A DNA stretch of 64,000 nucleotides. Origin: Isoperla grammatica. Its lineage: Eukaryota > Arthropoda > Insecta > Plecoptera > Perlodidae. The DNA is taken from assembly GCA_945910005.1 (NCBI GenBank), contig OX246743.1, positions 9,523,587 to 9,587,586 on the forward strand, read 5' to 3'. Position 1 is the stretch's first letter. Every line of letters begins with the position of its first letter. Shown in pieces: positions 1 through 64,000 of this stretch. Both the position numbers and the translations under genes were made by a program. The notes under the pieces are model-generated. The model had not been told where the DNA came from, did not search any database, and saw only the letters and a program-made list of their open reading frames with translations.

Positions 1-1036
1 CCGTAATCGAACCAGCAACCTCTCGAATGACAGTCTTGCATGATACCACAGAGCTGCTTTTGTATATGCCTATACATGTCCATTACGGTTCGCGTGCAAG
101 TGTATACATTTTTCAAAGTATTTTCATTTATAAAATGTAATACAAAGATTATGATGATGGTTGGAATTGTGGTTTTTGCCGTCAGTAGATGAGTAGAAAG
201 CACAAACACAAAACTCGAAATAACGCAAAATGATGTAGTGTGCGCGTTTTTGTTGGCTTTGAGTCTGTCAAGTGGTTTTCTATTTACCTCGTTAAGCGTG
301 AGTTTCTTGCGAATGCCGCGTGGGTACCGCAGAAACAGCCCATGCAAGCCAGTGATTACTCAGGGGGTGGGGTGAGGGGGAAGCTCAATACAAGACCGCA
401 CAATCAGCACCCTGATTTCGTCTTTTGAAGCGAGTAATTTAAAATGGCCGCTTCTTCGCTCGCTACGAGAAGTGAATCAAAGCCAGACTAAATAATAATA
501 ATTTCTGATTTTTTCCGCCTATTTCGACGTCTGCAAATTATTAATGAGCACCGAAAACACTTTCCGTCTCCATTTCAATCCGCGACTGACTGGGCTTTCA
601 CCCTGGAAGATGATCAAATGAACTGAGGTATCTTGTTTGACGCACGCCTGTCAAGTAAATTATAGAGCAGAGAATTGCTATAATACAATTCTAAAGATTT
701 GCGGTGGCCCAGTAGTTACATGTTTGTCTATAAATTACAGTGTATAAGTGTATGCATGTGTAGTGCGAACTTGATGGTCTTTAATTGGGGCTTCTTTCTA
801 GGCTAACAGAATCTGAGCAAACTGAGATCATGGGGACGATTTTGAGAAAGTTTCGAAATAACTAAGTAAAGTTTTATTCTGATATAAAATACATTGTTAA
901 TTACATTGAACAAGTACCATGCAAAAAAACTGTTACATGTGAGTTTAGGGTTTAAAACATCTTTTTAGCTAAATGTGTGTAATAATAAAACGACGGATTA
1001 CAATCATTTATTGTTTGATAATCTCTTCTGTTTCAG
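1..1036. other. Non-coding sequence left of the first exon
   Basis: AT-rich sequence with no convincing exon or RNA gene. The last bases before 1037 (a pyrimidine stretch ending in tttcag) look like a splice acceptor, so at least the right-hand part is probably the last intron of the gene whose terminal exon follows. Confidence 0.5.
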
Positions 1037-1376
1037 ATACTTCCGTCGCAAGTCCTCGACGGGCCGAACTCCCCCCTCCTCCCCGCGCATGCTCCCCGCC
1101 ACCCCCTCCTCCCCCACAATGTCCCGCAGCGCGAGCACCCTCAGCGGACGACCCCGAAGCGGCCCCGCCGGCCTCCACTCCTACACGGGCCCCTCTACCG
1201 GTTCGGCCCCCCCGTCACGCTCCGGCTCGCGGACGTCGCTAGCGTCGCTGGGCGTCACGACGGACTGGAGGGCGAGAGTGGGGTCGGCGCCCACCACCCC
1301 CCAGACGACGCCCCCCGTCTCCCCCCAGCACTGGCCGCGGAGGTCCTCGATGTACGGCTCGAAGAGGACGACGTAG
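1037..1376 (+). CDS. Probable terminal exon of an unknown Ser/Pro/Arg-rich protein
   Basis: A GC-rich block in AT-rich surroundings begins right after a good splice acceptor (ctgtttcag). Its first base completes a codon begun in an exon outside the window. The frame then runs for about 113 residues, starting YFRRKSS and ending YGSKRTT before a TAG stop. It is rich in Ser, Thr, Pro and Arg, with many S/T-P sites (TPPSSP, PATPSSPTM, SAPTTPQTTPPVSP) and RxxS sites, like a disordered, phosphorylated tail of a cytoskeletal or signalling protein. An overlapping frame reads as Pro-rich and looks like a shadow. AATAAA near 1954 could serve as a polyadenylation signal. I do not recognise the family; the exon call rests on composition, acceptor and open frame. 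Confidence 0.5.
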
Positions 1377-3179
1377 TGACCGTACCGAGACGACTCTCGT
1401 TTTGTCGTCTCGGGACATTGACTGACATTCCGCACACACGCGTTCCCACAGACATTCCCGCCGTGTTAGAACACACACTACAGTCGCGTCGCGTTGTGGT
1501 AACAGTGAAGTGGCGCACGAGACAACTACCAACCTAAATCTAGTTGCGTCTCGTTCTCTGCATCCAGTATTGTCGTGATGCTATTATATTACTGCGTCTG
1601 TTGGCAGGCGTTTCCTAGGCACATTACAAGCGAGAATGGTGTACAATAACCAGCAGGTATCGGAAATACCGCACACCACATACAGCGACCGTCTCTTCTG
1701 AGAATTGTATACAGCGCACATTGCTTCTTGTGTGGTGTAGCCAGTAATACCACTTTGGTAACAAACATGGCGGTCATGAACTTCAATCGAATGTCCAATG
1801 CTTAGTAATTAGTATCAAGTACGTACTTGATTGTGCTACAACGGAACCAAGCTCGCTTTTGCAAAGATTTCGAAGTGACGGTTAATGCTTTACGCCACGC
1901 ACAAGAAAAAAAAAACACCCATGACAATTTGGATATCTATGGCAAAGAATATATAATAAACAATAAGATAGGTTAAAATATAAATGAACAGCACAAATAT
2001 TTTGCCGGTACGTTATGGAATGTATGTTTTCAATTAGCTTATGATAAAAGCTTACGAACTGACTGAACTAGTACACGATTATTATTTAAAAGTTAAGGTA
2101 CCTACGTTACTTTGCAATGAGGATAATCAGGACATTAGCGGTGTTGAGTTTCTTAGGGGTCGTTATTGAAGGGGTGAAAGTATCGTTACTCTTCTATACA
2201 AGTACGGTTGCATTATTTATGAATAGTGTGACAAGTGAGTAAGTTATACGTATTATGAACAAGACGAGACGTGACAGTGCGAGTCATAAAATATGCATCA
2301 CTGTATCTGAGTGAGATGTTTCTATCCGACATATGAGGTGACATACTACAAAGAAACCGCGACAGAAACTCTTAACGCTTTCTGGATGATTGATTGTGGC
2401 TTCAACGGAATACGTAAACAGATGTATAAACACCAAGTTATGTTTTTAACTGTACGACAAATTCCATGATTTATTACATTTTTTAAAGAAAATTCTCAAG
2501 GAAGGTCACTGTTGCATTTAAAGTATGTTATTGTTTTCAATAAGAATCGACGGAAATAAAATAAATAATAATTTCAACTTGACATTGCTAAAACGATTTG
2601 TGTCACGCAGGATACAACATCAATTGCAATAATGTCGATGGTTATAATTAGTTTTCGTTGATAAATTTGAAAACAAGTCTAGCTGGGAAAATTGTAAAAC
2701 GATTTATTTGAAATCTAATTTCCATGTCATGGTATTTGTCATTTTACATGTTTGTTTGCGGTGGCTGGGTGAATACAATTAATGTTCGACAGTATATACA
2801 ATCGATATTACCAAACGTATGCAAGCTGTATACTGCGAGATTTGTGGTATGTTTAATTTTTATGCATGAATTGTTATGGGTGAAATGCGATTCTGATGTT
2901 GTACAAGATGGGATGAACCCATACAATCATCAAGGAATGAACGAGCCTATGCTGAGTAGAACTAACCGCAGGTGACTCAAGAGATCGGTCACACCACGGT
3001 TGAGAAAACGGAAGAGAATTATCATGGGGGGGGGGGGGGGAGGAGTGAGGGGAGTTTGCTGGGTCTTCTACTGTGAAGTATGTTGTACGTGATCATTCAT
3101 TCATACACCAATGAATTGTGGCCTTTATGGTCGTATTGCAAAGTATAAGAAATATTATGTTGTTAATGTACATTCATAA
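1377..3179. other. Probable 3' UTR then intergenic DNA
   Basis: The first several hundred bases after the stop at 1376 may be 3' UTR, up to an AATAAA near 1954. The rest is AT-rich with a poly-G tract near 3026. I see no gene here. Confidence 0.4.
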
Positions 3180-3575
3180 TTGAATTACCTTACATGTGGG
3201 CTGAGCCTACTGCAAGGTAGAAGCTTGTTGTTTGACAATTGTTAAAACAGAATTATATGTGGGGGCTGGGCCTGCTACAAAGTACAAGTTATGTGTCATG
3301 TACTTGTTAAACGTAATGATATGTGGAGGCTGGGCCTATACTGCAAGATACAGACTGTGTGTGTCGTACTATTTAACAATAATATGTGGGGGCGAAGCCT
3401 ACTGCAAGGTACAAGCTATTTGTGTTGTACTTGTTACAGGCTGGGCCGACCGCAAGGTGCATGCTATGTGTGTTGTACTTGTTAAAGGCTGGGCCGACCG
3501 CAAGGTGCATGCTATGTGTGTTGTACTATTTAAAACAATAACAGGCTGAGCCTATACTGTAAAGTGTTATATTGT
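3180..3575. repeat. Degenerate tandem repeat, about 55-70 bp unit, roughly 7 copies
   Basis: The phrase (g)ggctg(a/g)gcc(t/g)ac(c/t)gcaaggt followed by a tgtgttgtacttgtta-like segment recurs about seven times with divergence. Two central copies near 3437-3525 are almost identical. Short open frames here are products of the repeat and do not look like genes. Confidence 0.75.
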
Positions 3576-6500
3576 GCTATGTGCTGGACACGTACACAAA
3601 ATGTTGATGGTATTGTTATCAATGGTGCTGACAAAATGGTTGCCTAGGAAGTTGTTACTATAAAGAAGTTTACCCATACACGTGGTTGGGAGGGAAGGAT
3701 GTAAATCTATTCCCTGTCAAAGTCATCGGAGTTTGTTGACATGATCTCATCATGATGATGATGATGATGATAATAAAACGCCAGTACACGGCGTGTTACA
3801 TTTATACAACGAGAGTTATCGAGAACAGATGAAAAGATTAATGAGAGCGGCTGTCAAATAGCCAATACACGTTCGAGTATCGTTCGTTGTTGTTGCTGTT
3901 GTTGTTTTTTGTTTGGTATCAGACATTATGATCGCATTGATTGGACCACCTCACAGATCCTGGCGCCTAAGTATGATTGGAATCATTTATAACTGTCCCC
4001 CTTCTAAAACATACAGTGTTTGAGTGAGTACTATATTAAGTAAGCCTAAATGTCCCCTACCCCCCCCCCCCCCCCCCCAACATCCTGCCACTTGACGCAA
4101 TATACATGTCATTAAATACTGGAAAACAAGGGACTCTTAACTATCACACGTTTATACTTGCTGCTATAGCTCGTAAGGTTATGTAGTAAGAAGAGGGTTT
4201 TTTAAATAACTTTTTCCCTCATGTATACATTAGGTTATTATTATATACCACCATTATGTCCGAAATAGATTTTAAGTTGAAAGTTTAGAACTAACCATGC
4301 TCAGGAATTTCTGTTTATAAAACAGTACTTTTGTTAAATATAAAATAAATCATAAAAAGGTTACGTAGTACTAGTGTTTGTAAAACATGCTGATTTTGAT
4401 TGAAATTTATATTAATTAACACTTATACGAGTTGCCGGGCTTTGTATTCACGATTATTGGCGTGAGATCTCGCAAATAACGTTGATATATTTAACACGGG
4501 GTCTGAGGATTCACAAAGAGAGGGTGTCTCGCAATAATACTACCAACAACTAGACGCGTATTTAAGTACAGGCTGTATTTAATTCTACCTATTTAACTAT
4601 CGTGTAGAAGAGATACATCTACATTGTACATCTCTAGTCGAGTACTCGTACATCATCGTCTCCTGTGATTTGACTGCTGCGACGAGAGCAACACAACATT
4701 TCGGTGCCCCCCCCCCCCCCCCCCCCCCCCCGTGAATCAGTGACCCGATCACGCGCCCCGCTTATCACGGGCCCCGCTTATCACGCGACACCAACAACAC
4801 ACAGGTCAGGTCAACGAACTATTTCTGGTTGAAAATGATTGATATAAAACAAAATCAATATAGTGCGGGGAATTGAAGAACGCCTTACTCTGCGTCACAA
4901 CAACAACAACAACAACAACAAACAACAACGACAACAACAAATAACGCTTGACACAATCGTGTAGTTTTCTGTCTAGATAAAATGAGGTAAATATAGACTT
5001 GAAATGAGTACCTAATGAGATTAAGGCACGAACGTGCATAATTAATTATACTACAATGAAGTTTTCTATGTAAAGTAGTAGTATCGATGTTGACGTCATT
5101 AGAAATGTTTTGATATTTGTTTTCTAAACATTTTTTTAAAAAAAAGGAGTTTTTTTATTATTTTTTTTTAGACCCTTCGACCGATCTTCGATCTTCATGT
5201 TTTTGTTCCTCAAGTGAGTGTTATGGTTTATATAGCACATTAAATAAACGAATCTTGATACAAAGTAACAGAAACTAAACATCCAAGACAGTTAAACACA
5301 CTGTCATCAAGTTCATAAAATATTTCACGATTTAAAAAAAAAATGTTATTTATAACTGAATTAAAACAGAACATTTCTCACAGAGTTTCAAAGAACACAA
5401 ATCAACGGAAACCTATTTTATTAAAAAGCAATTTACATAAACAAAACTTGCCTTCTTTTCCAAGAAGTCAATCCGCATTTCAGCCTGAAAAAACACACAG
5501 CTCCCACCTCGAAAAACCTAGATGAAGTAAATACAAAAATGTATTTATTTAAACATCACACTATTGTAAACGTATTGGGTCAGAAACAGTTCGCAAAATT
5601 ATTAAATTGATACTTATGCGAATACTGAAGAAAAACATGTATACTGTCAAGTCAAGGCTTACACTGAAACTTCATTATTTTTACTCAAACATGACAGATT
5701 TTTATAAACCCTATATGTATAAGTTGTCTGTCGGTTGTTTTGTGATAATATTGTAGTTAATTCAACCGTGACTCTATTCTTGTTACATATTTTTCCAATA
5801 TTTCTCAACCATCACCTAAATTTATTTGAATCGTGTTATAGTAGGCCTTACCTCCTAACCTAACGTCGCTTTTTGATTCTCACAATTTGTCACAATGAGT
5901 GTAATAATTACCTCATTAAAACCCAACTTCCTTTTATGTTGTCTATTTCAATGATAAAGAAAATTGACATATATTAACCGTCCAACAAGGGTTATATGAC
6001 AACTATATAAAACTTTCAAATCACTACATTTTTCAACTCTTGATTAGAGCAAAAAGTAAATTCACGAGATCATGATTCAAACTCGTGTTCTATATACTTT
6101 AAATTATTGATGTTGTGACTTTTATCATTACTCCACGTGTTCTCTTTGCACGAGGAGTTAAATAGATTTCTCTGTGTTTCTCATTGCTTCGCGACAACAA
6201 TCAATATCAATGTAATGCACAGCAAACCCCAACTTTATACATTACAGAACATGTACGTTGGAGATATGAGAGATGAGTAAACATCACTTTGAGGCAGTGC
6301 ATGATAAAAAAAAATGCACTAGCAAATTGTGATTAATTGATGAAACATACTATTATTTATGAAGAGGGGTTCATATTGGTGAAATGATATTAAGGGTCTT
6401 ATAAATACATAGTACTGTATCTTAACATGACAAGAACGTTACATTTAAATTAAGTTATATTTAAAAAATGATCATAAAGAGGTAAAGGTTTTTATTTGGA

Positions 6501-9500
6501 CAGTCCAGAGTTACTCTTCAAGCGTGTTATATCGAAAGAATGTAACAATAGGAGAAACGAAATATAATATAGGCCTAATTTAATCTAACTTCTAGCCGAA
6601 GAGGGATGATCTTTGACATATTTTGCAAGGGTACTGAAAATCGATTGAGATAGTATATATTCATAAGGCTCTTAAAAAGTTGGTAAATGAATTTCAAATA
6701 AGTGAAATAACACAAAACTGATGTATTACACACGTTTGAGACATAATTTGAGACGGTGTTGTTGTTTATTTTTTAGCTCTCGAATTGAGGCATACATTTG
6801 TAAGTTGTAATGGAAAGGATTGTTTATCGTCTACAAAACGTTTTTAAAAATTGTTTGTGACATAATTGTTACTGTCAAAGAATGGTGTTACGAAGAAATG
6901 TGAAGTGTTTTTATTTGTAACAAGAACGATACAACCAAAACTATTGTCTACCCATGGAAATGATTGATTTCACACGTTGTAATACCGCAAATAAGTTCGT
7001 AGGTATTGAGTCGTTTCGTTGGGTTCAGTTATACCAGAACACGTATTATTATTAAGTATATATTACGTATCTCTTGTCCCGCAAAATGGAACTTCGATAT
7101 AAGTTATTCGTTTTATTTTTAACCACTTCCGAACTTATGTAACCGAACGGATTCAACGGAACATAACATCAAGTTTGAGATAAAAGTTCACAGAAGTAGG
7201 CCCTAAACGTGGTTAAAAGAAATTTGAGATTTGTTGTGTTTGGTTTTATTTTCGTCAAAATAATGAAAGCATTAGTTTGTAAGTTTGATTTTGTTTGGAG
7301 AATTGACTGGAAAGATGTTAGATCAGTTCAATCATTTTGGAAAAGGGAGGATTGAAATATTTATACAACAGAAGCATTCAAAGACATTTCGGTTCTTTCA
7401 TAATTATACAAAAAAGATAAATTGTCACATTATTTCGCGAGGAGTCCAATTAATTTGACATAAGTGCGGTGATATTTACATTTAATTCAAGTTACAATAT
7501 TGAAACAATTAAATCGAAGACACATACAAGAAACACATTATCCTGTAATTACATTCCAAATAACTATCACATTTGAAGATAAAATATATTTTTCGTGTCA
7601 TAATGAAAAAAATGATGATATTTATTACTACGGTTTTATATCGAAACAAAGAAACTAAAAAAGTAACCATTTAAAATCTTTCCAAATCTTTCTGGTATTA
7701 GCTAATTAGTTTTGAAATCAAATTTTCAGAATTTCCATTTTAATTGAAACAACCTTCTAACGCCTGCATTAAATCTTCTACTGTATACATACGAATTAGT
7801 TTAGTTTCGTATCTACTCGCGTTCATGCGATCGATACCGGTCTCTAAAGTTGTCTCGTTAGGAACGTTACCATTCGGCACCAGTTTAAGAATCAAGTCGT
7901 AAACGAAAAGATATAAATCTGTGGAAAATAACGGAAAGTTGAATACAAGAACAATGTTTCCGTATGATTAAAAAGTAGAAAATCGAATAAAAGCTTCCCA
8001 ACATAATATTTCAACCTTTCTAACACAAACTTTTCTAAAAAAAACTTCACGCTACAAGCTTACTGGCTTGTTGCATTACCTAAGCCATGTATTTTGAACT
8101 CTTGCACAAGCGTATTAATTCATTGTATATTCATCGTACAGGGAAACTTATACCTGTCGTCTCTCTATTATATCTATACTCAATGTGCAACATTAAGATC
8201 ACTATGGTTGTGAGTTAGTTTGCAGTTGCTAATATTTATAGATTTTTATACCTATATAGCTTTTCACGTTTCTTCTACCTTTTTCATACTTCTATATATA
8301 TCTGGTTGTGAATTGTGTAGCAAAATTGTGTGTGACTAGAAGTAGATAGTGGTTCGTTGAGTGATAATGGTGGTGGTGAAAGAGGGAAGAACTGGAACAT
8401 TAACATACCAACATACGCACAACCATTCCTTTATTTCCGTGGTGTTGTTAATTGTTAGAGACACAAATAATAAAGGGAAAGAGTTGCTACTTCGTGTATG
8501 GCTGTCATTGTGTTCAAGACGACTCTTTAGAGGAGCTTTTGTCCGACGTGTGTGTTAGGTCTTGAAAGAAACAAGAAAACAAATTGGTGATCATCTAGGT
8601 GTATGATGTCATTGAGATAATATAATGTTAAGTCTTCGTTCCCGGACTAAAGACATTTATTTCTAATGAATACAAAAAAAAACACGATTTCAATATTAAA
8701 CATTAACTAAAGCTTTCCATTAAAATTACAACACATTTACGAAAAAAAAAACATTTGCCATATTTTTTAAAAATTGAGCTCATTCAATTGAGTAACGCAC
8801 GCCAAACTGACAAACTTTATTATTGAACCATGCACGAAAATGTAGCCTAAACCGTTGTGGGTCCTCTTCCCTTTATAATCTAACCTGTCTGCTGATGTGT
8901 CTAACATTGAGCACATCCTCGCCACCATTGTCACTACACCACTGCTTAAATAATGGTATAGGATATAGCCTACTTACACTCTAGGCTTTGTTAAGTAATG
9001 CTTAGGGAGAACCTCTATATACTGGTATAGCTCAAGCCACTTTGAAGCTAGTTGCAACGTTGGAGAAATATCACCAGCGTTTTTTTCTATCTTCACGTGG
9101 CTGTAAGAAGGTATCACATTTTAAAACTCTTACTACTATTATTGACTTATTGTATGAGGTAAAACATGTTGAAGAAAGTGAAGGATAACTGCACATGATT
9201 CAAAGAACCAATTTCGTATAGCTTTTGCTTTACTCTTTGTGCACAACTTGTTGGGTTAAACAGTTAAATTCGCGATCGATATTGACATGGCGGAGAAAAT
9301 ACTCAAACTCAAACTCACTAGAACTGCATTCGAAAGCACAATATGCCATTCGATTAAAAAGGGAAGTTCCAAAGACTATATAAAGCATGTGGCTTTCAAC
9401 TGGTCAATTCACGTTCAAATTAAAAAAACTATCGAAAGTATTTGAGGTTCGATGCAAAAAAAACATCAAAGCAATTTGATGTTCAACTTCCCAGACCTAT

Positions 9501-11619
9501 CCAAGGTATTTGTTATTTAAAAATAATTCGACTAACCCAATAAGTTATGCTATGGCTAATATACATTACAATATCTCGCATCCATTTTCTATCCCTAATC
9601 GCTCCATCGATGCCTTTCAATAACTTACTACTTCCTTCAATGTCTTTTGACGTCTGCACAAAGAATGCTATATTATACCGTCTTCAGCTTCTTCCATTGG
9701 TCACCACTTGGTGACTCATTCCCTAGCGTCTTTACCGTCTGCATTTCACGGCATGGTGGTGACTGGTAAACAAGTCTATAGAATAGAACCCACGTTGAAT
9801 TTGGAAACAGTTAAAAATTAAAATCTTTCATTCGAAGCTGTAGTATTACAAATATTTCGAGACAATTTTCTTGAAATGAATTTTAATTTCCTGAATACTA
9901 AAAACCTGTAGGATACTTTCTCTTCATCGTCAAAGAATGAGGAGCTTTATTTATGTTCCAATAATTCTCTTACATGTGCCGTTTGGAAACACAATCTGGT
10001 TCCATAAGTATGTTTTTGAGATCCCACCATGTCGTGAGTCTGAACACCAACAGTCTATATAGTTGTATTAGTGAGAAGTTGTACACATATGAGATGACTA
10101 GATAAAACCAGACTGGGTTAACCTTAAACATCTTTGTTATAAATACAAAAAACTCTCATTAAGTCAGATTGACATTATAAACATATTTTGTTAATCTAAT
10201 TAATGCGATGTGCAGTTTGGTTGGAGAGTAAAAGATGACATATTTGTAACCAACAATTTGATAGTCAACAAAAAACAATTCTTTAACTTCAATTCTAAAT
10301 ATAAAACACAAAATACATTGTGTGACATCTCACTAATACAGTAGACTGACGATGGGTGCGACGGTGTTCATTAATTCCAAAGCTAAACCTTCTTATTCTA
10401 ATTATTAATATATTAATATTACTAACGTAGCTCAAAGAGTGTGCACAAAAGAAATGATGTAGACTGGTGCAATGGAGAGGGTGAAGTAGATTCTAATAGA
10501 CTTTAAGTAGAACAATATGTGGATATCATATAGGAGGGTACCAACCACGCTTGTGATTAAAATGATCAGGAAAAGTTGACAAGCATCTTGTACGCGCGTG
10601 CAGTAATATGTCGCTCTTATTTTATGCATGTTAGCACACAGACAAAACAAACGTAATGTAAAGTGAAGAATTTTATATTTATAACAGTTTTTTGTAATAC
10701 CTATACAAAATGTTTCGAATGGGAAATATTATATACGGATAGATTTATCACAATTATTGTTCAGACTTCGATAGAACATAATTCATATCAACAATAAGCT
10801 CACGTATTGTCACTGTATGTATTGCATAGGAATGTCTACTATCTTATTATATTGATGATATTGATAACGATATTGCAATGATATTTCTGATGAGAGAGTA
10901 TTAAACAAGTTATCTCATCATTATCAAATGTTAAAGATGAATTCGCTAAGTGTAAAGAGGTGGGAACAGTTTTCAATCCAATGCAATTCGTACGTGCACT
11001 ACACCTACTACGCAATACCCTGTGTGGTATTTAAACCTTTCCACATGCAGAAGGCACCATTTTATAAGTTTCGTTATGAATAGCTTTAGCTGGTATCGTG
11101 GTCCTAACATTCTTTGCAAAAAAAAAACTTTCGTCCATGAAATTATTTTTTAGCATACATAAATGTCAGCTGCAAAGGCAAATTTATTTATATTTTCTCT
11201 AATCATAATAATACTAACAATACTAATACTAATTGTATATATACATGGATATTATGAATACTGTTAATTATTTAAAAAACAACTGTTTGTATTTCGAGTA
11301 ATTAATTATATTATATTATCAAATACAAATGAAGTTGGGTTGATTTTTGTAATCTTATACGAAAATATCCCGATTAATGTAAAAAAACAATCCTGTGAAT
11401 GCTGACGTCATAGCTGAGTGAGTTAGAGCCAATCAGAGGGTGACTTTTTCAAATACTGACATTTGATTGGCCAAGCCTCACTCGTTTGTGACGTCAGCAT
11501 CCACAACCTTCCAGCCCTCATCCTATCACACGCACGTTATAAGTAATTGTCGGAATCAAATTCTCGTTCGTTCCTTACCGTAGTTTCCTTACATTGTTGC
11601 ATCTCCTATGTTTTTTGAG
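3576..11619. other. Long AT-rich intergenic region
   Basis: Eight kilobases without a convincing exon. It contains short ATG/GTT-type microsatellites near 3750 and 4895-4940, poly-C tracts near 4060 and 4710, and otherwise unremarkable AT-rich sequence. The open frames are short and lack splice context or recognisable domains. Confidence 0.55.
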
Positions 11620-11696
11620 AGCAGATGAGCGCACTTGGTAGAGCCATATGGGTCCATAACCCAGGGGGTCGAGCTTCGAAACCACCACGATCTGCT
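11620..11696 (+). tRNA. tRNA-Met(CAT)-like sequence, possibly a pseudogene or SINE head
   Basis: A 77-nt segment has a perfect 7-bp acceptor stem (agcagat with atctgct), an A-box-like stretch (gagcgcacttggtag), an anticodon arm with a TGGG/CCCA stem around loop TC-CAT-AA (anticodon CAT, Met), and a B-box-like gcttcgaaacc. The D stem has one mismatch and the T stem does not pair well, so it is either a decayed tRNA gene or a tRNA-derived repeat. No CCA is encoded. The T run upstream (11611-11616) is on the wrong side to be a terminator. Confidence 0.5.
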
Positions 11697-11780
11697 CAGA
11701 TTTTTGTATACTTCAAATTATGTAGGGAAATGTTAACGAGAACTGCACTGTACAGTGGTATTATTTTTTTTCAACCATAT

Positions 11781-12546
11781 TACAAAAGTCATGAAAGATA
11801 AGCAGTATACCATAATCATAGCTTCGAGAGAAGAAACCAACGGGGTTGGTTTGGATATTAGTGTAACAACCCGATTGAGATTATTAACTTGCTATTAAAT
11901 GGGATTATAAGTAACTATCAGCGATGTGATCATAGTGCGCACGAATTTACGGCCGTAATAGAGTGCAATCTATAGAATAAAACTAATCTTTTGTGTAACT
12001 TTGCCAATATTTATCAGATCGCCATAACATGAACATATTCGTGATCGGAAAAAGCTTTAACAAAATATGGCTATCTCACATTTTGCCGCCCTTTTGTTTC
12101 AGAAAAATATTTAGCTGTAACTATAGTGTAACTTTGTAACTTTTCGAACGATTTTGCCTCAAAACTATACACCTCCAATCCACATCGAGGCTTGTGGATG
12201 GTCCAAATTTCAAGTTGATCGGACTTTCTGTTCGACCGCTATCGACGGACATAAAAACAAAACAAAAAACAAACAAACAAACAAAAAAACCAAAAAAACA
12301 GAACGAAGTGCCATAAGAGTCTCGTGGGAATTTTATTTTTAATTATTTTTAATTAATAATTAGTTTTATTCTATAGATTGCACTCTATTGCGGCCGTAAG
12401 CTCGTGCGCACTATGATCACATCGCTGATAGTTACTTATAATCCCATTTAATAGCAAGTTAATAATCTCAATCGGGTTGTTACACTAATATCCAAACCAA
12501 ACTCGAAGCTATGATTATGGTATGCTTATCTTTTATGACTTTTGTA
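11781..12546. mobile_element. Element with about 190-bp terminal inverted repeats
   Basis: The sequence from 11781 (tacaaaagtcatgaaagata) to about 11987 is repeated in reverse complement from about 12361 to 12546. Long shared blocks include the 'cgattgagattattaacttg' and 'agtgcgcacgaatttacggccg' regions. The left arm carries a small extra insertion near 11830. The centre (about 12000-12345) is AT-rich, ends in an (AAAC)n-like run, and resembles a second copy near 35.72-36.2 kb. There is no transposase frame, so it is a non-autonomous foldback or MITE-like element. Confidence 0.75.
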
Positions 12547-12715
12547 AAATTCCCGCTCTGTGTACATGTACAACAACCCTGAACCCATGATAACAACCTG
12601 AGTACAACCTTCGCGCGGGGAACAGCAGAGGGAGCAATGGACCACTTTAATGGCTCTCCGCCGCTGTTTACACCACGGCCACGATTTGGACACCCATATA
12701 TATGTTCAGAGATAA

Positions 12716-13227
12716 GGGGCCGTCCATAAATGATGTCACACAATTTTTGACCAAATTAGACCCCCCCCCCCCCTCCCCCCTTGTCACAGTTAGTCACAAC
12801 AAGTGTGACCCCCCCCCCCTTTAATGATGTTACAAACACAAATTTAGTGTCCCCCCCCCCCCGCGACATACCAACATAAAAAAAACTGGGACAAAATCAG
12901 TCACATCGAGATAAAATATTTGTATTTTCTTTATTTTTTACATTTGCACAGCTCCTGGTTACTGGTCATCCGTCCATGGCGAAACTCAGCAGGTGGCGCA
13001 TTCTAGTGGCTAAAAACCAGTTTTGGAAATGCGTGAAATTGCGGGATTATTTGAAAAATGTAAAATACTGAAAAAGAATCTGCACTAAAAAATGGCAGTA
13101 TATGCAGTGCATGCATGGATGTCACAGAAAAACTGACCCCTCCTCCACCCCTGTCACATATTGTCACAAGTTGAAGACCCTCCCCCCCCCCCCCCCAAAT
13201 AGTGTGACATCATTTATGGACGGCCCC
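12716..13227. mobile_element. MITE with ggggccgtccataaatgatg termini, TAA target duplication
   Basis: The left end ggggccgtccataaatgatg(tcac) is mirrored at the right end by (gtga)catcatttatggacggcccc. Both ends abut TAA (12713-12715 and 13228-13230), the 3-bp duplication typical of PIF/Harbinger elements. The interior has poly-C tracts alternating with gtgtgac/gtcaca motifs and no coding capacity. Superfamily assignment is inferred from the target-site duplication only. Confidence 0.65.
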
Positions 13228-13230
13228 TAA

Positions 13231-13380
13231 TACCTTGTTCACACTTTGCCCACTAACAGAAGTTAAGAACGTAATGTGAACGGACGGAACGCAGTTAGCC
13301 TACTTCGTTTGGGGAACGTAGTTACGGCGCTAACATCTGTTAGCTTAACTCCTGTTAGTGGACAAAGTGTGAACAAGGTA
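13231..13380. mobile_element. Small MITE with about 37-bp terminal inverted repeats
   Basis: It starts taccttgttcacactttg and ends caaagtgtgaacaaggta. The inverted match extends inward through cactaacag/ctgttagtg. It is flanked by TAA on both sides (13228-13230 and 13381-13383), the left TAA being shared with the neighbouring 12716-13227 element. No coding capacity. Confidence 0.7.
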
Positions 13381-13383
13381 TAA

Positions 13384-13880
13384 GCGACCGCGGGATTTTT
13401 TATATTCCTACACCTCTTCGACATAAAGATTTGAGGCATTCATGCACAATGAATGAAACAGCAAATAACAAATCGTTGTAATTTTACCAATTACTTGACT
13501 AATGGAGATGGACGAGTATAACACATAAATCATCTGAATTCCTCGTCCTCTTTTCGAGTTTGAATGGAGATATTATTGCTCTGCTAGACTTTGCTCTAGG
13601 GGTGTACTACGAGGTTGCTGTCAACTGCGGACGGAGAATGCTGACTCAGCGTCTGGGAATGTCGTGTAAGAAGGCAGGCACGTGTAAAACTATCCGATAC
13701 AACACGTGGAAGGCAATAACATCACATTCGATTTCTACAAGCAGATTTCTAGCAATAGTCATGTCACAATAATAAAGAATGAGCTGGTGGAGTAGATCCA
13801 ACTTGCCGTAGGTATACTCAATCCGAAGTTTCGGCGACATTTCACTTGTTGCTCGATCCCGCCGTCATGCAACCGTCCTC
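13384..13880. other. Spacer between MITE and minisatellite
   Basis: About 500 bp with no gene that I can support. A 70-codon open frame at 13560-13772 has no splice context or domain signature. Confidence 0.4.
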
Positions 13881-15052
13881 GGAGACTCTCCACTCTCGAG
13901 TTACCTCAACTCCATAGAGAAACCAAAGACCTTGACAGCACAGACGACTCTCCCCTCTCAAGTGACCTCAACTCCATAGAGAAACCAAAGACCTTGACAG
14001 CACAGACGACTCTCCCCTCTCGAGTGACCTCAACTCCATAGAGAAACCAAAGACCTTGACAGCACAGATGACTCTCCCCTCTCGAGTGACCTCAACTCCA
14101 TAGAGAAACCAAAGACCTTGACAGCACAGACGACTCTCCCCACTCGCGTGACCTCAACTCCATAGAGAAACCAAAGACCTTGACAGCACAGACGACTCTC
14201 CCCTCTCGAGTGACCTCAACTCCATAGAGAAACCAAAGACCTTGACAGCACAGACGACTCTCCCCTCTCTCGTGATCTCAAATCCATAGAGAAACCAAAG
14301 ACCTTGACAGCACAGACGACTCTCCCCTCTCGAGTGACCTCAACTCCATAGAGAAACCCAAGACCTTGACAGCACAGACGACTCTCCCCTCTCGAGTGAT
14401 CTCAAATCCATAGAGAAACCAAAGACCTTGACAGCACAGACGACTCTCCCCTCTCGAGTGACCTCAACTCCATAGAGAAACCAAAGACCTGGACAGCACA
14501 GACGACTCTCCCCTCTCGAGTGACCTCAACTCCATAGAGAAACCAAAGACCTTGACAGCACAGACGACTCTCCCCTCTCGAGTGACCTCAACTCCATAGA
14601 GAAACCAAAGACCTTGACAGCACAGACGACTCTCCCCTCTCGAGTGACCTCAACTCCATAGAGAAACCAAAGACCTTGACAGCACAGACGACTCTCCCCT
14701 CTCGAGTGACCTCAACTCCATAGAGAAACCAAAGACCTTGACAGCACAGACGACTCTCCCCTCTCGAGTGACCTCAACTCCATAGAGAAACCAAAGACCT
14801 TGACAGCACAGACGACTCTCCCCTCTCGAGTGACCTCAACTCCATAGAGAAACCAAAGACCTTGACAGCACAGACGACTCTCCCCTCTCAAGTGACCTCA
14901 ACTCCATAGAGAAACCAAAGACCTTGACAGCACAGTCGACTCTCCCCTCTCGAGTGACCTCAACTCCATAGAGAAACCAAAGACCTTGACAGCACAGTCG
15001 ACTCTCCCCTCTCGAGTGACCTCAACTCGACTAAACCAAAGACCTTGATAGC
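13881..15052. repeat. 62-bp minisatellite, about 19 copies
   Basis: A 62-bp unit containing gacgactctcccctctcgag and accaaagaccttgacagcac repeats head to tail about 19 times. Most copies differ by zero to three bases, such as a ctcgag site becoming ctcaag or ctcgcg. The outermost copies are the most diverged. The unit length is not a multiple of three and the frames are closed, so it is non-coding. Confidence 0.95.
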
Positions 15053-15537
15053 ACAGCTGACGTCTTACTCATGCGATGGGCAGTATCAAAGATATTATTC
15101 AGATTGACTGAGTACGAAACATGTAGATAAGAACTGTTTAGGAATGTAGGATCAGGACTGTACTGTACGTCCGTGATACCTACTCTGCGACCCCCCCCCC
15201 CCCCCCCCGATTTATGTTTATTAAAATTGCTTTAAATTGTCACAACGTAAAACAAAATATGTCATCCCATAGAGAAATGCTCTTTCTCATGAATTGTTCA
15301 TGTTTAATAAATATTTTAGTTTTTCAAATGTTCTTAATTAACTTTTGTAATGTGATGTTGTTAGACACCTTTCTCACCTAATTAAGAACATGTGCAAAAC
15401 GGAAATATTTATTGGAACAACGAATGATTCATAAGGAAGAGCACTAAATTCTCTAGAGGATGACACATTTTGATTTTTTTTGGGGACAATTTAAAAACTT
15501 ATAAAAGCAATTTTACCAGATCGAAATCGGGGATTCT
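15053..15537. other. Spacer between two minisatellites
   Basis: AT-rich, with a poly-C tract near 15190. It contains a loose inverted pair, tgaattgttcatgtttaataaatatt near 15290 and its approximate complement near 15390-15440. No gene seen. Confidence 0.4.
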
Positions 15538-15738
15538 GTCTTTCACACTCGACACTGCCCACTATAAATAACACAACAGTGGTAATAGTCTTTCACACTC
15601 GACACTACCCACTATAAATAACACAACAGTGGTAATAGTCTTTCACACTCGACACTGCCCACTATAAATAACACAACAGTGGTAATAGTCTTTCACACTC
15701 GACACTGCCCACTATAAATAACACAACAGTGGTCATAG
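15538..15738. repeat. 50-bp tandem repeat, 4 copies
   Basis: A 50-bp unit beginning gtctttcacactcgacactg and ending acaacagtggtaata is repeated four times with near identity. The last copy diverges at its end. Confidence 0.9.
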
Positions 15739-17498
15739 ACTAATAACTAACTAGGAGGGATAATGGGAAAACCATGGATGTGGGGCACATTAGCCAATCT
15801 ACAAAATACACTTGTCTTATCATAATGCATCAAGTTTATTTTCATATCACCAAATAAATAAAGTTGTCCTTGTTCACATGAACTTCCGTAAAACACAAAA
15901 CTAATAACAATTTGAAAATTAGTACAGTCAAAAATTCACTATCAATGTTTACCCGCAGATCCTCTTGACACTTCTGCCGTGCTACCTTGCGGCAATGAAA
16001 TACCAACGACAAGTTCAATCAGCGCAAAGAGAGAAGGCCAAGTAACGAAAGCCCACTCTTGCGTCGTAGTTCACAAATAATTGCATTACTAGGCATATTC
16101 GACTGTACTATCTTTCTAAAACAATACAAGCATATTCTATAGTATCCTACACGCAATCGTGCCAAGGTAAAGATGAATTCATATAGCACACAAGTGTTTA
16201 AAACTCTCAAGGATATTAAATTCAACACTACATTCAATAAAACTTAAAAGGTTACACACTAGAGCCAGATTACACAGGAATGTGCTGTGCTTCATTTGTT
16301 ATCTGTAAGAGGTTACATAATAGTACATACATCATTCATCAGCACTAACTATAAAGTCAAGTTAACAGAATCTTGTGAACCAAAAAAGAATTGCACAAAC
16401 ACGTGTAAAGGGTTGTTGCACATTCCAAAACACACTTTTTCGTAGACCCAGTTCTAAATTTAAAATAATCAATTGAAAACTGCAACATTGTAAGTTACGA
16501 AACAATGGGTAAGTAATTTATATACCGTTCAGAGAAAGAAATACATATTATACTAGAATTATTTCTTGCATAGCTTGAGCCAGATTTGGAGTAATTTATA
16601 CGAAATTTCCAATAATTACTCTTTCCAACCCCAACTAGGCACTAGTGATGACATAAACAGTATGACATTAGCATTAAGTTGCAATGACTATTGATTATTG
16701 ATGTGCCGATAAATGAAACAAAAGTGTTTAATCTGGAATGGTATGTGAGGGTAAAAAGAGGGGAGGGGATAGTGGGGGAAATGAACAGACAAATCCAAAT
16801 GCGGATAAACCCGTAAGGACTCTTACATAACACACAAAAATTCCCCGAGCAAATTGCTTGTTTGAAAGTAATGAAACAATGGTGGCGAAACAAATACATC
16901 CTGCCAATACTAGGCATAGTTCATTAAATATACCTTCGTTATTAAATAAAAATACTGTTGTTGTTAGCTTGATTCAGGACTCAACATAATAGTATTGAGT
17001 AGCTGTAAAAGTGCATGATCGAACATTGAATAGTGCATAATAATACCGTAATAATATTTAAAACAACTTCCAAAAAAGAACTAGCAAATGAAAAAGTTAC
17101 AATAATAAAATAAACCAAGTATAGTACTACTATCAAAACAATAACGTTTCCATTTTATTTTATGCTTTGCACAACAGCAATGATCTACTGTACATGTAAA
17201 AACAACCAATTATACAATTAAAAGTTCATTCAACTTAGCTTTTTACAATGGTAGTACATGTATAGGCCTACCATTCACAGGTCAATTTATTTATCAATTT
17301 TCGAACTATACCAAACTTGTGCCCACATTACATTAGGGTTTGAAACGGTATCAAATTTCAGCAAAAAAAAAAACATTAGTTGAGCTTTCCCAAAGTGCCA
17401 GCACAAAGCATTCGTACGAAAGAAAAATAGGTAATAAAAAATGGGGGACAAATAATTGTAGTTTCACTTTTCAGTGTCAACTACCTCAACCATACATA
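15739..17498. other. AT-rich intergenic sequence
   Basis: Only short, compositionally AT-rich open frames are present. No splice-bounded coding block or RNA gene was recognised. Confidence 0.45.
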
Positions 17499-17506
17499 CT
17501 GGTAAC

Positions 17507-17973
17507 TAGGGCTGGGCAAGAATATCGATCTTTTGATTCGATATCGGTCACGATTTTCTCGATATCGATATTCTATTTGAACATCGAAACAAAATTAAAC
17601 TGCAACTATAAATTTTCTATAATGACATTTCTTTATAGAAAATGTTGTATTTTCAAATTCTCAAAGCATCATCACACTAAGCTAAGGGTATACATTACAG
17701 ATGGGTGTTGCACCCCTTTTTTTACTTTTAACTCATATGGTAATTCTAGACTTTTTTACCTTCTGCATTAAATTGACAACACAATGCCCTTTTGTCAATT
17801 TTGTCTTAAGAAAAATGTATATGATAATCAATAAGAGTACAAAACATTAATAATTCATTGTTGTCTCTACAAAGTGGGAGGTGATAAAATCAGTGAATTA
17901 TTTTTTTTCGCTATCGATATCGAAATTTTGCTGCGATATCGATAATTGAGCTGTATGTCATAGCCCAGCCCTA
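17507..17973. mobile_element. hAT-type non-autonomous element, 467 bp
   Basis: Begins tagggctgggcaa and ends (t)agcccagcccta, a terminal inverted repeat. The perfect 8-bp direct repeat ctggtaac flanks it at 17499-17506 and 17974-17981. An 8-bp duplication with TAGGG-type ends is characteristic of hAT transposons. Sub-terminal regions are rich in cgatatcg palindromes. The 143-codon open frame crossing its left half has no transposase features. Confidence 0.85.
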
Positions 17974-17981
17974 CTGGTAAC

Positions 17982-19098
17982 CAACTAGCATATACGCACA
18001 TACAAGGTAAACAGGCTCACTCTAGACATTGCTTTCAGATGAAAAATCATAAGCTAGTGCATACTACATGTACTGTGAACAAAGATTAGAGACCTCTAGG
18101 TTGGTTCGTGTTGCCGAAACCACCGCTGAACCAACAAAAATGTAAGCGTATATCATCTTGGGCCTACAAAACTACAACATTCATTTAGGAATACTTATGG
18201 TGGAAAATTGTACAAGCAGACTTACAAAAACTATGTATGTAGGTAGATATTTGAAATACTGAACCAATATATTATGAAGGCATGGCAGTACTATCACATA
18301 ATAGTATCTAGTATATAATATTTATGCAGCATTTAACGTTCATCGATAAAACAATTATTTTGCGAACTTATTAGAACAAAGTGTACAAAACATTTCTTAT
18401 TTTTTAGACTTTCAATTTTGTCATAGGTATGATGTTTTACAGCTAATGATTCAAATTAATTACAAAAGCAGACACGGTTAATGAGATGTACTTGGACTCG
18501 CACAAAATGAGGCGGTTAATTTTTAGCAAATATCCAATTACGACGAGTGGTTTTGAGGTTGGTTGGTACCACGTTTGTTCCCGCTTGAATAGGGTAATGT
18601 ATGCAAAACTCATATAACTAAATCATAAATGTTGATACATTACTAACAGTTGATTGAGGGTTGTAGGGGCATCGATTATCGATTATTTAACGGTGTTGAA
18701 CTACTGGCACGTCATGATTCGATACAAAATAAGTAATATCGATTATCGACTATATTATAGTCTATTGATATTTACATATTCATCATTAATCAATATCATG
18801 TAGCCCGTTCCCGCCACACGTTTAATGGCAAAGTATTGGTATAGATCGATACTTGCACTCTGCTTTCTGGTGACAGAGGGTGAAGGGGGAGTGAGAGCAA
18901 GATTGAGCCTTCAATACAATGAGTAATATTGGCATAAAACTGTAAGCAATAAATTGTGCATAAAGAAATTGAAAATTGTGTTTTTCTTTTTTTACCAAAC
19001 AATAATTGAAATTACTTGCAACAATCATTTGCAATTCGATGTTGATTGGAAATTATTAACCAACTGTCATCCCTTGCTAAAATGAAATCAAATAACTA
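17982..19098. other. AT-rich intergenic sequence
   Basis: There is a short atcgattatcgatta-type palindromic patch near 18672-18750, similar to the cgat-rich interiors of the hAT elements in this window. I see no gene. Confidence 0.4.
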
Positions 19099-19940
19099 CA
19101 GTAGTCCCCGGAAAATTCGAACTCGCTTACTTCGAAAACTCATGTAGATTGAAGAGGTTTCCATGTCCCAGAAAAACTACATGTTATTTTCATCTGTTAA
19201 TTCGAAATTCAGCTATTTCGTAATTCGAAGTGAATTTCAGAACGAAGGTACTGACATTCTTTCATTTAAAGTCGTTTATTTCGAAATAAATGACGGTGAC
19301 TGTAGTGCAGCTTGAGCCATTTCCCGGTAATTCCAGTTTTTGTAAACAACGCAACGACAATAGCGAGCGGTCGCCCCGAGATGCGTTGCCTGCCTGCAAC
19401 ATTCCACCCCCCCTCCCCACCCCAATCCTAATAGCTGTTGCCGACCGACCACAGATGGGCAGCCTCGAAGCAAGTCGGCCGGACGGACGCCTGCGCATGC
19501 GCTGGCATTGACTCATCACTTGTTGTTGTTCGAGTGAGCTGGTAGCACGTGTGGTCGAGTGTGTTGTTTGGAGCATATCAGTGTATCAAGTGTGTGATAG
19601 TGAACATCGAACTGTGTGAAAAATGTCGGCAACCAAACGAAAGTACAACGAGACTACAATATCAAGTATTACAATATACAATATCGAGTATTTCAGTCGC
19701 GCCCGTGTTGCGAATATACCCTTGACTGGTGTAATTTTAAAACAACAAGCGGACATGATCGCGCTCAAATTAACGATCGATGGGTTTCAATGTTCAAGTG
19801 GGTGGTTATGGCGTTTCCAGCGGCGATACAACATAGTTCTTTGGCGATATGCGGCGAGGAAATTTATATATTTCGAATTTTTATATTTCGAAGTTGGTAT
19901 TTTGAGGGCCCCTGAATTTCGAATTAAAGGGGGACTACTG
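19099..19940 (+). mobile_element. pogo/Tigger-type element with internal deletion
   Basis: Ends are cagtagtcccc at the left and ggggactactg at the right, flanked by TA (19097-19098 and 19941-19942), the target duplication of Tc1/mariner-pogo elements. CAGTnGTCCCC-type termini are typical of Tigger elements. At 842 bp it is far shorter than an autonomous copy, and only an N-terminal transposase fragment remains. Confidence 0.8.
19623..19880 (+). pseudogene. Remnant of pogo/Tigger transposase: CENP-B-type DNA-binding half
   Basis: An open frame inside the 19099-19940 element starts MSATKRKYNE. It continues into a segment reading ANIPLTGVILKQQADMIALK, then GWLWRFQRRYNI. This matches the layout of the CENP-B/Tc5-type helix-turn-helix of Tigger transposases (niP-x-sg-x-L-x-x-kA-x-x-iA then GWl-x-rFk-x-Rh). 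The DDE catalytic domain is absent and the frame ends at the element's right end. Inference: a decayed, internally deleted copy, not a functional gene. Confidence 0.7.
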
Positions 19941-19942
19941 TA

Positions 19943-20662
19943 TATATATTTTTATGAACACAATTTCTTATAGAGAAAACACAAAGCCCTATCTTAGCAA
20001 CTGTGGCAGGTCTAAGTAGTGTATGTATCTAAATTACAAATTAGCAAATAGTAAGCAGCTGTATGTCGAAGCTCATTGCATGAATCTATAAGAATAAACA
20101 TCAGACAAAAACGAACGTATGTATTTGATCTAAAATAACGTTATACAACAAAGATGATCTAAACTAACGTGATAAGCCTACCTGATAAATTAACCAACCA
20201 AAGTAATGCATAGCAAATCTCCCCAAAAATGAATATAGGTAGTTACATACGTACATTCTTTGGCATTGGTACTTCACAGTTCACTGATATACGCGATATC
20301 GATAACTCAAATTCAAATGTAATCATTAGCTTCGTTGCACAAACTAGGGAATAATCCTCTACCAGCAAGTGAACAGTCACTTGCACTACAGTATGTATAC
20401 CTGCTTAGTGCTTGTCTCTCGATAGCCGATCCAGCCGCAACATTGATCACAGGCACTTGAAAAACAGTTACATGGTGCACAAGTGTCATACCACTTTAGA
20501 ATTACCAGTTTAAAAACTATTGCATTATAACAAACTACTACATATCCAAAACTACAAATGCAATTACTGTGTGCCAGTTTCACACCTCAGAAGGGCCATT
20601 AATAGATGCCCACAAAATGGTACCCGACAGTTGCTATCAAATGCCATTACTGTAGTTCTAAC
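19943..20662. other. AT-rich intergenic sequence
   Basis: No supported gene or repeat. Confidence 0.4.
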
Positions 20663-20880
20663 TAGTGATGTTTAACGATTTTTTCTTCCAATATCGACGT
20701 CGTATCGCAATATCATTCATCAGGTTGCGGTGACGAACTGCAGCAAAACTTACTGCAGGTCACAACGGAAATATTCTAAGTTGAGCACAACATCGCGATA
20801 TTTTCACATCGAAATTATTAACTAACCTAAATTTTCTTGCATCCTGTATCATAGGTAATCGATATCATTGAACATCACTA
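20663..20880. mobile_element. Short hAT-like MITE
   Basis: Left end tagtgatgtttaacgat mirrors right end atcattgaacatcacta. The interior is rich in atcg/cgat. The flanking octamers gttctaac and gtttttcc agree at only five of eight positions, so the target duplication is decayed or the assignment is wrong. Confidence 0.55.
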
Positions 20881-22235
20881 GTTTTTCCTTTCAACGAAGA
20901 AGCCCGTGTATACGAAAGCTGTACTTTTACTTTAAGATGCTTTCAAAAAGTGTTTGTACAAAAACATTATTTTATTTAAGTAATTTTTTCCTACATAAGG
21001 TATATACTGTAGGCTAATAAGTAAAAACATGTTTGTACCAATGTTTGCCTGAATACAGCTTACTAACTGTAGTTGTATGCCTATTTCAGTTACAAACACC
21101 TTGCAGTTGTATATAGATTGGTATTGTTGTATTGGTAGAATTTGGCTAATCAGGAATCACTATCTAGTTTCAAAATTTCTAGGTTATTTTCACTTTCATA
21201 CTAAAGATCGTAAAACAGAACCGTCCAAACTATCACTTCAATCACTAGATCTTCTTCGATACCGGTAAATAACATTGATAACAAAACTGCCCATTATTAC
21301 ACACAGTTTTCACCTGATCCAACCATGTAGGTGGTACTAACAACAAAACCGTTGACTGAGCTGTTGCTTTGGACAAAATAGCAAAGGTCGTTGTTGGGGA
21401 CAGTCCAACTGACATCCGCCTGATACTAGTCTGCATGGAATGTTGGTATATTGCGGCGCTTACAGCTACACCCACTACACAATGTTTAATATTTTGTCGC
21501 ATATTGATATAGACAGGTATATATATATGTATGTTTATTTATTTCAATTGCTACTGGTTACTTTTTGTATTTTTGATAGATTTTTGTATTTTGCAATGAT
21601 TTGCATCTGGTCATACTCATAGTTTATTTCCTGACAACTGCACGACTCGGAACACCTTGAGTGGAGTAATTGTATAATATGTAGACACAATCGCCTGCAT
21701 TAGGTCTACTACAGAGCTTGAAATATGATCTTGAATGAACAACACTCTGTAGACACTGGAGTACATGCCCCTCCATCAGTTTATTAATGGTAGAATCCTT
21801 AAAACAGCGTGAGACTTAACAGTTTTCAAGACACAAAGCTGGTACTAGACAATTATGGCTTAACATTGGAATGACCCTGTTAGGCCTGCATGGCCGTTTG
21901 TAAGCAGAACGAATGTCCGAAATTGTGAAGCATGACGTGTTGAGCATCGCAAACACAATTTCAGATTGGTCCACGACAGAGAAGACGTCCTCGGGGAAAA
22001 ATAAGCTGTAGTATTAACAATGAATTTACGTGAAGTAAAAAACTATTACAGTAGGTCTACTTCTACTTGATTAGATAAATTTGTGGATATTTATTAGTAT
22101 CACTTCTTTTCACTTGTAACAAATTAGGTAACAATAATATATTATCATCGATTATATTGATAATTTCACTCTTCCGTCAGAACCATTAGGGTCAATCTTG
22201 AACATTGGATTAGAATATCAAATAATCAACAGCCA
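20881..22235. other. Intergenic region downstream of the EMC8 gene
   Basis: This lies beyond the stop codon of the minus-strand gene, so its right part will include that gene's 3' UTR. No separate gene is supported. Confidence 0.4.
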
Positions 22236-25200
22236 TTACCCAAACGAGTCGAGTTCTTCTTTGATCTCATTATTTAACTTGGTATTTCGCCAGTCTAGGG
22301 AAATGTCGTCTAGATGATTGTCGAAATCAACGAGGCCCCGATACGCCCGAGATTGAAGCAAAGACGCAGTTGCATCTAATGAGTCCCCTTCCACCGAGAA
22401 ACTGTGGAGAGAAATTACAAAAGTTAATAAAACATAATACGTATCATATACTGATCATAAATATTAGTAGGCTATAGGATTAGGATTCGATTATTAAAGG
22501 AATCGCTTTGGAATCAATGTCATTCTTACTATAGGCCCACAATAGCAAAATTGTGAACCTGTAGAGTGCAGATATTTTTAGTTTGACATAGGCCAGTAGT
22601 TTGAAGCTCGGGGGTGGAGCTTGTGAGTTATGTGACCAGTGCCCAGCATAACAAATGAGTGATTATAACTAACTAATACAATATGAAACGAATAAATATG
22701 ATATGGTTCTCGGCTTGTCAAGGGGTTAAGGGGTGGTCACACAGCGATGGAGGGGAGCGTCAAACAAGAAAATCTTATGTCAAGTGACTCAAGTCTATAG
22801 GCTAGGCTACTACAATATTAAAAGCAGATTTAAAAGATAATTACTTGGATCTCTCCTTTGGCTTCCATTTTCCATCGTTGAATTGGGACACGCACAGCGC
22901 TATATTGTCCATGTTGACTGACAATCTTTTGTTGTCAATCTGTTGGGGAACAGAAAAATTTGTTTTCAATGCACAGTAATCCAAACAAAATACTGAAGGT
23001 TAGGCAGGCCTAGTATGTTAACATAATGACTAACGAGTTTTATTCGTGTGTAGCTAGCTAGTTTTTAGTGTACTCTCTGTAGCTCTGCTCTGTAGCTCAT
23101 GCAAAAAAATTCATGTAAATAATATATAGGCTAAGAAAACTAGATTGATCTTACACTTGGCTGTATTCTGAATTTGAACTTGAGTACAAAAGTCTAATGG
23201 TTGACAGTAGGCCTACCAATTACTCAGAGAGGCACAGTTGCCAAACCTTGTGTAGCATAATTACAATGTTGGGTAGGTACGGATTTTTTTAGTTCCGTTC
23301 CTAGGAACTAGTTCCTTTTTAAGGAACTAAGGAACGCCATAGTTCCTTTTTTCCAACCAGGAACTGTGGAACGCCATAGTTCCAATTTTCCAGGAACTGT
23401 AACTTATTTTCATAAGTTCCTTTTATTTTTACTTGAATGTACAAGCTTGAAGAACGAAAGCGCCAAAACATAATTTACTTACAAGATGACAGAAACGAGA
23501 AATCTAAAACAACTTTTTTTGTAATATTTCATTCTTGTCTACTCATCCTAACCCTCCACCTGCTACGCCACCCCCGCGTGGGGTCTCCAATTAGTCGCAC
23601 ACCGGCACAAGTCGAAGACCCGAAACCGGTGACTAATCCCAAGTGTGTCACCGCCCTACTACCTACCAACCGTCCAACCCCTCCTATACACAAGTGAGAG
23701 AGCAACATGACTCAGACTGTCATTCCGAAATCAAACAAAACATGAAATATATCACTTGTCAGCCCATCACTTCAGTCAATATTCCTCGGCGATGTTAATA
23801 CCAATTATTCGCATCGCCAGCAAAACTGCATTCGAATTCATTGGAAACGGGAAGGCTTTGATGATGAAAGATGTGGTCCGAGTGGGGTGGGGGTGAAGTT
23901 AAAGTCGTTCCATTGATCAAACTACCAGTTTCAAGCAATGATTTTAATATTTTGTTTAATATCACAAATAATTATTTCTTTGACAATTATTATGTTAAAT
24001 TACTATAAAATGTAAAATATATTCAGTAATCAAGTAAGAATACTATTTTAAAATCCAGTATTTACACGAAAATGCAGTTATTTATAATGGCCTGATTCTA
24101 GACACTAGTTTGACTACAGAATAGCCAATCCCTAAAAACGAAATTAGTTCATCAAAACTCCAAATAGTAGTCAACTTCTTATCTCGCTTTTGGCTTTAAT
24201 TACACCACAACACATTCACAAATTATAGACTTTATAATGGATACAAATTTAAATTGATTTACAAAGCCAAGGAAACAAAAAACTCGTTTTTAATATTCAT
24301 CGACAAAGTATTGCCAACTTCCAATATACTTGGCAACGCTGCAAAGACATTGTTATTGTCAGATGGTGAAAATGGCGTCGAAAAAATACGGAATACGAAG
24401 CGGAGGACGTTTTATTACGATAGAAGAAAATGATAGGATTGTATATTTTGTATCGTATCATGTTGTTTGTGCAATTGTTTACCTGACGAAGTGATCTCAA
24501 GTAACTTAAGTCCATCTAGGACATGTGAACGCATGCAATGGATGTAAATTATTTCAAATGCGTGTAGGGGGGCTACATAAATGGTAGACCTAGGCCTTGC
24601 ACATGTCAAATGATCACAAAACGTCCTTGAGTGGCCTTAGGGCTTGGCATATTTTCTTTCATATTATACAGATGCCTCCTGGCATACTATACTTAGCATA
24701 TCTACATTGGGGAAAATGTTTGCGTTTACGGACGTACAATACATGAATTTCATTTCGGATCAGGCAATATAGGCCTAGGCCTAAGTCTAAATAAAGGACC
24801 CCTAGGCTAGGCCTCACGTACCGTATTCAGATATATTCCCGCTTCTAACTGTGCCTTCAATTTGAATTGAGTGCATTATTTGTATGACGCAAAATGTTAA
24901 TTGGAAATAAGCGACAATAAATGTAAATAAGAAAAAGTCCAGTCACGTCGCATCGTGGAAAGGTGACAGCCAGCTCATGTTTTGACGTGAGGCGGCCGGC
25001 GGGCTCAAAGAGAAATGACGTCATCGCACGCAGTGTTGCCATAGTTTCACGGCTCGCCCGATTTCCCATCAAATGTTCTTGTAGTGAAGCCAATATTGAC
25101 CGAAAACGAGTCGAGAGATTGTATTCATACATACATATTTAGAGCTGTCGTTCAATTATCTTCAAATTGAGTATAAAATAAAGAAAATGACAAATGTTTG

Positions 25201-28200
25201 GTATCTACTTAGTCGATGCTTTATATTCGAAAGTGTATGATTTTTGACAGTTTCAATGGTAGGGGATAGGGAAATCGACGGATTTCAAATATTTATATTA
25301 AAAAAGTAGTCGATGAAACTACTTTATTTTTCGCTAATATTTACCACGATATTTAAGTGTATATTCAACATGATTTGTAGCACAATGACAAATAGTTGGG
25401 TATACAGTGGATCGACTTTAATTAGGAGCAAGGAGCTATCTCGATGTTCACTTATCTATTCAATTCTTCGTGACAAGTGCATGTGACAACATCGCTGTCT
25501 CTTTCGATCGTTTTGTTATAATGTATGATGTTCGTAGCAATAACATACTGCCCTTTAAAAAATACAGACCATTTTTCTATCCGGGTGAAAGTGATATTTT
25601 CGGCGACAAAGAAAATTTTTCGGCGAAATTCTTGCTTTGTTTACCAGCTAATAAAGTAATCGGTGCTTCGAGGTCATCGAAAGAAGCACATGCATTTTGA
25701 TTCCTAAAAATCTCAACCATATTTTAGGCGTTATTTGCGAACCCTTGGCATTGAATTTAATTTAAAAACTTTAATTAAATTAATTATAATAGTTATTAAT
25801 AATTAATGTAAATTGTAATGCATTAAGAATTAAGAATATAAAATAACCTTTTACTTTTAGTCAATGTTCTTGGTGCATAAACCAGGATAATAACCATTGA
25901 GTCGATGGTTAGTATCCCGCTCGGCAATATCCAAAGAAAAATGGTTGTTTGCGGAAAGGAACTATTTAGGAACTTAGTTCCATTTTGAAAGGAACTAAGG
26001 AACGCCCCAGTTCCTTTTTTTTTAGAGGAACTTGGAACTGGAAAGAGTTCCTTTTCCTTGCGTGGAACTGGAACTGGAACTAGGTCCATTTTTTAAGGAA
26101 CTTACCCAACACTGCATAATTAGAGCAGAAGGTAAATACCTAATGTATTGTTTTAAGATAATCAGACACTAAATGTTAAACAAATGAACACTTACCACAA
26201 CTAAGCAGGCAGAGTTGAAATTTTCAGCTATTTTGTCTGCTATTCGATGTCCCTTTTCATGACTGAAAGAAAACAGAGCCATTAAAACTATTTTAAGATT
26301 CACAAGGACATCAACATGAGTAGCCATGATAATCAGTTTAATGCTAGGCCTACAATATATTAAATGATAAAATATTACAAATATTTTTTTTTTTTTTTTT
26401 TGTATGCAGAGATGGCTTTCTCAGCCATTCCTCTTCCTCGATATCCATTATAAAATGGCTTCTTTTTCTGACCTGCCCATATCATTGGGCAGGGCGTCAA
26501 ATATTGTGGGCCTGTTGTGGCCAAATATGTAATTAAGTACTAACTTACCTAACGTCTTTGATATTTTCGTTTGCCAAGTAATACCCAGCCAATATAAGCC
26601 CTGATGCAGTGGCCATTTGATCAACCTGAAATTGAATGTACCATTATCTATTAGTTAGTGTAATACTTTATTTTTAAACTGTAATGTTTGTAGGCCTACA
26701 TGGAATGTACAACAGCTCAGAAGCCCATTGGCAGCAGTGCAACCTATGCAGAACAGTAGGCCTAGTACTATCAAGAGCCTTTGGATTATTTTGCTTATTT
26801 GTTGTTCTGCGATGTACCGTACTTGAAAGCTGGGTCATAGGATGTTGGCTGAATCCATCACACACCGCTGGGATCGTCATAAGGGGAAACAAAATACATT
26901 TGGGTGTGGGGGGAGGGGGGGGGGGGGCATTGGTGGGTGATTAGATCGCAAAAAGGACCGGCAGGCAGCCCAGCATGTATGAGGACGAGAAAAATGACGA
27001 GGAAAGTTATATGCATGAGAACCCTCTTTGCAGGCACAGCACCGGTCACTACAACGAGGGGCTCATCGTGACTTCTGCCTGCAGATATACAAAAAAGCAT
27101 CAATTAATAGAAGCTATATTGTTGCAGTTATTTACCAACAGTTTTTGATTCAATTCAATTCAGTCTTTCCATTTATATCAATCACTACATTACATTTACA
27201 TAGAAAACAGATAATGACACACAATCTATCTAAACTAAAAGCTAAAATTAAAGTTAACACAATTTAACATTAAATTAGGGTTGCCATACGTCCCGGATTT
27301 TCCGGGACAGTACCGGTTTTCGTGATACTGTCCCGGTGTCCCGAAAATAATTTTCGGGACACCCAAATGTCCCGGAAACACAAGTTATGTTAAAATGAAA
27401 CAAATAAGGTCACTTTCTGGTTGTTGCTTTCAAATACTTCGCGCGTCGCGGGTTCCTGTATTACCAAATGGCTGGGGGCATCTAGGTTTCTGCCAACAGA
27501 GAGGGTGCGCATGTGTCCATCTACAGCTCTACTGTCAAGGCCAAGGCAGCTAGCTAACCAGCAACCAAATTGCAAGTGACAGCAATTCTCAACTTGTCAA
27601 TAGCCTTGTCGGCGAGTCATTCAGGGCAGGGTTGTTTTAGTGGTGTCTTCATTCCATAGCGTTGCTACAGACGTGAAGATGGCCAAACCCAAGTGTCGAT
27701 TTACAGACAAACTGAAGGAGGAATATCCGTTCCTGTCTCGAAATACACAAATTGAAGATAAAGTTGATTGTTCTGTTTGACTAAGTGTATTTGGAATAGA
27801 GCACGGGGGACGTTCAGATATTCTGGATCATTAAAAATCGAAGAAACACAAATCGGGTTTAGAAACGAAGTGCACAAGTCGAAAAATTAGCGATTGTTTC
27901 ACGAAAGTCGCGGCTGCAAATGATGAACTTTAGCTTTCGGCTAAAGAGGGAACGTTTTCGTATCACACAGTTATGCATAACCAGAGTTTTAATTCAATGA
28001 ACTGTACCTCAAGCATTGTTAAAAAGTTGTTTGAAAACAAATTTTGTTGTGCGCGAACGAAAACAGGCGATTGTCGTAAACGTTTCGTGGCTGCTGCAAT
28101 ATACTCAATCTAATATACAAAAATTAATATAACTAAATAGTAACTTAAAGTTATAATAAATATTATAAATATAATATGTATAAAATATAGAGCTGATAGC

Positions 28201-29433
28201 AGCTTAGTTTTTTTTCTAGCATCTGAATTGTTATTAAATATTTGGCCCGGATTTTGTATTTGAAAATATGGTAACCCTACATTAAATAGTCCTCATAACA
28301 TCATAAATAGGTAAAATTAAAACCTTATTTATAATGCAAGTCTGAGAATAGAAGAACAGGTAATCTCAGATCCCAACATAATTACTTCTGTTTCTACCAT
28401 TCGCTTTTGTTCTTGAATTCAATAAGTTTTGCGAAAGTATGGAGTCGTGTAATGTCGGCATTACGATTGAAATGGAAAATTAGATTATTTAATGGAAACA
28501 GAATAAAGGATAGGCCTAGCCTAATACTTTGTCTTTCAAATGCATTGTTCAAGCGGGTAGATTTATGCTTAATTTAGCTGAACTAGGCCCACAATACCCT
28601 GGATTCATCGATTATCAACTATATTTCTGGCGGGACGGGAAGGAGCTTTAGTAACAGGAAAGTTGGCTAGGGCCTAGGGCCTAGGCCTATGGTTTAACAT
28701 TGCATGCTAGGGCAAACCCTCCTTCTCAGGCTATTGTGCAGCTAGCTCAGCTTCAAGGCCTGCCAGGGTGTAGAACTATAATAGGTGCAGCTAGGTCTTG
28801 AAGGATATACAGGCCTAGGTATACACCCAAGCCCATAGACTCATTCCGGAAAGAACACTGACGTAGGCCGAGGCCCCCCCTACCCACCTTCAAACAAGGA
28901 CAAAGCCATGGCACAATTTAACAAAAGTCTATCTAGGGTAGGCTACCCTTACCAAGCCTGGATTTGTTTAGATCCGAACAAAAGTTTGGAGGCAGGGGCC
29001 TCGTTCACTCTCGAATTAGCTTCGAGGCCTAGGCCTAGCCCAATGATCAAGGGTTAGCCCGCAAACAAAGGCGGGACAGAAGCATTTTTTAAATATGCCC
29101 CCTAACAAGCATTCCATTTATAGGCATACGCTATTGTAATCACAGCAAGTGTTTGTACTCGTGTATGCCTAGGCCTAACCAGAAACACACTGCAAATAAA
29201 CCCAAAGCCGCAATCGTTACCTGAGTGAGGGCTATCTCGGCCATAGGAGTCACATGTAAACATTGATGAAAAAGAGGTATTGCGTCAATAATTAACAACG
29301 CCTTTGTTTTTTTATCATCTTTAGACTTTGGTTCTTCAGCTAACAATATACCATTCACAGAACAATGCGGATATTTAGCTGCATGAAGAATCATTTTACA
29401 ATAAGCACGAGCACTGAACTTTATTTCTGCCAT
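22236..29433 (-). CDS. EMC8: ER membrane protein complex subunit 8/9
   Basis: Five minus-strand exons join in frame to 205 residues: 29433-29221, 26625-26549, 26262-26196, 22939-22845 and 22401-22236, all with GT-AG junctions. The start [20 protein letters not shown] is the typical N-terminus, followed by [14 protein letters not shown] and [20 protein letters not shown]. Exon 2 gives [12 protein letters not shown], exon 4 ALCVSQF, and exon 5 [20 protein letters not shown] before TAA. This is the UPF0172 family, an MPN-like fold without the metalloprotease residues. EMC8/9 sits on the cytosolic side of the EMC, which inserts transmembrane segments into the ER membrane. Length matches the family. 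Invertebrates generally have one such gene where vertebrates have EMC8 and EMC9. An upstream in-frame ATG at 29577 would add about 48 residues, but family alignment favours 29433. All its introns of interest carry transposon debris; the exons are intact. Confidence 0.93.
23264..26114. mobile_element. hAT-type element, 2.85 kb, in EMC8 intron 3
   Basis: The left end is caatgttgggta and the right end tacccaacactg (inverted repeat, 11 of 12). A perfect 8-bp target duplication, cataatta, lies at 23256-23263 and 26115-26122. Sub-terminal zones at about 23285-23410 and 25955-26100 are packed with ggaactnngttcc-type short inverted repeats. I could not recognise transposase domains in the interior, so it looks non-autonomous or badly decayed. 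It sits between exons 3 and 4 of EMC8, ending about 74 bp from exon 3. Confidence 0.85.
26384..26520 (-). mobile_element. 3' fragment of a poly(A) non-LTR retrotransposon in EMC8 intron 2
   Basis: A run of 18 T (26384-26401) is followed by gcagagatggctttctcagc, then the atatcattgggcaggg phrase. Both match the 3' tail of the RNase H-bearing elements at 41.74-43.26 kb. It reads as the poly(A) end of a minus-strand, strongly 5'-truncated copy. Confidence 0.75.
27276..28279 (+). mobile_element. hAT transposon remnant, 1.0 kb, in EMC8 intron 1
   Basis: Begins tagggttgccata and ends tatggtaaccc(ta). The perfect 8-bp repeat cattaaat flanks it at 27268-27275 and 28280-28287. TAGGGTTGCCA-type termini with 8-bp duplications are characteristic of hAT. 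The left sub-terminal region is rich in tcccggga-type motifs. It carries a decayed N-terminal transposase fragment. Confidence 0.85.
27679..28110 (+). pseudogene. Decayed hAT transposase N-terminus (BED-like finger region)
   Basis: From the ATG at 27679 the frame reads [20 protein letters not shown], the typical opening of a hAT-family protein with an atypical BED-type finger. After a stop/frameshift near 27780, other frames give pieces like [19 protein letters not shown] and [15 protein letters not shown] in family order. Multiple stops and frameshifts, and no catalytic or dimerisation domain, make this a pseudogene within the 27276-28279 element. Confidence 0.65.
28288..29220. other. Part of EMC8 intron 1
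   Basis: Intronic sequence rich in cctaggcct-type words, including gcctaggcctagcc. No embedded gene is seen. Confidence 0.5.
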
Positions 29434-30246
29434 GTTAATTAAGGTCACTGCCTTCTGAATCCACAGCCGCCTCCGTACGAACAGAAACAAACACACAGCC
29501 ATGACAACTTGCATTCTAGCCATCTTACAGGCAGTGGCAGTGTAATCATGGCGGATTTGGTTTGAAGTTTGTGTCATTACAAACTCAAAAGTTTGTGTGG
29601 TTCTTTCGCTTTTCTAAAATAACTGTGTAATATCCTGCTCATGTTTGCATTCTGTAATGTTACGTGAAGTATTGTTCTACTTTATAGGCGAAATGGACTA
29701 GAACGTAGTAGCCTAGGCCTAGCTCCTTTGGGAAACTAGACCTATTTTTAGGCCTGCGATCTTACTTACCTAGGCCTAGGCCTAGGCCTAAGGGCCTAAA
29801 CTTCATTCTCATCGTGCAACCGCAAGTAGTTAATCAAAATCCAGCAAATGCAATGACACTTGACCACTAGAGTGCCTTAGCTGCTGAAACGTGATCATTA
29901 TGAAGCCTATACTATTCGCAAATAATAGCCCTAGAGTCTACGACGTACTAAAACATAACCTCACTTTCATTTCTTCTTTTCTGCAGCACTCCACCCTTCC
30001 CCCCAAGATTTATTTAGTGGGTATTTATGTCCTCTAAGCCCAAACGTGCCCGGGGCCTAAAATACCGTTAAAGTGAAGTTAAAACCCGGTGGGTCTATCT
30101 AAAACAATCCCATAAAAAAAAAAAATGAATTAAAGTAAAATATAAGTGATATGAACATTTACCCTAGGGCTATGTGGTAAAACAAACAATGAAGTAAGCA
30201 GAGCTGTATAATACCACTGATTGATTCACATGTCCAAGTGCTGGAC
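29434..30246. promoter_or_regulatory. Shared head-to-head intergenic region of EMC8 and the MULE-derived gene
   Basis: The two genes' start codons lie 813 bp apart on opposite strands, so both promoters must lie here or in upstream non-coding exons. I see no TATA box at either side. An atcatggcgga motif near 29547, resembling YY1-type elements of TATA-less housekeeping promoters, lies near the likely EMC8 start. A cctaggcct repeat lies at about 29770-29790. The bidirectional-promoter idea is inference. Confidence 0.4.
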
Positions 30247-33200
30247 ATGAGTGAGATACCTCAATTTTGCTGTTGTAAGTGTGGGAAGACGTACTCGAGG
30301 AAAGCTAGGCTTAAAGTTCATGAAATGAAAGAACATGGAGGCGTATTCAGTGAAGATGGAAATAAAATGCTGTGCGCCATACCTGGATGCAGATTTTCCG
30401 TTGGAACTCGAGCAAGAATGAGGGTGCACCTGTACACCGAGCATAAACTTAAAATTCAACGGGGAATATTGAAGTTTTCAAACAAGACGGGTAATTTTAT
30501 TGAGTATTTATTAGGGCAAAGGTATTTTTTTTATTTTTTTAACCATGCACAAGTTATATGTAGGCCTACAGTAGTCTAATCCAAAACAATCCGAATCGAT
30601 TTAGTAACTCAACCTTCCCCCAAAATTGGCCTCTGGAATTATTATTCATGTCAAACATTTGTTTTTAGATTATTTAAATTGGAAGTGTGAAGAAGAAAGA
30701 GACCAGATAAGTATGTTCATAGCAACTTCTGCCCCAAAGCTGTTAAAAAATGGTGCACGAAAGACTTATCTCGCCTGCCACCGGTCGGCAACCTCGAAAT
30801 CTTCCTTCGATTCCGGACCAAACCACATTTCACAGTTCACGAAGAAAAGGCAAAAGGTATCGAAGTCCCAAGGCTCTTGTAAGACGGATATAAGTTGCCC
30901 CGCTTCTATGGACGTTGAAGAGTGTCTTGATGGCTCCGTGAGGGTAGTGTACTACAGAACTCATTGTGGCCATTCGAAATCTCTTGCCCACCAGCGCCTT
31001 AGCAAAGAAGAAAGATCTGTAATTGCAGGTACCTAGCCTATGTCTAATGTAATGAAAGCACTAAGTACTTCTATCTACACTGCTTATTAGTATTATAGCA
31101 CTTTGGAGCTTTTGTGACAGCTTTGTTTGCATTCGTAACTGCTCAACTAATAGCTCAACAATAGCTGCGTGCCAATATTCAGTGGCTGACTTCTCTCAGT
31201 TAGCCGCACTGTCCCAAAATCAATCTGCTTCTTCCTCTGACCATATGAATTGCTTGCAAGCGAAGTCAGTGGTGATTTGTTCCATTTACTCTTCTTGCAA
31301 GCAATTACTTAGATGCTGAATATTGGCACGCGACTTTTGTATCACTTTAACACTGATGAAAGTACCAGTAGCACTGTTTTCTCAGGCATGACATCGGCGT
31401 CGATTGATTACCTCATTATCTTCGACAACAATGCGTTAGCATTATTAATTTAAGCCTATTACTGTTACGTTACTACTCAAGACTGATAATATTCCAAATT
31501 GGAATTCCAACCACTTAAATCACTTGTTTTCATCTTCAGACCAACTTGCCGAAGGATTCACTTTCGACGAGATTCTCGACGACGTCCAGGATAGTCTGGG
31601 GGCCGAAGAACTCTCTCGTAAGCACCTGATATCGCGGCACGACCTGTGGAACATCGCCAAGGCCAACAAACTGACGCCCGTACTCGGGGGGTCGAGGCAG
31701 GAGGTTGGGTCGACGAGCGGCGTAGACGACGGACACGAGAACCCCGCGGCCAGCGTAGACGTCTGGGTAGTCGAACTGCGACACGTCGAAAACATTCCCG
31801 TATTGTTCTACAAACCTCGGGGATCGGTCGCCGAGACGGGTCTGGACCAAGACGATTTTATCATCGTCGTCATGACGACGGTTCAACAGGAAATGTTGAA
31901 GCAGTTTGGAGGCGACAAAATTTGTGTTGAATGTGCACATGCTACCAATGAGCAGGGCCTGTACCTCTCCACAATCATGGTAATGGTTTGTTTTTTGTTG
32001 TGTTTGATTCTCGTGAATTTATTTAGTAAATGGTTACAAAAAGTATTCATGTGTCCGTTCTGAACGATTGATACTCGATAGTAATGATGGTATGGTTCTA
32101 CTATTCGATTTCGAAACAATTCCTTTACTAATCAATCCCAAATTTGAAGAATGCCCAACCCTAGTTGAAACTATAGGCCTACTTAATTATTATAAAAGAA
32201 ACGTAAGAAAGTTAGTTAATTCCTAAGCGATTCCTATGATGCATTAATCGATTGAAATTTTGGAATCCATTTCATCCCTACTTCATAGTAACTATCAGAT
32301 TATCTTGAGCATCATAGGCCTATAGTATACAAAATAACATAACGACATTTAACTTCTTACAAACTCATACGTTCTTTCCACGATAGTTGTTTTTTTAGTT
32401 GAATCGCCGCTTTCATTTCATTATGAGATGCAAGAAGTTACATTTTTGTGTTCAGAAGTTAATCCTAATGTAGTCAAATAATTTTAAAAATGACTTGCAC
32501 ATAGCCTATTACTGTTGCAGGTGGTGGATGAGTTTGGAATGGCGTTCCCCTCAGCGTTCTGTTGTAGCAACACGACTGGCGCGGAGGTATTCAGGATATT
32601 CTTCTCTTCCGTCCTGGAAGCGGTTGGCTACATCGTGTGCAACGTATTCATGTCAGACGACGACGCTGGCGTTCTATACAACGCGTGGACGTCTGTCATG
32701 GGAGTTCCCGATCGACAGCTGTTTTGCTCGTGGTCTGTGGATACTAACTGGAGACAAAAGTTGAAAGAAGTTAACGGAGGTATGTCGCGTTTCATTACGT
32801 TTCACCTACCTATTAGGGCTGAGAGAAAACGTTTATTTTTCCAAAAGTTTTGCATTTAAATGTAGGCTTAACACCCCTCCAATTCACAAAATGATAACAA
32901 AAATTTGTCCAACGAAATAACTTGAGCGAACAAATAATCACATCATTAATGTGTTTGCTTTTATATTCATTGTTGATTGTAATTTATAATCACCATCTTT
33001 AGTGTCCAACTCTCCACTGTCATTTTGTCACAGGGCACGGTTAACCGTGCGCAAAAATGTGTACATGTTTATGTTTACACGACTCAGCCCTTACTACCTG
33101 TGCGGGTGTATCATTCGAGTAGTTTAGTTTGTTTGCAGTAAAATATAACATGGAATGGCTCAGTGTAGGTTTTGTAACCTATATATACCAGTGTATTATG

Positions 33201-36200
33201 TCACATGAAAATATTTGGTTCTCTAATCATAAAACAGGTGTTGAAAAGCAAGCTGCTGTTTACAAAACACTGCGGCTACTTTTGGAAGAGGCTGACGAGA
33301 CGAACTTTCAACATCTTTTGGAAGACGCTCTTTTACAATTTTCACGCGATCCGGACACTGCCGAATTTCGAGAATACTTCCTGAATAACTATGCTAACCG
33401 AGCAGAGATGTGGGCCAGTTGTCACCAGCTACAAGCAGGTATTGTTAATGTTGTTGTTGTTGTAATTGTTGAATTGTTTCACATTATTCATCAAAAGAAG
33501 TGTTAGGCTGTGTAGTCCAGTTTTTAGTTTTCTATAATATGGGCACCACACACATTTTTAACTTCGAAATTGAAACCTTGAGCTGTGGAAGTACCAACGT
33601 TATTTTCTCTTAATTTTTCAGCAGCCGATACCTTCAGTATTGCTTCTTTACTTTGCTACAAGTTATACATACATATTTTTCCCCAAAATACATGCTGCTG
33701 CCAAACAATTTTTATTGTTGTAAATAGGGATGTCAAATGATTAAATTATTATAATCGATAATCGAATTCACTTTCACCTCCATAATCCAGGGTTACCACC
33801 AAGTATTTTTTTAAATCCTCCAATGATACCAAAAAAATCCTCAAAAATCCTCCAAAACACATTTATTCTACAATAACTTAGCATTAGGCCTATAAAGTGT
33901 GAAAGAATAAAAAAAAATTTAAGGTTATGCGTTATGCCAGATGATCTTTAAGAATTTACCTTTCCATTATAATTTATATATAAATAAATAATAAATTTAT
34001 TTATATATATATAATAAACAAGAAACAAGCGACGCAATCGAGTACAAATCTAAACGAACAGCCGTCCGCGTAATTTTCCACGAGTGGAAACCCAAATAAC
34101 AGCATACACTCATAGGGAAGTCAGTCGTCACGTCACGTCACGGGCTCACGCTCACGGTTCTGCTTGTTACCAACGAGGCACAGGCAACGCGCTCTATCGT
34201 ACACTAAAACAAACACACATGTTCTGCAAAGTTGACGATAGAGGACGCTACTTAGGCCTACTACTAGACCAATCACAACGCTTTACGTACCGCATTGGCT
34301 GTCTCCCACACAAGCTCCACCCTCTGCTTGCTAGTATAGTATGACAACTTACAAAAACACAGTTGAAATCTCGATATTTCACACGTGTTTTGAGACATCG
34401 TGTCCTACTTTTTTTCTCTATGATCGTGTCTATGCGGCGGGTTCAAGTGTAGATTGTCCAACTTTACTTTTTACGTTATTAAATCGATCTTTATGGCAGA
34501 ATTTTCAAATTATAGTAAATTTCACGGTTTTTACAATAATAGTAGAAAATCCGCCAATTTGACCGTTAATCCTCATGTCCGCGAGGCACCCTAAAAATCC
34601 GCAAAAGAGGATAAACTCCGCAAAAACGGCAACCCTGCCATAATCGATTATTAATCGATTTTAATCGTTTTGTAAAATGTCGGTATAGTAGCAAGTTTCT
34701 TTCAAACTTCGGTCTGGTTTCGGTTAGTTTGAATCGCCCGCGCAAGCCACAAGTTCGCACGGAGTATGTGGCAGACTACGGCATGTGGGTCGAAATACTC
34801 ATTCGACTTCTTTTCGACTATCGATATATTATACGCCATGGAGTTTTTTTGTTTTGTTCTGTCCAAGATTTCGACGATAATGACGATAATTTCTGTCCTA
34901 GTTAGGCCTGAAGGGCTATAGTTATTCACTTTCCATTTTTTTTGTACCAATAAGTATTCAAGTATGCTGGATATGCGTTGCAATGTTACTTTCATGTGCA
35001 GCGTAATTAAAATTTACGTGAATGCTGCGGCTGTGCTGTCAGAAATTATGGGTCTTCTTCTTAGCGCAATAGCGGTGCTAGCGCTAGCGCTCGCGCTCGA
35101 ATAGGCGGCGGATCTTGAGAACTAAATTTTAAAAAAGCGGGAACATTTAAAATCCACGGCAAATTGAAACGGCCCAGTTCAGGCTAAAAACGCAGCACGA
35201 TCTAGGGAAGCATCTCCACCGAATAGGGGTGTTTGAGACGAGTACCTGCAAGCTGTGTGGAAATGGGGATCAGGATAGGAGCCACCTGTTTGTATGTCCA
35301 AAACTGGCAGGTGAACGTGACGCAATGCCGAGCGGCATGAAGAGGGTGGAGAAAGAAGCGTGTCTCTACTGGTTGACCAGATTCAGCATGATGGCATAAT
35401 AGCCAAATGTGGGCATTTGAGAAGAAGAAGAAGATTTTTTTTTTAATAATCGATTAATCGTTTTCGATTAATAATCGATTAATCGAATCGATTTAATTGT
35501 AATCGTTGACATCCCTAGCTGTAAATGTACATGACCTACTATGGTCTAGGAGGTGAATTATTTTCAGTTCGTGATTTTTTTTTGGCAACCGCATTTGTAC
35601 AGAAAAATCTGTATCCATACAGCTCACTGGATTTGGATACCGTTCGCCGTTCGGCATTGCACACAACAAGATATAATGACAATGGCAAATCATAACAAGA
35701 ATATATTTAAGCGAGTGAAGCGAGCGTTTCCACGAGACTCTTATGGCACTTTGTTCTGTTTTTTTTTTTTTGTACCGTACTAGACTCTAACGGCACTTCA
35801 TTCTGTTTGTTTGTTTGTTTGTTTGTTTGTTTGTTTTTTTTTTTTATGTCCGTCGATAGCGGTCGAACGGAAAGTCCGATCAACTTGAAATTTGGACCAT
35901 CCACAAGCCTCGATGTGGATTGAAGGTGTATAGTTTTGAGGCAAATTCGTTTGAAAAGTTACAAAGTTACACCATAGTTAGGCCTACTGCAAAATATTTT
36001 TCTGAAACAAAATGGCGGCAAAATGTGAGATAGCCATATTTTTTTAAAGCTTTTTCCGGTCACAAATATGTTCATTTAATGGCTATCTGATCAATATTGG
36101 CAAAGTTACTCAAAAGTTACTCAAAAATATTTTTCTGAAAAACAGTAACAGCAAAATGTGAGGTGGCTGGCTATCTTGTAGTACATTTTTATCCGGTCAC

Positions 36201-39200
36201 GAATATACTCATTTAGACGCGATCGGATACGTATTAGAGGCAGAAATTACATTTCTATTGCTGTCAATAACTGTTAGTAACGGTGGCGGACCGCGGCGAA
36301 AACATGACAAAGAAAATTCTTAGCAACGCACATGGCTATGCATTCAACAATATCGGGAATTATAATAGCTATGGGAATTAGAAAAAATTTTGCAATGTGC
36401 ATTCTTGAATTGTTGTTAATTGTTGTTTTTATTAGCTTTGAGATCTTTTCGCCAGAACGTTCGTAGATATGGACGCGCTCGCTTATCAACGCGTCAAACA
36501 GAGCGTTTTCCTAGTATATATATATCTTGACCCCGTTTCCAACATTAATTATCGGGTAGGGGGGAGTAGCGAGTATATATAAAAAAAATCGAGACGCCGA
36601 AGAACATATGACATTCCGTGTTGTCTTATCCCGCAGGTGTGGACTGCGTTGTGAGTCTCGAGGCAACGCATCGCCTCCTCAAACACGCGTTCTTCAAGAG
36701 CGCCACGCCCGCGCGCGCCGACAAACGCCTGACGAGTCTGCTGAGAGCGACGAGAGACAGATCCTTCCAGAGGCTGCGTAAGCTCGTCAAGAGTCGGCCG
36801 GACGATCGGACCGTGTCGGCCATCAGACACCGACACGAGAGCGCCGCCAAGATTCCCGACGCGAACGTCGCGCAGGTAGAAGGCGACAGGTGATAATAAT
36901 AATACATTATTTATTTAGCTTGGGTAGCCAGTTTCACGATACGAATAACATTGCCTTCCTTATACATAGGCCTACATATTACAAACTTTTATACCAAGTC
37001 CTAAATACATAACATTTTGTAGGTTTATTAATTAAAATGTAAATTCACAACTAGGTAGCCTACCTGGGTGTCCTACTGGCATATTCTTTTATTTACTTAG
37101 CCTTACATATACATACATACTACTCTTGTCTTTCACCCCAACTTGTACATGTCAACTTAAACATTCCAACATCTTGAGCTTTCTTGATCTCTACAGACAG
37201 TTTGTCATATAGTAGTTATGTCCCGAGTTAAAAATCCAAGTTATACCATTTTTTATTATGATTATTATTATTTATTTCAAATTGTAATGACATAATACAT
37301 AACATAACATAAAGTACAAGTCAGGACAAGATGATGGTAGTAAAGAGTAGGGCATGCCCCATACCACATGACATGTGTCTCACTACCATTGGCTTAAAAC
37401 TATAATAATTACTAAGTAACTATAAATAATCTAATGTTACGCAGTATCAATAAGTGGTGTGTTCAATGTACATCAGAAGATAAGGTGGGTGATAGATGAG
37501 GTTTGCACATATGTACAGATAATTAACAAACATTGTTTATACATTATTGTTGGAAGTGTGTGAGTGTGTGTGTGTGTTTACCAGTGTGGGTGTGTGAATG
37601 CAAATGCGTGTGGGTGAGAATGTGAGTGTAATCATGTATGCGTGTGATGATGAGTGAGAGTGCGTGAGAGTGTGGGTGTGTGTGTGTGTTTACCACTTTG
37701 GGCGTGTGAATGCGAATGCGTGTGGGTGAGAATGTAAGTGTAATCATGTATGCGTGTGATTATGAGTAAGAGTGCGTGAGAGTGAGGGTGTGTGAGCGTG
37801 TGTGTGTCTTTATGAGTGAGCTATGTGCAGTTCTATTTACATGTGGGTTAGTTGTTTGATTGGCTTGCTAGATAGCTTCGCCTTACTTGTAGTTCGAATG
37901 ATTTGAAGTTACCTTGCTGTTTTATTTCTGTATCTAAAGAGTTGTACAAAGTTGCAGCTCGGCAAAAGAAACCATTTTGATACAGCCCTGTGCGAGCAAA
38001 GGGAGGGTTCAAATAGACACTCTTGCCGTACCTAGCAGGCCGATATCCTAGTTGTATCCTGGACAGAGGGTCCACGTCAACGCTGTTTGTGAACATTTTT
38101 TTTAGGAACACAACATCGGATTCTTTGTAAGAATTTTCTATCGATAAAATATCACACATTTTAAGCCTTTCAGAACGGCTACAATCTTTTCTATTTGTGA
38201 TAAACCTGGTGGCCCTATTTTGAATACCTTCCAGTTTTGTGATGTTACTCTGTGAGGTGGGGTGCCACGCAGGGCTACCATACATTAAGACAGATTTTAT
38301 AAGACTTAAGTACACAGTTCGTTTAACCTTTGGATGAGCTCCATGCAATGTCCTAGTCAGAAATCCCAGTAGTTTTGCTGCCTTATTTCTTACTATTTCG
38401 GTTTGCACGTTCCATTTTAATTTTTAAGTCTTTGGTTATTGTTATGCCGAGAATTTTCATTATTGAGTCTTTTTTAATAATTTTGCCATTCATTTGATAC
38501 GATGTGTTCACAGGTTTCTTTGCTGTCGTTATTGCCATGTGGTGAGATTTTTCTTCATTCATTACCATGTAGTTTACCTTGCACCACAGGGCAATATTGT
38601 CCAGGTCTTCTTGGAGCAATTGTTCGTCACGTCTTGATTTGATGACTCTGTATATAGTGCAGTCATCTGCGTATTGACGAATGGTGGACCCTGCGCATTG
38701 TGGGAGATCCATCATGTAGACGATAAACAATAATGGACCAGGAACCCGGTCGAAAGCCTTGGACCAGTCGAGAGATATAATGTCTACGTGGGCCCCTGCT
38801 TCAGTGTCCATGGTATGTTGCCAGTCGTCGATCGCCCCAGTTAGCATAGTAACGCACGACCTCCTTGACAGAAAATCATGTTGATTGTTGTTAATTGCCT
38901 TGTTAATTGCTGCATCACTTGATTGTTAACAACCCTCTCCATGATTTTTCCCACGACTGATGTCAAGGAGATCGGACGGTAGTTGGCGGTGTTCCTGCGG
39001 TCCCCGTTTTTGAAGACAGGGACAACGTTTGCAGTTTTCCAGTCACTTGGAATTGCCCCAAGCTGCATGGATTTTTGGAACAGATGACAGAGCGAGGGGG
39101 CAATTTCTTTGGCGCATTCGTAAAGAATTCTACAAGGGATGTTGTCTGGACCTGTGGCGCCACCCGGTCGTAGTTGTTTGATAGCACGGGTAATCAGATG

Positions 39201-41547
39201 CGGGAAGAAACAAATTTTGTTTAGGGTAGGCTGCTGGTGGCTCTTTGGGAAATTGGGTGGGCAAAGGTTGTCGGAGCTCTGTGAAGAGTGGGTGTAATTT
39301 TGACTGAATTTACTTGCAAAGGATTCTGCAATTCTCTGCGAGTCGTCTTCGTTAGATCCATCGATTACGAAATGACTGGGAGCGGCGCTGCCATTTTTGC
39401 TGTGGATGTAACGCCACAGTTGTTTCCCGTTGTCCTCACCCGTTGTCCTCACCAGTGTTCAGGGCTTAATTTCTAATTGAAAAGGAACCAGAACGCATAG
39501 TTTGTTCGCCTGCCATAGTTTTGAACCAACCCCGCCAACCACCTTTATACAGTGCTTTGCACACACACACGCATATAATATATATAGTCTCCCACAAGCA
39601 CTTTTTTTAAATGAGTGGACGAAGGAAGCTCCGAAGATTATTTCCTTTGTACTGGGGTCTGACTACCTGGGGGACTCTCATCAGTGAAAAACTCACATTC
39701 ATACAATTGAATGAATATTTTGCAATTTTCAAAGACAAGTTCCGTTCCCCGTGTACATAATGGGAATTCACGAATTTTTAAATCATGAGGAAAACAGTGT
39801 GTGAGATTTAAAATAATACCGGAACGCGTGTTCCGGTTTCAGGAAAGGAACCGGAACTGTGTTCCGGTGCGTCCCGCTCAAATTAAGCCCTGGTAGTGTT
39901 ACAGTTTACCCTGTATTCATTTGTATGTATCCTTAGCATTATCTTGTATTAACAGTAACATTACTAATGTGATTTGTTTGATTATTTTGTCATGTCGTAC
40001 AACAAACGACTACACTACAGTGCTTCGAGCGTTCCAGCCACTGACCACTACCTGCTAGAATTCGCCGAAAACCCCTCTAGAAGGCAGTTCACTAATTATT
40101 AAATTGGAAAAATATAGGCACCGAGATTGGCCACTGATGGCGCTAGTGAAAACGAATGAAGCGCTCCAAGTGGCAAAGTCGCGCAACAACCTGCTGAAGC
40201 AGCGTCGTTCTTCCTACGTCAATAAAGGGAAATTGTGAAAATTGTTTAATTAAATATGGGTTTTAAAATTTTCGCGCAGATTATGAATCCCATCAGTAAA
40301 TCTTAAAAAGGCAAGCCACCATTTTAATCAGGACACGTTTTAGACGTAAAAACAACAAATAACACACAACAAACACAAACAAAACAAGACAATAAAAGCC
40401 AAAACAAAAACACAAAACAAAACAACAATACAAAATAAATACACATCAACAATAAAAACGAAACAAACGCCAAACAAAAAACAAGATATATCACAATAAT
40501 ATCCAGTTCTATTTTCAACCGCGGAATGAAATCTTCAGCAGTTTGTTGCTAAATTTGGCCACATACAGCGCTGTATGTACTAACACACGGTGCCTATACA
40601 TAGTTTCTAAAGAAGTCAAATAATTTTTCAAAGATTTGGAAATTCTTTTTGTTGAAAGTTGTAGTGTATCCAATATTCAGTGACTGTTGGCCGGATCGCT
40701 CGCAACGCTCTCTGTGCACTTGTTACGCCTCCCCATACCCATTATAGACTGTGATGGTCCAACCGTCCAACCCCTACTTGGAGGGGGAAGGGGAGGGCTG
40801 CCAGCCACGGGGTGGTGCGGGCCGCTGGACGGAGAAGGGCAGTCGAGTACCGGACCACGCGGTGGTAGCTTCCGTGCCTCACTTGTAGTGTTGTGAAACC
40901 AATAAAAGGTGGCTGTATACCTATTTGCAGTGTTAAGTGGTAATACCCCACCAACAACCCCCTCCCTGGCCAGTGGCCATATTACAAGACTTCAAACATA
41001 TATAAATTAATACTACATTTTCTTAACCAGGTGGGAAGTCGCCGGCTGGGGCGCGAAGAAGTACAAAGTGTCGAAGGTGTCGGGAGAAGAGTGCGCAGAC
41101 TGCGATCTCTCCTGTCCGTCGTGTTTGGTGTGCGCACACAGCTACGCTTGCACTTGCGTCGACTCTACCGTCGACAACAACATGTGCGAGCACATTCACA
41201 AGGTCGTGTCGACCTTGGGGTCGACGGTTGTCGGCGACGTCGGTCGGGAACCAGACTGCGACGACGCGCGGCGACTGGAAGAATCCATCAGAGTGGACGC
41301 GACGAAATGTCCCACCAACGAATCTCGAACGGCCTTCGAAACGAAACTGGAACGTTTTCTAGAAATGGTTCGGGGGTTACCGCACGACAGCCGGGCTTGC
41401 GAGGAAGCCGGTAAACTAGTGGACGAAGCGACGGCACTGGTGGACCGAGCCGTGAGCGTCATAACGGCTCCGAGCGACGGCACTCGTGGACCGAGCCGTG
41501 AGCGTCATAACGGCTCTGAGCAACGGCACTCGTGGACGGAGCCGTGA
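30247..41547 (+). CDS. MULE transposase-derived protein with C2H2 and SWIM zinc fingers
   Basis: Seven GT-AG exons (30247-30490, 30669-31028, 31540-31979, 32521-32779, 33238-33438, 36637-36889, 41031-41547) join without a stop to 757 residues. Exon 1 encodes two C2H2 fingers (C9/C12/H25/H30, then C-x4-C...H-x4-H). Exons 3-6 carry a Mutator-like transposase core: KICVECAHATN, VVDEFGMAFPSAFCCSN, FMSDDDAGVLYNAW, ANRAEMWA and SLEATHRLLK. Exon 7 has a SWIM finger, CTC-x9-CEH. Related proteins usually have Asp where this has Glu332; the second Asp (about 394-396) and the final Glu510 are kept. C2H2/DDE/SWIM is an eccentric but known MULE arrangement. Introns are long and hold many transposons, yet the frame is intact and exons 3, 6 and 7 are GC/CpG-rich. 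No terminal inverted repeats flank the gene. I infer host domestication or strong constraint; an old intron-bearing transposon is the alternative. ATG 30247 is the first in the open frame after the upstream TGA at 30190. Confidence 0.8.
33788..34637. mobile_element. hAT-type element nested inside the 33725-35517 element
   Basis: Ends are cagggttaccac and (g)gcaaccctg, flanked by the perfect 8-bp repeat ccataatc (33780-33787 and 34638-34645). Inner sub-terminal sequence has aatcctccaa-type repeats on the left and atccgcaaa-type repeats on the right. 850 bp, no transposase frame seen. Confidence 0.85.
35166..35435 (+). mobile_element. 3' end of an RNase H-bearing non-LTR retrotransposon
   Basis: The plus frame from about 35166 reads ETAQFRLKTQHDLGKHLHRI, then TCKLCGNGDQDRSHLFVCP and EKEACLYWLTRF before TAA at 35397. 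It aligns with the C-terminus of the 41996-43180 frame (ATAQFRLATGHDVLQHHL, CKLCSSDVQDRAHLFRC, EKEAVLYWIVRQ), including a C-x2-C...H...C finger. It ends in a gaagaagaagaa run. The copy is strongly 5'-truncated and embedded in the outer hAT element, in inverted orientation to the 42-kb copy. Confidence 0.75.
35717..36230. mobile_element. Second copy of the 12.0-12.35 kb repeat interior
   Basis: It contains tttccacgagactcttatgg, the phrase gtccgtcgatagcggtcgaa, and caagcctcgatgtggattga. All are reverse complements of the core of the 11781-12546 element. A (GTTT)n run at 35806-35834 matches the (AAAC)n run there. The long terminal inverted repeats of the first copy are not evident here. Confidence 0.65.
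37250..39452 (-). mobile_element. Non-LTR retrotransposon fragment (reverse transcriptase, CR1/Jockey-like)
   Basis: Minus-strand frames at 38841-39452, 38383-38847 and 37848-38408 give a decayed reverse transcriptase: IKQLRPGGATGPDNIPCRIL, NYRPISLTSVVGKIMERVV, DWSKAFDRVP, YADD (about 38661-38673) and a C-terminal thumb/tail with SVLMYGSPAWHP. Two frameshifts separate the frames. Between KAFDRVP and GPLLFIVYMMDLP (about 38745) the stretch normally containing SGVPQGSVL is missing, a clean in-frame deletion of roughly 60-70 residues. The 5' end (endonuclease) is absent. The 3' tail runs through a GT-rich repeat to an att-rich end near 37250. It lies in intron 6 of the MULE-derived gene and cannot be active. 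Confidence 0.8.
37550..37815. repeat. GT-rich tandem repeat, about 120-bp unit, two copies
   Basis: A segment with gtgtgtgtttaccagtgtgg, gcgtgtgggtgagaatg and gtaatcatgtatgcgtgtga recurs about 125 bp later with few changes, all built on gtgtg/gagag words. It lies in the 3' region of the adjacent retrotransposon fragment and may be part of its tail. Confidence 0.75.
39460..39892. mobile_element. hAT-like MITE
   Basis: The left end cagggcttaattt is mirrored by aaattaagccctg at the right. Flanks ccagtgtt and gtagtgtt agree at six of eight positions. Sub-terminal ggaaccggaac/gttccggttcc motifs are present on both sides. It borders the truncated 5' end of the retrotransposon fragment. Confidence 0.65.
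40010..40745. mobile_element. Diverged repeat related to the 53.9-54.4 kb element
   Basis: The right end (ctgttggccggatcgct... to cgcctccccata at about 40690-40735) resembles the arms and termini of the 53894-54376 element. Internal phrases such as ccactacctgctagaattc (about 40046) and aaagaagtcaaataa (about 40610) match the other copy in reverse complement. An A/C-rich run lies at 40350-40490. No coding content. Confidence 0.45.
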
Positions 41548-41573
41548 GCGTCATAACGGCTCTGAGCGACGGC
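41432..41573. repeat. 46-bp tandem repeat at the 3' end of the MULE-gene coding sequence
   Basis: The unit gagcgacggcactcgtggac + cgagccgtgagcgtcataac + ggctct is present about three times. The first copy lies in frame in the conserved coding tail. Because 46 is not divisible by three, each added copy shifts the frame, and the stop at 41545-41547 lies inside the third copy. Confidence 0.85.
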
Positions 41574-41740
41574 GATAGCGTAACCGGATGTAGTGGTGCG
41601 TTGGACGCAAAGGAGAAAGAGACGACGACTGAACGGGATCCGTGCTGGACCATAGTGCAATCGTATACAGTGACCTAGACAATGCCTGATTGTATTAAAG
41701 GATTTGTTGTTCTGTGATTTCTGGAGACCCACTGCAAATC

Positions 41741-41935
41741 TTTTTTTTTTTCTTTCTTATGCAGAGTTGGCCTCTTCAGCCATTCTTCTTTCTTGCTATT
41801 CAATAGACGACTGTCTCCTTCTCTGTCCTGCTCATTTCGTCGGGCAGGGAGTCAATGTCCTTGAAAGTGGTGCAGAGGTGCGCTTTTTCTTGATCTTCCA
41901 ATTTACATAGGCCTAGTTTACAGGTGGCCGGTTCG
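41741..41935 (-). mobile_element. Truncated non-LTR retrotransposon 3' end, copy 2
   Basis: T run at 41741-41751, then gcagagttggcctcttcagc and a gtcgggcagggagtc phrase. It parallels the adjacent larger copy almost base for base over the 3' tail and lies directly downstream of the MULE-gene stop, so it may contribute to that gene's 3' UTR. Confidence 0.75.
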
Positions 41936-41952
41936 TGGAAATCATTTATTTA

Positions 41953-43256
41953 TTTTTTTTTTTTTTTTTTTTCTTCTTGTGCCAAGATGGCTTTTTCAGC
42001 CATTCTTTTGTCTTACTATCCAATATAAAACTGCTTCCTTTTCTGGCCTGCTCATATCATTGGGCAGGGAGTCGATAAAAACCTTGAGGGCAGCACATCT
42101 AAAAAGATGTGCCCTGTCTTGTACATCGGAGCTGCACAATTTACACGTTGCCGGTTCTTTGCTGATGTTAAAGCGGCTCAGGTGATGCTGCAGGACGTCA
42201 TGGCCTGTTGCCAGCCGGAACTGGGCGGTGGCCGTCTTTCTGGACCAATTTTTATCAGGTCCTCTGTTGATCTCTGCCCACCAGCTTTTGGCTCGTAAGG
42301 CCTCTTCATATGTGCTTTTGTACGCCTTTTTGATGGCTGTCTTGATCTTGATTTTAGCACCTCTGAAGGACGTAGCCGCAGCTTGTGGAGGAACAGCTTT
42401 CGTAGCTTTTTTGGCCAAGAAATCAGCTTTTTCGTTGCCCAGGATCTGGCAGTGGCTAGGGATCCATTGAATTTCTAGTTCTTTATTCTGCTGACGGAGA
42501 CTGGCAAGGGAGTTTTTGAAGAGCAGCGATTGGGGGTGGAGGTTCACTGCTTGAGAGACAAATTGGATTGCTGAAACGCTGTCGCTAAGGATAACAAATT
42601 TTGTCTTGTTGAGTGGGAAGGCTGGCACCTCTGCAATTTTTTGAGCCGCTCTGGCGACGGCTGCAACCTCCGCATCGAAGTATGTTGTGCCGACGCCCAT
42701 CGGAGTGGCTTCCTCGAAGAAAGTGCAGTAGATGCTATAGCCGGTTCTATGTGTGGCTGAGTCATAGGAGCCATCCGTGAAAATGTGCACCCACTCTTTC
42801 AGAGGAAAATACTTTTTCAAGTGTACCTCAGTTAGCGCTTTCAGCTCTTTCTTGTCGAGACCTTCCTTTTTCTCAATGCCATCTATTTTTGTTCCTGGTA
42901 TAAGCTGATTGGATCTATCTGGAAGGCAGGCCGGCAGTGGGACGTCAAAAGGTTGGCGTACCGCAATCAGGAGCTCGGGGCAGACTTTTTCTTTCAGCTT
43001 AGTGACCGCTTCAGCGAAGTTGGTGTGAGCCATTACTCTTGAGGTTGGGTAGTTGAGCCATTTGTCAGGGTCGAGGCGTGCCAATTTTTCATGCAGCTGG
43101 ATAGCGCGCTGTTCTCTACGCAGCTGCATTGGCTCGATTTGGCTATACCATTCCATGGCGTCTATAGGGGTGGTTTTCACTGCACCGGTGATGAGTCGGA
43201 GGGCTTGATTTTGGACTCTGTCGATGAGACGGGCCTGGGAGGCGGCGGCTGCAGGG
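41953..43256 (-). mobile_element. 5'-truncated non-LTR retrotransposon with RNase H domain
   Basis: A 20-bp T run (41953-41972) marks the poly(A) end of a minus-strand copy. The frame 43180-41996, extended upstream to about 43256 (RLIDRVQNQALRLITGAVKT), gives the post-reverse-transcriptase region with a TPIDAMEWYSQIEPMQLRRE motif. An RNase H domain follows: HIFTDGSYDS with first Asp, DAEVAAVARA with Glu, VILSDSVSAIQF with Asp, and WIPSHCQILGNEKADFLAKK with His and Asp. A C-x2-C...H...C finger ends it. The RNase H catalytic residues are all present and the 394-codon frame is open, but the reverse transcriptase and endonuclease are missing, so it is dead on arrival and probably young. Confidence 0.85.
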
Positions 43257-43510
43257 AAAATTTCGGTTTATATAACATTTATAGTTCCTGAAATGGCATC
43301 TTATAGTGTTCACTTGACATATCAATCATATTCTTGCTTTCACTGAAGATCAAGGTTCAATTCCTGAAATATTCTGGGTTTTCAGTTCCTGGAATTGACC
43401 TAAAGCTATCAATATAATACTAGCATACCTACATACATGTAAATGGCAACTCTGGAACCATCATGGAACCATGGCTCATAGCAACGAGACACACAGAATA
43501 TTATGTATAT

Positions 43511-43674
43511 TGGGATCAGATTGATATTTTCTTCTGGGTTGTTTCGTAGTGTCGGTACAGAGCTTTCACTCGACCAGTCTTGAAAAAGCCACCAACATGG
43601 GTGGCGAAACGTCGAGTGAATACTCTGTACCGACACGACGAAACAACCCAGAAGAAAATATCAATCTGTTCCCA
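43511..43674. repeat. 64-bp inverted repeat with a 36-nt loop
   Basis: Arms 43511-43574 and 43611-43674 are near-perfect reverse complements (cagattgatattttcttctg paired with cagaagaaaatatcaatctg and beyond). The loop, with flanking bases, contains gccacc/ggtggc and then gaaacgtcg. The ggcgaaacgtcg phrase resembles the conserved 3' core of hammerhead-ribozyme-like repeats found in Penelope-type elements and other animal repeats. The CUGANGA half is degenerate here (cttgaaaaa). Confidence 0.7.
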
Positions 43675-44482
43675 TCTACAGGTCGTGAAAGCCTCCAACA
43701 ACTCATCATGTGTATTGTTAATTATCCTGAGCAAATTATTGCAAACAAACCTTATGCCAATGTCTTGTCATCTAAGTAGTGATGGCACAAAATTAGCGAA
43801 ATTAGATTACAGTTGCGGCTGTGCTCCATCACATAAATGTGCACAAAAACTATTCTATCGTTTTTATGCGTGAAAATAGAAACACTTTGTGTAAGTAAAC
43901 TAAACTTAATTTATAAAACATGAACATTTCTAACAAAGGTTACCTAATGTAATGTAAGACTATTCATTTAAGTATCCCATATGTGTAGGCCTATCTCATC
44001 ATAATGCAATAAATCATTGTCTAGATAAGTGATCACAAATTGAGAAACATATTGAACTAAGACATAAAGTGAGATACAGTATATAAAAGTTTTTAAAAGT
44101 ACCGTAAGTGAACAGGATGAATCAGATGTCCATACTCTACACCTGTGTTTAAACATCTACGGTAAGAACGCATCTATGATAAACAAGTACAAAGGATTAC
44201 AAAATATACACAAATATTTGTTGTACGGCCTATGAAAGTTTTGTAAAAGTATTTGAAATGTGTATGGAATAAATTTCAAGATAAAAATTATTGAGAGATT
44301 CAGATTTTGTCTTTATAAAATACAGATACGGACATGTTGTATGCAACATCTGCCCCAACCCAATTGCCCCAATAGTCCCCAGGTATAACCAACAGTGAGT
44401 AGCCTTTCCCCTTTCCTGCTGAAATGAATGCACATTGCACTCTACAGAAATCATTGTGTATTGAGGAGCCCTGGGAACAACC
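43675..44482. other. AT-rich intergenic sequence
   Basis: No supported gene. Confidence 0.4.
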
Positions 44483-44493
44483 TGACAACAGAT

Positions 44494-44569
44494 CAAGGTC
44501 TACTGGATTTACTCCTAGCGGAGTAATCGCGCGCTGCGCGCGCGCTACAAGCGATCTAGTGGACCTTCT
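44494..44569. mobile_element. Tiny inverted-repeat insertion flanked by an 11-bp direct repeat
   Basis: A 76-bp segment with ends (c)aaggtctactggat and (g)atctagtggacctt(ct), and a GC-rich gcgcgctgcgcgcgc middle, sits between two exact copies of tgacaacagat (44483-44493 and 44570-44580). The direct repeat suggests an insertion duplication. Confidence 0.55.
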
Positions 44570-44580
44570 TGACAACAGAT

Positions 44581-45580
44581 GACCAACGAAATCACAATCA
44601 AGGCAGAAGTGTAATTTCACTAGGCTATAAAAGCCACGCATACACTAATTAAGCTTTTTCAATGTCTACTAATCATTTGAGAACACTGAACAATATTAAA
44701 AAAGTGATTAATGTTCGAATTATGGTTTTGTAAGAACTAAAAACTAGATTTAAAAATGAAAAATAAATGTTTTAATCATTGCGGTTGTTATTGGTAAAGT
44801 AAAATAATTACAATTATGTACTAATTAATTACCCAGTAATGATAAAAATATTTGAAACTTTTTGAATCTAGTTTATTGTTAGTTTTTATGAAACAACAAT
44901 TCAGGCATTTATCACTTTTAAATTATAATATTGCGTAACGTTCTCAAGATATTTACGCTAAGGAAAAAAAACTTTAATTTCACATGTTTTGACTACAAAA
45001 CACTTTGCTGTTAAGTGTCTAAATATGTCCCCATGTGACATGCATATTATACTTAGAAATTAGAATGTATGTCTTCACAGGAGAGCCCACAGTCTTGACT
45101 TGTCCCACTATTCAGCATAGAGTATGGCATACAGATGGCTTTAATTTACGTTATGGAAAAATGTTCGTGAAATGGCTTAAATCGATCAATCAAACAAAAA
45201 GTAAAATGCACTTCTTTATATTTGTACACCTACATCAATTGTAGTGTATTGCTCATCTGTAGTAACGTTTTCCTAGTATATAGGTAGTCATGAATTATGT
45301 TGTTAAAAATTATGTTTTTTATTCTCAAACACACACGACAAAACTACAGAGAATGTTCACTAATGAATTACACACATTGTGGCAAGCTACGAGTGGCAAA
45401 TTAACTTTGACAAAATATCATCCTATTCTATATTGGCTAGGCCTACTCTAAAAAGAAAAGAAAAAAGCCACAAAAAATACTGAATTGAAAATACCATGGA
45501 ATGGGAGTTTTAAAATTAATTATTGAAAACACTCATTTTTATCATTATGGAAAAATTGAAAATTGATTTCCAAAATTAAA
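44581..45580. other. AT-rich intergenic sequence
   Basis: No gene supported. The 69-codon open frame at 45035-45244 has no splice context or recognisable domain. Confidence 0.4.
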
Positions 45581-45713
45581 TTAGGGTTGTTCTTCATCTT
45601 CCTTGTAGTGTAGGGTCAAGGCCACCGGCGCATACTTCTTGCGCAGCACTTCAAGAACGGCTTCCTGAATGTATTCCACATCCTCGGGAGGGCAGTAGTC
45701 ATCCAAGCTCGAC
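45581..45713 (-). CDS. Orphan terminal exon of an unknown protein
   Basis: A good minus-strand acceptor (tttgtttcag) precedes a 133-nt block. Its first base completes a codon, and 44 codons then end at TAA: SSLDDYCPPEDVEYIQEAVL continuing with EVLRKKYAPVALTLHYKEDE. Composition is protein-like: charged, helix-forming, GC-richer than its surroundings. I found no matching upstream exon between here and the next minus-strand gene at 46642, so the rest may lie beyond it or be lost. Family not recognised. Confidence 0.5.
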
Positions 45714-46641
45714 CTGAAACAAACAATATTCACTATAAAGTCTAAATTCACAAACTTTGCTAATCTCCAATTTAATAAGTTCGTATTCAATACGATGGTT
45801 TCAACAACGTTAAATTTAAATGGTGTCTTGTAGCAGACGTCATGTTTGTTCGGAGAAAATCTCTGATCGACAAGTAATTTCGGGTCTAAAAGTTTTGTGG
45901 AACCAGGCTCATTAGGAAATGTATATGTAGTTTTCCAATGGCTGCACTGGACCGCACTGAGTGCACCTGCACTGGACCGCACTGAGTGCACCTGCACTGG
46001 ACCGCACTGACTGCGCCTTTAACAATTACGGTGGAACTTCTTCATAACAAACGTCTTTTTACTAACATCCAAACGTGTCTCAAACAACACATTCACAATA
46101 CTGTTTTAAATTACATCATCATCGCTTTGAAGTGAAGAGGTAATGGGTATACTATTTCCTGAGTATTAGCTTTTGTTTTTATTATTGCAATTATATATCA
46201 AAATTCGTAGACTATCGTGGCCTGGGTTAATGTTCATAACATTTAATCTTTTCCAAATATTTTGTATTTCTTTAATTTTATAGAAACAGGATGGATGGAA
46301 CATACAAATTACAAAAGATTGACCCAAAATTTGTCTCATACATAGGGTAAACTTTTTATTTTATCCAGAACAAGTCTCTAATTTAGTAGAGTACAAAACC
46401 TCAAACAAAGAGTGTATGTCGTCATACGCCAGTGTTATTATTATTTTTTTATTGTAGACAAATTTCTTCAGTTTACATATATTGGAATGCTAATATCCAG
46501 TTGAAAAAGTCGACTTGTTTTTTATTCTGTTTTATTTGCAACAGCACAAAGTACCACAATGGCAATTACAATAGAACAGGATTATAAATACAGTTTACAA
46601 ATATTAAATATATATATATAGCCTAACATTTATAAGATACA
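45714..46641. other. Intron or spacer with a 25-bp triplicated repeat
   Basis: At 45943-46013 the unit gcactggaccgcactgagtg + cacct is present nearly three times. The rest is AT-rich. TTTATT at 46531-46536 (AATAAA on the minus strand) could be the polyadenylation signal of the gene ending at 46642. Confidence 0.5.
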
Positions 46642-48119
46642 TCAGTACATACAGAAACAGAATCTCTGAACTAAACAGAATTGCAAACATAGATACGAGT
46701 GCCATAGCTGGACGCTTGAACAGCGAGGACACCCAGGGTACGGGGGTTGACACGGGTCCCACCACGGTAAAGGGTAACCAGAACCAATAATGGGACCACC
46801 AAAGGGACCACCAATGGGACCACCACCAATGGGAGCTCCAGCAGGAGGCAATGGGAGCGGCGGTCCTCCAGGCACGCCACCTGCCAAGTACCCCATAGCA
46901 CCGCTCGGAAGACCCCCTGGATACGCTGGAGGGGGATTCCCCCCCTGACGAGCCGATCGAGTGACATTATCGTCTTCAACTTCAATGCCGTCTCCAAGGT
47001 CATCCACGTCGTCGAGTGTTTCGTCCGAGTTGTCGCCGGATTGCGCCTGTCATGTACACCCACAAAATTAGTTTCAGTTTTGTTTTATTTCAGAATGAGT
47101 AGCCTACATAATAATTTTACAAAAGGATATATATAAAAATTGGACCCCAATGAGTGAGTATTTACTCGCAAGCAGGGCTCCTGTAACTAATTAACTAATG
47201 AAGTCTCATGATCTACTACTTTAAAATTAATGTATGAATGCAATGAATGAATGACAATGTTGTATTGTGTATTTTGTATTTTGCATTTTGCTCAATTTCG
47301 TGTGTAGTGTTAATTAACATTTATTGATAGTGAGAAGTTTAAATAGAAAAACGCATGTGCTAGTATTTGCTATACGAATTTATTACCCGCCATACAAAAC
47401 ACATATTTATATCGGCGAATGTAAACATCTATCCACCAACACTATTACTCTATTAGAGAGTTGTGTAGGCATATTAATTATTTTTAAAAATAACGTAGTA
47501 TCAACTAAGTTCTGTTGTCACTATATACAAAAATTCAACTTTCATAGTTTGAATGAACAACGTAATGTCAAGAGTAATACGTCCAAATATAAATTATATA
47601 CACACTAATTTGATCAAATATTCTCCATTTTTTAGGGTTTCCATATTTTAAAAGTCAGCAAACTTTGTGGCTTGTGGTTGTACGGGCTGTAAGGGATCTG
47701 GGGCAAAGCCCCAGCCGCCAAAAGCAAAAATTTGTTGCACTCTTTTTATCAAAACATCATTTATAACGACCTGAGAAAGCAACTAAGTTTAATTTTAGAT
47801 GAATTATTAAATTTAAATATCAATTTATTTATTGCGATTCACAGTTACTAATCAATAAAAAAAAACAGCGTCCCCGTTAATAGTTGTGGGACACCGGGAC
47901 TGGGACAGGTCCCTAAAAACCGGGACCACCCCGTTAAAAGCGGGACGAATGGACAATGCAGTTCAACTCTATAAATTTATTTTTACTGATAATTATGAAA
48001 TGAAATTTCCTGTATGAGATAACTTTTTCTTTTCAACGTGTACAGTTAGGTTATTAGAAACTTACCAGAGCTATGGCCAGAATCACGGGCACCAAAGAAC
48101 GAATCAAAAGCTGTTTCAT
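46642..48119 (-). CDS. Secreted Gly/Pro-rich prepropeptide with seven-Cys tail (gene A)
   Basis: Exon 1 (48119-48066, 54 nt) encodes the signal peptide MKQLLIRSLVPVILAIAL. Exon 2 (47046-46642) follows in phase 0 after ...catgacag. The product is 152 residues: an acidic pro-region (AQSGDNSDETLDDVDDLGDG, then IEVEDDNVT), a processing-like site RSAR before QGGN, a long PGG/GGP-rich stretch of about 70 residues, and a Cys-rich C-terminus (WDPC...GCPRC...YLC..FC....FCFCMY). The cysteine spacing is C-x6-C-x2-C-x10-C-x3-C-x5-C-x-C. A TATAAAA box lies about 70 bp upstream of the ATG. It shares architecture and motif with genes B-D nearby. Gly/Pro-rich plus Cys-rich halves recall some invertebrate antimicrobial peptides and also adhesive or matrix proteins; function is unknown. 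Confidence 0.75.
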
Positions 48120-48187
48120 GCTGGCAATACAAAGACCTGTGCTTCAATCTGTCTAGTCAATGCGTCGCAACAGCGTCACTTAAACCG

Positions 48188-48194
48188 TTTTATA
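48188..48194 (-). promoter_or_regulatory. TATA box of gene A
   Basis: The minus strand reads gggTATAAAAcgg, about 70 bp upstream of the gene A start codon. The same gggtataaaa context occurs upstream of gene D. Confidence 0.65.
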
Positions 48195-48702
48195 CCCGGC
48201 TTATTCAGTCTGGCATTTATAACAACATTACGTCAAATTCTTAATAAATTTCATGTGGATAGAATGTGCACATTTTATTGACAATACGATCAGTCATTTC
48301 GAAACAGTTGTTGAAATGAGCTTATTGTAATAATTCTGTCAATGATACTACGAGAAGACAGAACTTGCAAATCATATTGCTTGCACGTACGGTTTTAAAT
48401 GTGTGACTACTTTGTAAACTAAGAAGCAAATTCCTAAAATGGGATGAAGCAATTTATAATAATTGATGTCATCATGTTCAATGGAAAACCATCCTAGCGG
48501 TCTCCGAGTTCCGTTTCTTCATAATTGCTCACACATTAAAACATCAAAATGTAGTTCATTGTCAGTGCCAGTATGTCAAGAGTATGTCAAGTAGAAAGAT
48601 AACAATTTATTGTCAGCTGTCTGATATGCATCAGGTATCAGACAAAACATCTTAAGCATGTTCTTTATTTACTTACAAAGTTTCACATTTTTTATTTACC
48701 AT

Positions 48703-48948
48703 TGAAATGAAATGAAATGAAATGAAATGAAATGAAATGAAATGAAATGAAATGAAATGAAATGAAATGAAATGAAATGAAATGAAATGAAATGAAATGA
48801 AATGAAATGAAATGAAATGAAATGAAATGAAATGAAATGAAATGAAATGAAATGAAATGAAATGAAATGAAATGAAATGAAATGAAATGAAATGAAATGA
48901 AATGAAATGAAATGAAATGAAATGAAATGAAATGAAATAAAATGAAAT
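48703..48948. repeat. (AAATG)n pentanucleotide microsatellite, about 48 copies
   Basis: A nearly pure aaatg run of about 245 bp with one interruption near its right end. Pentanucleotide periodicity leaves all three minus frames open, as Ile-Ser-Phe-His-Phe repeats; these are not genes. Exact copy number in an assembly is unreliable. Confidence 0.97.
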
Positions 48949-49547
48949 TGTACGTGACGCCATCCAATATAAATTCTCAATTTATGGAAATTTATTTTGG
49001 GTCGGGGAATTTGACGTTTCCTCCTAATCCTTCATATCATTACACATTGGGAACAATAATATATAAAAAATTATATCGTCACCACCCACAAGGTACGAAT
49101 AATACTGGGATGCGTTTCATGTCAAAGCCTGGTGATTCTTCAGCCCTCTCTATGTTTAATTTAACAAGGATTTGGGTGGGACAAAAATATTCTGGACTTT
49201 AAAATGAAAGGATCGCAAAAAACTGCTCCCTAGTTTTCATTCTGTATATTTTTTGTTCATACAATTCTTTGCATATGAGTTATTTATCATAGTTTTGTAG
49301 ATCTACCGAAAGAATTGATAGCTATATAGAACGACTATAGCCTACAAAATATCAAAATTATTGTGATTTTTGAACAGTCAAGTCAAACAACATTTCAGAA
49401 CTTCTGTTAATCAATACAAAACTACATAAGAAAAAATTAATCTTTTAAATAAATAGAATAAACACAGGGTGTACATTTATATATTCCAGGTCATGTTCCA
49501 CCAGTAAAATGCTAAATTCCTACACCATCAGGTCTTTACTCTAACTG

Positions 49548-50715
49548 TTAAGGCCATCCTGCACCATCAGGCCATATATATCGACCATAAGGCCACATTA
49601 TTCCACCATAAGGCCATATACCTCCACCAGAAGGCCATATTCCACTACCATATGGCCACATTCCACCAGTAAAAGGCCATCCTCCACCATAAGGCCAAGT
49701 TCCTCCAACATAAGGCCATATTCCTCCACCATAAAGCCATATTCCACCAGCAACAGGCCATATTATAACAGTATTTATTCCAGCACTAGGAGTGAACACA
49801 CCCCCACCAGGGGGAGATGGAGGACCCCATGGGGACAGAGCACCCTCTATAGGAGGAGTCGCATAAGAGCTCCAACCACCCTGACGTTCACTTCGAGACG
49901 AAGTAACGTTCGGGTCTACGGTGAACTCAAGGTCATCGATGTCGTCATGTATGACGTCATTCTCAGCCTTGATGTCTTCCTCGGACCGCATCTACACCAG
50001 AGGATAATGATTAGATCTGAGAACATAGTTCACGTCGACCAGTCAACTATAGACCCGGTTTCACCCTACTTTTAGTCCCGGGATTATCTTCCACTTCAGG
50101 GTTACGAATTTCATAATAGAAGCGTAGTAAAAAGTACATACATTTGATCCGGCCCGGAGGACCAACTTTATGTACACACGAAAATGAATAAAAACATAGT
50201 AAAAAGAAGCATACAATTTGATCCGGGAAGAGCCCCAAATTTATGATCACAAGAAAATGATATACTCCACATACAAATAAAACTGAAACATCCTCATTTT
50301 TGCGGCCGTCCACACGAAACCGAGAATTCAAAATAATTAATAACAAAACAAAGAGGTGCGGACAATAGAAATTGCTCTCGTTTGATTGTGATTTGGCAAT
50401 TAAAAAAATAAACAACAACATAACAAAAAAGTATTTTAGAATTCCAAAGCAGAGAATAAAAGCCAGACGTTTATAGAAAACAGACTTTAAGTAAAACGAA
50501 AGACGCAGCAACCTAAACAGGGTCCTGCATGACAGGTACTGGGACCATATATGTGTGTACTTGATTCTGTCGCGTTCGCCAAAACTTTTAAATTTTGTTT
50601 TTTTCCTGTTCTGTTTCTCCAACCGGTAACCATGCCTGTACTGTGGTTGCAGATTACTTACCGCATCTATGAATAGCAGCAGCGGCACCAAACAGAACAC
50701 CAACAGGTGTCTCAT
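49548..50715 (-). CDS. Secreted Gly/Trp/Pro-rich prepropeptide (gene B)
   Basis: Exon 1 (50715-50662, 54 nt) encodes MRHLLVFCLVPLLLFIDA. Exon 2 (49991-49548) follows phase 0 after ctggtgtag. The product is 165 residues: acidic pro-region (MRSEEDIKAENDVIHDDIDD, LEFTVDPNVT), site SSRSER before QGGW, then a tail built of about nine irregular heptad-like units around WP(Y/S)GGG, for example GGIWPYGG and GGTWPYGGG, ending GAGWP. Unlike genes A and C it has no mature-region cysteines, so the Cys motif was lost or replaced by repeat expansion. Signal peptide, pro-region and promoter are nearly identical to gene C, so B and C are recent duplicates. Confidence 0.78.
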
Positions 50716-50811
50716 GGTCGCAGTGGTCTTGACTCTTGAGATTAACTCTCTTTCACCTCTGACAAATAAATTCGAGTAGAGAAGTGATTTCAAATCGACG
50801 ACACCACTTAC

Positions 50812-50817
50812 TTTATA
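50812..50817 (-). promoter_or_regulatory. TATA box of gene B
   Basis: The minus strand reads gtcagTATAAAgtaagtgg about 100 bp upstream of the start codon. The 5'-flank from here to the ATG is strongly conserved with gene C. Confidence 0.6.
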
Positions 50818-51110
50818 CTGACGGTTTAATTTCACAATTCACGCGCCGCCAAAACTAAACTTGCGCAATTCTTTCATAGTGCTTCAACAAATAAAATAAA
50901 CGAATACAATTTGTGTTATTAAATGATTCTTGCAATGGGACAGAGTTGATTATATCCAGTTCTAAAGAAAATACGTGATTAAACACAATACACCCACTTT
51001 TAGCTTACTTAACGTTTTACGCTAATATTTATTTAACGTTCTCGATTTTATACTTTGTTTTGAAAATCGAATGAGGAAATTACACAGAAACGATTTCTTA
51101 GGTACTTCGT

Positions 51111-52369
51111 AACGTTGACGTTGAACCCACAAGTGACGTAAGAAACTAACTACAACAATTGAACTTGCACTAATGGGTCAACAAAACTTACAAGTAAACA
51201 AATTAAAAAATTAAAAAATAAAAATTAATTGGAACTTGTGGATGTAATTATCTGTTGCAAATAAAGACAATAGTAATGTCATAATAATTAAATTGCAAAT
51301 AATAAATAAAAATAAGTGAAGTGCCAGTAAGTGAACTGCTCTCCAGGCAGGATTTTAAAGACGAACAACAACGTCGTGGAAATTTTATTTTCCGTTTTGG
51401 ACATTGGTTTTCCAAAATCAATTAGCTAATTTTCTCAAAGCTTGTTGTTTGTCTATAGGTTAATTAATTCGGTTAGTTAAATTGTGATCTTTGGTGTTGG
51501 TTGTATTCTCTTTCAATATTTTAAAACGGATGTACTATGGAAAACAATGAAGCAGTCGAAACGAAAGAACAAATAATTATCGAAATATAGCAAGCAATAA
51601 ATCGGGGAATGTCGGAAGGATATAAGTTAGATCCAACAGTCCCGTTGGAGGATCACCTGGGACAAGCGGAGGAGGTGGAACGTGACAAACAGAATATATA
51701 TAATAATAATTCCCTCAAGTTTATAGTACACATAACACATATCGTTTCGGTGTTCTATCACAAAAAGTTGTAAGCACTACGACTTGTGTATGTTTTACTG
51801 CGTTATTCATAACAACAAAAAAAGACAAAATGACGGTAACACCCTGTGGACAGATTCTAAGTGCAACGGAATCAGAGGTAAACTCCTGAAACAGAAGCAC
51901 TAATTTCGTTTATCTAATCTTCTTATCAATCTCGCCCTGTCCTTTGTATCTCTTGAAAATACTACCAATATCAACATCTGCCTTGTATTTAACACTTTTA
52001 AATTTATACTTCAGCCGTGCCTGGGCCAGGCCCAGGCTTTGATTAGCTTGCGATTCCTTACACTGAGTACGGGCCCTGGCCTGAAATACCGGGCCCGGGC
52101 CGGGCTTCTCTATTAAGGTCGATGCAGACCTTTAGTCAGGTTTAAGGAACCCCAAGCATGACAGTACAGTCCATCCCAATAATATGCAACAGGTTTGTAG
52201 AAATAGGAACCAGGGAACACTCAACAGAATACTATAGTATGATATGGCCTACATACTTAGTGACCTGGGACCTAATAATAGAATCACAGGAATCTTAACA
52301 CATTCTCAGACAAGGTATTACTAACAACTAGAGCCATTGAAAGCAATCGATGGTTTGATCTGGGATTTA
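51111..52369. other. Spacer between duplicated units
   Basis: AT-rich. A frame from about 51537 reads MENNEAVETKEQIIIEI, then a stop, then QAINRGMSEGYKLDPTVPLE, suggesting a decayed coding fragment of unknown origin. A GC-rich patch with gggcccgggccgggc lies near 52075-52110. Confidence 0.4.
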
Positions 52370-53462
52370 TTTTTTGGGGAATTTATATTGAGTCAAGGAA
52401 TTTGTCCACATTAACAATATTACTCACAGCTCTGTCCGGATTTGATTCACGTTAACAGTTACTAAATTATTGGAAACAAATATCAATGAGGGTGTCACCA
52501 CCCACAATTGGTACGAAGAATGCTGGGATGCGTTTCATCTTAAACAACCAGGGGATTCTTATACCCTCTCTTTATATTCAATTTGACAAGGATTTGGTTA
52601 AGACATTCACGGACTAAGAAATAAAAGGCTAATAAATAATTGCTCACCAGTTTTCATTTTATATATGTATTTTTTCGTATTTTCATACAATCCTTTACAT
52701 GTGACTTATTTTATCATAGTTGGCAACAATACATGTCATAAATTGTTTACTGTTGTGATAGAAAGTATTTTACATCTACTGAAAGAATTTTTAATTACAC
52801 ATAAAACAGCTAAATTCTTGTGATTTTTGAACAGTCGTGACAACCAAAACTTCGAAACTAAAGTTACCAATACAAAAATACACAAGGAGTGCATTTCTTA
52901 TAAATAGATACATAAAACAAATAAATAAACACGTATTATGAATACATTACCATTTCACATAAATAACTCCATATCATTGACATACTTTTCAACTTAGTGC
53001 TGGCTTTGTATACTGGCTTACTGTAGCTACAGACGTCGCGACAGTTTTTCAACGCCGTTCATTGGGCGAAGATCATAGATTACATAATCAAAACCCTTCT
53101 TCCAATTGAACCCCGTTCTCTCATTTACCTGGCGAGCGCAATGACCACTACACCACCAGAACTGATAACTTACGAACAAAATCATATATGAAAAATCTTG
53201 TTTTTCTCGAATATATTTCTCGAAATTAATGTTGTTGAAAATATTATATTGCAATAATAAAACTTATTTAACATTACTTAAATAAATAATTTTAAATAAA
53301 ATAAAATAATAAAATAAATAATTTTGCAATAAAATAAATGTGTCAATGAAAAAATTATATAGCCTAATAATATATAAAATAATTAAAATAGAGAACACGT
53401 AAGACTGTCAACTTAACAATGTAGCCAATGTGGATTGTAGAATGTAGACATCTGCTTTGATT

Positions 53463-54980
53463 TCAAAGCCAGCAGAAGCACCACTTGGGTAGCCAATTGA
53501 GGCATATTTCCCTACACCACCAGGGGTGATTCATGTTGAGATCCCTACAGCGGGGACACGAGTTGGGGGTGAGACATGGATCGTAGAATCCTCCTCCACT
53601 TGGCCATATTCCCCCACCAGGAGGAAATCCACCACCAGGAGGCCATCCACCACCACCAGGAGGCCATATTGGACCAGGAATGGGGGCTGGAGGTCCTCCT
53701 GGGATACCACCCGGTAATGCAGCTGCTATAGCACCTGCACCACTCTGACGTTTGCTTCGGGACGAGGTGATGTTCGTGTCCAAGGTGAAATCAAGGTCGA
53801 CGATGCCATCATTTCTGACGTCATCCAGTGACTCGATGTCTTCCTCGGACCGCGTCTACACCACAGGACCATAATTAGATAGATGTTCTTAGTACTTATG
53901 GGGAGGCGTAGCAAAGTACAAAGAGAGCGTGGCAAGCGGTCCGGCCAACAGGCACTCAATGAATCAATATTCATTGAGTGCCTGTTGGCCGGACCGCTTG
54001 CCACGCTCTCTTTGCACACAACTCTCCAAGGTCCGCTAGGGGGAGATCAAGTAGACCTTGACAACTCTCTAGGTCATCGGCAGAACTATTTGACTTCTTT
54101 GGAATCCCGATGGATACGACTTCTAGCAGGCAGTACTCAGTGGCCGGTGGAGACTCAAACTAACACATAGATAGCGCTGCTAAACAACACCCTTATCTGC
54201 GCCATTGATGATTTAACAATAAAGCAACAATGATCAATTGACAGATAAACTCATCCTTATAGTAGTTCATTTTCTTGCCACCAGAATGTGTCTAGTCTAT
54301 TTTGAGGGGCCAGTGCCGAAACGCTCACCGGTACCATTGGGTTTTAAACCCAATGCCGGTACACCTCCCCATAGCAATTAAGACACTTTTACAAGTATAG
54401 GCATAGGTACCGTGCATCTAAGTGATTCTAGAAATATTAACAAACAACACTATATGAAAGTTTAAAGTGACAACAAATTGAAAATTTTATGGTACAAAAC
54501 CTGAATAATAAGTCATAAAAATTGCATGTACAGTATAATGGTATAGTAGTTAAGGATCCGTTATTGACATGAGACTGTTAAGCTGGGACCAAAGTCCGTT
54601 TGGTTTTTAGTCAATTGGATTTTCTTCAGACAGTTTATTGTGTTAATTTGTTTCAGTATAATATTAATATTTATATCCGAAACCACTTAAAAACCTGACA
54701 CAAATACCTAACCCTAAAAAAAGTAATGCGAAAAAGTACTGGGGGGCAGAGGCCCCCCCCCCAGACATACCTATGTATCTGTTCATATTGTGCCTCCTCT
54801 TAAACATTCGCGATTTGTCACAGCGTATTTATTCCATTTTTATTTAATTATTACTTATAATTTTGCTGTTGCTGTTGCTGTTGCCTGTCACTAACCATGA
54901 CTGTACTGTGGTTGCAGATTACTTACCGCATCTATGAATAGCAGCAGCGGCACCAAACAGAACACCAGCAGGTGCCTCAT
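53463..54980 (-). CDS. Secreted Gly/Pro/Trp-rich prepropeptide with seven-Cys tail (gene C)
   Basis: Exon 1 (54980-54927, 54 nt) encodes MRHLLVFCLVPLLLFIDA, identical to gene B. Exon 2 (53855-53463) follows phase 0 after gtggtgtag. The product is 148 residues: acidic pro-region (TRSEEDIESLDDVRNDGIVD), site SSRSKR before QSGAGAIAAA, a PGGIPGGPP/IWPPGGGGWPPGGG stretch, and a Cys-rich end (YDPC...SCPRC...WWC..IC.......WCFCWL). Spacing is C-x5-C-x2-C-x10-C-x3-C-x7-C-x-C, the same pattern as gene A. RSKR is a good furin-type site, and a Gln after cleavage could cyclise to pyroglutamate. Function is not recognised; Trp/Gly richness, acidic pro-piece and cysteines suggest a defence or adhesive peptide. 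Confidence 0.78.
53894..54376. mobile_element. Element with a near-perfect internal palindrome in the intron of gene C
   Basis: Ends tatggggaggcgta and ta(c)acctccccata form terminal inverted repeats. Near the left end, about 45-bp arms (ending tcaatgaat / attcattga around 53955-53970) pair almost perfectly: caaagagagcgtggcaagcg mirrored by cgcttgccacgctctctttg. A related diverged repeat lies at about 40.0-40.74 kb. No coding capacity. Confidence 0.6.
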
Positions 54981-55075
54981 GGTCGCAGTGGTCTTGACTC
55001 TTGAGATTTACTCTCTTTCACCTCTGACGAATAAATTCGAGTAGAGAAGTGATTTCAAATCGACGACACCACTTA

Positions 55076-55082
55076 TTTTATA
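55076..55082 (-). promoter_or_regulatory. TATA box of gene C
   Basis: The minus strand reads gcgagTATAAAAtaagtgg about 100 bp upstream of the ATG, in register with the gene B box. Confidence 0.6.
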
Positions 55083-55385
55083 CTCGCGGTTTAATTTGAC
55101 AAGTGACACACGCCGTCAAATCTCAACTTGCGTAATTTTCTTGATAATTTTCAAAGTGTTAAAACAAGTTCTATGTATTGTCATTTTACCATGACCAAAT
55201 ATCACGATTGGTAAGTGATTCTTGTAACAGGACAAGGTTGATTTTAAACAATTATTAAGAAAATACGTGATTAAATATAAAAGTATCGATATTTTGCTTA
55301 CTTGGCGTTCTACGCTAATTCAATAAACGCTCTCGGCTACTTTGTTTTGAAAATCGATCGAGTTGCAGAAACGATTTCAAAACTG

Positions 55386-56334
55386 GTGATTTCACGCTTT
55401 CACAACAATTGCATTATTTTAAGGCGGCTGTACAATACACAACACACACCCTACTTTAACAATCATAAATGCATATTTTGTTTGTAAGAATAGCTGTTAC
55501 AGGGTGCTGACAATTATACCTACCAAGAACAACATGTCTCCATGTCATGTGTGTCATTATATTTCTGCACAGATGTTAAGAGGAATACATTGGGGGGGGG
55601 GGGGGGGGGGGCATTTTATGATTCTTGGTCGTATGGTACTACATGTATCAGTGGAGAAGAGAAACCCAAACAAAAGTTGTGAAACAACTATACTCAGAAA
55701 GAAAACGTGCGATCTGAAATTTATAACAACATTGAATTCGTCTTAAAATAATTATTCTATTATAGAGCAGAAACACGTTTTCTATCAAATACCAAAACAA
55801 CGGCATTATTACATGGTTTCTTGTAAATAATTTCACAATAGTGAATACGTAGAAATGAGCTATATTAAACTCGTCAATTTGGAACAGTACATTTCAATAG
55901 TTTTGTTTGGGTATAACAGATACAGTTTTGATCATTTATCGGCGATTGTTTAGCGATCATGTCTTCAATACAGCTGCGAAATCGTTATCAATTCCATATA
56001 AACGTGATGTTTACTAAGTATATTACCAAAACAATTGTGTCAGATATTCTTTGAAGGTAGAATTTCCAATGTCACTACACGAACTTTGTATCAGTGTTAT
56101 CATCATTCTCTAAACATGGAATCGAATTCTCACCGACATGATATTTAATATTTTATTCATTGAAACAACCCAACAAGAAGAGTGGTAGGTTGGTTCATAG
56201 GGTTACACTGGCGTGGGGAGAGCGGAGGGCTTCAGACACCCCTTAAATGCCCCTTCACTAACGACATCACTATTATTGTGGGAGCGAACAAGGCTTCAAT
56301 CCTATCTTCTTCTATCTTCTTCTATATATATTTA

Positions 56335-56417
<83 letters not shown>

Positions 56418-57660
56418 TTATTTATATACATAAAAATGAAAGTATGTCTGTTTGTCCTTTATGCATGACTACACCATTCTTCCGATCTCCATGAAACTTG
56501 GCACATATATGTATTTTTTCACAGGGAAGGTTTGTACGAGAGCGATTTTTTAAAAAGTGCCCCATGTTTCGAGAAAACGGTCCTTTTTGGCCCAATGTAT
56601 AAGGTATAGGAAGTTTTGTTGTTGTGTCTGAATCATTCATTTATTCACTGCCTTCTCTACATCCCTCAAGATACATCGTACCTAGCTTCCGTTTCCCAGT
56701 CGCATAGGGGGCGGTGTACACTGTGATAGGGTCATGGACATGACATTTCCCTTCACACAACTTTTGTTTGTTTTGTTGTTTTTGTGATGATTTCAAAAGT
56801 CATCGAATTATCACTGAAATCTCCATTACGATGCTGATTATGATTATAGTCTTCATCAAAGTGTCGTTATTGGTAAAATAGACAATTTATGCGAATTTTG
56901 CCGTGCATTGAAATTCAAAAATGAAACTCCAGAAGTTTCAATAAAAATTACAATGTTAATTGAATGTTATCATAACCAGTTTCCTTGAATTTCCTTTCTT
57001 CTTAGATCTCAGCAACGCGCGACGGGTAAACTAGTTGACAATAAACGTTATTCCTATCATTCACACGGGGGTAATGCTACTAATTAAGACCCTGAAGGTC
57101 ATTAGAAATTAAGGTTTTCTATTCATATTTTTAAAATCGAAATTTTGGGAGCTACACAAGATAGACTAGATCAGTTTTAAAAAAATGTGTCTCCTTCTCG
57201 ATATTGGGGTACCGCGTTGTTAAAAGCTGCCAACAAGATTATTCTTACTCAGGAGAATACCCTGCATTCGAAAACCATTGTTGGCAGTTTTTTGTTTGAG
57301 TATTTCAACCCCAAACACCCCAAACACCCCCTAAAAATCAATTTTTACGGAATTATCTTTAATAATTCATAAGTCCGGAGATAATTACATCAACATTTAT
57401 TTTTAAAACTTTATTAGAAGAAAAATGTACTGTTAAGAATTTGGCTATTTCAGATTTTCAATTTTTATCGAAACTAAATAAGAAAATAGCTCTCTGACAC
57501 AAACTTTTCAGTTTTTGCTGAGCAACAATGAAATGTTTCACTTTATTGTAAGTAAACGGTACAAAATGGAGATAATATTTTTTCCCGAAAACATCATTGA
57601 CAATTCATAAATAGTGTACAATCGTCATATTTAGTCTAAATAATTTAAGTATTGTGTAGT
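55386..57660. other. Intergenic sequence with microsatellites
   Basis: Contains a poly-G tract near 55592 and the ATT microsatellite described separately. The segment at about 56425-56640 has a gtctgtttgtcctttatgca-type stretch like a dispersed repeat. No gene is supported. Confidence 0.4.
56336..56418. repeat. (ATT)n microsatellite, about 27 copies
   Basis: An almost pure trinucleotide run. The poly-Leu and poly-Tyr open frames over it are composition artefacts. Confidence 0.95.
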
Positions 57661-57799
57661 ATTTGAAACAAGGTGGCAAAGTGTAATATTCCTAGGGGCA
57701 GCAGAGAGAAGCGGAGTCTCTACTTGAATGTATATCCGTGGGCGCCTTGATGAAGCAAGTATGGGAGTAGGCTCAATCCCTTCCTTTTAGCGTATAGAA

Positions 57800-58390
57800 T
57801 AATAAATTTGATAGTGCCCGGCTCAAATGTTAGACATTCACGAGCTGTACGCAAAAAATAAAATGGCCGCCACGGCAAGTGTTTTTCCCATTTATCTCCA
57901 TAATGCATAGTTTTATGACAAAATTGAATATGACCAGAATTATTTCTCTTAAAATTCTACACAAATATGATATTCACGTATTTTTGTAGAATTAAATACA
58001 CACGTAGAACTTCAATTTTTTGCATGTTAATCTGTACTAAAATGTGCATATTTTGGCTCCAGTGGGCTTCTCAATGAATGAAGAATGAACTATATGAGTG
58101 GGCTAATTCTCTTTCTTTAAGTATATATAACAATAATTTTGATAGTGCCCGGCTCAAATTTTAGACATTCACGAGCTGTACGTAAAAACCAAAATAGTTG
58201 CCACTGCAAGGGTTTTTCCATTTATCTCCATAATGTCAAGTTTTATGACAAACTAGAATATGACAAAAATTCTTCTTCTTAGAATTCTACACAAACATGA
58301 TATTCACGTATTTTTATAGAACTTAATTGTTACGTAGAACTTTAATTTATTGCAATTCAATCTGTACTAATTAAAGGATGTAATTAAAGG
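57800..58390. repeat. Two diverged tandem copies of about 330 bp
   Basis: gatagtgcccggctcaaat, gacattcacgagctgtacg, tttatctccataatg and catgatattcacgtattttt-like phrases each occur twice at about 330-bp spacing, in the same order. Confidence 0.75.
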
Positions 58391-58619
58391 AAGAGTGAAC
58401 TATGTGGGTGGGCTAGATTTGTTTTATTTATTGTGATTTAACAACGAAATCGACAACGTAGATCATATGACGTCGGGTGTATTTGGAGGAAAGTGTCAAG
58501 AAGGGCGTCAATATTCCCTGGGCAGGTGGGTGGGCTCAATCTCTTATTTTAAGCTTTTTGCCTGAGAATATTGAAAATATGCTATATTTAATAATTTGAT
58601 CAGAGTTTGACGAATCTAA

Positions 58620-60060
58620 TGGTGGAAGACATTGATAACCAAATTCATCAATCTGGCTCTCAGGGGTAACCAAATTACCGAGATTTTTAAAAAAATTTGC
58701 AAACCGTAGTCTATTTTTTTACGAAACGGAGTACTTATCAATATTTATTTTGTTTTTAAATTTTGTTCTGTAAACATTCTTAACCTTAAGAGTTAACAAC
58801 AGTTAATTTTATGGCTCTCTAGAATCAATAACAAGGTACACAGGCACAGACACACACACGCACAGACGAGACACAGTGCGTATGCGAAATTCAGGCAATG
58901 TTTAACTTTGGGGCGTCGCGACGCCACAATCCCTTCCGATATTGACATTTTCCATACCAAATAAAGAAACAAGATATATATTGATTTCAAAAGAAAAAAA
59001 ACATTGATCAAATTGCATAAATATAGCTCTCAGGGGTAACCAAAGTCTTCATGTTGTTAGAATTCTCGCTGAGGATGTCTATTTCTTTTACGAAACGGAG
59101 TATTTATCAATATTTCTTTTGTTTCTAATTTTGTTAATAAAAACAATCATAACCATACTAGGTTATAATAGTGAACTTTATGGCTCTACCTAGAAGCAAT
59201 AATAAGCTAGAGTTATTTAATTGACAGAAGTGCGTACGTGACATTCAGGCATTGTTTGGCTTTGGGGCGTTGCAACGCCACTAACCCTTCCGATATTGAA
59301 ATATTCCATACTAAATAATTTTTTCTAAAAAATATATAGATTTCAATGGGTGAATACAGATTGATCTAGTTTCATAAATGTTGCTCTCAGGGCTAACCAA
59401 AGTCTTGAGATTGTTACAGTTCTCGTTACGGAGGTCTATTTTTTATGAAACGGAGTACTTATCAATGTTTTTTTACTGTTTATATTTTTTTCTATAAACG
59501 AACTTAACATTAAAAAGTTAATAGTGGCTAACTCTTTGGATCTACCTGAAAGCAAGCCCAAGCTAGACTTGTTATTGATTTGACACAATATCTGCATAAG
59601 TGAAATTCAGACATCGTCTGACTTTGAGGTGTCCCACCGCCACCTTCCCTTCCGATATTGAAATGTGCGATACCAAATAATTTATCTGCAAGTATGACTC
59701 ACTTAACGGTGTATTAATATATAACCAAGTTTGTAAGTTTGGCTCTCAGGGCTAACCAAACAAGTGCTATTGTTACAATTCTTGCTACCGTGGTCTATTT
59801 TATCATGCAACGGACTATTATCAAATTTTGTTTTTATTTTTTATTTTTTTTCGTAAACAAACTGAACATTACAAGTAACTACTAGTTAATTGTATGGCTC
59901 TATCTAGAATAAATACAAAGTTAGAGATATTTATATAGACAGATGTGCGCACACGAAATTCAGACACCTGAATTTGAGGCATTGCGACGCCATTTTCCCT
60001 TCCGATATTGAAAAAATGCCATATTATACAATATTTTCGCGAGTATTGGTAATCCAACGG
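58620..60060. repeat. Diverged tandem repeat, about 360-bp unit, four copies
   Basis: The phrases gctctcagggg(t/c)aaccaa, acgaaacggagtacttatca, ggctctacctagaa and cccttccgatattgaa recur in order. Starts lie near 58653, 59025, 59382 and 59740, spaced 357-372 bp. The last unit is partial. Confidence 0.85.
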
Positions 60061-60485
60061 TGTATGGCACGTTTATTCATGAGCCATTTTTACCCTCTGG
60101 CTCAAAGTCTAGTAGTTGCAAAAAAAATATTTACTTTTTTTCTTGGTGCACCCTCGTCTTACACCCCAATATTGACTTTAACCATTTTTTTTATTATCAA
60201 TTGCATTAGTTAATATTCGATGAGTATATAAATAATTTAATTTGGTTTTTAGTGTTAAAATAGTGGTTTTTGTGATTTTTTTTCTTCTGGACGGCAAAAA
60301 CCATCCCTTAATACGATTTAAGGGTATAAAAGTGAAAATGGCGATTGCCAACAATGTTATTCGGATTCAGCGTTTAAAAATCTATTAGGATCACTTTGTT
60401 GGCACCTTTTAACACGAGGGGCCCCAAAGCTTAAAAATTATTGAAACTGGTCTAGTCTAAGACAGATATTATCAGGATCTACAGC

Positions 60486-60682
60486 TAAGGGCTGGTCCAC
60501 ACAGATTTTTAAGGCATACGATTTAAGGTTTAACGCGTAGTCGTAAAGTTGGATCATAGGAAACACGTACTGGCGTTCACACAAAGTTTTAGTTTTAAGA
60601 CGTTGTTTTCATTGTTGTTTTTAAAACAACGTCTTAAAACCTTATGCATTATGTCTTCAAAATCTGTGTGGACCAGCCTTAA
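60486..60682. mobile_element. MITE with ggctggtccacacaga termini and internal hairpin
   Basis: Left aagggctggtccacacagat mirrors right atctgtgtggaccagcctt. A second inverted pair inside (gttttaagacgttgttttca with aaaacaacgtcttaaaac, about 60594-60641) forms a hairpin. About 197 bp, non-coding. Confidence 0.75.
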
Positions 60683-61233
60683 CGAAAACAAATCTGCAGA
60701 ATTCATTACGTTTAGGTTAAAAAACGATAATACGATAATATCGTATCGCATTTAATCCTAACGTATCATGAATTTTGCTCATATTTGTTATCGTAATCTG
60801 TAGACCCTGATCCGTCTTGTGTATCTTCCCACAGTTTCACAGAACCATTTCAAGCAAATCCACAGAAGAACAAAACCCAAATCATTCCTGCTCATCCACG
60901 TACGTGGTGGAAAACTATAATTGTTTTTTACAAAAACTTGACCCTGACTGCATATTTATAGTATTTATGTTCAAAGAGTCGTTTACACAGGTTTCGTTTG
61001 TAATTTATATCAGAAATTTCCACCTAAATCGAACTGATATTTACTATAAACAAAAAATGATTCGAGCAACAACAATCACAAAAAGTTCTGCCTGCAAGTC
61101 TAAACAATATACTTCAAATATATTGGTGGTCCGATGCACAAGACACTGTTTCGACATACATGTTAGCATGTTGCTGGGTGATTGACAAACATAAGCACGT
61201 ATCAGATTCACGTGATTCGTTAATTCTGTTGGG

Positions 61234-61240
61234 TATAAAA
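61234..61240 (+). promoter_or_regulatory. TATA box of gene D
   Basis: gttgggTATAAAAgacgcg about 60 bp upstream of the ATG at 61299. The gggtataaaa context matches the promoter of gene A. Confidence 0.65.
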
Positions 61241-61298
61241 GACGCGACCACTCTTGAGTACAGGATCAGTAAGATCAAACAAGCGCGCATCTTCAACC

Positions 61299-63626
61299 AT
61301 GAAGTGCTTGTTGGTACTTTGTCTTCTTGCATTAAGTCATCACATATCTTTGGTAAGTCAGTCAATATATTATCAATATACATTTACAACTGAGTTAACC
61401 TTTAAAAACATTTTCACCAAATCTGATCAAGAAAACTGTATGTCAAGTATCTTATGACGAGTAAACTTTGTTGTCCATTTATTTTTCACGGTTTTTGTAA
61501 AAAGCTCACTTGGCAATACCGGTATTTTTTTGGTATTTGTTGCCTTTGTTGCCCCTTGTTGTAAAATAAACCTCACACGCATTTTTGTATAGATAAACAT
61601 ATACATATGCGAAGAAAAACCATAGCAATTGCAATATAAATCTTTAAATTAAATAATAAATTTTAACTGTATGCTGGATTTAGATTTAAAAATAGTATGG
61701 TCATACATATACATATATATATAAAAAAATATTAATTTACAGGAATGTTACAGCACTATATTTTAGGAGTTTTATTTGTGACGTCAAACAAATCATAGAT
61801 TAATAAGTATCTGTATTCTGTAGACAAAGATGAAGTGAAGCGGTTTGGATAGATTGGGAGTGAATTACTAAATTAATTATTACTGGATAACTAATAATGT
61901 GTAATGTTACACATTTGCATGATAGATATTGCTGTTCTTCTACTTATACACATTTTAGGACAAGTGTGATTGTTTTATAAATAACTAACCAGCTATTAGT
62001 CGGTGTAACAATACCCGTCTCGAGATAGGTACTACCCTGACAGCAACTACGCTGTATTCTTATGGGTAAACAGAACCGAACCCGCCCAGTTTACGGCTAT
62101 TTATTGACATCGTGAGAGCTTCAAAATATTGACAAGGTGATTCGTACGCGAAATTTGGTTTTGTATTAGCTAAACAACGAACTTCAAAACGGTCAAACAT
62201 TATAATTGTTACGATTGCCAATGCAATAATGTATGAATATTGAATTATTTAGAGAAATTAAAATCGTAAATAATTACAATATTTTTATGTTTGTAATTTA
62301 ATTGTTTGGCTGATTAAAAAATAAAATTCCGCGTAGGAATCACATTAACAATATTATCTGGAAGTGTTCTCAAGATTTTAATAACATCTGTTAAGTTAGC
62401 GTGGTTTATTGTTGCGATCTACCCATGGCCGTTAGGAATGAAAATATATTTCCCAACCAAATTACAATAATTTCTATCTTTCAAACAAATAATACTCAGA
62501 TAAATAAAAGTCAACTTGACATTATTTTACTTTTAATATTAAGCCTTTTTAGAGCTCATCATCACAAAAAGTATTTTTAGTTGTGGTTCATTTTATGGAT
62601 AATTTTAAATATTGGGCAATATCATACAATATAAACAATACGAGAGTTGGGATCAAGAACAAAAGCAAGACTACGATAAATACGAAAAGTAAGGATATAT
62701 TCAAGAGTAATAAACGTCTCTTCCTACAAATGTATTTCAACGCAAATATCTAACTCTCGTTTCCACTTCTTCTGTTCTAGACACACGGGCAAGGAACAAA
62801 GATTGGTTATGACCCCGAGCTAGCTGACCCTCGCGCCCAGGTAAACGGGGCAGTGCTTACCCGCTCTAAAGATAAAGGTAACCCCGAGTCAGCTGACCCT
62901 GGCGCCCAAGAAAACGACGCCATTATCATAAACATAGGCGATAAACCCGAGGCGCGCTCTGAAGTTGGCGAACCGGATGAAAATGAACCAAACAGGTCTT
63001 CACTTCTCCGGACTGCACCACCAGACGCTCCGCCACTGGGTGACGAAGATGGAGAACGTTTTAGAGGAATAGGGACACAGGGAAACGACAACACTGCGAG
63101 CTCTGATGGGCGGGACAGGAGTGGTTGGGGTAATGTTGGCTGGGACAACACCGGCTGGGGCAATAATGGTTGGGGCAATAACGGTTGGGGTAATAATGGT
63201 TGGGGAAATATTGGTTGGGGTAATTACGGTTGGGGCAATAACGGTTGGGGTAATAATGGTTGGGGTAATAATGGTTGGGGCAATAATGGTTGGGGCAATA
63301 ATGGTTGGATCAATAATGGTTGGGGAAATAACGGTTGGGGAAATACTGGTTGGGGGAATACTGGTTGGTGTAATAATGGTTGGGGCAATCTTGGTTGGTG
63401 CAATAATGGTTGGGGCAATAATGGTTGGATCAATAATGGTTGGGGAAATACTGGTTGGGGAAATACTGGTTGGGGCAATACTGGTTGGGGAAATAGTGGT
63501 TGGGGCAATGATGGTTGGGGTAATATTGGTTGGGGCAATAGACTATTGGTCGATGGTATGAGGGGTGGCAGTGGTAGTAGGCCCACGAGCAACGAGTGTC
63601 AATGCACTCTCTATCCAGTGTACTAA
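61299..63626 (+). CDS. Secreted GWGNN-repeat protein (gene D)
   Basis: Exon 1 (61299-61352, 54 nt) encodes the signal peptide MKCLLVLCLLALSHHISL, then gtaagt. Exon 2 (62781-63626) follows in phase 0 after ttctgttctag. Total 299 residues. After the signal comes an acidic, Gln/Asp/Glu-rich region of about 110 residues, with a short internal duplication (ELADPRAQVN / ESADPGAQEN) and a basic RDR just before the repeats. Then 28 tandem pentapeptides of form G-W-x-N-x, mostly GWGNN, with scattered GWGNT, GWINN, GWCNN and GWDNT. It ends with a repeat-free C-terminus carrying two Cys (ECQCTLYPVY). The 54-nt first exon, phase-0 intron, TATA box and pro-region layout match genes A-C on the other strand. 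Function unknown; a glycine/tryptophan/asparagine repeat of this kind would suit a structural or adhesive secretion, or a Trp-rich peptide precursor. Confidence 0.8.
61353..62780 (+). other. Intron of gene D
   Basis: A 1.43-kb AT-rich intron between gtaagt and ttctgttctag, with no embedded feature recognised. Confidence 0.6.
63122..63541 (+). repeat. 15-bp coding minisatellite, 28 copies, in gene D
   Basis: The unit ggttggggcaataat (variants ggttggggtaataat, ggttggggaaatact, ggttggatcaataat) repeats with no indel, so the frame is kept throughout. Most changes fall at third codon positions or in the last codon of the unit. Confidence 0.95.
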
Positions 63627-64000
63627 CGGTAGTAGGACACATCATGTCTCCACCTTTATTACAAAGAAGAGTGTGTTGCATATTATGTGATGACTGACGA
63701 CAAAGGAAAGAGAAGCATTGAACAATTAGATGATAATTTTGAAGCCGTCACAACAACGAGGCACAATATAAATGGTATCACTCACTGAATATCGGCTCCT
63801 GTAACTGAGTAGCCACTAATGGAAATTAATGGTGCTTTTGTAAAATTTCATACAAGAACAACTAGAACAGAAATAGCGCAACATTTATTTGCAGTGTACT
63901 GAGTATAATTGGTAAGCTATTCGTAACCAACTGAAACTATAATGTACTATGGTTATTGGTCAAACTCAGATATAAGTACTTTAAACAGTAAGAACATTAA
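63627..64000. other. 3' flank of gene D
   Basis: Probable 3' UTR and intergenic sequence. No clear AATAAA before the end of the window. Confidence 0.4.

Follow-up and report, generated by a model that had tools for sequence, protein, structure and literature searches.

Organisation of the locus

The window analysed here, a 64-kb stretch of DNA, contains four neighbouring genes, A, B and C on the minus strand and D on the plus strand, for which the predicted two-exon models read as proposed in the initial annotation when checked against the sequence (Table 1). All four combine a GTAAGT donor and an AG acceptor with a second exon open to its stop codon, and each starts with a phase-0 first exon of 54 nt (18 codons) encoding a hydrophobic signal, so that the claimed plan of short first exons, GT-AG introns and one long second exon was borne out in A–D. 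The TATA box, which had been placed 60–100 bp upstream, was found at 65–102 bp, as TATAAA starts at −75 in A (also at −102), at −102 in both B and C and at −65 in D; A, B and D have additional copies farther upstream, at −339, −337 and −254, respectively. EMC8 is also encoded within the window, and its sequence probably places the insect in Polyneoptera, outside the orthopterans, phasmids and cockroaches or termites that were sampled.

Table 1 Predicted features of the four genes and of the region around gene B.
Feature	Position in window	Strand	Description
Gene A exon 1	48066..48119	−	18 codons, signal peptide; GTAAGT donor
Gene A exon 2	46642..47046	−	Acidic pro-region of 33 aa, sequon NVT, RSAR/Q site; then Gly/Pro-rich mature part, seven-Cys tail, stop
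Gene B exon 1	50662..50715	−	18 codons; protein equal to that of C exon 1
Gene B exon 2	49548..49991	−	Pro-region of 36 aa, sequon NVT, RSER/Q site; then ten units resembling WPYGGG and the stop, without a Cys tail
Gene C exon 1	54927..54980	−	18 codons
Gene C exon 2	53463..53855	−	Pro-region of 36 aa, sequon NIT, RSKR/Q site; then WPPGGG-like units, seven-Cys tail, stop
Gene D exon 1	61299..61352	+	18 codons; TATAAA at −65
Gene D exon 2	62781..63626	+	Acidic N-terminal part of 113 aa (border set at first GWGN unit); then 28 GWGNx units and a short CxC-containing tail before the stop
B promoter, exon 1 and intron start	50627..51097	−	78% identity to C 54892–55378
B 3′ flank (pieces 49078–49294 and 49346–49464)	49078..49464	−	74–75% identity to C 52494–52919
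Degenerate run-on of B repeats beyond present stop	49482..49547	−	Unit borders by eye

We scanned both strands of the 64 kb for hydrophobic first exons of 12–29 codons ending in a phase-0 donor. This gave six matches, four of which, namely A–D, have a TATA-type box within 115 bp. At 18 codons the real window holds five matches (four with TATA), compared with means of 0.2 and 0.1, respectively, in twenty shuffles of the window that preserve base composition only; because B and C are duplicates, the independent TATA-bearing cases number at most three. Insect antimicrobial peptide (AMP) genes usually have kappa-B sites near their promoter. Within 500 bp, none of the four promoters matched any of four kappa-B patterns, a zero that says little since fewer than one site is expected by chance for each pattern in each promoter. 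In 1 kb, three patterns gave three matches over the four promoters, against about five predicted from their rates in the window (0.52, 0.48 and 0.36 per kb).

Precursor plan of A, B and C and duplication of B and C

A precursor plan common to A, B and C is newly described here: in all three genes the pro-region is acidic, contains a single N-glycosylation sequon and ends in a convertase-type R-S-(A/E/K)-R followed by Gln, and the Gly/Pro(/Trp) mature part beyond it carries almost no charge. These mature parts are 94–111 aa long and contain 21–27% Gly, with net charges of +1, −1 and +1 in A, B and C (D, −1). The proposed Trp-rich character of the mature parts holds for B, C and D (9–17% Trp) but not for A (3%), and the seven-Cys tail, although the same in A and C, which it terminates, is limited to those two, being absent from B. 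The similarity score of the pro-regions was reached in 0 of 5000 shuffles for B–C, in 4 for A–B and in 75 for A–C, the weakest pair, and that of the A and C tails in 0 of 5000. Together with the duplicate flanks of B and C, these scores support a common origin of A, B and C, as the initial annotation had held, and we regard them as a probable small tandem family of secreted prepropeptides.

Judging from their sequences, B and C are tandem duplicates whose flanks can still be aligned. Their signals are identical (18/18 aa, with no nonsynonymous difference in exon 1), and their pro-regions differ with a dN of 0.204 and a dS of 0.441 (dN/dS about 0.46). The ten repeats of B have a pS of 0.18 and a pN of 0.21, that is, no constraint is seen at the protein level; in the degenerate run-on beyond the present stop, stop codons occupy unit positions that carry Trp, and a BLAST self-match aligns 49496–49601 with 49661–49766 at 72%. 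The earlier description of the family as fast-evolving therefore needs qualification: signal and pro-region are conserved between B and C, and the mature part differs through turnover of the repeats and in whether a tail is present.

Gene D

The 28 GWGNx units of D show a synonymous excess, with a pS of 0.38 against a pN of 0.05 at positions 1–4. Shuffles reached the score of its pro-region against A, B and C in 4273, 2255 and 3841 of 5000 cases, respectively, and no R-x-x-R site was found in the D precursor. Exon 1 of D shares 7–8 of 18 residues with A–C (amino acid shuffle P of 0.084, 0.007 and 0.008 for A, B and C; codon-shuffle P of 0.0036–0.0106), a likeness that signal peptides also owe to their layout. 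Because the pro-region lacks similarity to A–C and the R-x-x-R site is missing, kinship is unproven, which agrees with the purely architectural link first claimed, and D is best described as a putative neighbouring secreted Gly/Trp/Asn repeat protein with the same gene plan. A Pfam match of D to Pentapeptide_2 (E 4.2e-8) was rejected as a compositional match of the GWGNN repeats. It seems to us rather doubtful that the cluster represents a convertase-activated, charge-neutral Gly/Trp/Pro family of a polyneopteran lineage's own, with constant signal and pro-region, a mature domain swapped between disulfide-tailed and repeat-only forms, and D as an ancient member in which GWGNN repeats replaced it.

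Searches for relatives and fold

In a collection of 5.8 billion proteins, none of 4924 candidates was related to the A–B–C alignment, and none of 157 to residues 1–134 of D, at E up to 0.1; distant kin may be missed, as this search requires shared five-residue words and similar length. Pfam returned no family for A, B or C at E up to 1, with HMMER filters discarding most matches above about 0.1, and NCBIfam, searched with its bacterial and archaeal models, had no match for the four second exons. The A–B–C alignment had 24 pattern matches in IMG/VR, none related, from two patterns that both lie in the signal peptide. A search of PDB sequences with the tail alignment gave two matches at E 0.16, judged to be chance. 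AlphaFold2 produced five models of the tail from two sequences (mean pLDDT 49.6–66.2); the low-confidence model at pLDDT 66 consists of helices only. Foldseek gave a single PDB match (E 9.9), and no fold was assigned. No named family for the A–D peptides was found in the literature covered, mostly titles and the openings of abstracts.

Proposed function and alternatives

We favour the reading that A–C encode convertase-activated effector peptides, most likely host-defence peptides of the glycine-rich kind (rough probability 0.45), on the grounds of the RSxR/Q site and sequon in three of three genes, the similarity of pro-regions and tails, the duplicate flanks, the conservation between B and C, and the TATA boxes. 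The signal encoded in exon 1 would be removed in the ER, the pro-region would be glycosylated at its single sequon, and a convertase would cut at the furin-like R-S-x-R late in the secretory pathway, after which the N-terminal Gln may cyclise. The tails of A and C would form disulfides with one of the seven Cys left unpaired, so that dimers are possible, and the Gly/Pro/Trp repeats may bind bacterial surface components by means other than charge. A–C have the plan of glycine-rich insect AMPs, a Gly-rich part behind a pro-region with a predicted cleavage site; passages of PMC4874388 name propeptide protease sites that free the mature peptide among the features by which new insect AMPs can be recognised, and list among glycine-rich AMPs a gloverin that binds LPS, peptidoglycan and lipoteichoic acid. 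Also in favour, PMC7712779 describes in a cockroach both anionic AMPs and a recent AMP family that arose by duplication and by expansion of a low-complexity stretch.

The mature charges of +1, −1 and +1 count against a role in defence, most insect AMPs being positively charged (PMC4874388, in part), as do the lack of kappa-B enrichment and of a Pfam family and the unconstrained repeats of B. A classical cationic AMP was rejected for the near-neutral charges, and with no kappa-B enrichment a classical cationic, NF-kappaB-driven peptide is not favoured. An antimicrobial function of A–C is possible.

A structural secretion such as gland cement, egg coat or silk-like matrix is a close rival, if a tentative one. 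The acidic glycosylated pro-region would keep an uncharged, aggregation-prone Gly/Pro/Trp chain soluble until convertase cleavage permits assembly, with the Cys tail as cross-linker. All four products have a charge near zero and a low-complexity composition, either Gly/Pro/Trp or Gly/Trp/Asn. These traits, the synonymous excess in the D units, the seven Cys of A and C, an odd number that suits intermolecular bonds, and the absent kappa-B enrichment all fit such a product, which suits D better than defence does. However, mature A–C are short for it, and in all three a Gln follows the conserved convertase site, a combination more usual in processed peptides than in structural proteins. Other secreted bioactive peptides (seminal, salivary, gut or symbiont-controlling) would have an identical precursor anatomy, and such genes likewise turn over quickly, but with no specific sequence sign and no matching family we consider them unlikely. 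Low-complexity repeats also yield long chance ORFs, several of which are present in other frames; the unconstrained B array continues beyond its stop, and the acceptors of A–C have pyrimidine tracts that look weak by eye. An artefact of chance ORFs across repeats is nevertheless highly improbable given the four first exons that combine a donor with a TATA box (mean of 0.1 in the composition shuffles), the conserved signal and pro-region of B and C, the similar tails of A and C, and the synonymous excess in D.

To our knowledge, few effector peptides have been described from the less-studied polyneopteran orders. Fixed secretion and processing parts joined to a changeable mature part would let the change from disulfide-tailed to repeat peptide be followed, and recent duplicates with still-aligning flanks would help to trace it. 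The neutral Gly/Trp-rich peptides of the cluster would also be test material against the rule of cationic defence peptides.

Comparison with known systems

Lepidopteran chorion genes have a short first exon with most of the signal, as A–C do, and a long Gly- and Cys-rich second exon like that of the present genes, but they are not known to have a convertase-cleaved acidic pro-region like that predicted for A–C; a chorion domain was rejected, as A–C gave no Pfam match. The CS-alpha-beta defensin pattern, C..CxxxC..C..CxC, has three Cys after CxxxC, whereas in the A and C tails CxxxC is followed only by CxC; such a defensin was rejected on this Cys order, and no Pfam match was obtained. Crustacean AMPs of the penaeidin/hyastatin type join a Pro/Gly-rich N-terminal part to a Cys-rich C-terminal part, as here, but with six Cys in another order instead of the seven of A and C, and again there was no Pfam match.

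Attacins, gloverins and hymenoptaecin have pro-sites, and hymenoptaecin a pyroglutamate. Like A–C, they consist of a signal, a pro-region, a processing site and a Gly-rich mature part, and a Gly-rich grouping of insect AMPs is made in passages of PMC4874388. A–C differ from them in their Pro/Trp repeats and, in A and C, the Cys tail; attacin, gloverin and coleoptericin were rejected as assignments, A–C having no Pfam profile match at E up to 1. The blattellicins of Blattella germanica combine, according to parts of PMC7712779, an Attacin_C domain with a stretch rich in Glx, both lacking in A–C, but they are polyneopteran and, like A–C, duplicates with fast low-complexity growth.

Results

We rebuilt from the window the predicted two-exon models of four prepropeptide genes, A, B and C on the minus strand and D on the plus strand, all of which translated without internal stops. 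In each, exon 1 measures 54 nt and ends in a phase-0 GTAAGT donor, and the introns (1019, 670, 1071 and 1428 bp in A, B, C and D) all have an AG acceptor, preceded, as judged by eye, by a strong pyrimidine tract in D only. TATAAA starts at -75 in A (second copy at -102), at -102 in both B and C and at -65 in D, with additional copies further out at -339 (A), -337 (B) and -254 (D). Scanning both strands of the 64 kb for first exons that are hydrophobic, 12-29 codons long and closed by a donor returned six matches, five of them with 18 codons; in four of the six, exactly A-D, a TATA-type box lay no more than 115 bp away. Twenty shuffled windows, preserving base composition only, averaged 0.2 matches at 18 codons and 0.1 with TATA, a comparison in which B and C, as duplicates, are not independent cases. 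Models and scan confirm the shared plan (54-nt exon 1, phase-0 GT-AG intron, TATA box) proposed in the initial annotation. Without splicing, a single stop-to-stop frame of 263 codons in B also spans exon 1 and the greater part of the intron, which we take as chance.

Coordinates of features in the window
Feature	Position	Strand	Remark
Gene A	exon 1 48066-48119; exon 2 46642-47046	minus	
Gene B	exon 1 50662-50715; exon 2 49548-49991	minus	
Gene C	exon 1 54927-54980; exon 2 53463-53855	minus	
Gene D	exon 1 61299-61352; exon 2 62781-63626	plus	
B unspliced frame	50047-50838	minus	
EMC8	22239-29433	minus	five tblastn stretches, read as exons
ZSWIM1-3 RNaseH-like	31449-32063	plus	weak match, E 0.0018, under curated cut-off
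Retroelement reverse transcriptase + RNase H fragments	37848-39458 and 41996-43267	minus	
Long aaatg array	48703-48940		5-base unit, between A and B; three minus-strand frames open
Inverted repeat, C intron	53916-54017		near-perfect (94%); related pieces 40675-40737
Direct repeats	57748-58370 and 58568-60038		between C and D; ~290 bases (83%) and several hundred bases to ~1 kb (68-72%)

B and C encode identical 18-residue first exons (two synonymous, no nonsynonymous differences), and their DNA aligns at 78% over 499 columns from promoter through exon 1 to the intron start, at 80% over 142 columns where exon 2 begins and at 74-75% in two 3' pieces; dN is 0.204 and dS 0.441 over the 36 codons of the acidic pro-region of exon 2. 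A is more distant from both than they are from each other, its signal having 8/18 residues in common with B and likewise with C (residue-shuffle P about 0.002). Pro-region scores were attained by 4 (A-B), 75 (A-C) and 0 (B-C) of 5000 shuffles, which makes the A-C pro-region the weakest link among these comparisons, while none of 5000 shuffles attained the score of the A-C tail, and tblastn of A against the window matched the C tail at E 0.002. All three carry N-(V/I)-T, then R-S-(A/E/K)-R ahead of Gln-(Gly/Ser), with charges of -10, -8 and -5 in the pro-regions and +1, -1 and +1 in the mature parts of A, B and C.

The tail common to A and C reads C-x(5-6)-C-P-R-C-x10-C-x3-C-x(5-7)-C-x-C, and mature B contains no Cys and has ten WPYGGG-like units. 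The distance from the stop to the 3' block aligned between B and C is about 540 bp in C versus about 80 bp in B. Because the tail is present in the more distant gene A, its loss in B would be the simplest reading. Over about 66 bases 3' of the B stop, repeat units are still legible without a change of frame, and stop codons occupy the Trp places of the units (borders by eye; self-match of 72%), so the array was formerly longer or has decayed. The ten units give pS 0.18 and pN 0.21 (0.20 and 0.17 at positions 1, 2, 4 and 5); they show no sign of protein-level constraint, which counts against a refined function of these repeats.

Gene D has 28 GWGNx units varying mostly at codons 3 and 5, with a non-Gly residue at position 3 in 5/28. 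Values of pS 0.38 and pN 0.05 at positions 1-4 (0.41 and 0.12 at all five) are as expected of a translated array, though homogenisation between units also shapes them. With its border placed by choice at the first GWGN unit, the D pro-region resembled A, B and C no more than shuffles did (scores matched by 4273, 2255 and 3841 of 5000), and R-x-x-R was absent from D; the earlier caution that D is kin in architecture only was right. Exon 1 alone hints at kinship, with 7-8/18 residues common (residue-shuffle P 0.084, 0.007 and 0.008 against A, B and C; codon-shuffle P 0.0036-0.0106).

Pfam returned no family for A-C at E up to 1, and NCBIfam no match for the second exons of A-D. A Pfam match of D to Pentapeptide_2, made through its repeats, was set aside. 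At E up to 0.1, a protein collection including some named Blattella, Periplaneta, Timema and Schistocerca proteins yielded 0/4924 candidates for A-C and 0/157 for D, and no useful structure match was found for the seven-Cys tail. The set is an orphan within the collections searched.

Elsewhere in the window, the inverted repeat resembles a small hairpin transposable element, and the ZSWIM1-3 match is perhaps a decayed transposase. Spliced EMC8 falls in a clade of 11 rows including itself (support 96/90; tree of 92 rows) with three orthopteran, two phasmid and five cockroach/termite rows, two of these five unnamed, and lies outside each group, so the source insect is probably a polyneopteran from an order that the rows do not cover; this is one gene, any tree places every row somewhere, and taxon names are source labels.

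Discussion

The precursor anatomy of A-C points to a peptide that would be processed and secreted, and A-D are best called secreted Gly-rich prepropeptides. A role in defence is our leading but tentative reading (roughly 45%; these odds, like those that follow, are our judgement). Against it stand the near-zero charge of the mature parts and, as weak evidence, a search for kappa-B enrichment at the promoters that found none. A structural or adhesive secretion, which explains the neutral repeats equally well or better, above all in D, is a possible though somewhat less probable alternative; secreted peptides of another kind seem unlikely, and an artefact of the gene models very improbable.

In favour of a defence role, protease sites of this sort serve as a feature for finding insect antimicrobial peptides, and among the glycine-rich ones described is a peptide that binds to molecules of the bacterial surface (PMC4874388). 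A cockroach antimicrobial peptide family is described that originated through duplication and the expansion of a low-complexity tract, and anionic antimicrobial peptides are noted (PMC7712779).
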